Below are positions 1-64,000 of a stretch of DNA of 64,000 nucleotides, piece after piece. Numbering within the stretch: position 1 is the stretch's first letter; every line of letters starts with the position of its first letter. Under the pieces are notes generated by a model that saw only the letters and a list, made by a program, of their open reading frames with translations, ran no database searches and was not told the origin of the DNA. Both the position numbers and the translations under genes were made by a program. The DNA comes from Hydractinia symbiolongicarpus. Lineage: Eukaryota; Cnidaria; Hydrozoa; Anthoathecata; Hydractiniidae. The stretch lies in assembly GCF_029227915.1 (NCBI RefSeq), contig NC_079886.1, positions 20,746,501 through 20,810,500 of the forward strand. The letters are read 5' to 3'.

Positions 1-354
1 TAAACAAACTCCAAAGCGATGTACCATTGATCCCATACCAGCGTAATTCCCAATATTTTCACAATAGAGAATTTTTTTACTCTCACACTGTCCTTGTTCT
101 TGCAAGATTTCAATTTGTTTCCAAATTTTATCATGAATATTAACTAAAGTTTTAAAACTATGTTTTTGTGAAGAATCACTTTTCTCTTCTTTAAATAAAA
201 CGTTTTCCTTCTTCCGCGCATGTTTTTGTAACAATGTGGTTTCCTCGACTTTCATTTTTACGTCTGCATATCCCTGCTTTCGTCCAAATTCAAAAGTGGT
301 GTATAAAATAAACAACGAACTTAATAATACACATAAGAACACTTTTGTTTTCAT
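1..354 (-). CDS. FUT8-like glycosyltransferase, N-terminal fragment (partial)
   Basis: An open frame of 118 codons starts at the ATG at 354-352 and runs off the left edge of the window. Seen: a short basic N-terminus (MKTK), one hydrophobic segment at about residues 5-20 and then a charged lysine/glutamate-rich stem. This is the layout of a type II Golgi membrane enzyme. The last 30 residues (around CESKKILYCENIGNYAGMGS, then MVHRFGVC) resemble the start of the FUT8 catalytic region, where a Cys-x-x-x-KKL-x-C segment precedes a glycine-rich GxGxxxHHxVYC stretch. FUT8 adds alpha-1,6-fucose to the innermost GlcNAc of N-glycans. The catalytic GDP-fucose site lies outside the window, so the family call is moderate. 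Any type II glycosyltransferase remains possible. No intron is seen in the visible part. Confidence 0.55.
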   Translation of the reverse strand, partial: MKTKVFLCVLLSSLFILYTTFEFGRKQGYADVKMKVEETTLLQKHARKKENVLFKEEKSDSSQKHSFKTLVNIHDKIWKQIEILQEQGQCESKKILYCENIGNYAGMGSMVHRFGVCL

Positions 355-570
355 TATCCAAATATTTCTACTATCAAAACTTTTGTACTAAATTCTAGAC
401 AACGTAATTTATTAAAATAAATATTTGTGTAAATGCAGCGAGGAAAATTTGTTTTAAAACATTTACCACAAGCTTTTATTCAACAATTAGTATTGATCCC
501 AAGATACTGACAATAACTACTGAAGCCTATTAGGGACATATTATACTTAATACTATGTTTACACTATGAT

Positions 571-669
571 TTTAAGATAATTCTACGATCTTAAGTTAAT
601 TTTTTTTATCTGATTATAAAAATTATCTGGAAATCGTAGAATTATCTGCAGATCGTAGAGTTATCTTAT
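571..669. repeat. Short inverted repeat (AAGATAATTCTACGATCTT family)
   Basis: The segment AAGATAATTCTACGATCTT near 572-592 recurs in reverse complement twice, near 632-650 (atcgtagaattatct) and near 652-667 (agatcgtagagttatctt). The stretch can fold on itself. It is probably the remnant of a small foldback element. Confidence 0.6.
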
Positions 670-671
670 GA

Positions 672-705
672 CCGGGGGAGGAATTCTCCCTCCCCCCCCC
701 CCCTC
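672..705. repeat. G-run/C-run palindrome (copy 1)
   Basis: A G-run followed by GAATTC and a C-run forms a palindrome. The same design (G-run, GGATTCC, C-run) recurs at about 1250-1283, so both look like copies of one small element or its terminus. Confidence 0.5.
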
Positions 706-937
706 AGTAACTTTTCATAGGCTTGTTTAACTGAATCAAACTTGGCACAGTTATAGCACGTAGTACGTACGTCAAAATGCCACCATCTGCTTAAAATTCA
801 ATTACTTTAGTTCTAGAGCGAATTCTTACATTCTATTTAAAGTTTCTGAAAGCTTAATAAAGGTTATTTAACATATTTTCCGGTTTTTACATAGATCGTA
901 TGAAAAATTGCCAAATGTTGCCAGAAAATTCGGTTTT

Positions 938-975
938 TCCCGATTTTCGGGTAAAATCCGAAAAAATCGGGAATC
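938..975. repeat. Hairpin with 11-bp stem
   Basis: TTCCCGATTTT pairs with AAAATCGGGAA across a loop of roughly 15 nt. The hairpin accounts for the short ORFs seen on both strands here. Confidence 0.5.
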
Positions 976-1249
976 GGAATGATCACGTGACCAAAACATG
1001 CAAAGAAATTCTTCTTAATGAAACAAAATTGTGTTGTAAGTTTCAAGTTCTTGACATAATCATAAGAGGTATTATATTTTCCCTATTATAAGTGTTCATA
1101 GAGATTTTTAGGGGTAGTTTCGAGTAATAGCCAATATCCTCTGAAAGGTATTGGACCTAAAAACTTGCATGCAGGTGGATAAACATTGGAACTCAGTAAA
1201 AATTGTAGCCATGCAACATAGCATTAAAGAGTTATTAAACAAAATCCGT

Positions 1250-1283
1250 TAGGGGGGGGCGGATTCCGTCCCCCCCCCCCCCT
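1250..1283. repeat. G-run/C-run palindrome (copy 2)
   Basis: A run of G, then GGATTCC, then a run of about 13 C. It has the same design as the palindrome near 672-705. Confidence 0.5.
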
Positions 1284-2273
1284 TTGACGGTTTCATGTTG
1301 TAATAAGCACATTAGTCAGAGAAGAAATACGTTAAGCATATCCTCAAATCGGTTACGTACCATTAGTATTCCACTACAGTTGAATCGGCATAATTCAAAT
1401 ATTATGGTATATTATAAAAAGCTATTCCATTCTTTTCTCGTTACACAATACCACTAGGGTATAGAGTTCAGCCCCTATTAAAACATATTTACGAATGATT
1501 GTTTCGCACCATAGTTATAGAAAAAACATGTTTTTTCTATTAACTATGTAGAGTCACAAAAAAAAATTGAATTACCTTCATTTGTGTTGTCACGCGACTT
1601 GAAAAGCAAGGGCTTTTCATTTCGCTTTTAGCACGATATTGCCACCAGATATCATTACGCAAAGTTCGTGTATCTTCATTCATATATCTTTTTCTTTATT
1701 TTGTCCTAGTAAAAGAACGTAACCCAGAAAATAGCCTTATTTTATGAAGAGATTTCTTTCCCAATTTTCTCGATATTTTTGAGTTTATATTTAAAATCTA
1801 GCCAGTCAATATAAATGTTATTGTAAGTGGGAAAGAAAACGATCGCAAGCAAAGACGATTGCCGCCAACTTGTGAGAGAACTGTTTGCGTCTTGAAATGT
1901 TCTTCTTGCATAATTCACACTCGCGTTGAACGAGTCTCATAATCGGAAACAACCTCGTCCTAGAGCATGTTGCATCTTTTCGAATATCTTGCCGTCCTGG
2001 TATAAAAAAGGACAACAGGCACTGGGAGCGAAGTTGACTCGGAAGGGTATAATTAACGTCACCAGGTCATTTTTCTGAAAGGCCTATGGACGATGTGGGA
2101 TGTGAAGGTCTGGGAACGAAGTTGGGTGTACAAGTCCATAGTCCTCAGGTTTTTATTTTCTCTGACTGAAAAAGTTTTGTATCGTGATTAATGTATGAAG
2201 GTTAAATAAAGAAACAAAATGTAGATTAAAAATTATTTCTACAAAAATTGTCGTTATATGCTTGAAAACTACT

Positions 2274-2279
2274 TTTATT
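2274..2279 (-). promoter_or_regulatory. Polyadenylation signal of the canopy gene
   Basis: AATAAA on the minus strand, only about 7 nt after the canopy stop codon, so the 3' UTR would be very short. Confidence 0.5.
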
Positions 2280-2285
2280 TAACAA

Positions 2286-4828
2286 TTATAATTCATCCTT
2301 TTCCTCCTCCTCTTCACCGTCATCCTCTTCCTCATCTTTATCACTTTCTGAATGACACAAACCTGTAACAAAAAATAACAAAAAATAACTAAATAGAAAA
2401 CCGATACAAATTAGGCTACTCCAAAAAACTTTATCTTTTTGCAACCGATAAAAACACTTTTTCACTTTCTAGGCGCTGTAAACAAAAAACTAACTTACCA
2501 GCAACGGAAGTACAAAACTCCTTTTTTGTATTTTCTTTTTTCATTTTAAAATAATCAATTATATTTTCTTCGTTTTCTTCGATGATACTATTGCACTAAA
2601 TATACAGAAGGATAAAGAGAAAAATTATCACCGACTCACATTCTTAAAAAACATCAATGTTTTCAACTTTGGTAGTGGAACGGATATTCCAACCAAATTC
2701 GTTGACTACAACTTGTTCAAAATTTCACGCTCAAAAATTACGTAAGCCCGTGTGTACATCAGTGAAATTCACTTGAAATTTACACGAGTGGATATATTAC
2801 TACAGAGTTACGTACCATATGACGAAGCTTCTCTGCAATCTCACCACTCATGGAAACATTCTCTAACTGAAGTGGTTCACCATTTCGAGATTGAGTTAAA
2901 ACGTACTTAATTTTACCAGTATCTTTGTCAACAGACTGGGAATACTGATTCATCTTGTCACACATGCTCTCAGTGATTTCAGTTAAATGCACCTCTGAAC
3001 GTGCATAAGGTAGCTAGAAAAATATAATATAAAAATAATAATCAAAATTTGTTACTTTATACTTAATTTACGAATTAAAATCTTGCAAGTTATCATGTTA
3101 AATGGGCTACGAATTTGCTCAAGTAAGATATCTGTCATTGATGTTACTCTCCATCCTTGCACATTTTGGATAAGATTGTTTGATAACCAAACCACTCAAA
3201 TGGTTGCCTATATCATTTATTGCAAGAATATAAGCAATCTGTTAATGAATTATTACTTTTTATGATTTTCTAATATTTAAATTGTATTTTTAAAAAATAG
3301 ATACATATCTTTCCGTATTTTTCAGTGTTTTTTTTGTCGGTATATTAAGCTATGGTCATTGGAATTTAATACCTTGATGAGAAAGCAAAACAACATGAGG
3401 GACTGTATTTGTAAATAATGCTATATTAAATACCCTCCAAAAGGTAATTAATACCTCTAAATAGATTTTTTTTATTTATTGTTGTTGTTTCCACTGGCTG
3501 TATGCAAAAATTGGGTTTGTTTCTGGGCAAAATTTAACAGAAAATAGCTAGCTTTGAAACTTTTCAAAATGGAAGAGAACTGAAGAGTTTTGAAAAAGTG
3601 TGACAAGATTTTTGAATTAGTACAGGATTGCACAAAAAAGCTCTCCTCTGAGCCGCATACAGATTACAACTTCCAACGCAATACTACTTTGCTTTATGTT
3701 TTTTCTCAAGCACAGTCAGAAAGATTGATTGGAATGTAACAATTTTCGCTTTAATTTTATCAGGAGGGTACACTTATTCTTCAATAAAAAAAGTATTGTT
3801 TATAAATTTTTTGAATAGCTAATTATTGGATAAAAGAAAAAAAGGCTAAATGCCTTTTATTCAGTGTTTTTGATTTGTTAGAATTACTAATTCATTGCCT
3901 ATAGAGGTGAAACTAAAAGTTAATTTGTTTCATATACTACTGCTAATGCTAACCTTTTTCTTCTTCTGATTGCCATTAGGATCCACTCGAAATCCTTCAA
4001 TCTATAAATAAGTAGAAGTACACTAAACACAGCTTCTGTTAAAGACAGTAATTTCTCTGCTAAGGCATCAGAACATACAATAAGCACCTACTTCTAACAC
4101 CTTATTTGGGTCCACCTTTGATATTTCGTATTCTATTTCATCAACAACAACATGGCAGGCTAAAAAGCAAAAATTTATAATGTGATACCAGTATATATCT
4201 GTCACGCAAAACAGAAACAGCAGTAGTGAGAAACACAAAATGCGAGAAATGAAGGACTTATCCTCAGGCCACCAACTAGTATTACTATATTCCAATAATC
4301 AAACCACATCTCATATTAAAGGACTTCTTATAATAGAATGAACATCCCATATTAAAAAAAAAACATCTCATATTAAAAAAAAAACATCTCATATTAAAAA
4401 AACATCTCATATTAAAATTTTTTCTTCTAAAATTTGTTTGTAAGCTGCAATTTGTACAGTGACTATTAAATGCCAACATTGTTGCTTTATTTTTAAAGAT
4501 GGTTACTTGATGTATATACTGTTGTGTCTCTACTGTTTAGTTAAAAAATTATTACCAATTTTCTGGTAGTTACTATAGCAACAAGTAATAAAGACGAAAT
4601 TTAAACGAAAGTTAAACATGCATTACACATAAAAGGGTGCTCAAAATACTAGCATGCTTTGTGATTCACATGTACAAATATATATACTTCCCTAAAATAA
4701 ACTCTGTGTGAAATGTGTATAAAAATATAATTACCTGCACACATTTTCTCCTTTTGTTTTGAGGCCAACGTAGAATGACATGTCCCAAATACAACAATAA
4801 TTAAATTAACAAAACTACCAACAAACAT
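2286..4828 (-). CDS. CNPY2: Canopy family (CNPY2-like) ER saposin-like protein
   Basis: Six exons read on the minus strand: 4828-4735, 4159-4092, 4001-3954, 3013-2816, 2595-2499, 2362-2286. All have GT-AG borders and matching phases, giving 193 aa. A hydrophobic signal peptide covers about residues 1-22. A CAAC motif (C30, C33) follows, as in the CxxC of canopy proteins. Then come VVVDEIEYEISKVDP, GFRVDPNGNQ, PYARSEVHLTEI and the paired Cys of KEFCTSVAGLC, which follow human CNPY2 block by block. The protein ends with a glutamate-rich stretch and the ER-retrieval signal KDEL. Canopy proteins are ER-resident saposin-like chaperone helpers acting on receptors such as FGF receptor, LDLR or TLRs depending on the paralogue. 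I chose this start because it gives the signal peptide. The exact paralogue (CNPY1 or CNPY2 type) is inferred. Confidence 0.9.
4280..4425. repeat. Short tandem repeat in canopy intron 1
   Basis: The unit catctcatattaaaaaaaa, or a close variant, is repeated about five times inside intron 1 of the canopy gene. It generates a spurious minus-strand ORF with repeated NMRCFF. Confidence 0.7.
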
Positions 4829-5521
4829 TTTCGTTACATATACAAAGTATTAACAATCCTAAAAAAAATTGGTAAAGTCATTTGTAATTCTTCTATTAGA
4901 AATAATTAATCAGAGATGAAATCTTCTTCCTGGAAAACTACCGTCAAAAATTAATTCTACTTTAATGCTCTATGGTAATGCAGGAGATGATTATTGCAAA
5001 CCTGCTAACAGTTATAAATAATGCGCAGGAGAAAATATATATGCAATTGTTTAAAGGTTACCTCCCAACAAAAACAAGCTGTGCCTAGTGTAGGTAAGTA
5101 AAATATAGTTAATAAAGAAAAAAATACCCCTTTCTACTGAAAATGTTGTTTTTAAAAGATATTATAAGAAATTACAAAATACCACACTGTTACATAAAAT
5201 AATAATAATAATAATAATAATTGCCACACGAAAAGTGAAGAAAATTTAACCGCAATCCAAGTAAAAAAATTTATTTCATCCCTGAGTATAATTTTCCGCA
5301 GTAAACGATCAGACACGTCTGTTAATCTAGGAAAAAAGAACCACTCTTTAAATTTAAATTTAAAATGAATTGCTTGGTTTGGGGTTGTGATAACTCCAAG
5401 AAAAGTAAATTGTGCACTGGATAATGTTAACTTAATTCTCTTTTGTTTTAATACAGCATTTTACACTTACAGTTTTAAATAAACTAATGTTGTTTATTAA
5501 AAACATGCTTAAGCCCAAAAA
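4829..5521. other. Upstream region of canopy, no gene seen
   Basis: About 690 bases between the canopy start codon and the Penelope remnant. It should include the canopy promoter, but I could not identify a TATA box or initiator with confidence. It contains an (AAT)n microsatellite at about 5199-5221. Confidence 0.5.
5199..5221. repeat. (AAT)n microsatellite
   Basis: About seven consecutive AAT units. Confidence 0.9.
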
Positions 5522-6290
5522 TTGCCTATTTTAAACAGGCCTAAGTTAGTTTCCCGGAATCGCGGCAACATGAATGTTACGATAAGCAAGGATAAGCAGT
5601 ATTACCGACTGAAACCTTGTGACGGGCCACCACAGCGATTTTACGGACTACCAAAAATTCATAAACAGGGAAATCCAATTCGACCAATAGTCTCTTGCAC
5701 TGGAACACCGTTATACAACCTATCAAAATGTGTTGCTTCTATCCTCAGCAAATTTACAGCAAGTAACCACAGCAAAAACTCAAAAAAATTTTTGGAATAC
5801 ATCAGAGGAATAAAGATAGCAGACGACGAATGCATGGTATCATTTGATGTCACATCACTCTACACAAATGTTCCCATAAAAGACACCCTAAGCATCATTA
5901 AAGACCTTATCGAAAACGATGCTGTATTCGGTAAAAAGACGAAGATTTCAGTACCGAATTTTCTGCGTTTGGTCAAACTTGTTCTAACCAAAACATGGTA
6001 TCTGTTTAACAAGAACTTCTACACTCAAACAGACGGAGTTGCCATGGGAGGCCCTGAATCATCAGTAGTTGCAGAAATATACATGCAAGCACACTAGAAA
6101 CAGCATTAGTCAGCATTAGTCCAAAGATTTGGAAAAGATTTGTTGATGACATATTCGCCATAATCAAAAGATCTCATCTAGAAGAGTTCCATGAACACAT
6201 CAACGGCCTACATCGACAAATCAAATTCACTATTGAGCTTCAACACGATGGAAGTATCGCTTTCCTGGAACTTTGGTTTCAGCTTCAGTG
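5522..6290 (+). pseudogene. Reverse transcriptase domain of the Penelope-like element
   Basis: Seen in the first frame (5522-6097): the motifs FYGLPKIHK, PIRPIVSCTGTPLYNLSKC, SFDVTSLYTNVP (catalytic aspartate block A) and TDGVAMGGPESS. All are typical of Penelope RTs. After a two-base frame slip near 6090 the frame continues as ALVSISPKIWKRFVDDIFAI, with the catalytic DD of block C, and then AFLEL. The break inside a conserved block means this copy cannot make an intact RT. Confidence 0.88.
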
Positions 6291-6863
6291 TATCGTAAAC
6301 CAACACACACTGACCAGTACCTTAACTTTGAATCAAACCATCAGAAATCTTGCAAAGAAAGTGTCATATCTTCATTACCGAATCGTGCCAACAACGTAGT
6401 CAGTGACAAACAGGAGAGGAAAGAAGAAATTCAACGTGTAAGAAATGCATTAATCGCAAATGGATACAGTCATAAAGTCATCACGCAAATAGAAAATAAA
6501 ATGAAGAGAAGATGTAACGGAGACAACAAAGAAACATTCCTACCCTTTGTACCAGGTACTAGCGAGATCCTTCATCGAGTTTTAAGGCAACACATCAAAT
6601 GCATTCTTAACTCTAAAGACACCCTAAGAAGCACTTTGTCTAAACCAAAAGACAAAATAAACCTGGAAGAACAATACAATCTTGTTTACAAAATCCTGTG
6701 TAAAGATTGTGACGCAGTGTACATAGGCGAAACAAAAAGAAAGTTTAAGCAACGTGTACAAGAACATATGCGCGCAGTGAGAAACAGAGATGTGGAGAAA
6801 AACGAAATTGTGGACCACAGCTGGAGCAGAAATCATCAGTTTAATTGGGAGAAAAATCATTGA
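6273..6863 (+). pseudogene. GIY-YIG endonuclease part of the Penelope-like element
   Basis: The frame contains SVYRKPTHTDQYLNFESNH, typical of the RT to endonuclease linker in these elements, and then NLVYKILCKDCDAVYIGETK, the GIY-YIG core, with KFKQRVQEHMRAVR after it. The arginine of the second motif is visible. The frame ends early at NWEKNH, where a small shift would restore the C-terminal tail, so the domain is largely preserved but broken. Confidence 0.85.
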
Positions 6864-6990
6864 CAGAGAATCCAGAACAACGGCCAGGAAGATTAAATAA
6901 ACCATCAACAGTGTAGCACGTAACAAACACATAAACAGCATCTCGTATCAACTTCCTGAGATTTGGTTACCAGCCCTACAGAAGAAGTAG

Positions 6991-8763
6991 TTACCTACAT
7001 GTAGGTCCGAAAATGTTAATTACCATAATTAACTGTAATTATCAGCTCGTTTCTGATTGGTTAATTTTTATATATTTCGATCCTCTGCATTTTACCTGGA
7101 AAGATAACGGCAGGTAAAACTAAATATACACAGAACTTATGTCGTGTATGCATTATCGTCATAATAGGGAACTTTAGAAGGCGAAAATTACCTATTCAGC
7201 TCTACACAGATTGCAATTGTTCTTCTGTGTAAACAGCAGTTTCTTTAAGTTTTGGGTGTGTAGCTACCAGGTAAACGTCAAGAGAAAACAAAACAATGTG
7301 CTTGGTGGCTCCATAGATCAGTGGTTATAGCTTACAGAGGTTCGGATGCTCTTGACGGCGATTCATCGTGGGCGAGTGAATGCTACCATAATCCCCGGTT
7401 AACCCAAGTCATGTGAGGGAAATTGCGGAGATGGCACACTGTGTGGGCCGTTGAATGTTCCTGGGAGTTGTCTAGTAGAGCACAGGCCCTACTAATTGGG
7501 TCTGTCTAGCTTAAAAGGAGCATTAATTACTCTAGGACTCTCCATCCAATCCATAGCCCCTCCTGGAAATAATAGACAGGGTATATCCCTCAATATTTAT
7601 GAGGCTAGCCATGTGAAATATGCACATCTATCCATCTATATGTAACAGATAATAAAGAAGAGAGTGCTGATAAGCCACAAACGCCTGCATATATAAGGGC
7701 GAGTTCGGGCTACTTTTTAAATTAAATTGGTGGTTGTACTTTTTACGGTGTATGAGGCTTATAGGCACCCTTGTAATAAAAGTATATATATTATAATTTA
7801 AAATTACAAAATTTCTTTATTGTAGCATAATAATAAAAACATTTCTAATTTTACGAAAACAATTTGACAACCACATTAATTTTCGACAAAAAGTTGGGGG
7901 GGAGGGGGGGCAAACATGACATGTGTTTTTGTTTGGTCCCCTAAACAACAAATTTTTCTTTTTTTCACACACAACCCATTGCTTTGTTAATCAATAGCTA
8001 GCTAGATACATACTCTCTCTGTGTAGAAAACAGAATATGACAAAAAATGACAATATACTAAACAGAAAGTGAGAAATAAATGACTGTGTGAACATTAAAG
8101 CATTAGTTTGAACTAGCAATAGCTTTAGCTAGCTAGCTAGCTGGCTTCTTAAAGAAATTTTTCTAGTGACTTTAATATTTCTTGCGCGTTACTTAGCTAC
8201 ATCTCCAGATATATACAAATCACATATAAAAAATTAAAAACGGAACCAGAAGCTAGCAAGCTGGCAAAGCTAAACAATTTAGCCAATAGCGTATCACCAG
8301 GTTACATCCAAGTTTAAATCATCGCCGGCTACCATTTTAAAGCAAAAGTACTGTTTGGTGTTGCTGTTATATGAGTACAAGACGCCATGGCTGGTAAATG
8401 CTTAAAAGGGGAAGCAACTTTACAATCGACACTGTTTTTCCGTTGATAATTATTGAGTGGCTGCGTGACTGTGTGACTGTGTGGATGCAAACACTAACCC
8501 TAACCAGTGCTTTGACGTTGGATAACCCTGTAGCTTGATCTAAGATTGTAATTTGTGTAGCTATAGCTTTATATCGCGTAGTCATACAGCCAGGTAGTTT
8601 TGGTTTTTGATATTTGAAAAGTAAATTCTAAAATTTCACCTGTGAAAGGCATTCTCTGCAAGTGGTAGCTACACTTTTTTGACTTTTGAAAGGGGTTTCT
8701 CCTTCGCCAGCAAGTGATGGCTTCACATATATAAAATAAACTCTGAGCAGGTGAACCCATTTA
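6991..8763. other. Intergenic stretch with a SINE and no gene
   Basis: No exon is supported between the Penelope remnant and the MITE. It holds the SINE copy at 7304-7642, GCTA-rich simple sequence near 8125-8145, and unrecognised AT-rich DNA. The minus ORFs at 8367-8760 show no family resemblance. Confidence 0.6.
7304..7642 (+). mobile_element. tRNA-derived SINE, copy 1
   Basis: About 340 bases recur at 34293-34589 with high similarity. Shared blocks include CTTGACGGCGATTCA, AAGTCATGTGAGGGAAATTG, GATGGCACACTGTGTGGGCC, ACTCTAGGACTCTCCAT, CCTCCTGGAAATAATAGACA and GAGGCTAGCCATGT. The head reads GGTGGCTCCATAGATCAGTG followed by GAGGTTCGGATGC. This resembles the A and B boxes of a tRNA-type RNA polymerase III promoter, so this copy keeps the 5' head. 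Confidence 0.8.
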
Positions 8764-8857
8764 GGGGTCATCTACAAAATTCGTAGCAATTCGTATAAAA
8801 AAAATTCTTATATGCTATACGAATTTTCTTTTGCCATACAGTAATTAAATTCGTATG

Positions 8858-9000
8858 AAATTTTTTTAAATTCGTATAAAATTCGTATGAGTTTTAAATT
8901 AAATTCGTATGAGTTTTAAATTAAATTCGTATGAGTTTTAAATTAAATTCGTATGAGTTTTAAATTAAATTCGTATGAGTTAAATTCGTACGAGTTTAAC
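8858..9000. repeat. 22-bp tandem repeat (ATTCGTATGAGTTTTAAATT)
   Basis: About five direct copies of a 22-base unit inside the left part of the MITE. Related ATTCGTATGA units reappear in the same orientation at about 10000-10150. Confidence 0.85.
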
Positions 9001-9104
9001 AAAAAATTCGTATGAGATTTTAATTAGATGCGTATGGTTTTAAAAAAAAGAAAATCGTTTGACATTGTATTAAATTCGTATATGAGTTTCAAAATAAAAT
9101 ATTT

Positions 9105-9990
9105 TTTAGATCGCATTTTAAAAGTTTAAAAACGAAAAACGGCGATAGAAATGTTTTTTTAGATCGCATTTTAAAAGTTTTAAAACGAAAAACGGCGATA
9201 GAAATGTTTTTTTTAGATCGCATGTTAAAAGTTGAAAAACGAAAAACGGCGATAGAAATGTTTTTTTTAGATCGCATTTTCAAAAGTTTAAAAACGAAAA
9301 ACGGCGATAGAAATGTTTTTTTAGATCGCATGTTAAAAGTTTAAAAACGAAAAACGGCGATAGAAATGTTTTTTTTAGATCGCATTTTCAAAAGTTTAAA
9401 AACGAAAAACGGCGATAGAAATGTTTTTTTAGATCGCATGTTAAAAGTTGAAAAACGAAAAACGGCGATAGAAATATTTTTTTAGATCGCATTTAAAAAG
9501 TTTAAAAACGAAAAACGGCGATAGAAATGTTTTTTTTTAGATCGCACGTTAAAAGTTGAAAAACGAAAAACGGCGATAGAAATGTTTTTTTAGATCGCAT
9601 GTTAAAAGTTGAAAAACGAAAAACGGCGATAGAAATGTTTTTTTAGATCGCATTTTAAAAAGTTTAAAAACGAAACACGGCGATAGAAGTGTTTTTTAGA
9701 TCGCATTTTCAAAAGTTTTAAAACGAAAAACAGCGATAGAAATGTTTTTTTAGATCGCATGTTAAAAGTTGAAAAACGAAAAACGGCGATAGAAATGTTT
9801 TTTTAGATCGCATTTTAAAAAGTTTAAAAACGAAACACGGCGATAGAAATGTTTTTTTAGATCGCATTTTAAAAGTTTAAAAACGAAAAACGGCGATAGA
9901 AATGTTTTTTTAGATCGCATTTTCAAAAGTTTAAAAACGAAAAATGGCGATAGAAGTGTTTTTGTTAGATCGCATTTTAAAAGTGTAAAA
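9105..9990. repeat. Tandem array of 17 units of about 54 bp
   Basis: I count 17 occurrences of AGATCGCA, each followed by a variable T/A run, AAAGTTTAAAAACGAAAA, ACGGCGATAGAAATG and a T run. Unit length is about 54 bases. Units alternate between variants (CATTTTAAAAG, CATGTTAAAAG, CATTTTCAAAAG), so the array may have grown in blocks. The minus-strand ORFs through it are repeat artefacts. Confidence 0.92.
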
Positions 9991-10279
9991 ACGAAATATA
10001 ATTCGTATGAAAATTCGTATAAAAGAGAATATAATTCGAATGACAATTCGTATGAAAGAGAATATAATTCGTATGACAATTCGTATGAAAATCGTATAAA
10101 AGAGAATATAATTCGTATGACAATTCGTATGAAAATCGTATAAAATTCGTATTAGATTTTTTAAAAATCGTATAACTATTTAACACTATACGAATTGTAT
10201 ACGATTTTTATACGAATTAAAAGCAATTAAATTTGTATATATTCGTATAAAATATCATACGAAATTTGTAGACGACCCC

Positions 10280-12497
10280 TTATAATGTAGAAAGATAGTA
10301 GATAGGCATAGAGATTAACAGTCATTAAAAGATTCTAACATAGATAGGCATGGAGACCATTTGCTTCACAATATGTTTATAATATGTTTGCAATGTTAGA
10401 ATCTAAAGATATATATATACAATATGATAAGTAGGATGAACCAAACGTGTAAAACATAATAATGGAAACAGTACATAATAGTGTAAACAGTACATAATAG
10501 TTCTCTAGATAGGTCGATACTTTTTTGAAATATGTCGTAACATTGATTGGGGGAGAGTCACTTGATTGACTGATTACATGCTCCAAACCGCCACTCACTC
10601 TATCAGGGTATTAAAAAGTTAGCATCGGGTGATTACCCCCAGATCGGGGGAGACTGGCCCGATCGGGGAAAAGTGTGGTACTGATAGGTAAACACCAATC
10701 TTCACAGAAATGACCAGAGAGCCAGCAATGAACGAACAGAACCGGAGAACCGTCAGTAAATGAACTTGGCACTCTGTGTGGGGGAGTAAACACTAGAATA
10801 TTTCCAAAAATAAAATTTGATGCCGGAATGAGACTAAACACACATTTAGGCTATGAAAATAATAAGCTACATTTCAAGTTGTATCACTTGCATGTTCATA
10901 AATTATGCATTTAAGAATGGGCAAGGGATAAAATTTAAACAACATTGTTCATAAAAATAATTAGAACATGATGTAGGAGGAAGAAAAACTAGTCAAGAAT
11001 AAATCCAACCTATCACATGTTGATTAAGATTTTCAAGAAAACCATTTAATGAGGTTGTCAAACTTTTTGCATGCTTTAAAATTTTACAAACTATTCTTAT
11101 ATCAGTTTGGACAAGAGCTTTTTTTCAAAAATAACATTGTATTTGCATGCAAGCTTTTATTCTCTGTGCATAAGAGCTTTTTTCAAAATAAAAATGAAAT
11201 AAAATAAAATAAAAAACATAAACTTTATATTTTGGACAAAGATTTTTGTATGCAGTTGAAAGATTCTTTTGAAGTTTTTCTACAACAAAGTCATCAGGTT
11301 TTTTGTGATTTTTGTTTCTATAATTTGTTTTTGTTTTACCCATACTCGAATGTGGGTGATTGCAAATGTGAGCAAACATGTGCAGCATAAAAAATTAAAA
11401 AAAAACGGCTTGGCTAATAGTCGTTACCATAGTGACCAATTATTTATGCAGAAGTATAAGAATTCTGTAAAAAACTTCCTTTTCACAGCGTTCAATTTTT
11501 AAGAAAGAACTTTGTACGTTTAAAACCTCTTTTACAAAACTATAAAGGCTCTGGGGTGAAGAGCACCTCTAGCATGAAGGAAAATGTTTGATCCAAAAAG
11601 GTTTTTTTTTTATTGTGTGAGTTTGGATAGAAGGCGAGTTTTGATGAGTTTGCCAATGATCAGGGCTTAAAAATTGGGAAAAAATGTAATACTAGATATC
11701 TCCAAAAGTAAAAAATGTTAAGAAAAAATTTAAAAATCGTTTTTTTATTAATGTTTTGTGATCCTAAAAAAGCAAACGACAAACATGAGAACCTAGTAGT
11801 TTTATATAAGGATCTTATTTGTACATAGGAGAGGGGTCGTTTTTTTATTTGTGTCTATTAAACCTACAAAATTATTTTTTCTTAATAATTTTTATACCAT
11901 TATATAGGAAATCATACAAGCTTTCTAAAAATATATACATTGATGTATCGAAAAAAGTTTTGGAGAATTAATAGCATTTAAAATATCACACCTTTTTTGT
12001 ATACTCACGCCTTAACAGCACGAAATCAAGCCTTGTGTCGCAAAAGTCCTGCACATAACTTTGATGAAAATCATAATGGCAAATATAATGCAATGGTATC
12101 ACAAATAAACTTTGCTTAAAAGTTTGTTAGTGTAGAGTTCTCAAAAAGCTTTATTTGATACTATTGGCTCAATAAATTTATAGATAATAAAGTCACACAA
12201 TTCTGTGATACTTTCAAGGTTGTCTCTTTTTGTGGCTAAATCGACAAAATTTAAAGCACTGTTTTTCATTTTAGGAATAATGTGGGTGAGCTTTGCAATA
12301 ATTCGGGCCAGCTCGGAAGTTATTGGCAAAAAAGGACAAATTTTGTTCACAAAGTTATCTGAGCTCACCCTTTTATGCAGCGTTTTTATATATTTACTTT
12401 TGCCTGGTTTACATCAACAAGCTTGGAAAATATGTTCTGTTTAAAAAATCTGTATTTTACATTGTTATATCAAGATATATATGTATATAATATTGTA
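10280..12497. other. Intergenic stretch upstream of COP9 subunit 4
   Basis: About 2.2 kb with no supported exon. Short ORFs on both strands have no recognisable domains. A GC-richer patch at 10625-10675 contains CCCCCAGATCGGGGG and CCCGATCGGG palindromes. The last few hundred bases must hold the promoter of the next gene, but no distinct element was identified. Confidence 0.55.
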
Positions 12498-15400
12498 ATG
12501 GCGGAACAGTTAAAAAATTCATTATTGGAATTGTCAAGTCAAAGTCGTTCACAGAAAGATACAATAGAAAAATACAAATCGCATCTCATTGGCATATTAA
12601 AGCAAAATGATCCACTGTTAACTGAACTTTTGCAAGTGTTTATATCAACAGGTAATTTTTTTTCAGCATTGTGTGTAATTTTAGGATATCCACATAGTAC
12701 GAATATGCACAGAGAGGGGAGTTTAGCCAAAAGAGTCAAAACATTGTGAACAAACTGGTTTTATATTGATTAGTAAGATCTGACCTTTAAAATGAAAATG
12801 AAATTGAAGTATACAAAAAAGGGGGTTCCCTTGAACACAAAAATTTGTGTACAATGGGGTTTTCATGTATTTTCTGTGCGTACACATGTTCCTTTCTTAG
12901 GTCTCTTATATATTAATGTATATTTAGTTCTTCAAGAGAATGTTAGCGTGGTTGTTTCAAGACAACTTATATCAGATATAGCATCAGCTCTAGCACAGTT
13001 TAATTCAATAACGTCCAAAAATATTGCACACTTTACTTTAAATAACCTTCAATCAAGAGCAATTTCATTTGAAGAACAGGTACAGAATTTTTTTTACATA
13101 TGTTTCTGAGGGAAATCAGAGTAACAGGAAGATGTAACGTTTTGTAGTTCAAGAAAAGATTGCTTGTTTTTAAGGGAATTTCAAAATTAATATCTGTAGG
13201 GCATGTGAATGGTCTTAAGTGTTGCCTTGTCAAAAATGCTAAAGTCATGGAGATAGAATGTTTACCTGACTTTGTAGGTGATCCAAACCTTGGTGATAGC
13301 ATTTTGGGCCAGCTCCTGGTGTGGAGAACTGCTTTGTTAAGCATTTTCCCTAGAAATTTTTTAGCTGTGTGTCAGTAATGTTATTGAAGATTGTCTGGAC
13401 CCCTGTAGAAACCCTGCTAAGTTTCATTCATCTGTAATAAATACGATTTTATACCTGTACACAGGTTGTATCGATACGACAACATTTAGCAAGTGTTTAT
13501 GAAGCTGAACAAGAATGGCGTTCTGCTGCTGATGCACTTGTTGGAATACCTCTTGAAACAGGACAAAAGTAATATTATTTATTGGTTGTATAAATCTAAG
13601 AATTGCCTTCCAACAATTAGTGTAAATTTAGTTTGACATGTTGCCAATTATTTCAATTTCTTTTTGCATTTAGTTTGACATTTTTCAGAATTATTGTGGT
13701 AAATTTGTTTGGCTAAATGTGACAAAATTTTAGGAGAGCCGATTCCGGGAAATAGCTGTCAAGTAGCCTCATTTTTTTTATTTTTTTTTAATAAGCGAAC
13801 CATGTTATTTGGTTGTAAGAGAATGTTTAAGATTGTTTTGAGTTGCTTTTTTAAGTTGTTTGGTGTTGCTATTTTTGTTAATTTTTACCAGTTTTTTTTG
13901 CTAAGCATAAACTTGTATTGTAGGCAATACAGCAACGAAATGAAACTTGAAATTTATCTGAAAATTGCACAATTATATTTGGAAGACGAAGATCCAGTGC
14001 AGGCTGAAGTTTACATAAATAGAGCGTCTTTGTTACACAAATCAGATAATCAAGCTAATAAACTATCTGTTCTTTATAAGGTATGTACTCAAGTATATAT
14101 ATATATATCCAGCCCCTAGTACCTGTTATATTGTTTGCAAGACTTTGGTACTAAACGCCGTTATGTTTTACAAAGCCAACTGATGCCTAATTAAAGTAAA
14201 GGCCATTATAGTGCAGCATGCAATTTGAGATTAATTTTAAGAGAGGTTAATTTCGTTTTAATGCAATGGCTTCGCAGATACTTCAAAATACTTTTTTCTA
14301 AAATAGGTAATTTAATTGTTCTCCAAGCTTTATGATCTAAATCTTTTACTGCTAAATCCTTGTTATTAATTGTTTGATTTCGAAGCATCCTATATTTCCT
14401 CAGCAGAAGTTCTTTCAAGCAATAGCCTATAGCCTAGGTATAGATCATTAAATGCAAAAAGTTCTTTCTATTTAGGTTACACACTTCTTGTCAACATCTA
14501 TGAATAAAAATACAACCTTTCTTTTGAAGCTCTAGAAGGAAAAATTAGAGTTTGTCTGTAACAATTCATTTGTAAACTTAGGGTAGTTTTGAGCAATAGC
14601 CTTTATCCTACCTTTATATACGATGGTTTTTTCTTTCTGCAAAAAAAGAGGGGCTACACATTTCCTAGTAACAACTATAAATAAAGATATGGCATTTCTT
14701 GTAAGGCTCTATATGCCAAAATTATGACATTTTCGTAACATTTTTTTGTAATTTTAAGGTTGTTTTGAGCAATGATATCTAACTGGCATGACTAGATCAC
14801 ATGGATTTTTTTCTTTTTTTGTGAAGTACTCACCTTGGATTAAACATTTTCAAATATTGTGTAGTTTGAAAATGTTGCCCATTCTGGAAAAAAGGACTGG
14901 AACTAGTTACCTAAACTGTTTTTTCGGAAGTTTGAAGGTCATTGATGGAAACCACATACGATTTCAATGCTTAGTTTAATGTTTTCTTTGTACAAAAGTA
15001 AGCACTTTACCCAATGCCATTCAGATTCCCACATTGCTGTATAAGGTGTAACCAAATTTGGGCCTCAAAAGCAGGGAAAATTGGTCAATTTTTAGGAAAA
15101 AAGGTCCGAGAGGTGGTTTTGAGCTATAATTTTTAGCTAAATGTGAAAAAAATTCTGCAAAACTGGTACACGATCCATAGAACTTATGGACTACAACAGA
15201 ATCCATATGAAATCAAAGTGACTGCTAACTAATTTTATAATTTATATAATTTCAAACATGGAACCCAGAAATTCCTTAAAAATGGCCCAAAAAGGCCCAA
15301 AAATAGCAAATATTTAATGGGCCATAAAATCTTAACCGATAACCGAAATCGAACAAAATTTTCAAAAAATTCCTAAAACCATAGTATCTTTAACATAAGT

Positions 15401-17404
15401 AAAAATCTAGTAATTTTGGAAACCTCACTTCCTTTCCTTATTGAGTATTGCCTGATTCTTACAGAAAATGGCTCTTAAGTATATAATCTACGAATCAAAA
15501 GTTTAAGTGGTAAATTGTCCTCTGCACCATGTCATTGCAGAGTAATGGAATGATTTAAATTTCAAAATACGTTTAAAAAGAAGATGAAAAGATTTGCGAC
15601 CGTAATTTTTAAACTACATTTAAAACATTTACTAAATAATGAATTGAGTACAAAGATGCAATATTCTGTAAAAACAGAAAATAGCAAGAATATAAAAATA
15701 ATAACACAACAGAAAATTATTAAAATTTATTTTTGATTGGCTGATGTTAATTGAATTTGTTGTGCGCGAGCTCACAAGAAATAAATATGTGAATACATAT
15801 AAAGAAGTAAAAAACATCTTTTTCTTTGTGTTGCGTTCTGAAGCAAACCGACATAATCAGCCTTAAGTCTACTATAGTAAAGAACTGATATGTTTTTATA
15901 TTCAGGTATGTTATGCACGTGTGTTGGATTACAGAAGAAAGTTTATCGAGGCCGCACAAAAATATAATGAGTTATCATACTACACCCATGTCCATGATAC
16001 TGAACGAATGGAAGCTCTCAAGCACGCGTTCATTTGCACGATACTTGCTTCAGCAGGTAAGAACAGGTTTTCTTTAAATTATTTATTGTATTAAAAAAGT
16101 TCGTTTTTTTTAAGTTGAGCGTGTTTACTATTTAGGGAGGCAAAGGTCTCGCATGCTCGCCACACTGTTCAAAGATGAACGTTGTCAACAGCTACCTACT
16201 CATGAAATTCTAGAAAAAATGTACGAATTATCTCACCTTTAGTAATTTATTTAAAAGCTCTCGTAGCGCTAGCAAATTAGTCTGCCTTGTTTTTTAAAAG
16301 TGGTCGACTCAATCGATTGTTACAGAACTAGAATGCTTTAATTTGTCACCAAAATTTAATTTTATATTTTTTGTAACTAACTGAATATGATGAGATTTTT
16401 GTAATTAAAATGTTTCTTAAGGTATTTAGATCGAATAATAAGAGGCCCGCAGCTGAAAGAGTTTTCGGAGTTATTGGCGCCTCATCAAAAAGCCACCACT
16501 ACGGACGGTATTTTTTTATTTTTGTTCGAGTTATTTTGATACGTAATGTTTTTTGTTTGCTGTATATTCGTTGTACCTGTCTGATAATATGTGCAATAAA
16601 TGTGAAATTTAAGAAAGAATGAAAATATGAATTTAGGTTTTACAGAAGCAGTCTATAAAGCCTGGTGATTTATCAATTATTGTGTTTGACAGCTGTATAT
16701 ATTTAGGTTCTAGTATATTGGATCGAGCTGTTGTTGAACATAACCTACTAGCAGTCAGCAAATTATACAAAAACATATCGTTTGAACAACTCGGTATACT
16801 GTTGGACATTCCTCCCGTTAAGGTGATTCTCTTTTTTCTTGTTCAAAGCACAATATCGCTATGAGAGAAGTAGTCATTAGAATCTAAATATTGACTATGA
16901 CTTACGTTTCTATACATTGGACAGGCAGAGAAAATAGCGTCTCAAATGATATCAAATGGAACAATGAACGGATTTATCGATCAAATTGATGGTTTCGTCC
17001 ATTTTGAAGGTGATTTTTTTGTATTTTTAATTCTCATCTAATGCTAAAAAATTCGCGATGAAATTAAGGAGAGGTAGGAATTTTGTACATCATTATTGTA
17101 TTAGTTGACAGCAAGCGGGTTCGGTTACACTATGAACCATGAAAAACCTTACATCTATATTTTAACAAATCTGTGTTGCTGTTTTTTAATATTTCGCTTG
17201 GTTTAATTTTTTATGAGTATCTGACTGGATGATTAAAATTTTCTCCTCTGTTATACAGGCCAAGACGTGTTAGCTACATTCGATGAACAAATTCAAGGCG
17301 TTTGTTTGCAAGTGAATGACATCATTGAGAAAATTCAAACACACGTTCCGGAATGGCAACCTGCACAGACTGATAAAAATGCTGTTGTTATGGATACCAG
17401 TTGA
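12498..17404 (+). CDS. COPS4: COP9 signalosome complex subunit 4
   Basis: Ten exons: 12498-12651, 12928-13079, 13465-13568, 13924-14080, 15906-16056, 16136-16220, 16422-16507, 16707-16822, 16925-17009, 17259-17404. All phases agree, giving 411 aa (human about 406). The product matches CSN4 along its whole length. Landmarks are [99 protein letters not shown], and [18 protein letters not shown] in the C-terminal PCI winged helix. CSN4 is a PCI subunit of the CSN, which removes NEDD8 from cullins and so tunes cullin-RING ubiquitin ligases. The start at 12498 (MAEQLKNS) is chosen over an upstream in-frame ATG because conserved sequence begins there. Only the N-terminal 50 residues are divergent. 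Confidence 0.96.
14460..14790. repeat. Diverged direct duplication in COPS4 intron 4
   Basis: Two blocks of about 190 bases share taaag/tagggt-AGTTTTGAGCAAT, AACAwCTATaAATAAAgATA and TTTgTAAggCTCTAkA-like segments. A piece related to TAGGGTAGTTTTGAGCAATA also appears near 1110-1140 as TAGGGGTAGTTTCGAGTAAT. This is therefore a dispersed repeat. Confidence 0.5.
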
Positions 17405-18465
17405 CGCTGTTCCTATGGATACCACCTTAAATTTAGCTTTGTTACCAGATTTTTTACTTAGATTAAAATACTTGACATCATGTGTCCCATGTTTTTTAAC
17501 AAGTAATCACGTGCTTCTGTTTCCACACAGTCGGAAAAAATTAACGCTTGAATTTGTAAATATGTTACTTTCAAGATATTTAGTTCAGTTCCGTATTGCT
17601 TTTTTGCATTTCACAACTTTTCCACAGTAGAAAAAGGAGTTGTTATTAAAATAACTTGTATTTTCATTTACTAATAATATTAGCGCCTCTCTCTTAAAAA
17701 TCTTTTTTAATTGGCGAATATAGACTTATATTTGGTACATAAAAGAAAGTGTCAAATTTCATCACATTGTGTGTATAGCAGCCATTAGTATATACTCCAC
17801 TGCCGCTGTCATGTCATGTATGAAATAAACAATAAATACAGCCACGTCAGAATTTGAAAAAAAAATTAAGTTTAAAAAAAATTATTGGTCATAGTAGTTA
17901 CGATCTCTTCAAAGTTGTCGAGCAACCAACTTATTATTTGAGAAGTTACAGTAGTATTACGCACAAGAAGTGCAAATTAAGGATTTTTTTTTCATCTGCT
18001 AATCGCGTAACTTTTGATTCATTTATCAGCTTAAATAAAGGTTGGCTTACAGAAATTATGCACGCATATGCCACCCAAGAGATAATGAATTAACTCGTTA
18101 CGCCCATTAAAATAAATGATTACCCCGGAAAACTAAAAAAAAAGATTAAAGTTTAAATTTTTCATAAAATTTTGGTAAAAACACTGAATTTTATGTTATT
18201 TCAGAAAACCAAACTTCGTTTTCTCTTTCTTTGGGATATTGAGACCGCCTAAAACTTAAATGACGTCAAATTAGTACGATTGAATAGTAGAACATGATAT
18301 TACGCTCAAATATAACGTGAGATATAGTTTATAAAGTAAACAATAAAATCAAAACATTTGTTATACAGCTGAAAAAAAGTTAAGATGTTTTTTAAAACAA
18401 GTACAGATGTTATGTAAAGCGCGGATAAATTTATATTTTAGTTCATTTAGTATTTTCGTTTTGGA
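17405..18465. other. COPS4 3' UTR and upstream region of the kinase gene
   Basis: About 1 kb without a supported exon. AATAAA at 17824-17829 is a likely poly(A) signal for COPS4. The rest is AT-rich and should include the kinase promoter. Confidence 0.55.
17824..17829 (+). promoter_or_regulatory. Polyadenylation signal of COPS4
   Basis: AATAAA about 420 bases after the stop codon, followed by a second AATAAA a few bases on. Confidence 0.5.
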
Positions 18466-20436
18466 ATGTCTTCTGCAAGGGAGTTTAAAGATGCGTATGT
18501 ACTCGGTAAAACGCTTGGCAACGGAAATTTCTCCGTTGTAAAAAAATGTCGACATAAATTTTCAAAAGCGATGTACGCTGCAAAAATAATAACTTTCTCG
18601 CCAGAAAACAGAACTGAAATACTTCCTATGGTGAAAGCTGAAGTAGCGATAATACGAAAGTTGAAACATCCGAGCATCTTGTCGTTCGTTGATGTTTATT
18701 ATGACTTAAGGAAAGCTATTATCATCACAGAATTGGCAGAGGTGAGTACAGGATATCATCAGTTGTGTAACAGTCTTTTTGATTTCCCACATATTCTGGT
18801 TGTGATTGTATTTTATGAAGTCAGTGTCGCTAATTTTGAGAGATATACCTTAAAGCACAGAAATCTTTTTGAAATTTTTTGTACAACCAAGCAACCCCCA
18901 CGACCTCTTGGACACGATCGAACGCTCTGTCTAATGAGCTACTAGTCCTCATAATCTTATTATTAACTTCATCGCCTAGGGGTCTTTGTTTCTTAACATT
19001 GAGGCGCTAGCAGCTTGACATCAAGAACAAAAACCCTGTGAACGAGGATGTAAGCTATATGTAGGCCTCACGGATAGCATCATTTGCGTTTAAAGCTTAC
19101 ATTTAAAAGATCGGAAACTCATCCTTTTCCTCAAGGGAATCCAGCAGTAGAAAGTATACTAGGGCGTTGGAAATGAGTTTAACAAAATCAACAAAGTAAG
19201 GCGTTAAAGCTTGATGCCCTGGAGATGAGAGTGATCTACACCACTAATGTTTCGTTTGTTATCGTTTACGTTGAACGCACAATTGAGATACTTCTTTGTT
19301 GCAAGTCCTGATTTTATATATCTAAGGTTACAGAATTATATAAATTTAGGATGAAGATATAAAATTGCAAGTGAATTGTCATGGATATATGTAATAAATA
19401 AGTAAATATATTTTTAGTTTGGCGATCTGCACGAGTATATATTGAATCAAGAAAAAGTGGATGAAAATACATCTCGACTGTTCGCATTGGAAATTTCGTC
19501 CGCCGTAAATTATATGCATTCCCAGAACATAGTTCATCGTGATATAAAACCAGAAAATTTTTTACTGTTTAAAAAAGATGGCTGCTACACAGTGAAGTTA
19601 TGTGATTTTGGTTTAGCAGAAGAAGTGTCTAGTTTTGGACTAAATGAAGTGTGTGGATCCCCCAGTTTTGTAGCTCCTGAGATATTGGAGTTTCGACCAT
19701 ATGGACTCCCTGTGGATGTATGGTCAATGGGAATTGTGTTTTATTTCTTACTGTGTAAATATTGTCCGTTTGACCATGTGAATTTGAACTCAAAATTTAA
19801 AATGGTCATGAGTGATGAATTACAATTTCCGTCAAATGAATGGTCATGTATATCGAAAAAAGCAAAAACATTAATACAAAAGATGCTAGTAAAAGTGCCG
19901 ACATGTCGAATCACAGCAAGTAAAGTGTTGTACGATCCTTGGTTTCAAACACCGGTATGTCGCCTGTTAACAAAAAAGCCGTTGAAGGCTGATGCTAAGT
20001 TAACCTCCCAGATATTTTTTTTAAAGATAAAACATTTTGCATGTCCACTCAATATTGTTAACCTCAGCTACTTAATTCCTTATATTTCTTTCTAGTCAAA
20101 TAGGTGCTGGTCTGAAACCAAATATTTTGTTAAGAAATGTAAAAAAAGTCTTAGGACTCTTTCCCATTTCTATACTAAATCTTATCTGTTCAATCAAAAA
20201 CAAGAAATTTAGCATCTGGACGTAACGAATCATTAAGAAATACTTTAAACTCCTGTTTTGTTTTTCAGGTTGAACGACAGCCAGAAAGTACGTGTACCGA
20301 AAAAAGAACTCTATCTTTAAAAGCAGCAGCCAATGCAGTGAAAGCAGCCGCGACTTTGGTGCACAACACACCATGTGCGCAGCGGGAAGACGCCGTGATG
20401 TCACGCAAACTCATTGAATGCACGCTTTCCTTATGA
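18466..20436 (+). CDS. CAMK-group serine/threonine protein kinase (DCLK/CaMK-like)
   Basis: Three exons: 18466-18741, 19418-19954, 20269-20436, all phase 0, 326 aa. The catalytic domain looks complete: glycine loop LGNGNFSVV (17-25), ATP lysine K40 in YAAKII, helix-C E59, HRDIKPEN (catalytic D134, N139), DFG (155-157), APE (178-180). The sequence around HRDIKPEN and VCGSPSFVAPEI, followed by YGLPVDVWSMGIVFYFLLC, is closest in my memory to doublecortin-like kinases and CaMK1. There is no doublecortin domain. The activation-loop position that is Thr in CGTP is Ser173. The C-terminal 56 residues contain an alanine-rich helix (SLKAAANAVKAAATLV) where CaMKs carry their autoinhibitory segment; this function is inferred. 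The protein is short, so it may be a lineage-specific small kinase. Substrate unknown. Confidence 0.88.
18965..19080. repeat. Dispersed repeat in kinase intron 1 (copy A)
   Basis: Contains GAGGCGCTAGCAGCTTGACA and AAAAACCCTGTGAACGAGGA. The same arrangement occurs at 42825-42890 (GCGCTAGCGGCTTGGACATA, then AACCCTGGGAACGAGGATGG). Confidence 0.6.
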
Positions 20437-21525
20437 TACTTGTAATTTAGAATTTTTTTCAAGTTTGTCTCTCCTGGGACTGTCTTCAATTAAAATATAT
20501 TTATTTTTTTATTAAATCCGTAAATATTTTCATTTTTTATTACTTTTGCGTTTTTTCTTTAAAGTTCGAGTTATTAGCAGGAGTATTTTTCATTTCAAGT
20601 TATTGGGAAATAGCTTTTCGGGATTTACTTTTGAGCGGAATAATTTTTGGCAAAACGTCAATTTTCTTCCTTATTATTTATTTACGCATTAAACGCATTT
20701 TTTATTTTAATATCTTTTAGTTTTGTCTTGAATCAAATTTTTTCATCTTTTGGATTGAAATTCGCAAAAAATAAATTGACGATTTTTTTTTAGAAATCGC
20801 TGACCCACAAAAAAAAACCTAAAAAAACATAAATACATAAATAAAAAAAAATCTCAAAAAGTACTCGAAACTTTAAAAGATATTTGACATACACAAAACC
20901 AGCTTTCACAGAACGAGAGGAGACGATTTAGAATTAATACAATACAAGCATGACATAAATTTTTTGCTTGAAGAAATAGTTCCTTTATTCACACATTTTA
21001 TACAGAATTAAAAAAATCCTAATAATTATATATTTCTTTCACATCCATAAAATATTTATACATAAAGTAAAAAAGTTAAATGTTTCACCGAATTTTCTGC
21101 TCTTAAAAAGGTTGCCTTGATAATTGTTTAAAATTTAAAAAAAAAATCTCCTAAACAACTCACGGTGTAAGCAAACCATACAGATTGATATTAAAAAAAA
21201 ACCGTCAAGAAATTACCGAACAATAAAATATTATATTTGCACACTTATTACATCATCGTTGTATCTATTTAGTAAATGTTATTTATTTTAAAAAATTTGT
21301 GCACGAAGTAAAATTGCATTTAAAGGCTACAAAACAAATAGTATTTTTTAGTATTATATATAGTGGAGTACATGAAAGTCATCGACAGGGTGGGTTCTTT
21401 ATAACGTACATTGGGGAAACGAATTCGTAGCCTCTTTAAGCTGCTCCACCATGTGGGTTATTCCCCTATACTAATAAATAAAAGCGGTTTGTTTTACAAC
21501 ACACCGCAACACGTAAAAATAATTT
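20437..21525. other. Convergent 3' region between the kinase and DBF4
   Basis: About 1.1 kb of very AT-rich DNA without exons. It lies between two converging genes, so it should hold both 3' UTRs. ATTAAA at about 20489 is a possible weak poly(A) signal for the kinase. Confidence 0.55.
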
Positions 21526-24500
21526 TTAAAGCTCATCAAATGTAAATGGATCAAGATTTGCACGGTTTGTTTTTCTTTCTTTCTTTTGTTTGCTTTTTCT
21601 ATCCTTTTTCTGAGCTTGCTTCGTTTCATGTTGTTCCTGTGAAACGTTCAAATCATCGAATTCAAATGAAGTGCGTAGTAGCGACGGAACTTCGCCTTCT
21701 CTCGATTGTGGACTTTTAAAAGGAGTTTTAGATTGGCGCTCAAAACTAACGTGACCGCCATTTGGTGATTTTCCTGATTTTTTTCCATTTTCACTTGAAT
21801 TTCTGCGATCGGATGTGTTTGTTCGTTTTGCAATATTTTTGTAAGCACTGCAGCTAGCGCTAGTACTGTTGTAACGAAAAACATTTTTGCGCGGACTCAT
21901 ACGTCTTTCTTTAACTCCACCTTCAGAAACATTAAGACGTTTTCTGGGACTTCTTCGTGGAGAATTCAATGACACATCTAATCCAGATGTCGCATTTACT
22001 ACATCAATGGCTGGCACAGTTTGTTTACAATCCAATATAGAATTCTTCTGTAAAGATTCCACTGAACTACTACATTCATATGTTTTCTTTTTCTTCTTCT
22101 TGACACGGGATGGCGACGCAGAGCATGAAGAAGACCTACTAATCGACTCGGACGCCTTTTTTGACGCAGTTCTGGCTCTATTTTTAATTCTGTCATATAA
22201 TTTCGAAGAGAAAACCGTCACTGCGTCCAGGGGCGTTTCTTCAAAGATTATTTCGGACTCATATAGTGAAGAAAGCTGTTGAATTGATCGTGTTGAGTTG
22301 TCAAGTAAGATCACGTGATCAGAATCACTGCCGGTGCGACTACGTTTACGGCTTCTTTCATGATCAACAGGTGTTACAACTCTCTTCTTGATGTCTGCTA
22401 CGTCAGACTTTTTACTTTCATTGCAGCTTTGAATGTGTGTAACTTTGTTTTTTGTATAAATTGGTTTAACGATTTCATTCTCTTTATCAGAATTACGTAA
22501 TGTTAATAAACGCTTTACTGTAGAAGGTTTTTTCTTTTTTGATAATATGTCACCGCCTGGGCTTCCTCTCTGTTGTTTTTTCCTGTTCTTTCGATTGTTT
22601 GGGGTCGATCTTTTTGACAAAGGTACACAAACCTCATTTGTGTCGCTATAATTCACGGAAAACATCGCGCATTGCGACGATTTGTATTCTGTCAGCTCGA
22701 CCTGAGGAAGTATTCCGCTTATAAGATCTTTTTTGTCGTCGTCGTCGTCATCGTCACTAAAGTCTAACGTTTTCAAAATTTCTTCCTCGCCACTTTTGAT
22801 CTTATGTTTCGGACTGTTGCAAATCTGTGGATTGCAATAAACATCTTCCTCGTCCAGATAACCGATAAAGCATTTTTCTTCACTATCTTGTTTAAACACT
22901 TCTTCTAAAAACGCAGTCGAAGTTGCTTCTACTTTCGGTGTGATTGATGCAACATTTCCACCAGGAACTGTCTGCAGATTCTCGTTAAGATATCTATCTG
23001 TGGCGGGATCTGTTTTCAATTTTTTGCTGTCTTCTGCAAACCTAGCTAGGTCAATATGAAGCAAGATCTCTTTCTTGTTAAGCGGATACACAGAATTTAC
23101 TGTCTCCTCTGGCTTGTTGAGTTGGACATCAATTCCCACTTTCAACTGATTCCCTAGGATGTTTTCTTTAAAACCGTTATAACCATCTCCGTAGTACTGT
23201 CTTAAAGAAACTTCCATATCTTCTTGCTCCCGCCCATCTTTAACTTGGCGTGATTTTACAGCTGACTGTTTCCGTGAAGGATTTTCGCACAAGGTACGTA
23301 GCAGTGGGTTTTCAGTTGCATTGAATGATATTTCAGCGTCAACTATTTTATCTTCTTTTGGACGTATTAAAAATCTGTCCGGCGACACTAAGCAATCACT
23401 TACAGAACTTTCTTCATTATTCAGGACTACGTGTTGGTTTATAACAGACCTTTGGTAGACTAGATTCCGTTGGCATTCGATTTTCGAATGGTCTTTTGTT
23501 TTTTCTTTCATTGTATCATCGGTACATTCTTTATCAACATGACCTACGGTCGTAGACATATCCTTGTGTTGTTCTTGCTGAACTTCTCTTAGAATGTCTT
23601 CAAAGTTCTCTTGGTTTTTTGCTTGGCTTGACGTCTGCGACGATGAAAAACGCTGGCGACGTTTCTTTTTTTTACCAGCTTTTCTGCGAATCGGTGAAGA
23701 CTTCACATTTGATTTTAGGTTCTTCATCTTGGGGGGTTGTGTAGATTTTCTAACATTAATCACATGTTCGCAACTATTTGGTTCTTCCACTGGATTTTCG
23801 TTTTCTTTCTGTCTATGACTTGTAGTTATTTCGTTCTCTGGACCATCCAAACATGTCGAAATGTGCTTCTGCTTATTTTTGTTAGGCGTACTTGCATTTA
23901 TAGTCAGTATTTGCTCACTAAAAACATCGTCGTCCTCCGGATGCGAATCTTCGATTTTCTCTACATATTCGGAGTTTGAGTTGCCGTATTGATTTTTAGA
24001 CACACTAGATGTGATTAATTTTATGCTAGAAGGTGGTTTGAAACAAGCACTAGTGTCTTTAACACTTTTACACGTCTTTTCCTCACTTAAAACACAAGGA
24101 CTAACAGGTGATAAGTCGTTCCTTGAATTTCTTGTATTTCTTTTTCCATAAGGTGATTTTTGCTGTGATGCACTAAACACATCAGCTATAACATCTTCAC
24201 TACAATCTTTCTTCGTTGTTTTGAAATGAACAGCATTGTCCGTGCTGCATGCGTGATGCTCCACTGTGTCTTTTTTTGGATAAACAACGTCGACATCAGT
24301 ATGAGCTGGTGTATCATTCGCCCTTTTTAAATCGACGACAGTCACGTCATCATTTCTAGCTGGTTTTGCAGATTGCTGTTTCTCATTCGGCTTCCTATGG
24401 GGAAAATGAGACAAAAGAAACAATCAAGCGAAGGAACATTTTTAAGGTAAATGCGAAACATTTCTATTTAAATGGAAACATAAAAATTAAGTAAATAAGA

Positions 24501-27500
24501 CTTGCTAATAAAATTCAACTAATAAATAATAATAGACTAGCTGAACTACTGGCAAGATAACCGTACTTTTATTGAGAAGAAAAAATATTTTAAAGGGTCT
24601 AACCGTTTTTTCACGTTGACTTTTAAACCAATCAAAAAATCATCAAAATGTGTTCCCTTTGATATCAGACCATCTAACGCTTTGAAGTTGGAATTATTTG
24701 TAGCAAAGTTGCGATGCTGATCACCTTTCAAATGCTAGAAATCAAGTACATTTGAGTAAAGTAACTGAAAAAGTTTACACTAAAGTTGTTATCGGAGAGA
24801 AAAACAAACAATAAGAAAAAATTTTAGTTACTCATTGAGCAGCTGAATGTTTTTTAGACTTATAAAGTTTATCTCCCATTCTCAAACAACTTAATCATAA
24901 AGATGAAACAAAAAAGTTTATAAAAACTACTTGCATAAAAGTCGGATCGCTATCTTTAAGAAGAGCTTCTACGTGAATAATTTTGACGTCAGTACGTTGA
25001 ACGTCGGAAAATGATCAAAATTTTAATAAAATTTTGAGTGTTGACCTTGAACTTGTTGCTCCGTCCAAAATTAAGTCGTTGCGAACATAAACGAGTGTCT
25101 AGCGGCTGTAAAACACTATCGCGTGGCTCTTTTATTTAACAAGCGCGCCCTTGAGCAACGCAATGACGTCAAAATCGCACTAAATCTGAAATTAGTTTAA
25201 ACGAAAAGACATTTCAATATAACGTTGTGGGAATACATAACAGGTAGAATTTCTTGTTTTTTGCAATATGTATTTGCAATATGTATTTCCCAAACAAACA
25301 CTTTTTGTTTAATATTAATGTTATGAAGGTTTTTAAGGACAAAATGAGTTTTCGAAGGTTTTCCAAAAATTTCCAGTCGCTGGCCTTTTTATGACAGAAA
25401 AAAACTTTATCGTTAACACTGCCAGTCTCAAACAAATTATTTAAACTGATCACGAGATATTGAACAACGTTTGTTACCTTGTGTAAATCATGATATCTGA
25501 CTGTACAACAGTCACAATAACCTGGTCTTGATGCACGCTTCCTACAAACTTTCTGTGAAGACTCGCCTTTGTCTTCCTTATCCAAACGATCAGAATTTTC
25601 ATCACTGCAATGAAACACGTAAATTTATATAGGTTCATTTCATACGGTGAATTTAATCGGGCATACAAGTTTTAAAAGTAACCTTGCAACTAGAGGTAAG
25701 GTAATCCCTTCCCACACACTCATATCTAAAAGTGATTCTAAATCACGGCAAAAATTACTTTTTGAAAGACTAAATAAAGGCTAAATTTCATTTAATGTCG
25801 GCATTTCCAAGTAAAAAATCCTAACTGAAAAACACTCCTTTGACTTTTCCCTGATTCAGATATCCACTTTGCTCCATTTTTTGAAAAAACGCTCCATCAA
25901 AAAATTTGTTTTTTGATGTCTTTTTTTTATGCTAAAACATCTCGCTAAAATAATAATTTTTGTAATTTCCCTACTTGCGTACAGACTAAATTGGTTTCTC
26001 TTTTCAGTATACAAGCAGCATTTATAAGGATCACTATTGATGAGGAGTCGCAAAATTTCTCACAAAAAAGGAACAAGTGCAATAACTAGTGTACTAATAT
26101 TAGATGACTTAGCTAAAGCGCACACAAATTTCATCATGTTAATGATTTTCAATCAGTACGCATCAACACATTCATTAAAAATCTTAGCGTACAAAAGGAC
26201 GCCTTAACTCGTCACTAATAGAACATTAAGTATTTAAAGAGAAGAGAAAAAAGGAGAGAAAAGATGTACACCAACCTTTTTGCTTTTATAGAACATGTTT
26301 CTTCTTCATCCATTTCAGCTTCACACGTTTTTCTATCTTCTGCAGCCTTCGTTTCTTTGATGACGTCAAAAGGAGAATGCAACTGCTGAACTTGAAAATG
26401 CAATTTAGGCCACGCTTTCACTTCATAGAGGATTGGTCGAAATGCCCTAACACAATAAAAATAGAATATGGCTAAGCAAATACATGTATATGATACTTTG
26501 GCTTTTTCTATTTTTCTTTCTTTTTTTGTATATGAAAACGATAGTATGACATCTGCCCCTTACACTCCTATGTTGGCAACATGAAAGGGTTAAATGTAAG
26601 CAACAAGGATATATACCTTGAGTGAAGTAAAACTTTGCTAAATTTAGTGTGGATTTTTAATTTAGCGGTATAACAAAAGTTCATGAACATCGACTTGGAT
26701 TATAAATAAAAGAGAAACAGATTTTTCAGAAAGTGTTGCGTTAAAAATCCACTTGATCGAGATTTTTATTTCTTTTTACAGAAATTGAATATTTTGAGAA
26801 ATTTTAAATGTGATGTCGTGAGTGAAGCAAATTATTGCAGCATCCATGTAGCATACTAAAAAATGCAACATGCTTAAGTAAAATCCAGAAAATTTGAATG
26901 GTTGTTAAAAAAATGTCTACTCTTCAAAGAGATTTGAGACTTCTACACTAAAGATTTTAAGGAGGCCTGGCAATTCTTTGTTGAGGAATTTCTTTCTTAA
27001 TTTGGTGTATATTTAATAAGTAAAATGATCAAATATTTTAAATCTAGCGTTAATTTATTATGACGTATTCTCACAAAATTTTTATACACCTTACACAATT
27101 TTTCTACCTATAAGAAAACTAGAAAATATAACAAACCTTGATTGATCTTCTATTTTGAAGAAAGAGTCCTTTAATTTGTACACTAAAAAGATAAATAAGT
27201 TTTGAAAAACAAAACCAAGTTGCCGAGCAAGTCACTTTGAATATCTGTCATCATACACTAATACATGCTAATCAAATATTCAGAATAAAATGTTTGAGTT
27301 TAGCAAGTGAGATAAACAACCAAAATAGCAAATGTAAAGTTGAAATCATTTGGAATTGAATATCACGTTTATCAACTAAGGCTAAAACGAAAAACAACAG
27401 CTATATAAAAGATCCAAGATATATTAACTATGCAACTAAAATACAAGGAATATGACTAAAAAAGAAGATACTTAATGCTTTCGATAATAACTACCTTTCA

Positions 27501-30381
27501 CGTTTGGTACGGTTCTTGAATGACTTGCTTGAATCTAAAAAGGTTATTTAGCATATAGACTTTACATAAATAATCTTCTAGCATGTTCTTATTTTTAAAT
27601 CTTTTTTCTTCTTCGACGTAGTAACAAAATTCTCACCATAGGTTGGTTTTTTAATTCTTTTAAAACTTGTTTGTCTGATATCGAATCTCTTTTCTTCATA
27701 TATTTTTTCATAAAATCTAATGTTCACAGAAACAAACAAAATGAAAATATAGAATATTTTAATATATTTATATAAAAATATATATACTTGTTGTTTTACA
27801 GGATGTACACATCAAGTTCTACTGAAGTCACGACTACCACAATCCTTTGCATTTCCGTCCAGCATAATCAAACTATTAGTAAACAAACCTTCCACTGTAA
27901 ACACAACCGCTCCCAAGTTTTTGGCTTTAGCCACTGTATCTGCACTTCCTGACCCACGTTTCTAAATTGAATAACAACATAAGCTTTTAAAATTTTGTGT
28001 TAAACGTTGTACAGCCTATGGGAAAGTAATATCACAATAGTGGGTTGTAAGGTTGTATCTAATATACTTTTTGTATAACTTGCTTTGCAACCATAGGGAG
28101 CTATGTATAATTAATTTGCTATAAGACATCACTACTTAGTTTGATATTCAACCACGATGCAACTTACAGATACAAGCACTTTGTCCAGTAATGACTTTCC
28201 TCTGGTAGCCTAAAAAAAGAATGAGATCAGCTAAAAGCAAGAACCTAACTGCTACTGGTATTATGCGAGGAAAAGCAGCTTAATGCAAGAAAAAAATAGA
28301 ATACAATAAAAACAAAATAGTAGCCTTACAACAGGCGGTGGTTTCACACGCTTTCCAGTTTCAATACTAAAAATAAGATATAAAGATGTTACTAGTAAAA
28401 AAGTGGTGAAGGGTTTAGTCCTCACGACACTTAGCAGCAACTAACGAGAACTAACGTGAACAAAACTTCATATATACAACTTTAACTTCAAAATGTCTGG
28501 TGATAAGTGTGTACATTCTCGAACTATATAGTATGAAAATTTATATCCAAGAAAACCTAGTTGACAAACACACCAATCTTTCACATGAAATACATAAATC
28601 CAATATAATCAAACATACTTCTACTACAGTTGTGCATGAGGTATTCATACATTAATTACACAAAATCTTTGATATGCTACCTGTGCTGTGGAGAATCTGT
28701 ACTGTAAGGTGATTGTGCAGCAGAATATTTATTTGAAAAGCTAAAAAATAATTATGCTATATAAAAGATATTGTATATTAACATGCTTTTCAATGTTTTT
28801 CTCTATACAAGGTAAAAAGAGGATGTGTCATACAAAAGTCACATGGTACTCACTGTGGCTGAAGAGGACTGGGACCAAGTGATAAAGGGCTTGGCATTTG
28901 AGAAAATCCATCGGGTCTGACCGTAGTTTTTTGGTTCGTGATAACCAAAGAAATATCTTTGCTAAGAAAACATTCAACTGTCTAAACAAAAAAAAATGCC
29001 AGGCCTATATTAATTGAATCATTGCATCATCAATATAATGTTGATAATACTTTGAAAACTTTTCAACAGAACAGTATACATCGTCCAATGTTGTGAAACA
29101 TCACAGAAAATCAGAATTTTAAATAGTCAAATGTACACAAAACGTTTGTCATCACTTATCCTATAATGTTACTGGTGTTTTTTAAGAAAATATGTACTTA
29201 CACCACCCAGTGCTTCTATTCTTTTTGTTATTTCAGACACTGTGGTCTTTAAAGATATGTCCAAAAAAACTTTGCATCCTGACAATGGCTTTTTTCTTTC
29301 ATTGCAAAAATCCAGTTTTCGACGTCCTTTATCTTGAACTGGTTTTGCTTCTAAACAAAAGAATAAAACAAACCTGTGAATTTAGTACATTAAAATAACT
29401 ATTGTTGATTATAAAGGTATGTTATATTTTTCAATAATTAGTCCTTTTCATCAAAGTTAAATAAAAATCCTCAACATTTATCAATAAACTGAGGTGATAC
29501 AGAATTTAAAATTCCTTTTAAAGTTCATTTACAAATTCATAAGTCAGAGGACAAAGCAGGACATTTTGCTATTACTATTTTATATTCTTGAAACCAACTT
29601 AAATTACATAAAATTAAAAGAGGCGGAAAAAACAAAAAAGTGGCGTGGTAACATACCCTACCCCTGGAAAACATAATCAAATTTGTGTTCATTACTTTTT
29701 TTGCTATCAGAATAAGTAGAACAATGCTTTGTAAAAGACACTTTAGTTGTAATGTTAGAAGAAGAAAACATAGATAAATAACAAATGTAAATTTTGGGAA
29801 ATTATGTACTTAATGTTATAAAATCTACATACATAGTAACAGGATGGACACAGATTTACAACTTTATAACACTCAGAGATTATAGTATAATTTAGGAGCT
29901 AGGGTCAGATTTTAGGAGAAAACACCAAAAAACAATAAAAGCTATTCTATATCTTAGAGAAAAGAAAGAGTTAATAATAATATTTTTTCTTTTAAATGTC
30001 AGACAGGATATTTATTTTAAATTCCAATAACTATTTAGATATTATTCATTAGCACTGTTGCAAACAATCACATGTTTAATTTTTTGTAACATCTAATGAA
30101 ATAAAAAAGGTAACTAAAGATGGATGTCACCATACGCAATTTTAGGCTATTTCAGAAGCTGTGAAACGTCATCTTAAAACATGGAGAAACTCTTTACGGA
30201 TTTATGATTAAGTGCATCAGCAAAAAGATATTACAACTGGGGAAACTCTGCCCTCCTTGTCAAAAATTATTACTAAACAAATATAAGTTTAATAGAGTTA
30301 AAGTTAAGTTAGAGTAAACTTGAGAATCCATTACTTACTTTTTCTTGGACTCCGTCTCAAATTGTCTGCATTGTATGACAT
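21526..30381 (-). CDS. DBF4: DBF4, regulatory subunit of CDC7 kinase
   Basis: Fourteen exons on the minus strand: 30381-30339, 29350-29202, 28981-28854, 28740-28681, 28366-28330, 28209-28168, 27961-27889, 27716-27637, 27533-27494, 27182-27137, 26446-26276, 25604-25478, 24734-24604, 24394-21526. All phases agree; 1331 aa. Motif N (BRCT-like) starts at KPLSGCKVFLD (residue 35) with ECFLSKDISLVITN after it; GAVVFTVEDFMKKYMKK closes the region. Motif M is FFKIEDQSRAFRPILYEV to HSPFDV (about 224-261). Motif C is the DBF4 zinc finger, GYCDCC...HKHLKGDQHRNFA, with C320, C323, H333 and H339 as ligands. DBF4 binds and activates CDC7, which phosphorylates MCM2-7 to fire replication origins. The tail from about 376 is one 2.87-kb exon, disordered, with an Asp run and several Ser-Pro/basic clusters. 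Human DBF4 is about 674 aa, so the tail is unusually long. Confidence 0.95.
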
Positions 30382-32833
30382 GATCTCATTTGATATTTTT
30401 TTACTTCCCAAATGTCTCATTTTTAGATATATGCAATTTAAACTTTTTGCAGAATTTGTTGTCCAATCCACTGGTCATGCCAATACCAACATTGTTCAAC
30501 ATTTATTATATAGCTAAAATTCTAATCACATTACATCACATTTATAAAATTTTATTTGTTAGAAAAACCTGCAAGACTGAAAATTTAAGAACTGTACTAT
30601 ATGACTTTCTTAAGGGGGAATTTAAAAAATAACTGATCCAAATGTAAACAAACAACAGCATATAAGTAAACAAAAATTTAAAAAAGTTGTTTGTAGAACA
30701 CACATCTTTATTACGTTAAAAAATACATCAAACATACAGATGTATTGGTGAAGATGTATTGTTGTTAAAAAATAAAAACACATTCAAAGTGATGTTGTGA
30801 AATCAAAGCAAAACAAATTAGTTTCAAGGTTTTGTGTTTGGAATAATATTTGCATTATTTTTAGATGTTTATATGGTGTTTATATGGAGAGAAAACACCC
30901 TTGAAATCAAATCCGAGATCCTACCTAGGTTCACAAAAACAGTTTTTTCAACGTAGCTAGACAAAGTGTGAAAGACTGGAATATTATCAAAAGGGTATCA
31001 AAGGTGAGGTTTAACAGCTGCTAAGAATGTTGGATCAACCCTAACCCCAGCGTAGCTGCTAGCTACAATCTTTGCCAAAAGTGTTGAGACATTTTTTAAA
31101 ATTCCAATTATACACAATTTTTCCCCCACACCACCCAGACAATGTTGAACTCAGGTTTTTTGAAGACAGAAGTTTGCTGCTATGACTCTGCAAAGTTCCA
31201 TAAAGGGGGAGGGGATAATAAGAATCGTTATTCTGTATTTATTGCCTTTACTGTCATTAATGGTCAGTTTTTGCCTTTTTCTCAACTACTTTTGGCAACG
31301 ATTGTTAGCTAGCTAATATAGCTAGTTAACTTGATTCCAACTTGGTTAAGACTTGCAGCTAGTCAGCTAGCTAGCTATGTCCTTTTTTTCCAAAAAAAGG
31401 TAGTTAAAGTTTCATACCAGTTTAAATGGCTTTGTTATCATGATATTATTGAAGATATTATCGCACTGCCTGCAAAATCCTGCAAAACATTATCTGGTAA
31501 ATACTGGCAAGCTTTAGAACAAATATATCATGGCCTAACCTCAAATATTATTTTACCATATATTATAGAAATTAGTGGGAATTTTGCGGTCGCACTGAAG
31601 GGGAAATTATATCCTTCATATCAACTTTACGCATGACTGCCTGGTTGAGAATTTACCTTTCCATTTTCTTTTTTTTTTCCTTCATTGCAGCAACCATTAT
31701 TGAGGTCCAATGTTTACATATCTTCCCGCCAACGTGTGTATAATTTCAGGACCGTCACTCTTCTCCACCTTTGCAATAAGTATCCGAATTGTTGTTATTT
31801 TTTCTCTGATAAGGTCACAGGATTGGCAATGACTTCATTTAGCACCAGGCTGGGCGGGACTGCCCACGAATTATAACATAAAGTAATAACGCTTCTACCG
31901 AAACAAAAAGTATCTATGGCAACTGAATTTCCCTAACCAAATGGGCACGACACACGAACCTTCATTACCCGACATTCCTGGACAGCGACAGCACTCTTTA
32001 ACGTTACATAAAAATTTCAATTTACTTTAAAACACATTCTCCCCTGCACACAGGTCTTTTCGCCAAAGTTTATGCTTTTAGGTTAAAAATATCCATTATC
32101 TGCAAAAGTCTATATTTTTCTGTCGTAGCACATCTTAATTTTGAGCTTGATAATGATTTGAATTTTACTTTTTTTTTTTTTTGATGAATGAACTTTCATT
32201 TCTTTTTCCGAATGCGAAAATTTATATCCAGAACACGTTTTAATCCTATTGCAAAAGTTATTTTTTTACATTTGCAACAATAAATCTAAAATTGCGTCTT
32301 AGGTTAATTCTCAACAGACATACATCTTGTTTTATCGTTCTTAAGAAGGACCACAACAGTTGTTTTTAATGGTAGCGTTTAAAACTTTGTTTGAGCTGCA
32401 GAGAAATATTTAAAAGTTCTGCTTAATTTTAAGTGGGGTTCGAACCTACGACTTTTCCGAAAGATAATGAGCGCTTTATGGAGCTAACGATTCCAACGAC
32501 TCTTCTAAATCAATGTTGTTTTTTTGTAAATAAAACATTTAGTGGCCTTCCTGCAAGATCAGCGAAATATTTTTAGGGAAAATATTATTATTATTAGCTG
32601 GGAGTGGTCTTGACGTTTATTTCTATAAAAATTAAAGGCAGGTTCTCCCCATTTAACGAAGGTTACTGTAAAGGAAACAAATAATCTCTGCGGGTGAGAA
32701 TTTAGTATTTTGTGTCCAATTTTTGTGTAAACGCATGCGCTGTTTCAGTCGGATTTGATCACGTTGACCCAGGCTGGTCGGGTAAAAGTAGCAGCCAAAG
32801 AAGGTGCAGAGACATAACAAAAAGTATATAGCA
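30382..32833. other. Shared upstream region of DBF4 and ATP synthase subunit c
   Basis: About 2.45 kb separates two divergently transcribed genes. No coding exon is supported; plus-strand ORFs at 30320-30632 and 31331-31876 have no family resemblance. It contains GCTA-rich simple sequence near 31310-31375 and a degenerate tRNA-Lys-like sequence at 32433-32495. Both promoters should lie here, but I recognised no specific motif. Confidence 0.55.
32433..32495 (-). pseudogene. tRNA-Lys-like sequence (pseudogene or SINE head)
   Basis: On the minus strand, TTAGCTCCATAAAGCGCTC resembles a tRNA D arm and A box. ATCTTTC gives a CTT (Lys) anticodon loop, and AGTCGTAGGTTCGAACCCCA is a near-perfect T arm and B box. 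The acceptor and anticodon stems do not pair, so this is not a functional tRNA. It may be the head of a tRNA-derived SINE. Confidence 0.5.
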
Positions 32834-37278
<4,445 letters not shown>

Positions 37279-38837
37279 ATGAAAAATAAATACTTTATAA
37301 ATAACAAATACATTGTCGTGTGCATACTCGTTTTTAATTCACTTGCCCATCACACGTTACTGCTTTTGTAGTTTGGAAGAATACAAAGATTGTCCTTTAG
37401 AATTTATCTGTGTCAGGGTTCCCACCCCTCCTCATAACTCCTTAAATACAAAAGATCTTAGTTCTCCTCAAATGTCCTCAATTTTTTTGAAATGTAGGTT
37501 TTCTTTTCAAATGTTTTATATTATTTACTTTTGAATCACCACAATTTGTGGTTGCTGTGGCCTGCAAACATTACTTTTTTGTTCTGTTTGTATTTCAGTG
37601 TGTTCCTTCATTTTTTCAAGTTTTTTTCCTCGAATCTCCTCAATTTTGTATCAAAAGCTCCTTAAAAATCACAAAAGTCCTCAAATCTTTAAAAATTTTG
37701 TTTTAGAAAAGTGTGGGAACACTGTATGTGTAACGGAATAGTTTGATAGTCTATAGTCTAAATTTTCACATTTATGAAAATTTTGTATGTCTAACGGAAT
37801 AGTTTTAATGGTCTATACTCTAAATTTTCACATTTTAAAATTTCCCCTAGAGTATTGGCCGACAAGTTATTTGATTTGCTAAATCTTTTTAGACCAATGT
37901 ACATTCATAAGTTTGTTGTGAAATACATGTTTTTTTAAGCAAGTGAAATATATAATCAAGCTGGTGAAATGTTTATGCAAAATACACAATCTGACGTTGC
38001 CTTATAGAATAAGTTAAGGTGGTCCCATTTTTACCTTTAAAAGAACAGCAACAAAACTAAAGGTATAATTACACAAGGTAATGTTCAGACAGTATATTGA
38101 TGGTATAAGTCTTATTGTGTGTAATAAATTAAAAAAGTTTGTGTCCAAATAAAATACACAGGAGGACTCTTCAACGCTTGGAAAATGCTTGAGAAATTTC
38201 TCTAAGCCTGACTATGCTATCTGGTTGCCACTTTCAACACAATTACCAACCTCGATACCTCTGTCGTCTTTTTTTGTATACCTGACAAAGGCAAAGGGGT
38301 GTCGACAAGCGCAACATCGGTGAGAGACATGCACCGTGTATGCTTCTCTATACAGTAACTTAAAGCGACGACAATTCTTCTTTCAATAGGTTCTAATTGA
38401 TTGCTAATCTTCAACTTCGTCCCTAGGACTTAATTCTGCCGTCTCTTACGGTGCGCGAAAACATGAACCATACTTGTGAAAAAACTCGTAGATAAACTTA
38501 GGTTCCTGCGAGAGAAAATTGTAAGGCTTCTAGCAGACCATGCTTGAAAGAGCTGATTCGTTAGGAAGACCTATCCTCCTAGGAAAGATATAGTTGAGTT
38601 CAACCTCATTTCCATGCACTTTATTCCTCGAACTGCTTTATGGATAATTTTTGTAAGAAGTACTTTAGTTTCCGTACGTAAAATTTGTTGTTGCTCTATT
38701 TGGAAAGCGTATCACAGAATCACGCGACAGACTAGTAATCGAGACAAAAACAGATATTGCTTGTGTTATTTTCGTCAAGATAATTTAAAATTAAAAATTA
38801 ATTTATTTTAGATATTTTTATTTTTATATTTACGTTG
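37279..38837. other. Convergent 3' region between ATP synthase c and the TEX14-like gene
   Basis: About 1.55 kb without a supported exon. A roughly 60-bp direct duplication (TAACGGAATAGTTTkATrGT, then CTAAATTTTCACATTT) lies at 37728-37845. A less AT-rich block at 38160-38620 has a short minus ORF but no recognisable protein. Confidence 0.5.
37285..37290 (+). promoter_or_regulatory. Polyadenylation signal of ATP synthase subunit c
   Basis: AATAAA beginning seven bases after the stop codon; an unusually short 3' UTR if used. Confidence 0.55.
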
Positions 38838-41817
38838 TTATAATCTTAGTTCAGCATTTCTCAGAGGTTGTGATGTTTTTGCCCAATTCATTCTTTGACG
38901 TTTTCCTGCCTTCTGGAAAATTTCATACAATACCATTTGGTTTTTATTTTTGCATAAACTATATACGTCATCCCATTTTGAAGTAGCTTCATTTGGACTT
39001 TGTGTTTCTAAAACAGAAGTATTTGTATTTCATAAATGTTGCCTTTAAATTCTTTATTCGGTAAGAAAATAATGTTTCCAACCCAACAGAAGAAAAATTA
39101 GAAAGCACTGGAGGTTGACGCAAAATGGAACTTCACATTTTAATCTAACCTTTGACCATTTTTGTTGCAATGTTTTTCGTTTTCCCTCTCTTGTTAAGAT
39201 TACTCAAATACCCTTCTAAGTTCTTTATCAAATTCATTTTTAAGTCTTCTCTTTTTAACGTAGTTCCCTGCCTCGCAGTTGTAACATCTTTCACTTCACG
39301 ACGGATTGTTTTTGATTCATTCTATAATAATATCGAAAACCCAAGCCTGTCGTCACTACAATACTAAAATGCTTCATGTTCCAAATAAACATTGAGATTT
39401 TTTAATTTTCATTTTACATATATTTATTTTTTCTTGCAAGAAGATCAACACAACAACATATTAGAGAGTAAAGCATATAAAAATATCATCATTCCCATTC
39501 CAACAGCAGGTAATTATACACAAACCTGTTTAAAGCACTCTCCGTTAAACTGTTTGCACAATACTGTTGGTGTTTCTATCTTCGACAAAGGCTGCGATAA
39601 TGCTTTGTCAAACAAAAATGGCGAAAAATACGTTTTCAGACAGCTTTTTTGGGCAATTGATACGTAATCTTTTTCTGTATCAGAATTTGCTACAATGAGT
39701 GGTATAACTTCCGGTTTATCTTCTTTGCTACGATCCAATGTGTTTGTTTCATTCACGCTGTTAAATGTCACTTTTGATTCTGAATTCACCAATTGATTTC
39801 TCGTTGCACAAGAACGTGAGAAATAATTATGTTCATTCAGCACCCCATTCTTGTTATCGCCCCCTATGCTTTCTGATTGATCTTCTCCGCAGAACCTATT
39901 TTGAAATATTTGAACTCCATGTTCTCTTTCGTCCAAATAATTCCCATACCAGACAGCCAAAGCTGGAAAAGAAACGTCAGTTAGGTTTGCAGAAAAACAA
40001 AAAAAATCGTTGATGGTACTATTTCTAAATATAAAATTACCTGTAAACGTCACTTAAATGTGTCGTTTCATTATTTTTCACTACTTCAGGCGCCATATTT
40101 GGTAAATGGTAAGACCAGTGTTTTCTCGGTAGTGCTTCCACTTGATCAAATGTATGACGTGCAAACTCCATATTTCCTATTTTAGCGTTCCATTCTTTCG
40201 TAATGTAAACACTAGCTGAGTTTAAAAAGTTATGAAGAATACCTCGCTTTTGAAGATACAAACATGCCAGAATTATACCACCAAGTATATCAACTTTCCC
40301 GTTCAAACTGATTTGTACTTTTAAAATGTTGTTCACTTGGTGTAAGTTACAGTTACTGATTGGTTCCATTAACAAAATACCATGATCTTCATTAGGAGAA
40401 AAAGAAGTATAAAAACCTTGGATTAGGTTCGGGTGCCGCAGAGATCTAAAAAAAATTACATGCCAAAAATAAAATTACATGCTAAAAATAAAAATGGATG
40501 CCAAAAACAAAAATACATCGAACGAACGAAGGAACGAACGTAGGAACGAACGAACGAAGGAACGAACGTAGGAACGAACGAACGAACGAACGAACGAACG
40601 AACGAACGAACGAACGAACGAACGAACGAACGAACGAACGAACGAACGAACGAACGAACGAACGAACGAACGAACGAACGAACGAACGAACGAACGAACG
40701 AACGAACGAACGAACGAACGAACGAACGAACGAACGAACGAACGAACGAACGAACGAACGAACGAACGAACGAACGAACGAACGAACGAACGAACGAACG
40801 AACGAACGAACGTTACCTGAGCGTGTTACATTCTTTTCTTAGCAGTTCTTTACGAAAATCAGATCCATATTTAGACATGATTTTGCAGGTCAGCTTTTGA
40901 TCACCAAATCGACATGTTGTGAATTTATAAATCCCTTCTATGGTAAACATGTTCGAATTGTGCTCCAAATAAATATCGCTCATGGAAACCTGAAGTTTAT
41001 TTTCTGCATTGTCTGCGAAGTCATCAAACATTGCGTCATTTACCACGTCATGTAAGGTATCCTACAAAAATATTTTTTTAGCTTCAACAAGTAAACGGTT
41101 TTTACTTTCAGAAGTTTCTACAAATACGAAGTGTATACTGAAAATTGAAAGTAAAATCTCATATTTATTCAAAACTACTTATGCAAACCATGTGCAAACT
41201 ATTTTTAAATTTGTTATTGTTTTTTAAGTCTAAACATTAAATAAAATTCCTAACACTACATTCGCGCAAATGATTAAACCCATATATATTCTTGTAAATA
41301 AAAACCACACCTTCTATCCAATACTTAATCAGCAAAAAGGTTTTTTGCCGTATGATTGCTTTACCTACCTCATCTATGATGTTGCACCAAGTCCCTTCAT
41401 ATTGGATGAGCAAATGTAGACATGACTCATGGTTATTTATAGCAGCAATCATCACTGGTGTCACACCATTCAACGTTACACTAAAGTAAAGTTGGCAGCT
41501 ATTTTTACAAACTGGGATATGTAGCTATAGAAAATTAGTTCTAAAAATGTTAAAGTTTGCTAAAATAACTTTGATCTAATAACTGGTGTTATATTGTGAA
41601 CGTATTCATCATGCAATTTGTTTTTTTTTTACCTATTCGGATTTGCACCACGTTTTAACAAAATCTTCATCGTGGCGTATTTTCCGTTTTTAGCAGCAAA
41701 GAACAATGCTGTTTCTCTTTTGAAATTCATCGCATCTACATCAGTCCCATTCTTTAAAAAATCAACGACTTTGTTTGTTTTTCCAATGCTTGCGTAGTAT
41801 ATCATATCGACCGCCAT
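38838..41817 (-). CDS. TEX14-like ankyrin-repeat pseudokinase
   Basis: Seven exons on the minus strand: 41817-41633, 41480-41369, 41061-40817, 40445-40041, 39962-39526, 39321-39150, 39007-38838; about 575 aa. Ankyrin repeats come first (YYASIGKTNKVVDFLKNG, ETALFFAAKNGKYATMKILL, NGVTPVMIAAINNHESCLHL). A kinase-like domain follows: CKIM keeps the lysine, and SLRHPNLIQGFYTSF is in place. But the HRD position reads LHNF (no catalytic Asp) and the DFG position reads GNM, so it is a pseudokinase. MAPEVV and DVYSFGCLVWELF match subdomains VIII-IX. Vertebrate TEX14, an intercellular-bridge protein of germ cells, has the same ankyrin plus inactive-kinase order and similar HRSL/TNLE changes. Within the exon at 39962-39526 the kinase frame hits a stop (SSNISK*) and the downstream coding lies in another frame. 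Either a small intron is missed or a one-base frameshift exists. The last two exons are basic/helical. Confidence 0.75.
40515..40812. repeat. (CGAA)n microsatellite in the TEX14-like gene
   Basis: About 300 bases of near-pure CGAA, with only a few interruptions in its first 50 bases. It fills most of the 371-base intron between exons 3 and 4 and ends one base before the hexamer at the splice donor. The plus-strand NERT-repeat ORF is an artefact of it. Confidence 0.97.
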
Positions 41818-42061
41818 CTTTAATGAACGTTTTGCAAGATGTTGTTTTCTCCGTTAATTTGACGTCATAGGCAAAGCAAGTGAATTAAGACGTCGTTATG
41901 ATTAGAATTTGTAGCAGAGATAAAAGAAAAGAAAACTATTTTGTCATTGTTTTTACGCAGATATTTATTATAGCAGTAAAAAAAAATCAAAACCCAGTAA
42001 GAGAATAAAAGAAGAGAATATAAAACGCATTACAAATAGAAAAACGCGCCTCTTAAACACG

Positions 42062-42290
42062 CATCTCACAAAGGAACAAGTGCGCCTCACAAAGGAAAAA
42101 GTGCATCTCGCAAATGTACGAGTGCGCCTCACAAAGGAACAAGTGCGTCTCACAAATGTACGAGTGCGCCTCACAAAGGAACAAGTGCGTCTCACAAAGG
42201 AACAAGTGTGCCTCACAAATGTACAAGTGCGTCTCACAAAAGAACCAGTGCGTCTCACAAAAGAACATGTGCGCTACACAAAGGAGGAGG
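42062..42290. repeat. 21-bp minisatellite, 11 units
   Basis: Eleven consecutive 21-base units. Two variants interdigitate: CGCCTCACAAAGGAACAAGT and CGTCTCACAAATGTACGAGT (each plus G). Because 21 is a multiple of 3, several frames on both strands stay open, which explains the overlapping repetitive ORFs. It lies about 245 bases upstream of the TEX14-like start codon. Confidence 0.92.
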
Positions 42291-42824
42291 CGTCTAAAGT
42301 GACTTTGAAAGTAGATTTTGTTCAAGTACGCACGCGCTAACAAAATGTTCATGAACATTTCTTTAATATTTTAGATTGTATATTTTAATTGTTGTCCGTG
42401 ACCTATTAGGTTTGTTTGTGACAAAGAGCATGAGTACAAAGTCATTGGTAACTACAAAATTAATTTGCTGACTCATAAAAAAGTTTCAATTAAGAACAAC
42501 TTAAGTAGAATATTAGAAGTGTTTATGAGAGAATAGTACTCTATTTATAATCCATGTAATCTCTATAGTTCTTTATTGTAGAATCTTAGAATGTGTTGTC
42601 TCGATTACCCATTGCAATTATAAAATTAAAAAACTGTCCGAAATACATAAAAGCTTATTTACCAGTAGTAGTTTTATACGTTAACAATTTTTTTCGCGAT
42701 TTTTGCACATTTTCGAAGTTTATACCGTTGGGAATTATAAATCAGCAAAACGCGAAAGTTTTTAATGCTAAGTTACAATTTTATCCCCATTTGGTTTTTT
42801 GATATCGAGGCTTTGCCTGTTTAC

Positions 42825-42890
42825 CCGTCAAGTAAGCGCTAGCGGCTTGGACATAAGCAAAAAACCCTGGGAACGAGGATGGCGAAGTTA
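42825..42890. repeat. Dispersed repeat (copy B)
   Basis: GCGCTAGCGGCTTGGACATA followed by AACCCTGGGAACGAGGATGG. It matches the repeat in kinase intron 1 (18965-19080). Confidence 0.6.
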
Positions 42891-45800
42891 TGGATAATTT
42901 TCAAAAAGTATTTTTACTACAAAAAAATCAAAACACAAGGAAATCTCAAAGTTAGTGATTAATTTCTTCTTTCATCATTAACTACAATAACTTTTGGTGT
43001 TTTCATTCTGCTTTGATACTACAAACACCTCTCGAATTTCCTTTTTCATTGAAACAGTAATGGATGCAGACTTTTGATTACAATAAAAAGAGAGAGAGAA
43101 AAGAGAGTTTTGGCCACTCACGAAAGATTTATCCTTTTGATTGTCAGGAAAGTGCTTTGTCCCACAATTTTGCAATTTTTTGACCTCGCGAAACTTTCTA
43201 CCGGGGAAGTACCAGTTGTCCGTCGCAGAAAAATCGATAATTATAAGCGTATTTCATATTCAAACATGACTTTGTTTTCTTGCGGCTACGAAAAATACAA
43301 GACCCTATCATCATATACATACTATGATACCATCTTCATATACATATTATGAGACAACTATCATATACAGATAGCTTTCAATTATAAAATTCACAGGACA
43401 GCCCTGTTTGCGGTCATATAGCCCCTGATTTCAGTTTGACAAGCAAATTTAAAATTGTCCTTATGCAAAAACGAGACGAAATACACTGGAAACGAGGTAA
43501 AAGACCTGAGCTTTATATTTTCTCCTTGTTATTGCGTCCAAGGGTACGTTTGCTCGTTCTTAGCTGTGAAAGGTGGCTTTCATTCAATTTGTAACTACTC
43601 AGCTGATTTACTACGTGCAGAACTGGTTTGCAAATAAACTGGTAAAGTGGAAAAAGTGGCTAAAGTTACTTAGCTAGCTTTCTTTGACATAAAGTCTTTT
43701 TTGTGCCTTTTTTTAAGAAGGAGGTGGTTTAAGAATAAGAACGAAATGCAAAGTTGGTTTCTTGCTTTGTGTTATAAAAAAGAAAATCTTAACGTCTATC
43801 TAAAAACAAATGTTGGAAGATAAAAGAGAGAGAAAAACAGCTCAGAAATAGAGCCTGGATAGATTCGTCATGAAGATTTTGTGCTGACTGTGCAGAAATC
43901 GCTTTGCAAAGAACGACCACTAGTGTGCATTCTCTATCCCTCAGGACCGGCGAAACTTGGGGTAGAAAAATGGTCTTTACAGGAATTTTTGCTAGGTAAG
44001 GTGTTACACCCATTCTTCCATACGCCCATTCTTCCACACGCCTGCCTTAAGAATTAATCAACTACCCTTGTTACAGGGCTACTGTTACACTATCCAAGTT
44101 TTCGAAATGAAACAAGAAGTCCTGGAAACGAATTATCTTAAGCTTTCTGCTTTGCGTGTCTTGCGAGGAAAAAATTCATATCTTGTTACTTATAAAATGT
44201 ATTGAGCAGGTAATTCTAATAGAGCTGACACTCTATTTAAGCCATAGAAAAAAATATGCAAATTATATTTTTACATACCAAACGTAATTGGAATCTTAGA
44301 TTGTACAAACTCAATGGCTCGAATAGAATAGCTTAATTTTTTAAATTATAGTATTCAGCACTTTTTTTCAATTGACGTTTGTCTCCAAAGAATTCTTTTA
44401 AAAGAAATAATATTGAATAATAAGCATTTGCAAGAGAACTAACAATAAGTAATTCGCAAGTCAAAAAATGCTTACGATTAAGAATTTTAAATCTTTAAAT
44501 TTAGGAGAAGTAACGGGCTGTGTTTGGGCTAGCTACATATATTCAATGTTGGTGTCGATGTTGTGTAAGGTTGAGATATTGTTATAAGTTTTTGCGTCAC
44601 TTTATTTGGAAGTATTGCCAGTTTTTTATTAATTTTTTACAGTATTTTATTGCATTTTTAATGCGCGGACTCACCAACGTGAGTAGCTACACTGTTTTTT
44701 GATTTTTCTATATTTATTTATTTATTCATTTGTGTTTAGTCTTTTGTCAGCGAACTCCCAACATAACATGCCTGTTTCATTGAAAACATTGCTGCAGTAG
44801 AAGCATGAAATTCTAGCTGAAAATTTACCTCTAAAATAAAAGCGAGTCTTTTTGTGTTATGATGTGATGTCTATTCGCTGGCGTAAGATTTCACTCAAGA
44901 AGAGAATTAGGGTATGATTTAGAAGTAGAGTTGGTGTTCTAAAGCCTACTAAACATGTGAGGATGAAATCTGAAACCAGGGAAAAATCGCGTTTCTAGTG
45001 TTACGATAATGAGCTCGTACTCTGGAACAACACCATACAAAGCTTCTGTGCCATTAAAAATATGTGGAGAGGCTTAAGCATTAAATATTTTTCAATTTTA
45101 AATTTTTTTTCGGGTAAAAAAGACCATCTCCCATCGACTCTTCCCAAATCGTTTTTAAAAAGCTTTCAGTTCACTCTGTCCATTTTGTAATAGGCCTAAT
45201 ATTTCTAAATCCCTGCTGTTAACTTTAATCAAAATATGTCGTGGGAGCTAAAATGGTGCCAATTGCTAACAGTGTTTTATATTTTGTTTAACTAGAGTTT
45301 CTAAAATAAGCTATTGTTGTGTTGAAAACTTCGGCACCAACCCATACGCGTAATTAACGCTTACTTTACTAATTTATTAGCGTTACATTTCCTTGTTTAT
45401 TGCTGTAAGCAAAATATGTTTACATGACAACCAAAGTAATATGCTAATTTTCAACCAAGAATGGATAAGCAAAGTATTAAAATGACAGGACATCTTTTAT
45501 CTTTTCAGACACCGATGTCAGATAATATACAACATGCCCTGAGGACGAGGTTGCTATCCTCTTTGTACCCATGCTCTATGTTGTGCTAAGTTAAGGATCT
45601 CTAAAGTTTTGAAATCACTTTCATCTCAACTGAAAAAAAAAGTTTCTTAGTTCATAACAGAATTCTCTTAAAAGAGGAAGTGATAAAAATTGTTGAACAT
45701 AAATTTATAAATTTTATATTTTTAAAAAATGTCCAAACTTTATCTCATCCCATGATGTACAGAGATCATTCTTATATATTAAAAAAGTATTTCAAACTTC

Positions 45801-46212
45801 GTCCTTAGGCCTCTTCTCAACTCAATTCTTTTCGCTACCAATTAAAAACTTTTATTAGAGGAATCCGCTTGAGCAGGCGCCTGACGATCTTTAACCATAT
45901 CTGAGGAAGCAACATACAAATGGGGAAGGGGGTGCTCAAAGAGGTTTAGTGGTATGATTACTCTCGTTCTGATGGTGAGTGTGTTCCAACTGACAGATTA
46001 TTTTGGTGCTTAGATTTATGTGGTTAATTATAACACAATACATACTTAGTTCTGTTGATGTCATACTGATTCTTCAGCTATCAGCAATGAAATAAAAGTA
46101 AAGATTGTGCTATTTGTGCAGGTTATTTTTATTCAAAAATTTGTGATGTGATGGACGTTTTTTATTCCATAGAATAAAAAAACAAAAGTGAGCAAGAGGT
46201 AAAATTATAACG

Positions 46213-46282
46213 ATGAAGTATGTGTGGTGTGTTGTCGTTCTGTTGGCGTATATTCAACACTTGCGTGGATATGAGCGAAATG
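46213..46282 (+). CDS. Signal-peptide exon
   Basis: ATG at 46213 opens a 23-codon reading frame (MKYVWCVVVLLAYIQHLRGY, then ERN) with a typical hydrophobic core, followed by the donor GTGAGT. It ends in phase 1, which is what K1 needs. No closer downstream exon was found before 53287. Confidence 0.65.
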
Positions 46283-49200
46283 GTGAGTTTAAAAAAATAT
46301 TGTTGTTTAGCTTGTGTCGAAAATAGTTAGTGGTTCGTTGTTTATTTGTTACCAGCAGCTCGCTGAGACTAGACCATATTCTGAAAAATTAGTGCTCATT
46401 CCTTAAAATTAAAGAACACTTTTAAATGCACAGAATAGATTATTTTATAGAAACAGAATTGGAGTTGAACCCATATTCAGGCAAACATTTTATGGCTCCA
46501 CTACTCTTCCAATTGACACACCACACATATTATCACAAAAAAATTTTTTGATGACGTTTGTTAGTCCAAGATGGGGTCATATTTCCAAGCCAAAAACGGT
46601 GACACATCAACTTTGGGAACAAAATTACGGTTGCGAAAGTTTAAGATGTGTAAAATTATTCATTGAATTATAAAAAGGCTAAAATATGACTTCGGAGCTG
46701 TTGAAAAGAATCTATATATTAATACGCCTTGTGTGTATGTGCGCACGGTGAGGCCATTGCACACAAATCACGGGTCACTTTCTTACGACGTGGCGTTATG
46801 CTAAAATTTACCAAGTTAAAAAAACGCAAATCAGGGGGTTACTATTTTTAAACATTTAATTCTCTTTTCTTATTACTTTAAAAAATAAAATTCTTTTTCT
46901 TTATTTTATTAAAGCTAATGTTTATTTTATTTGTCTTTATTTGTTTTTTTGTTTTAAAAGCCCGTTGGTCGTTATAGATAGAATAATTTAATCCCCCCCC
47001 CGGTTTACCATGTGCGCGCCGTATCACAAGGAAACAAAGTTTATCAACTGAAAATGAAAACCGAACCGAAGAAGGTTGTCTCTTTTTCAAAGTAATCCTG
47101 AAAAAAGTTATTTCAAACAATATTTACTCATCATGAGGTTAGATTAAAGCTTATTTGTTTCTTCTATCATTTTTGTGTTCTGGGACCGAGGTTGCTTTCT
47201 TTTTAAAAAAACTATCGAATTCGAATGATAATTCGAATCTAAAATGAAAAAAACAAAACTGTTGTTGTAGAGCTATTGTTGTTGTCAAGCGAGAATAAAA
47301 AAAAATTATGTTGTTGTCAGAAATATTTGTTATAAAGAAGAAAAACGTACGATGATATAACGTGAAAAAGAGAACTGATTGGAAAGGTATCAGACAATTG
47401 TAGCTAGCTATACATTTTCAATTTGTTTTCTTTGAAGCCAAGTTTAGCAATCGAAGTAGAAACTGATTGGACTTTCATCCAGAGAACGCTAGCTACCTAC
47501 TACTGAGAAAGCGAAAGAAAAGCAGGTGTGTTGTTTAGAATATCTGGTAGAGAAATGAATTTAGGTGAATAACGTTTTTAAGCCATTTACACGCTTCCAG
47601 CTAAACTTTCCCTTAAATATGAAGTTAAATATGTTTTGTCTTTAGCCTGAACATATTTTTTTGTAAGAATATACTCAGGGTCAGTTAAAGATATCTTAAA
47701 AATATGTCCAACCTCGATTGTTTGTTCTAAATAAATATAAAAAAAAAAATGCTAATAGCTATAGCAACTTATAGCAAGCTTTATTTTATTGAGGTATTAT
47801 ATATTTTTAGGCCACGAGGATAGTGTTTGTCAAGAAAGTTAAGAACTTTTTTTTGTAAGAATATACTCTAAACAATGGGTCAGAATATCCTAAGAATATG
47901 TCTAAGGTTGATTGTTTTTTTTAATATAAAAATTAGTATGATGCACAAATTTAATTAGAAGTTTACTTTTTTATTGCGTATAGATCTCACAAACTGAATC
48001 TCTTTCTCTCCAAAGCAATGGGCAAGTACACCAGGGAAAGTTAAGAACATGAAGGCTGAATCGAAAAAAACACTATTCTTATAAAATACAGCGTGTATAT
48101 CGTAGAGAAGAATTTATATAAAATGTAAAAAGTAATTTTTCCGTTGTTACTGTTTTTAACGCTACGAAGTGGTTGATGTCGTTATAATAAACCTTAATGT
48201 TAACAAAGTTAAATCAATGTTTACATCTGTTACGTTACTGTTTGAAATATATTCGATTCTTAAATTCGAAAACACTACATTGTTATCATGCACGGCACGA
48301 TTATGCATTGGGAGAGTTGCTGTATGCAATAAACTAAATAGCTAATTTGGTATGATGCATTAGAAACTGGAAATTTTGCAATAATCTTTTTTGTGTGACT
48401 TAACGATTTTTTCGACGATGTCTGGTATACTATTTTCCCTGGTGTACTTCTGACATGGCAAAGCAAGTATATAGTTTTGGCAGATTTAACTTTTTACATA
48501 ACCGTTGTTAGACACCTTCGATTATGTTAGACCTTTTGCATTTTTACTTTATTTTATTTTTATTTTGTTGTTGGACCTGCTTATATTTTTAAACGTTCTG
48601 TATAATGCAGATTGTGAGCAACCTCAATCTCAGGGCTTTTTTTCTCTTTTATTTTTATTTTTTTATTGCTGCACATGCTAATTTTTTTGGACGTTTTGTT
48701 TCAGCGGTTATAGATATAGAATAATGCAAATTGTGACTATTAAAAATTCAAATTACTGTGTTCTATGTTTTTATTTGGCACCTATCATATGGACTCGATG
48801 AGAGATTCAGTGGATTATTTCAAGGGACTTCGGCTAGTCTCTTATAATAATACGGAGACTGTGTGTCTGTAACAGGCAAAGTGGATATCGTCATTTTCCT
48901 TTGATGTTGCCGAAATTCTCTTTGAAATCACTGAAAAAATTATGTCCATTTTGCTAGCGGGTTTACTTTGTTTACATCACGTGATGAAAACGACTCAATC
49001 TGATTTGCTGAAATAAATTTAACGGCTAACTTTCGAAAAATGGTGTCCTTTCGCCACCAAAAAACCCACAAAAGAACAATCTTAAAAAAATTAAAATAAG
49101 TGGTTCAAAAAAGCATATTTAAAAAGAAAAAAGTCTAAGTGAAGAAGTAGAAAAGTGAACTTGGAAGTGAAAGTGGAGCTGCGTCGAGCTAGAAGTAAAG

Positions 49201-52200
49201 TAAAATTTAGAAGTAGAAAATAAAGGCCACCAAAAAAAGCACAGAAGAACGATCCCTTTACCTCGATAAAAAGGGAAAAAAGTGGTTTAAAAAAGCATAG
49301 CTATATATTTAAAAAGAATAGAGACCAAGTGAAGAAGTAGAAAAGTGGAGTGAGAAGTGAAGCTAGATGTAAAGTAAAGTTAGAAGTAGGAAACAAAGGC
49401 TAGAATTTAAAGTGGATTTTCAAATCACAAATAGTAAGAACTTTGATATTATTAGACGTTTGGTTTTTATGTCGGTGGAGCAAGCAGACTCGCATTTCCC
49501 AGGAAAAGCCACATTTTTTTGAATTTCCGCGCCCGAAGGCGTAGGAAATTCTTTAAAACCGTCGTTTTTTTCTTTTGGAGCATTTTTTGAGAAAAAATCG
49601 ACCCTGGGATTACACGTTCCTCCGTCACAGATGTGAACTTCGTACCCAAGCTCCCTAACTACTGGGAACTCATCTGAATGACGTTTCAGGACAAAATTAG
49701 TTTTTGTTTTCGACAAAATTTGGCACAGTTAACAAAAAAAGTATGCTGAACATAATGGTGACATAATAATTTTGATTTTTTGCCGCCTTAAATGTCATTT
49801 TAGGACAAAATTGGTCCAAAAATTAAACTATTTCATTTCCAACAAAAATTAAATTAACAAAAAAAGTATGCTGAACATAATGGTGACATCGAAATTTTGA
49901 TTTTTGTCACCTAAATGCCATTTTAGGCCAAAATTGATCCAAAAATTAAAACCACTTCATTTTTGGCTAAATCTGGCAGATTTACCAAATAAAGTATGCC
50001 GAATATGATGGTGACATCAAAATTTTGGTTTTTTGCCACCTTAAATGTCATTTTAGGCCAAAATTGGTCCAAAAATTAAAACCACTTCATTTTCGGCTAA
50101 ATCTGGCACAGTTAACAAATAAAGTATGCTGAAAATGATGGTCACAGCAAAATTTTTTGTCAACTGAATGCCGTTTAAGACCATAAACGTTTTAATCGCA
50201 AGACTTTCAACCATGAATTATAGGCTGTATTTTTTGTTAGCCATTTGAAAATGTGAGTTTATTATGACACGTTTCGTTTTGTTTGCGTTGGTTGTAAGAC
50301 ATAATGTCACTTGTGTGCTTTATCTTCAGAGGTTCATGCACCAAACCTTCTCGAATTTTTGGCACAATAACACAACGAATTAGCAGGTTTTCATCAAATA
50401 TTTTGGTAGCGGGCGGAAATTCTTAGAGCCCCCAGGGCTTCTTGTTTATATTTTACCGCGTATGTAGCCACATTTGTTTACGTTTTGTTGCATAATTCAT
50501 GTGCCCTGGCGCGTAACTAATGTATTGTCCTAAAATTCAAAATGCTACATAAAGCTGTTGGCTGACTAAAAAACGGAAAACTTTGGTTTGTTGAACTGTA
50601 ATGTTACTGATTTTACATTACTATTGCTTCTCTTTATATGTGTTTTACTAAGCATAAATAGCTAGCTTTAGTTTTAGCTAAGTGTTCCCAGTTTAAGTAT
50701 ATTTAACTGGGTGTCTTAGCTACTGTTAGCTAGCTAATGTTAGCCTCCATCCAAGAAGCCAGCTCCCATCCCCCAGGCTAGCTCTAACCATGACTTCTGT
50801 TGTTATTCCTTTTATTATCTATAGCTTACTGCTATAGTTTCCATTAGTAGGATGTATTTTTATGCCCATAGAGTATAGCTAGATGAATTCCGTTGTTTAC
50901 ATTTTCAGTGGTAAGCTCTTTTGGCTTTCGCATTTGTGTGAAAGGGAAAAAGATTGTGGTGCTAGGTGAAGCAAAGTAATTATCAGTTCATTTCTTCAAA
51001 CAAGGCATTCTTAATGAATTCAAATAAATCAGAAGCCGTCAACTTACACTTGATAATATTTTATAACCTCAACGATGTCCCGTTAGAAGAAATCCACAGT
51101 AAAATACCTTTCTTCACCAAATCCTAGCATCTTTTTTCCTGCCACGCAAAAGCCAGAGTCAAGGAGCTTACTGCTAAAAAGTAAACAAATGACGTCACAC
51201 TGAAATTCATCTTTAATGTTTTTCACAATACCTGTGCACTTTACAAGGGGGTCCACGTGCAATATGACAAGTTGAACAAATTTTATAGAATTTAAAGTCT
51301 GTGTGTTAAGTTATTTATTATAATCTATTGTAATCTAATAGCCGATGACCGTATGCCCTGAAATGACTGATTTGTTTTAAACCGATCTGTTTTAAATTTT
51401 GTGTAAACCTTTGGTGATGAACCGTATATAATGTTTGTTGATTCAAGTTTATTCTTTGCTTATTGATTTTTTGACATTTAGGTTTAAAATTGTTGGTAAA
51501 GGGCAGTATGGATCATCATACTAAAAAATAAAATTTCTTTTGTTCTTAACTGGTAGATTTTTACATTTTGTGTAAATTTTTGCGGGAGAGGATGGTTTGC
51601 AACTGACGTGACTGATTTTTCTAGATTTAAATTTGATGTTTTCCAAACGATGGCTTTTTCATATTTTTGTATAAACTTTTAAGGGAAAGACAATATTTAA
51701 AATGTGTAAAAAACTTATTTTCGTTGATTTGTGCTAACTCTTGCAGGCCTCCTTTTTGACATTTAAGAATAAAATACTGAAGGTTTTCAACTTAATGTAC
51801 ATATATTTGAGGTGCGTTATTTCTAACATTGTTATTATCTGTGTTGTGACTGTCGGTGTTGTAACTGTCAGTGTTCTTACTGTCGGTTTTGTGGGTGAGT
51901 CGTTGTTGTAACTTTTTATCAAATAGATTTTGCACCTTGCATGCTGTTCTTTTTTATTTTGTGTAAGATTTGTGTGGAGGATTTAATGCGATTTGACATT
52001 TAATATTTGTTGTAAGATTTAAAGAACATTTTTTTTGTATATGCACTGCTGATGTCAACAAAACATCTAAAGCAATCTATTTTTTCATTGGCCTTTTGCC
52101 TAAGTAGATTTTTCCACAGGCCTTATCGACTAGTCTATATAATAATACGCCAGTTCTGTGTCTCTGTGACAGGCAAAGTTGATGTGCTCAGTTTCCTTTG

Positions 52201-55200
52201 ATGTTGTTGAAAAATGCATGTCTAATATGCTAAATTTTCTGACGTTACGGCGAGACGTCAATAACATTCCTTTAACGTCAATATCCTATGTTAAATTAAT
52301 GAAGCCATTACAGTGCACATAAAACTTTGAGGCCAAATAACTTAGAAATGAGGTGCTGACGTCAATGATTTTTCACCGTGTGGGTAACTAGGGACCACCT
52401 GGGACCAGTTTGGGTAATTTTTCAAAACCTGGTTCCCCAATCCGTTTCGGAATGGACGGGTTGATGACGTCTTCAAAAAACCTTCAAACCTTAATATTTC
52501 TGCAACCGTTTGTCAAAAGTACATAATTCTATACATTTTCTTGATCAGTGTTTAAAGATCCAGTAGCCAACAGGTATACAAATTTCTAAAAAAAATTTCT
52601 ATATTGACGGGGCCATCCATTGCTGACGTTAGCAAAATTTTTAAACCCTTATATCTTCTTAACCGTTCGTCAATAGCACATCATCATATACATTTTCGTG
52701 ATCAGTGCTTTAAGCTCTACACAATATAGCCAACGTGAAAACAAGGTTCTAATTTATTTTTTGTGGATGGGATTTCTGACGTCATCATAATTCAAATAAC
52801 GCTTCTTTTTCATTTTTATCCTGCCTCAGTGGATTTTTCTACGGGCTTTATCGGCTAGTATTTAAAGGGATTCCTGCATTGTCGTGCGATTTCATTTCTG
52901 CCGCTTGTTAACAGGTGGGTCACCATGACAACATTGACACCATACCAAAAGTATATATAACTATCAATACCTAAAACGGTAGGCTGCAGAAGTTATTATA
53001 AAAAATGAGAGACTTTTTAGCTTCTCGTGCTTTAACCAATGGAGAAACAAATTCCGAACTGAAAAATTTGTTTTAAAATGTACATGTGTTGTTTTAGAAA
53101 ATGCAGTTTTGTAGGTGATAAAAGAATATTTACAAGCATATCAAATACAACCCATGCGATGCTCGACTTCTACTGTTTTTCAATGGAGATATTCACCCTG
53201 TCCCTTCTCCACCATCATTCATTTCCTTTTGATAGGTTCCATTCACTTCAACTTAGTCTTTTTGCTATCAAATTTTTTATGTTTAGTCACGTGTCAAGCA
53301 AAAATGTGTTTGAAAGAATGGAAACCAGTTTGTGGTACTAACAGTCGAACGTATTGGAACAAGCAATACCTAACAAATCATAATTGCAAGAAGAACGAAA
53401 AAGTGACCATTCGACATAATGATATATGTTATGGTACTAATACCTTTACCTAATGTTCTTTTATTGGACAAGATTTTTTGTTAGTAGAACTTCTTAAAGC
53501 CACAACTGGATGTTATTTTTGTTTTGTTTTAGCTAAATTTGGGGCAAACTTTTTCAAACCTTTGGATTCTGCCTTATCAAATGAACAAAAGGCAACAGTT
53601 GATACCAAAACCATACTTCAAATTGCTCATATGATTGGGGTCTCGCCACAACATATAGTAAAGCAGTACAACATCAACTCTGGTTTGCTTTACTATTTGA
53701 ACGAAACATCTCTAAATGATGTGGCAAAATGTTTTACGTTATCGCGAAGTAATCAGTCCATCAAATCCATGTTTGATGTGATCTTAAAAGCAGAAGTATC
53801 TCCTATGGACCGAATCCGAAAACGAATCATGGAATTTCGGAATTTCGGATTTAATTTAGTGGATAACTATTTACTGCCTACTAACAATAGTGTTTATTCA
53901 TCTCTGCATAAATTTTGCACTCTTTTACCAAATCTCTATGAACGTGCATACGACCCATATCTTCTTAGTGCAATTGCAAAATCTCATGGAAATACATCGT
54001 TGGAAGATTATAAAAAGTTCTTGAAAGCTTTCAATATTGAAAAGTCAATGAAAAATGGCATTTTAGCGTATTACGAAAAAGATACTATAAACTTAACAAA
54101 ATCGAAAGAAATGGTGAAGGAAAGCATAATAAAATTTTACACCAACATCAACGTTACCATGGTTGCGAGAAAGCTAAGCTTAAACGAGCAAGATGTTAAG
54201 AAGCTAACCTTAGTTGAGATGACCGCCAGGTATGAGAATGTGTCAACCGCTTTGGTGTACTACCTTTACCTGAGTGGAGGCGTATCAACCCAAATTTACA
54301 AAGTAGCTGAAAAAATGTCTCTTGGGGAATTATTCCACGCTTTTGGCAACTCATCATTGGTTAATATGTCGTTAGGTCACACGTTCCTGCAGATAGCTAA
54401 GTCTGGAAATTATATAAGCATGCTAGGTAGTCATCCACTCGTTTCTGTAGCTGCAATGAACGGAGTAATAGGAGTTCAAAACATATCAACCTACACTCTC
54501 ATGCAAATGTCAACCACAGCATCTAAATTACCAGAGAAGTTCTTCCTGGCTTGGTTTAACATTAATGAAATGGCGGCAACTCAAATGAGAAGTAAAATCT
54601 CAAAAATATTTAAATTGTACTACAATGGTACATCACCAATTGACCTTCAACACCTAAGTCTTTATCAACTTTCATCCAGAGATATTGTTGGTCAGGATGC
54701 TGTCAAGAAGGAATACATGAAAGGATTGCATTGGATCTACAAGCACGTAGAGTTTGGGCATGTCAGGAGTATGTATGGAATGACAGATGCAGATGTTCAA
54801 GCACTACCCGTCATAAAACTTCTGGAGAAATATCAAGGACTGGATAAAGAAAGTGCGAAGAAGTTATTTTCTATGAATGCGTTTTCTATTTTAAACACAT
54901 TTTCACCGATACAAATGCTAATGTCGAGTACCATTCAAGCGAACTGGACCTTCAGTCGTATTAACAAAACGCTTCAAGAGAAATATGGAGAATTAAGTGA
55001 GTAGCCATTACTGTTTGTCTTTGCTATTTTACATTGTACGACCTTCTTCCTTTGTTAATTTTTCGTCTTTTGTTTTTAGGATCGAAAACATTCCTTAACA
55101 TTCAAATGCTCTCCATCCCACATTTCTGTGACGTTGATGCCGAAGACAGTAAAGATATGTCCTTTCATGATCTTAGCATGAAATGTGTTGGATTATCCTT

Positions 55201-58200
55201 GACAAAGGAAGAACTTGGTTTGTCTGGTGATGTTTTGCGCAGTGCTGCTCAAAAGTCTTTGGGAGGTATAATGAAAGTCTTCTCAAATGATGACAAAATA
55301 AAGAAACATCTGATGTACCTTAACATGAGAAAATTGGCTACCCTCTCGAAAATTCCGAAATCAAAGGTCTTTTTAAATCGTTTGTCAGACATTCTTGTAG
55401 ATGGTATAAATACTACTACAGTAACGCTTGGAATGGTGGTAGGAGAACACTTGATATCAAATGATACTGTTGAAAAAGCTTTAAACGGTTGGCTTGGTAA
55501 TGAAAAATATGTTAAAGGGGTATTTGCAATGAGCATATCAAACATACTGTTGACATTAAATGTCGATTTAAAAACTCTGACTAATTTTACCATTGATGAT
55601 ATCATGACATCCACCATATCAAAAATGGATTCAAACCAGGCTGCATTTTTACCCTTTGCCCCGTCGAAACTAATGTGTAATGAAAGCAAAATGTCTTCAA
55701 CTCTGATGAAAATAAACTCTTGTTTTGAAAGCATCTATATCAAGTTGCTAGACACGAAAATCAGTGGAAAATTTACTCCTGCTGAAGTCAACGCTTTATC
55801 TGGAAGTTCTCACAACGTCAACTTAATGGATTTCTTCAGCTTATCCTCTTCTCTTTCTTCCAGTCTTACAGAAATTCGAAAGAAAGCCCGGACACCTTTA
55901 GTATTGTTAGCTCATGAAAAGGGCATTTCGATAGAAAAATTAATTGATGACAATTTAGTGCTGACGTCAGTATCTATATTTGGATTTAAAGAGAAAGTCT
56001 TACAAAAAGTATTCAGCATTCCTGACAGTGTCATGAACCAAGCATCCACCTATAGTTTACGCATGTTGCATGAACTCGAAAACAGTATTGACAATGTCAA
56101 ACAAGTGTACACAGTACCTTTGATAACCACGTTTGATGTTGTTTCTGGTCGTTTGGAAGGCAAACATGCTAAAAATTACGAACTTCCTAAAGCAATAAAA
56201 CTAATATCAACTAAAACATTGTCTACAATTTCGAAAATTTACAAAAGCTCTTTAGATTCATCGTATATTAGAAGCATAACATTGGTGAAGTTAGCTGAGG
56301 AACTTTTTGGAGTTACCGACATCTTTTTTAAAGATATGGCACTGAACATGGAGCAACTGAAGATGTTGAATGAAACTAAAATAGGAGATGTGGCACATTT
56401 CAAAGTACCTGAAGGTAAAAGATTTGAAGACATACAGCTTTCTAAATTGACAGAATTAATTTTAGACCTACCGTCGTCAGATCTACGAAAAATGTTACTT
56501 CAAACCGTCAAAACCTTAGTAAATAATACAGATGAAGGATTTGGCACTATACGTGATCTTTTTAAAGGCAGCAAATCTGGAGCTGACCTAACAGAATTCA
56601 TTTCCTTAACAATGAAAGCAGTAAATGTAGACAAAAATTCGAAGCCAGATGCATACATGGAAAAGTTACTATCATTTAACTTGACTCGGTTACCCATGAA
56701 AGTTATGAATGAGAGATTTATGACGGCGATCGCACACATAATGTTGCGTAAGTTAATTTTTGGTTCCCATTTTTTTTAATTTAAAACAATAGCAACCTAT
56801 GTTACGAAGTATTTTTTCCAGGTGTCGTTTGAACTTTTGATATTTCATTTATTAATAAATAATTTTAACTTTTAGCCAAAAACTGTCTTCTGAGTGCTTG
56901 TAACAATAGATGGGAACCTCAATGCGCAGCCGACAAGAAAACGTATGTCAACAAATGTCATCTGCAAAAAGAAATTTGCATGCAAAACAAGACCATGCAA
57001 GTTGGAGGAAATTGCTTAGGTAAAATAAAACGTAATATTCAAGTTTATGTGAGAAAGTCAAAATCATTTTTTTGCTTTGCTAAAGCACTAAGAAGCAAGT
57101 GTATGATCACGTAGATATCAAATTCCAAAGAAAAAAAGAAAATATTCTGTAAAGTTTGAAATTCCTTATTATTTGCCTTTCTCTTACAGAAGGATTTCCA
57201 AACTCGTTTTTTGTCATGCCGTTAGACAGTGTCATACCACAACAATACAAGAAGGATATTGATACAAAGACTTTATTTCAAGTTGCAACAATTGTGGGAG
57301 TTTCCACCGAAAGATTGATAAATCATTACCATATTGAAGGAGAACTGCTTGCTTATCTTAGCACAACATCATTAAATGACGTGGCTCAATGCTTCACTTT
57401 GCTTCGATTCAGTCAGTCGTTGAAGCATATGTTCGACGAAGTTCTAAAGAATGATGCATATCCAACAGAAAGAATTTACGCAAGGATGACTGTGTTTCAT
57501 GTCTTGGGATTCACATCTGTCAACAAATATTTACCACCTGCAAACAGTAGCGCATATTTCAAGCTGCATAAATTTTGCACTCTTTTACCAAATCTATATG
57601 AACGTGCATACGACCCATATCTTCTTAGTGCAGTGGCAAAATCACATGGAAATACATCGTTGGAAGATTATAGAAAGTTTTTGAAAGCTTTTAATATCGA
57701 AAAGTCAATGAAAGGAGCTGCCCTTGCTTATTTTAAAAACGATGCAATGAACAGATTATATTTCGCTTCCGTAATAAAGAACCAAACAATACAATTTTAC
57801 AATGGTATAAATCTTACCTTAGTCGGCGAGAAGTTAAGACTTACTAAGCAGGACTTGCTTTGCTTGACATTGACGCAAATGACTGCAAAGTATGCACTTG
57901 TGGAACATACGTTAGTCTTCTACTTGTACTTGAGTGGTGGTATATCAATAAACTTCTACACTGTTGCTGCAAATGTTCGTCTAATGGAGCTAAATAGCAC
58001 ATTTAAAGGATCCATTCTTTTCGATATGCCTTTGTCTAGTTTATTTACAAAAATTCAGAAATTCGGCGATAAAGCTGTAACAACAGGCTATACTCCAGCA
58101 GTTCTTGCAGCTCATCCTGTTGGTATCATAGGGCTCAAAAACATAATGGAATTGAACTTGATGGATCTTTCTACGCGCTCGACAAGTATGAGTGAGAAGT

Positions 58201-61200
58201 TTATTGTGTCCTGGTTCATGATTAGTGAAAAAGATGTCCAGCGTATGAAGACGCAGTCATTAGGTCACCTTCTAAAGTCTGAGGCGCCGTACAAATCATT
58301 TTCCATGAATGCTCTTCAACACCTTTCGCTGTATGAGATATCATCGCGTGCATTCAAATCTCATGATGATGTTACGAAAGGTTTTGTTAAAGGATTGTTT
58401 GTAGTGTTTAAATATGTAGAGTTCCAATGGATGCCGCCTATTTATGCAATGTCAGACTCCGATGTCAATTCGATGACTGTTTTGAAATTGCTTGACAAAT
58501 ATCTTGGACTTAAATCAGAACTTGCAAAAAATATTTTTGCGAGATCTACTTATGATTTGTTCAACTTATATACACCAAATGAATTGATCAGCAAAGGTTC
58601 CATCAATAAGTCATGGACTATCAGTAAAATTAATGATACCATCAAAACTACGCCCAGTAAGTAAAGAATATATTCTATTTATCTCATCAATTTTGTCTTT
58701 CTTTAGTTTTCTAAAGTTGTGTTGTATTATCATTCTTTGATGCAATAATTAGAAATGGAAAACCTCTAAAAAATTTTTTTTAGGGCGGCTGCTTGTTTTT
58801 TGAATAAACGCCTCTCTTTGTAATTTAATGCCGTAGTTTGTAAAAAAACCGGCTTATTTTGTAATAAAAATTCCGATATGTTTTGTAATGAAAAACCTGA
58901 ACCGATTTGTAACAAAACAGCTGAGTTTAAAAGAGCTATTTAATGCGTGTCCTTGTGAAATCAAATGTTTTGGTGACTTTGGTGTTGAAATTCATGATTA
59001 TGTTCTGATGATTCTGGTGTTGGAACCGATGTTTCTGTTAAATGTCCTGCTAAAATCGAATGCTAACACATGATCTTTCTTCGGCTTCACAAAAGAGACT
59101 TTTATGTGCCTGGCGCAGCTTCCTGCAGGACGTACAAGCGCTTACAGCTGACCAGTCAAAATATGTCCTTGTTGTTGACATAGCATCGTTGCAAAATTCG
59201 ATATTCAACTGTCCTAATGAATAAAAAGAAGTAAAAATCATTAAAAAATAGGCTATATCAGTTTAATAGAGCTAGTATTATTTTTTGGTAAATGAATTAC
59301 TGACTTATGTATATTTTCAAAACAAAAAATATATACGCGATTTTCTCAATTTTGCGTCCAAAGTGGCAAACAATTAATATTGTAATATTGTTTCACTATC
59401 ACACAGAAGTGCACGATCAAGTAACATGCCAGAATTAACAAAGTGTATAACCAGACACATTAAATTTATCATCACAATCATATACCAAAAAATATGTAGG
59501 ACGTTGATCAGAATTACGAATTCCAGCATTAGGATTGCAAATTGATCAATTTCAACAGAAGAATCACCACAACGTTTCATCTCACTGGGCCATTCATAAA
59601 AATTAGTTAATCAAAAGAATCAACAAAAAAATTTCATCTAATCATGAACCAAAAATGTAGCTTTGTTGTAAAATGAACCACTTATAACAAAATTCAGGAA
59701 TATTGAAAAATGAGCCGATTTTATTACAAAATGCAACACAGCACTTGTTGTTGAAACTAGTTTTGAAACAAATTGAACCTGTCATCATTTCTTGTTTTTG
59801 AGTTACAATTTTTTAACTAATCAATGCTCTTTATATTTAGAAACGTGTCAAGCAAAAATGTGTTTAAAAGAATGGAAACCAGTTTGTGGTACTAACAGTC
59901 GAACGTATTGGAACAAGCAATACCTAACAAATCATAATTGCGAGAAGGACGAAAAAGTGACCGTTCGACATAACGATATATGTTATGGTACTAATACCTT
60001 TACTTAATGTTCTTTTATTGGACAAGATTTTTTGTTAGTAGAACTGCTTAAAGCCACAACTGGATGTTATTTTTGTTTTGTTTTAGATAAATTTGGGGCA
60101 AACTTCTTCAAACCTTTGGATTCTGCTTTATCAAATGAACAAAAGGCAACCGTTGATACCAAAACCATACTTCAAATCGCTCATATGATTGGGGTCTCGC
60201 CACAACATATAGTCAAGCAGTACAGCATTAACTCCAGTTTGCTTTATTATTTGAACGAAACATCTCTAAATGATGTCGCAAAGTGTTTTACGTTATCGCG
60301 AAGTATTCAGTCCATCAAATCCATGTTTGATGCCATATTAAAGGCAGAAATATCTCCCATGGACCGAATCCGAAAACGAATCATGGAATTTCAGGATTTC
60401 GAATTTACCTTAGTGGATAACTATTTACCGCCTAGCAATCATAGTGTGTATTCATCTCTGCATAAATTTTGCACTCTTTTACCAAATCTCTATGAACGTG
60501 CATACGACCCATATCTTCTTAGTGCAATTGCAAAATCTCATGGAAATACATCGTTGGAAGATTATAAAAAGTTCTTGAAAGCTTTCAATATTGAAAAGTC
60601 AATGAAAAATGGCATTTTAGCGTATTTCGAAAAAGATACTATAAACTTAACAAAATCGAAAGAAATGGTGAACGAAAGCATAATAAAATTTTACACCAAC
60701 ATCAACGTTACCATGGTTGCGAGAAAGCTAAGCTTAAACGAGCAAGATGTTAAGAAGCTAACCTTAGTTGAGATGACCGCCAGGTATGAGAATGTGTCAG
60801 CCGCTTTGGTGTACTACCTTTACCTGAGTGGAGGCGTATCAACCCAAATTTACAAAGTAGCTGAAAAAATGTCTCTTGGGGAATTATTCCACGCTTTTGG
60901 CAACTCATCATTGGTTAATATGTCGTTAGGTCACACGTTCCTGCAGATAGCTAAGTCTGGAAATTATATAAGCATGCTAGGTAGTCATCCACTCGTTTCT
61001 GTAGCTGCAATGAACGGAGTAATAGGAGTTCAAAACATATCAACCTACACTCTCATGCAAATGTCAACCACAGCATCTAAATTACCAGAGAAGTTCTTCC
61101 TGGCTTGGTTTAACATTAATGAAATGGCGGCAACTCAAATGAGAAGTAAAATCTCAAAAATATTTAAATTGTACTACAATGGTACATCACCAATTGACCT

Positions 61201-64000
61201 TCAACACCTAAGTCTTTATCAACTTTCATCCAGAGATATTGTTGGTCAGGATGCTGTCAAGAAGGAATACATGAAAGGATTGCATTGGATCTACAAGCAC
61301 GTAGAGTTTGGGCATGTCAGGAGTATGTATGGAATGACAGATGCAGATGTTCAAGCACTACCCGTCATAAAACTTCTGGAGAAATATCAAGGACTGGATA
61401 AAGAAAGTGCGAAGAAGTTATTTTCTATGAATGCGTTTTCTATTTTAAACACATTTTCACCGATACAAATGCTAATGTCGAGTACCATTCAAGCGAACTG
61501 GACCTTCAGTCGTATTAACAAAACGCTTCAAGAGAAATATGGAGAATTAAGTGAGTAGCCATTACTGTTTGTCTTTGCTATTTTACATTGTACGACCTTC
61601 TTCCTTTGTTAATTTTTCGTCTTTTGTTTTTAGGATCGAAAACATTCCTTAACATTCAAATGCTCTCCATCCCACATTTCTGTGACGTTGATGCCGAAGA
61701 CAGTAAAGATATGTCCTTTCATGATCTTAGCATGAAATGTGTTGGATTATCCTTGACAAAGGAAGAACTTGGTTTGTCTGGTGATGTTTTGCGCAGTGCT
61801 GCTCAAAAGTCTTTGGGAGGTATAATGAAAGTCTTCTCAAATGATGACAAAATAAAGAAACATCTGATGTACCTTAACATGAGAAAATTGGCTACCCTCT
61901 CGAAAATTCCGAAATCAAAGGTCTTTTTAAATCGTTTGTCAGACATTCTTGTAGATGGTATAAATACTACTACAGTAACGCTTGGAATGGTGGTAGGAGA
62001 ACACTTGATATCAAATGATACTGTTGAAAAAGCTTTAAACGGTTGGCTTGGTAATGAAAAATATGTTAAAGGGGTATTTGCAATGAGCATATCAAACATA
62101 CTGTTGACATTAAATGTCGATTTAAAAACTCTGACTAATTTTACCATTGATGATATCATGACATCCACCATATCAAAAATGGATTCAAACCAGGCTGCAT
62201 TTTTACCCTTTGCCCCGTCGAAACTAATGTGTAATGAAAGCAAAATGTCTTCAACTCTGATGAAAATAAACTCTTGTTTTGAAAGCATCTATATCAAGTT
62301 GCTAGACACGAAAATCAGTGGAAAATTTACTCCTGCTGAAGTCAACGCTTTATCTGGAAGTTCTCACAACGTCAACTTAATGGATTTCTTCAGCTTATCC
62401 TCTTCTCTTTCTTCCAGTCTTACAGAAATTCGAAAGAAAGCCCGGACACCTTTAGTATTGTTAGCTCATGAAAAGGGCATTTCGATAGAAAAATTAATTG
62501 ATGACAATTTAGTGCTGACGTCAGTATCTATATTTGGATTTAAAGAGAAAGTCTTACAAAAAGTATTCAGCATTCCTGACAGTGTCATGAACCAAGCATC
62601 CACCTATAGTTTACGCATGTTGCATGAACTCGAAAACAGTATTGACAATGTCAAACAAGTGTACACAGTACCTTTGATAACCACGTTTGATGTTGTTTCT
62701 GGTCGTTTGGAAGGCAAACATGCTAAAAATTACGAACTTCCTGAAGCAATAAAACTAATATCAAATAAAACATTGTCCACAATTTCGAAAATTTACAAAA
62801 GCACAGATTCATCGTATATTAGAAGCATAACATTGGTGAAGTTAGCTGAGGAACTTTTTGGAGTTACCGACATCTTTTTTAAAGATATGGCACTGAACAT
62901 GGAGCAACTGAAGATGTTGAATGAAACTAAAATAGGAGATGTGGCACATTTCAAAGTACCTGAAGGTAAAAGATTTGAAGACATACAGCTTTCTAAATTG
63001 ACAGAATTAATTTTAGACCTACCGTCGTCAGATCTACGAAAAATGTTACTTCAAACCGTCAAAACCTTAGTAAATAATACAGATGAAGAATTTGGCACTA
63101 TACGTGATCTTTTTAAAGGCAGCAAATCTGGAGCTGACCTAACAGAATTCATTTCCTTAACAATGAAAGCAGTAAATGTAGACAAAAATTCGAAGCCAGA
63201 TGCATACATGGAAAAGTTACTATCATTTAACTTGACTCGGTTACCCATGAAAGTTATGAATGAGAGATTTATGACGGCGATCGCACACATAATGTTGCGT
63301 AAGTTAATTTTTGGTTCCCATTTTTTTTAATTTAAAACAATAGCAACCTATGTTACTAAGTATTTTTTCCAGGTGTCTTTTGAACTTTTGATATTTCATT
63401 TATTAATAAATAATTTTAACTTTTAGCCAAAAACTGTCTTCTGAGTGCTTGTAACAATAGATGGGAACCTCAATGCGCAGCAGACAAGAAAACTTATGTC
63501 AACAAATGCCATCTGCAAAAAGAAATTTGCATGCAAAACAAGACCATGCAAGTTGGAGGAGATTGCTTAGGTAAAATAATACGTAATATTTAAGTTTATG
63601 TGAGAAAGTCAAAATCATTTTTTTTGCTTTGCTAAAGCACTAAGAAGCAAGTGTATGATCGCGTAGATATCAAATTCCAAAAAAAAAAAGAAAATATTCT
63701 GTAAAGTTTGAAATTCCTTATTATTTGCCTTTCTCTTACAGAAGGATTTCCAAACTCGTTTTTTGTCATGCCGTTAGACAGTGTCATACCACAACAATAC
63801 AAGAAGGATATTGATACAAAGACTTTATTTCAAGTTGCAACAATTGTGGGAGTTTCCACCGAAAGATTGATAAATCATTACCATATTGAAGGAGAACTGC
63901 TTGCTTATCTTAGCACAACATCATTAAATGACGTGGCTCAATGCTTCACTTTGCTTCGATTCAGTCAGTCGTTGAAGCATATGTTCGACGAAGTTCTAAA
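46213..64000 (+). CDS. Giant secreted Kazal / helical-module protein (partial)
   Basis: Exons: 46213-46282 (signal peptide), 53287-53433 (K1), 53533-54996 (R1), 55080-56747 (R2), 56876-57019 (K2), 57190-58656 (R3), 59841-59987 (K1'), 60087-61550 (R1'), 61634-63298 (R2'), 63427-63570 (K2'), 63742 onward (R3', cut by the window). Every junction is phase 1 with GT-AG ends, so the modules join in one frame. The product would start with a signal peptide, contain Kazal-type protease-inhibitor domains, and carry long helical modules rich in N-glycosylation sequons. It is therefore probably extracellular. The R modules match no family I recognise; a mesothelin/stereocilin-type superhelix is one thought, unproven. 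The K1-R1-R2-K2-R3 block is tandemly duplicated (period about 6.55 kb). Joining of the signal exon across 7 kb is inferred from strand and phase. Confidence 0.75.
46711..48837 (+). mobile_element. Helitron-like element 1 (candidate)
   Basis: Starts with TCTATATATTAATACGCC after an A, followed by TGTGTGTATGTG. Its proposed 3' end is GTGGATTATTTCAAGGGACT, then TCGGCTAG. The 5' TC and 3' CTAG fit Helitron rules, but no Rep/helicase frame is seen and the hairpin is weak. Confidence 0.4.
49060..49410. repeat. Tandem duplication of about 180 bp
   Basis: Two copies share AAAAAGCATA, AAGTGAAGAAGTAGAAAAGT, GAAGTAAAGTAAA-like and CACCAAAAAA segments. The repeat lies inside Helitron-like element 2. Confidence 0.6.
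49690..50200. repeat. About 127-bp satellite, nearly four units
   Basis: GTATGCTGAACATAATGGTG or a variant recurs near 49741, 49867, 49995 and 50123, a period of 126-128 bases. Each is followed by TGTCATTTTAGG-CAAAATTG and CCAAAAATTAAA. The repeat lies inside Helitron-like element 2. Confidence 0.85.
52134..52858 (+). mobile_element. Helitron-like element 3 (non-autonomous)
   Basis: Begins TCTATATAATAATACGCC directly after the CTAG end of element 2 and ends GTGGATTTTTCTACGGGCTT, then TATCGGCTAG, followed by T. At 725 bp it is the clearest unit of the chain. Inside, a block of about 145 bases is duplicated (CAACCGTTTGTCAAAAGTAC / TAACCGTTCGTCAATAGCAC, each with ATACATTTTCkTGATCAGTG). Confidence 0.55.
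53287..53433 (+). CDS. K1: Kazal-like exon with one cysteine missing
   Basis: Forty-nine codons, phase 1 to 1. The core EWKPVCGTNSRTYWN is the typical Kazal inhibitory-loop and TYxN region. Only five cysteines are present. The position that is Cys in TYxNxC is Tyr (NKQYL), whereas the sister exon K2 keeps it (NKCHL). In the usual C2-C4 pairing this leaves one cysteine without its partner. Confidence 0.85.
53533..54996 (+). CDS. R1: helical module, 488 codons
   Basis: A single exon, phase 1 to 1. It begins FGANFFKPLDSALSNEQKAT and continues with a predicted run of helices. The motif hydrophobic-(S/T)-L-x-x-(L/M) recurs: SLNDVA, LTLVEM, MSLGEL, YTLMQM, LSLYQL. There are many N-x-S/T sequons and almost no cysteine. 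R1 is paralogous to R3 (DSA/DSV start, SLNDVAxCFTL, LLPNLYERAYDPYLL) but not obviously to R2. No known domain recognised. Confidence 0.85.
55080..56747 (+). CDS. R2: helical module, 556 codons
   Basis: A single exon, phase 1 to 1. The sequence is rich in short hydrophobic-T/S-L helical starts (FTIDDI, ISIEKL, YSLRML, ITLVKLAEELFGVTD, IQLSKLTELI) at intervals of roughly 40-45 residues. A few cysteines lie near the start (HFCDV, MKCVG) and the middle (LMCNES, NSCFES). It may share the fold of R1/R3, but sequence similarity is too weak for me to claim. Minus-strand ORFs inside are shadows. Confidence 0.85.
56876..57019 (+). CDS. K2: Kazal-like exon, six cysteines
   Basis: Forty-eight codons, phase 1 to 1. 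C-LLSA-C-NNRWEPQ-C-AADKKTYVNK-C-HLQKEI-C then C after MQNKTMQVGGN. This is a full six-cysteine Kazal spacing with TYVNKC intact. The P1 loop (WEPQCAADK) differs from the canonical PVCG. Confidence 0.88.
57190..58656 (+). CDS. R3: helical module, 489 codons
   Basis: Paralogue of R1, phase 1 to 1, beginning FPNSFFVMPLDSVIPQQYKK. Shares TSLNDVAQCFTL, KFCTLLPNLYERAYDPYLLS, NTSLEDYRKFLKAFNIEKSM, FYLYLSGG, ALQHLSLYEISSR and LKLLDKYLGL with R1. Elsewhere it has diverged markedly. Confidence 0.85.
58657..59840. other. Intron between the two module blocks, with a foldback insertion
   Basis: 1184 bases. Left and right parts resemble each other in opposite orientation. For example, GTTGAAATTCATGATTATGT at left matches, in reverse complement, the segment around 59530-59560. 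TTTTGTAATAAAA(T) plus (C)CGGCT occurs on both arms. It is probably a foldback or MITE-like insertion at about 58770-59790. No exon supported. Confidence 0.45.
59841..59987 (+). CDS. K1': second Kazal-like exon
   Basis: Near copy of K1. The few changes include the first codon completion and KKNEK to EKDEK. The same cysteine is missing, so its loss predates the duplication. Confidence 0.85.
60087..61550 (+). CDS. R1': second helical module
   Basis: Same length and borders as R1 shifted by 6554 bases. Differences cluster in the first 700 bases (for example MEFQDFEFTLVDNYLPPSNH); the remainder looks identical. Confidence 0.85.
61634..63298 (+). CDS. R2': second helical module
   Basis: Copy of R2, one codon shorter (KSSLDSS to KSTDSS). 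Other visible protein changes are K to E in ELPKAIK, T to N in ISTKT, and G to E in TDEGFG. Confidence 0.85.
63427..63570 (+). CDS. K2': second K2 Kazal exon
   Basis: Copy of K2 with six cysteines. The visible change near the end is GGN to GGD. Confidence 0.85.
63742..64000 (+). CDS. R3': start of a second R3 module (cut by the window end)
   Basis: The first 259 bases of the exon appear identical to R3 at 57190-57448. The exon, and perhaps further blocks, continue beyond the window. Confidence 0.85.

Follow-up and report, generated by a model that had tools for sequence, protein, structure and literature searches.

A secreted mosaic gene of Kazal domains and large modules of no recognised family, with a tandem second unit, in Hydractinia symbiolongicarpus

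Results

Exon joining computed in the window, the 64,000-nucleotide stretch of DNA analysed here, gave the exon order signal peptide-K1-R1-R2-K2-R3 in one open frame, with a locus span of 12.4 kb and a best product of 1,655 amino acids; all features described below lie on the forward strand. Every exon junction is GT-AG and phase 1, and an in-frame stop is present in 10 of 10 introns, so that the modules can be joined by splicing only. The signal-peptide exon (46213..46282) encodes MKYVWCVVVLLAYIQHLRGYERN plus one base in phase 1, with an ATG, a hydrophobic core and a good donor. It is followed by a 7.0-kb first intron containing short local repeats (46283..53286), the Kazal exon K1 (53287..53433), the single-exon modules R1 (53533..54996, 487 amino acids) and R2 (55080..56747, 555 amino acids), neither with a known domain, a second Kazal exon, K2 (56876..57019), and R3 (57190..58664). 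R3 is the probable terminal exon, comprising a 488-residue module, a two-residue tail and the stop codon TAA at 58662-58664. A candidate poly(A) signal, AATAAA (58803..58808), begins 139 nt past this stop, and two more lie within 556 nt, the motif being common across this AT-rich window.

By hydropathy alone the signal-peptide exon is not unusual, ranking fourth among 103 candidates in the window, and its donor score of 8 was the best among the 12 top-listed candidates; we accepted it because the related protein P0001 carries a matching N-terminus joined straight to K1. No extra phase-1 exon was found in the first intron. One weak candidate there, with a score of -3.4, is missing from P0001 and was rejected; this exon score is negative for genuine Kazal exons too (-3.5 and -0.3) and therefore says little on short exons. 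Rfam and tRNA (bacterial setting) scans of the window were empty.

P0001 was the only protein found with the joined product, for which a query of 1,653 amino acids was used (P0001 is 1,652 amino acids long, with 91% identity over 100%). It shares the module order of the window gene, in the same six-exon arrangement, as well as its end, providing independent support for the exon joining; the two proteins differ in 160 aligned columns, including 3 gaps. The contigs behind P0001 (source tag lgn in the collection searched) do not exceed 5,505 nt and cannot hold a 12.4-kb locus; P0001 therefore appears to come from a spliced transcript in a close relative, an RNA origin that we infer and that the source does not state. 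The window product has 29 N-glycosylation sequons, 27 of them common to P0001, which has 37; the highest hydropathy of the window product over 19 residues is 1.35, and it has no membrane segment. This locus is very probably an animal gene that is expressed and encodes a secreted mosaic protein with heavy N-glycosylation, SP-Kazal-R1-R2-Kazal-R3, of 1,655 amino acids built from phase-1 exon modules. The preliminary description, which had joined a signal peptide, Kazal domains and single-exon modules in one frame, was borne out as far as R3.

K1 and K2 matched Pfam Kazal_1 (PF00050) at E 4.1e-8 (33.6 bits) and E 6.6e-7 (29.7 bits) against a cut-off of 21 bits, and two stretches of P0001 match the same family. 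K2 has six cysteines in Kazal spacing, as does K2b, a further Kazal exon of the window. K1 has five, as do its second window copy, K1b, and the K1 of P0001, all three with Gln at the fourth cysteine position. The mature protein has an even total of 20 cysteines, with odd numbers in K1 (5) and R3 (3), so a K1-R3 or an intermolecular disulfide may exist.

The window also contains a tandem repeat of a 6.55-kb unit, with mosaic divergence. Its second copy contains K1b (59841..59987; PF00050 E 3.8e-8, 33.6 bits), followed by R1b (60087..61550, 97% identical to R1), R2b (61634..63298, 99% identical to R2), K2b (63427..63570, detected only with a profile built from K1 and K2) and R3b (63742..64000), which runs past the window end. 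Comparison of R1 with R1b gave dN 0.013 and dS 0.061 (dN/dS about 0.21), and R1 with R3 gave dN 0.486 and dS 2.24 (dN/dS about 0.22), a rough value since dS is saturated. R2 and R2b, with 1 synonymous and 5 nonsynonymous changes, are too alike to judge and give no sign of constraint.

The 62 differences between the two units are unevenly distributed, with none in 1,942 bp, a gap that was as long in 0 of 20,000 random placements. Such difference-free stretches, together with the failure to find a signal-peptide exon for unit 2 in the window, would fit a second unit that is an assembly artefact (a haplotype left uncollapsed) or an incomplete, dead copy. We regard this as rather unlikely, as 41 of the differences fall within 619 bp, the flanks upstream of K1 and K1b are unlike (20 of 46 columns identical) and the unit 2 frame is open as far as the window reaches. 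In the reading that we prefer, a 6.55-kb block spanning K1 to a point past R3 would have been duplicated in tandem, after which conversion or unequal exchange would have evened out part of the divergence between the units.

The R3 stop sits inside a donor-like site, AGTAAGTAA, raising the alternative that R3 is spliced on to K1b via CCCA|GTAAGT to make a protein of two or more units. The donor at 58657 and the acceptor ending at 59840 are both phase 1, and a longer chain would also suit a unit 2 that has no signal-peptide exon found. Five bases into the R1 donor there is likewise an in-frame stop (55002), at the corresponding end of a related module; since use of the R1 donor is supported by P0001 despite this stop, the stop inside the R3 donor is no argument against splicing, and the longer chain becomes more plausible. 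Set against it is the coincidence of the two protein ends, P0001 terminating in ...LSK at the position where the window sequence, read through this site, gives ...PSK-stop. We consider the longer chain unlikely, and reading the R3 end as an ordinary donor was dropped once the end of P0001 at R3 had been found. The preliminary description had one gene across 46213..64000; the joining stands to R3, and for one chain continuing through both units we found no support, P0001 ending at R3.

The R modules account for 1,530 of the 1,655 residues, and R1 and R3 are 47% identical. They had been described as unrecognised and, P0001 aside, nothing in the family, structure and protein searches rose above threshold. 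Profile searches of Pfam and NCBIfam gave no domain model above cut-off, the single NCBIfam match being to R1 (E 0.073), and the best PDB sequence match had E 0.45. A search of 5.8 billion proteins with R1 alone, over a length range that did not take in P0001, gave 5,320 candidates, none of them at E<=0.01, and an alignment of R1, R1b, R3, R2 and R2b gave 0 of 6,374 at E<=1. Pattern matches in viral contigs (33 for R1/R3, 1 for R2) and GTDB genomes (96 for R1/R3) were not confirmed in any case. The animal share of these collections is not stated, so absence there is no proof that R is rare among animals. Among the literature title matches listed, no description of this architecture was recognised.

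Several Pfam resemblances below cut-off were taken as chance. In the window modules these were DUF3848 (E 0.03 for R1, 0.095 for R3), Peptidase_C5 (E 0.069, R1) and DUF1514 (E 0.62, R3). In P0001 they were DUF3848 (E 1.6e-5, 25.3 bits against a cut-off of 30, in two stretches, a sum that counts one resemblance twice because R1 and R3 are related copies), Peptidase_C5 (E 0.0014, 18.8 bits against 21.3) and DUF1514, FokI_D3, NttA and PCI (E 0.014 to 1.7).

R2 appears to be related to R1/R3 at most remotely. BLASTP paired R2 with R3 at E 0.002, and the R1-R2 and R3-R2 scores were equalled by 7 and 3 of 300 shuffles, respectively. With a profile built without R2, 3 of 1,000 shuffles scored above R2, whose best single stretch, at 7.8 bits, was top among those listed; hhalign gave R2 versus R1/R3 a probability of 2.4%. 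Column shuffles destroy amphipathic periodicity, and the test was therefore repeated with block-shuffled reversed controls: none of the 120 column shuffles or the 200 reversed controls reached the gapless segments, and the best gapped score was reached by 1 column shuffle and 8 reversed controls.

The modules had been proposed to be an alpha-helical solenoid of regular units, with a motif start every 40-45 residues. Helix is faintly suggested: DSSP assigned nearly all of the R1 model to helix, but at a pLDDT of only 36.2. AlphaFold2, given a 3-sequence alignment in each case, reached pTM 0.21 for R1 and pLDDT 30.8 with pTM 0.18 for R2, and these unusable models neither show nor refute a solenoid. 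Helical periodicity of hydropathy is clear in R1 only, where the maximum falls at 100 degrees (z 3.0). In R2 the maximum is at 135 degrees (z 4.5), against z 2.7 at 95 degrees, and in R3 it is at 125 degrees (z 3.2), with z 0.6 at 100 degrees. For the motif spacing, 36 (R1/R3) and 40 (R2) of 150 block shuffles scored at least as high as the best period, and the periodicity and shuffle tests lend a regular solenoid no support from sequence. The total self-similarity signal was reached by 7 (R1/R3) and 16 (R2) of 150 block shuffles. With column shuffles, the gapped self-similarity score was reached by 7 of 120 for R1/R3 and 42 of 120 for R2, and the gapless sum by 0 and 3 of 120; gapped self-alignments of the R modules were not above the highest of 12 shuffles each. 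The best self-match offsets in R1/R3 (47, 96, 150, 200 and 404) prompted a ~50-residue repeat, which failed the period test.

Members of the mesothelin/stereocilin/otoancorin superfamily (PMC2628672) are likewise large and extracellular, with a predicted helical structure, whereas R is helical in low-confidence models only; the main text of that paper does not contain the word Kazal. The ~50-residue ARM-type repeats of the superfamily have no counterpart in a significant period of R1/R3 or R2, and the window product also differs in that no membrane segment was seen. No mesothelin-type Pfam family matched R1, R2 or R3 at E<=1 and no mesothelin appeared among PDB matches of R at E<=10, in libraries that we take to contain mesothelin.

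Discussion

About 92% of this secreted animal protein consists of modules left unrecognised by the family models and solved structures of this analysis, and R1 and R3 have intact frames and signs of constraint. The locus lends itself to studying how an extracellular domain spreads through shuffling of phase-1 exons and duplication of units, and it shows what are likely to be conversion tracts. Secreted genes restricted to one taxon are a common feature of animals, which makes the gene interesting rather than startling. It would be a long shot to propose that R is a new extracellular domain family of one animal lineage, in a gene that grows by whole K-R-R-K-R units, and that, because the R3 stop lies inside a usable donor, a choice of splicing could switch between one-unit and multi-unit inhibitor chains.

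The product is most likely a glycoprotein that is secreted and would act as a scaffold for inhibitor-type heads, and the full account, a secreted mosaic gene with tandem duplication and a scaffold and inhibitor role, seems to us about evenly balanced between right and wrong. More tentatively, the R modules might be largely helical scaffolds outside the cell, binding other molecules and keeping the Kazal heads apart, with K1 inhibiting a trypsin-like protease. Active heads would make this an unusual, large inhibitor scaffold. As in the Kazal-type inhibitors (PF00050), including Hydra Kazal-like peptides (PMC10945409), Kazal domains scoring over the Pfam cut-off occur in a secreted-type protein; unlike them, the window gene has two Kazals split by ~500-residue modules of no known family and a K1 without one Kazal cysteine.

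This missing fourth cysteine of K1 and the probable P1 Asn of K2 count against the inhibitor reading. In Kazal domains the C2-C4 disulfide holds the reactive loop, and the Kazal-like domains of the agrin and follistatin types are structural spacers rather than inhibitors. The Kazal units here could similarly be spacers, with the R modules carrying a function in adhesion, matrix or ligand binding, which we judge somewhat improbable. The five cysteines of all three K1 sequences, the possible disulfide between K1 and R3 or between molecules, and the large share of R in the product are consistent with spacers. Inhibition by K1 is favoured by its probable P1 residue, Lys (both P1 assignments follow Kazal numbering), which together with the adjoining residues is the same in the P0001 alignment, although every other mature module is better conserved than K1, with its 41 of 49 residues identical.

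Gene structure and transcript-like evidence

Stop-to-stop frames and splice sites placed a chain of forward-strand exons: a signal-peptide exon (SP, 46213-46282), a Kazal exon (K1, 53287-53433), two modules of about 500 residues that each occupy one exon (R1, 53533-54996; R2, 55080-56747), another Kazal exon (K2, 56876-57019) and a third such module (R3, from 57190). A second set of exons lies 3' of R3, consisting of K1b, R1b, R2b, K2b and R3b, of which the window includes only the beginning. The ten junctions are all GT-AG and phase 1, an in-frame stop is present in all ten introns, and each of the nine exons from K1 to K2b has a length divisible by three, with R3 measured for this count to a possible donor at 58656. 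In a profile search of window frames of at least 25 codons, no extra R or Kazal stretch scored better than E 0.49. The first intron (7 kb) contains a tandem repeat of ~125-130 bases at 49729-50163, with four copies of a 52-nt core.

The first unit, joined from the window's own exons (1,653 aa), was the query in a word-based and length-limited protein search, which can miss relatives of other lengths or sharing few words; the sole protein at E≤0.1 among 6,096 candidates was P0001, an unnamed protein of 1,652 aa with 91% identity at 100% coverage. Identical residues were spread over SP (19/23), K1 (41/49), R1 (446/488), R2 (503/556), K2 (44/48) and R3 (440/488). The P0001 group has seven member sequences from two contigs, the longest of 5,505 nt, and because the locus spans 12.4 kb from SP to the R3 stop, P0001 is most simply read as a spliced transcript of a near relative, an RNA origin that we infer from contig size and the missing introns.

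P0001 ends in ...INDTILSK, and the window's R3 frame reads ...INDTIKTTPSK before a TAA at 58662-58664; R3 in P0001 keeps Ser-Lys-end. Given the P0001 end and the window's R3 TAA, the product of the locus is best read as a protein of 1,655 aa. An AATAAA starts 139 nt 3' of this stop, a motif that is common in the window (215 counted over both strands). The R3 stop sits within the donor-like CCCAGTAAGTAA (58653-58664, +), and splicing from R3 to K1b, which has no transcript support, is possible because the related R1 donor TTAAGTGAGTAG (54993-55004, +), whose use is backed by P0001, also has a stop inside it, five bases in at 55002. The R3 site may be a retained ancestral donor, now serving as a stop or spliced only occasionally. 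Between 58665 and 59840 there is only one signal-peptide-like candidate, with a hydropathy of 0.68 versus 2.68 for the exon at 46213.

Predicted protein

The joined product has an N-terminus of the secreted type, and no membrane segment was found in the predicted protein. The coding frame is open, with constraint in R1 and R3. Twenty-seven N-glycosylation sequons are common to the window and P0001; the window has 2 more of its own, and P0001 has 10. The protein might act as an extracellular scaffold bearing inhibitor-type heads.

K1, K2 and K1b scored above the Pfam cut-off. K2 has six cysteines; in K1 the fourth Kazal cysteine is replaced by Gln in both window copies and in P0001. By Kazal numbering we take K1 to have Lys at P1 and K2 to have Asn. 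The 20 cysteines of the mature protein are divided among K1 (5), R1 (2), R2 (4), K2 (6) and R3 (3), and those left unpaired in K1 and R3 could bond to each other.

R1 and R3 are 47% identical. The evidence linking R2 to them is mixed: BLASTP paired R2 with R3 at E 0.002, and shuffles matched the pairwise score against R2 in 7/300 cases for R1 and 3/300 for R3; against a profile built without R2, 3 of 1,000 shuffles outscored R2, hhalign gave a probability of 2.4%, and in a test preserving local periodicity the R2 result was equalled in 0/200 cases for dispersed gapless similarity and 8/200 for the best gapped alignment. From these sequence comparisons, a remote relationship of R2 to R1 and R3 is possible. 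None of the three modules reached the cut-off of any Pfam or NCBIfam model, and the best E in sequence searches of the PDB was 0.45. Gapped self-alignment for internal repeats did not rise above the highest shuffle, and the best internal period was equalled by block shuffles (36/150 for R1/R3, 40/150 for R2). AlphaFold2 models from three-sequence input are mostly helix, with confidence (pLDDT) of 36.2 for R1 and 30.8 for R2, and neither is fit for fold search.

The tandem unit

The two copies are spaced 6.55 kb apart. Their differences, taken from 62 of 64 differing alignment columns (two at the alignment end were dropped, and a three-base gap counts as three), are unevenly distributed: 41 in 53276-53894 (6.6% of that stretch), 3 in 53895-54246, none in the 1,942 bp of 54247-56188, then 18 in 56189-57130, with 57131-57448 again free of them. 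Not one of 20,000 random placements produced a difference-free gap as long as the largest. The copies differ at 25 aligned amino acids, of which P0001 shares 13 with copy 1, 8 with copy 2 and 4 with neither. Between R1 and R3, synonymous sites are saturated over most of the length, but synonymous divergence (dS) is 0.19 at residues 121-160 and 0.49 at 141-180, which points to gene conversion at an earlier time or to constraint that is very strong locally.

Other features

A reverse transcriptase match followed by a GIY-YIG match (5513-6863, +; RVT_1 E 4.5e-5, GIY-YIG E 2.9e-4, both below the Pfam cut-off) presumably marks a decayed Penelope-like element. An exon of COP9 signalosome subunit 4 lies at 13703-14116 (+; PDB 4d0p, E 1.2e-14; PF22241), and kinase exons at 18451-20092 (+). 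Along with the Penelope-like matches and a further kinase exon on the reverse strand, these exons mark the source as eukaryotic, and the Kazal architecture points to an animal, perhaps a cnidarian. The 965-codon open frame at 21526-24423 (-) had no Pfam match at E≤0.001. A fucosyltransferase-like fragment (1-387, -; FUT8_N_cat E 7.4e-4, below cut-off) is truncated by the edge of the window. A kinase-like exon (40037-40471, -) adjoins an array at 40439-40842 of repeats spaced by 8 and 12 bases, with 95-96% similarity among many of the copies. From 40500 to 40800 only two of the six frames contain a stop, a single one in each case, and a long open frame in this part is therefore no evidence for a gene. 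A 21-base tandem repeat at 42023-42316, in 10 overlapping 105-nt copies, lies within a forward open frame (41924-42340).
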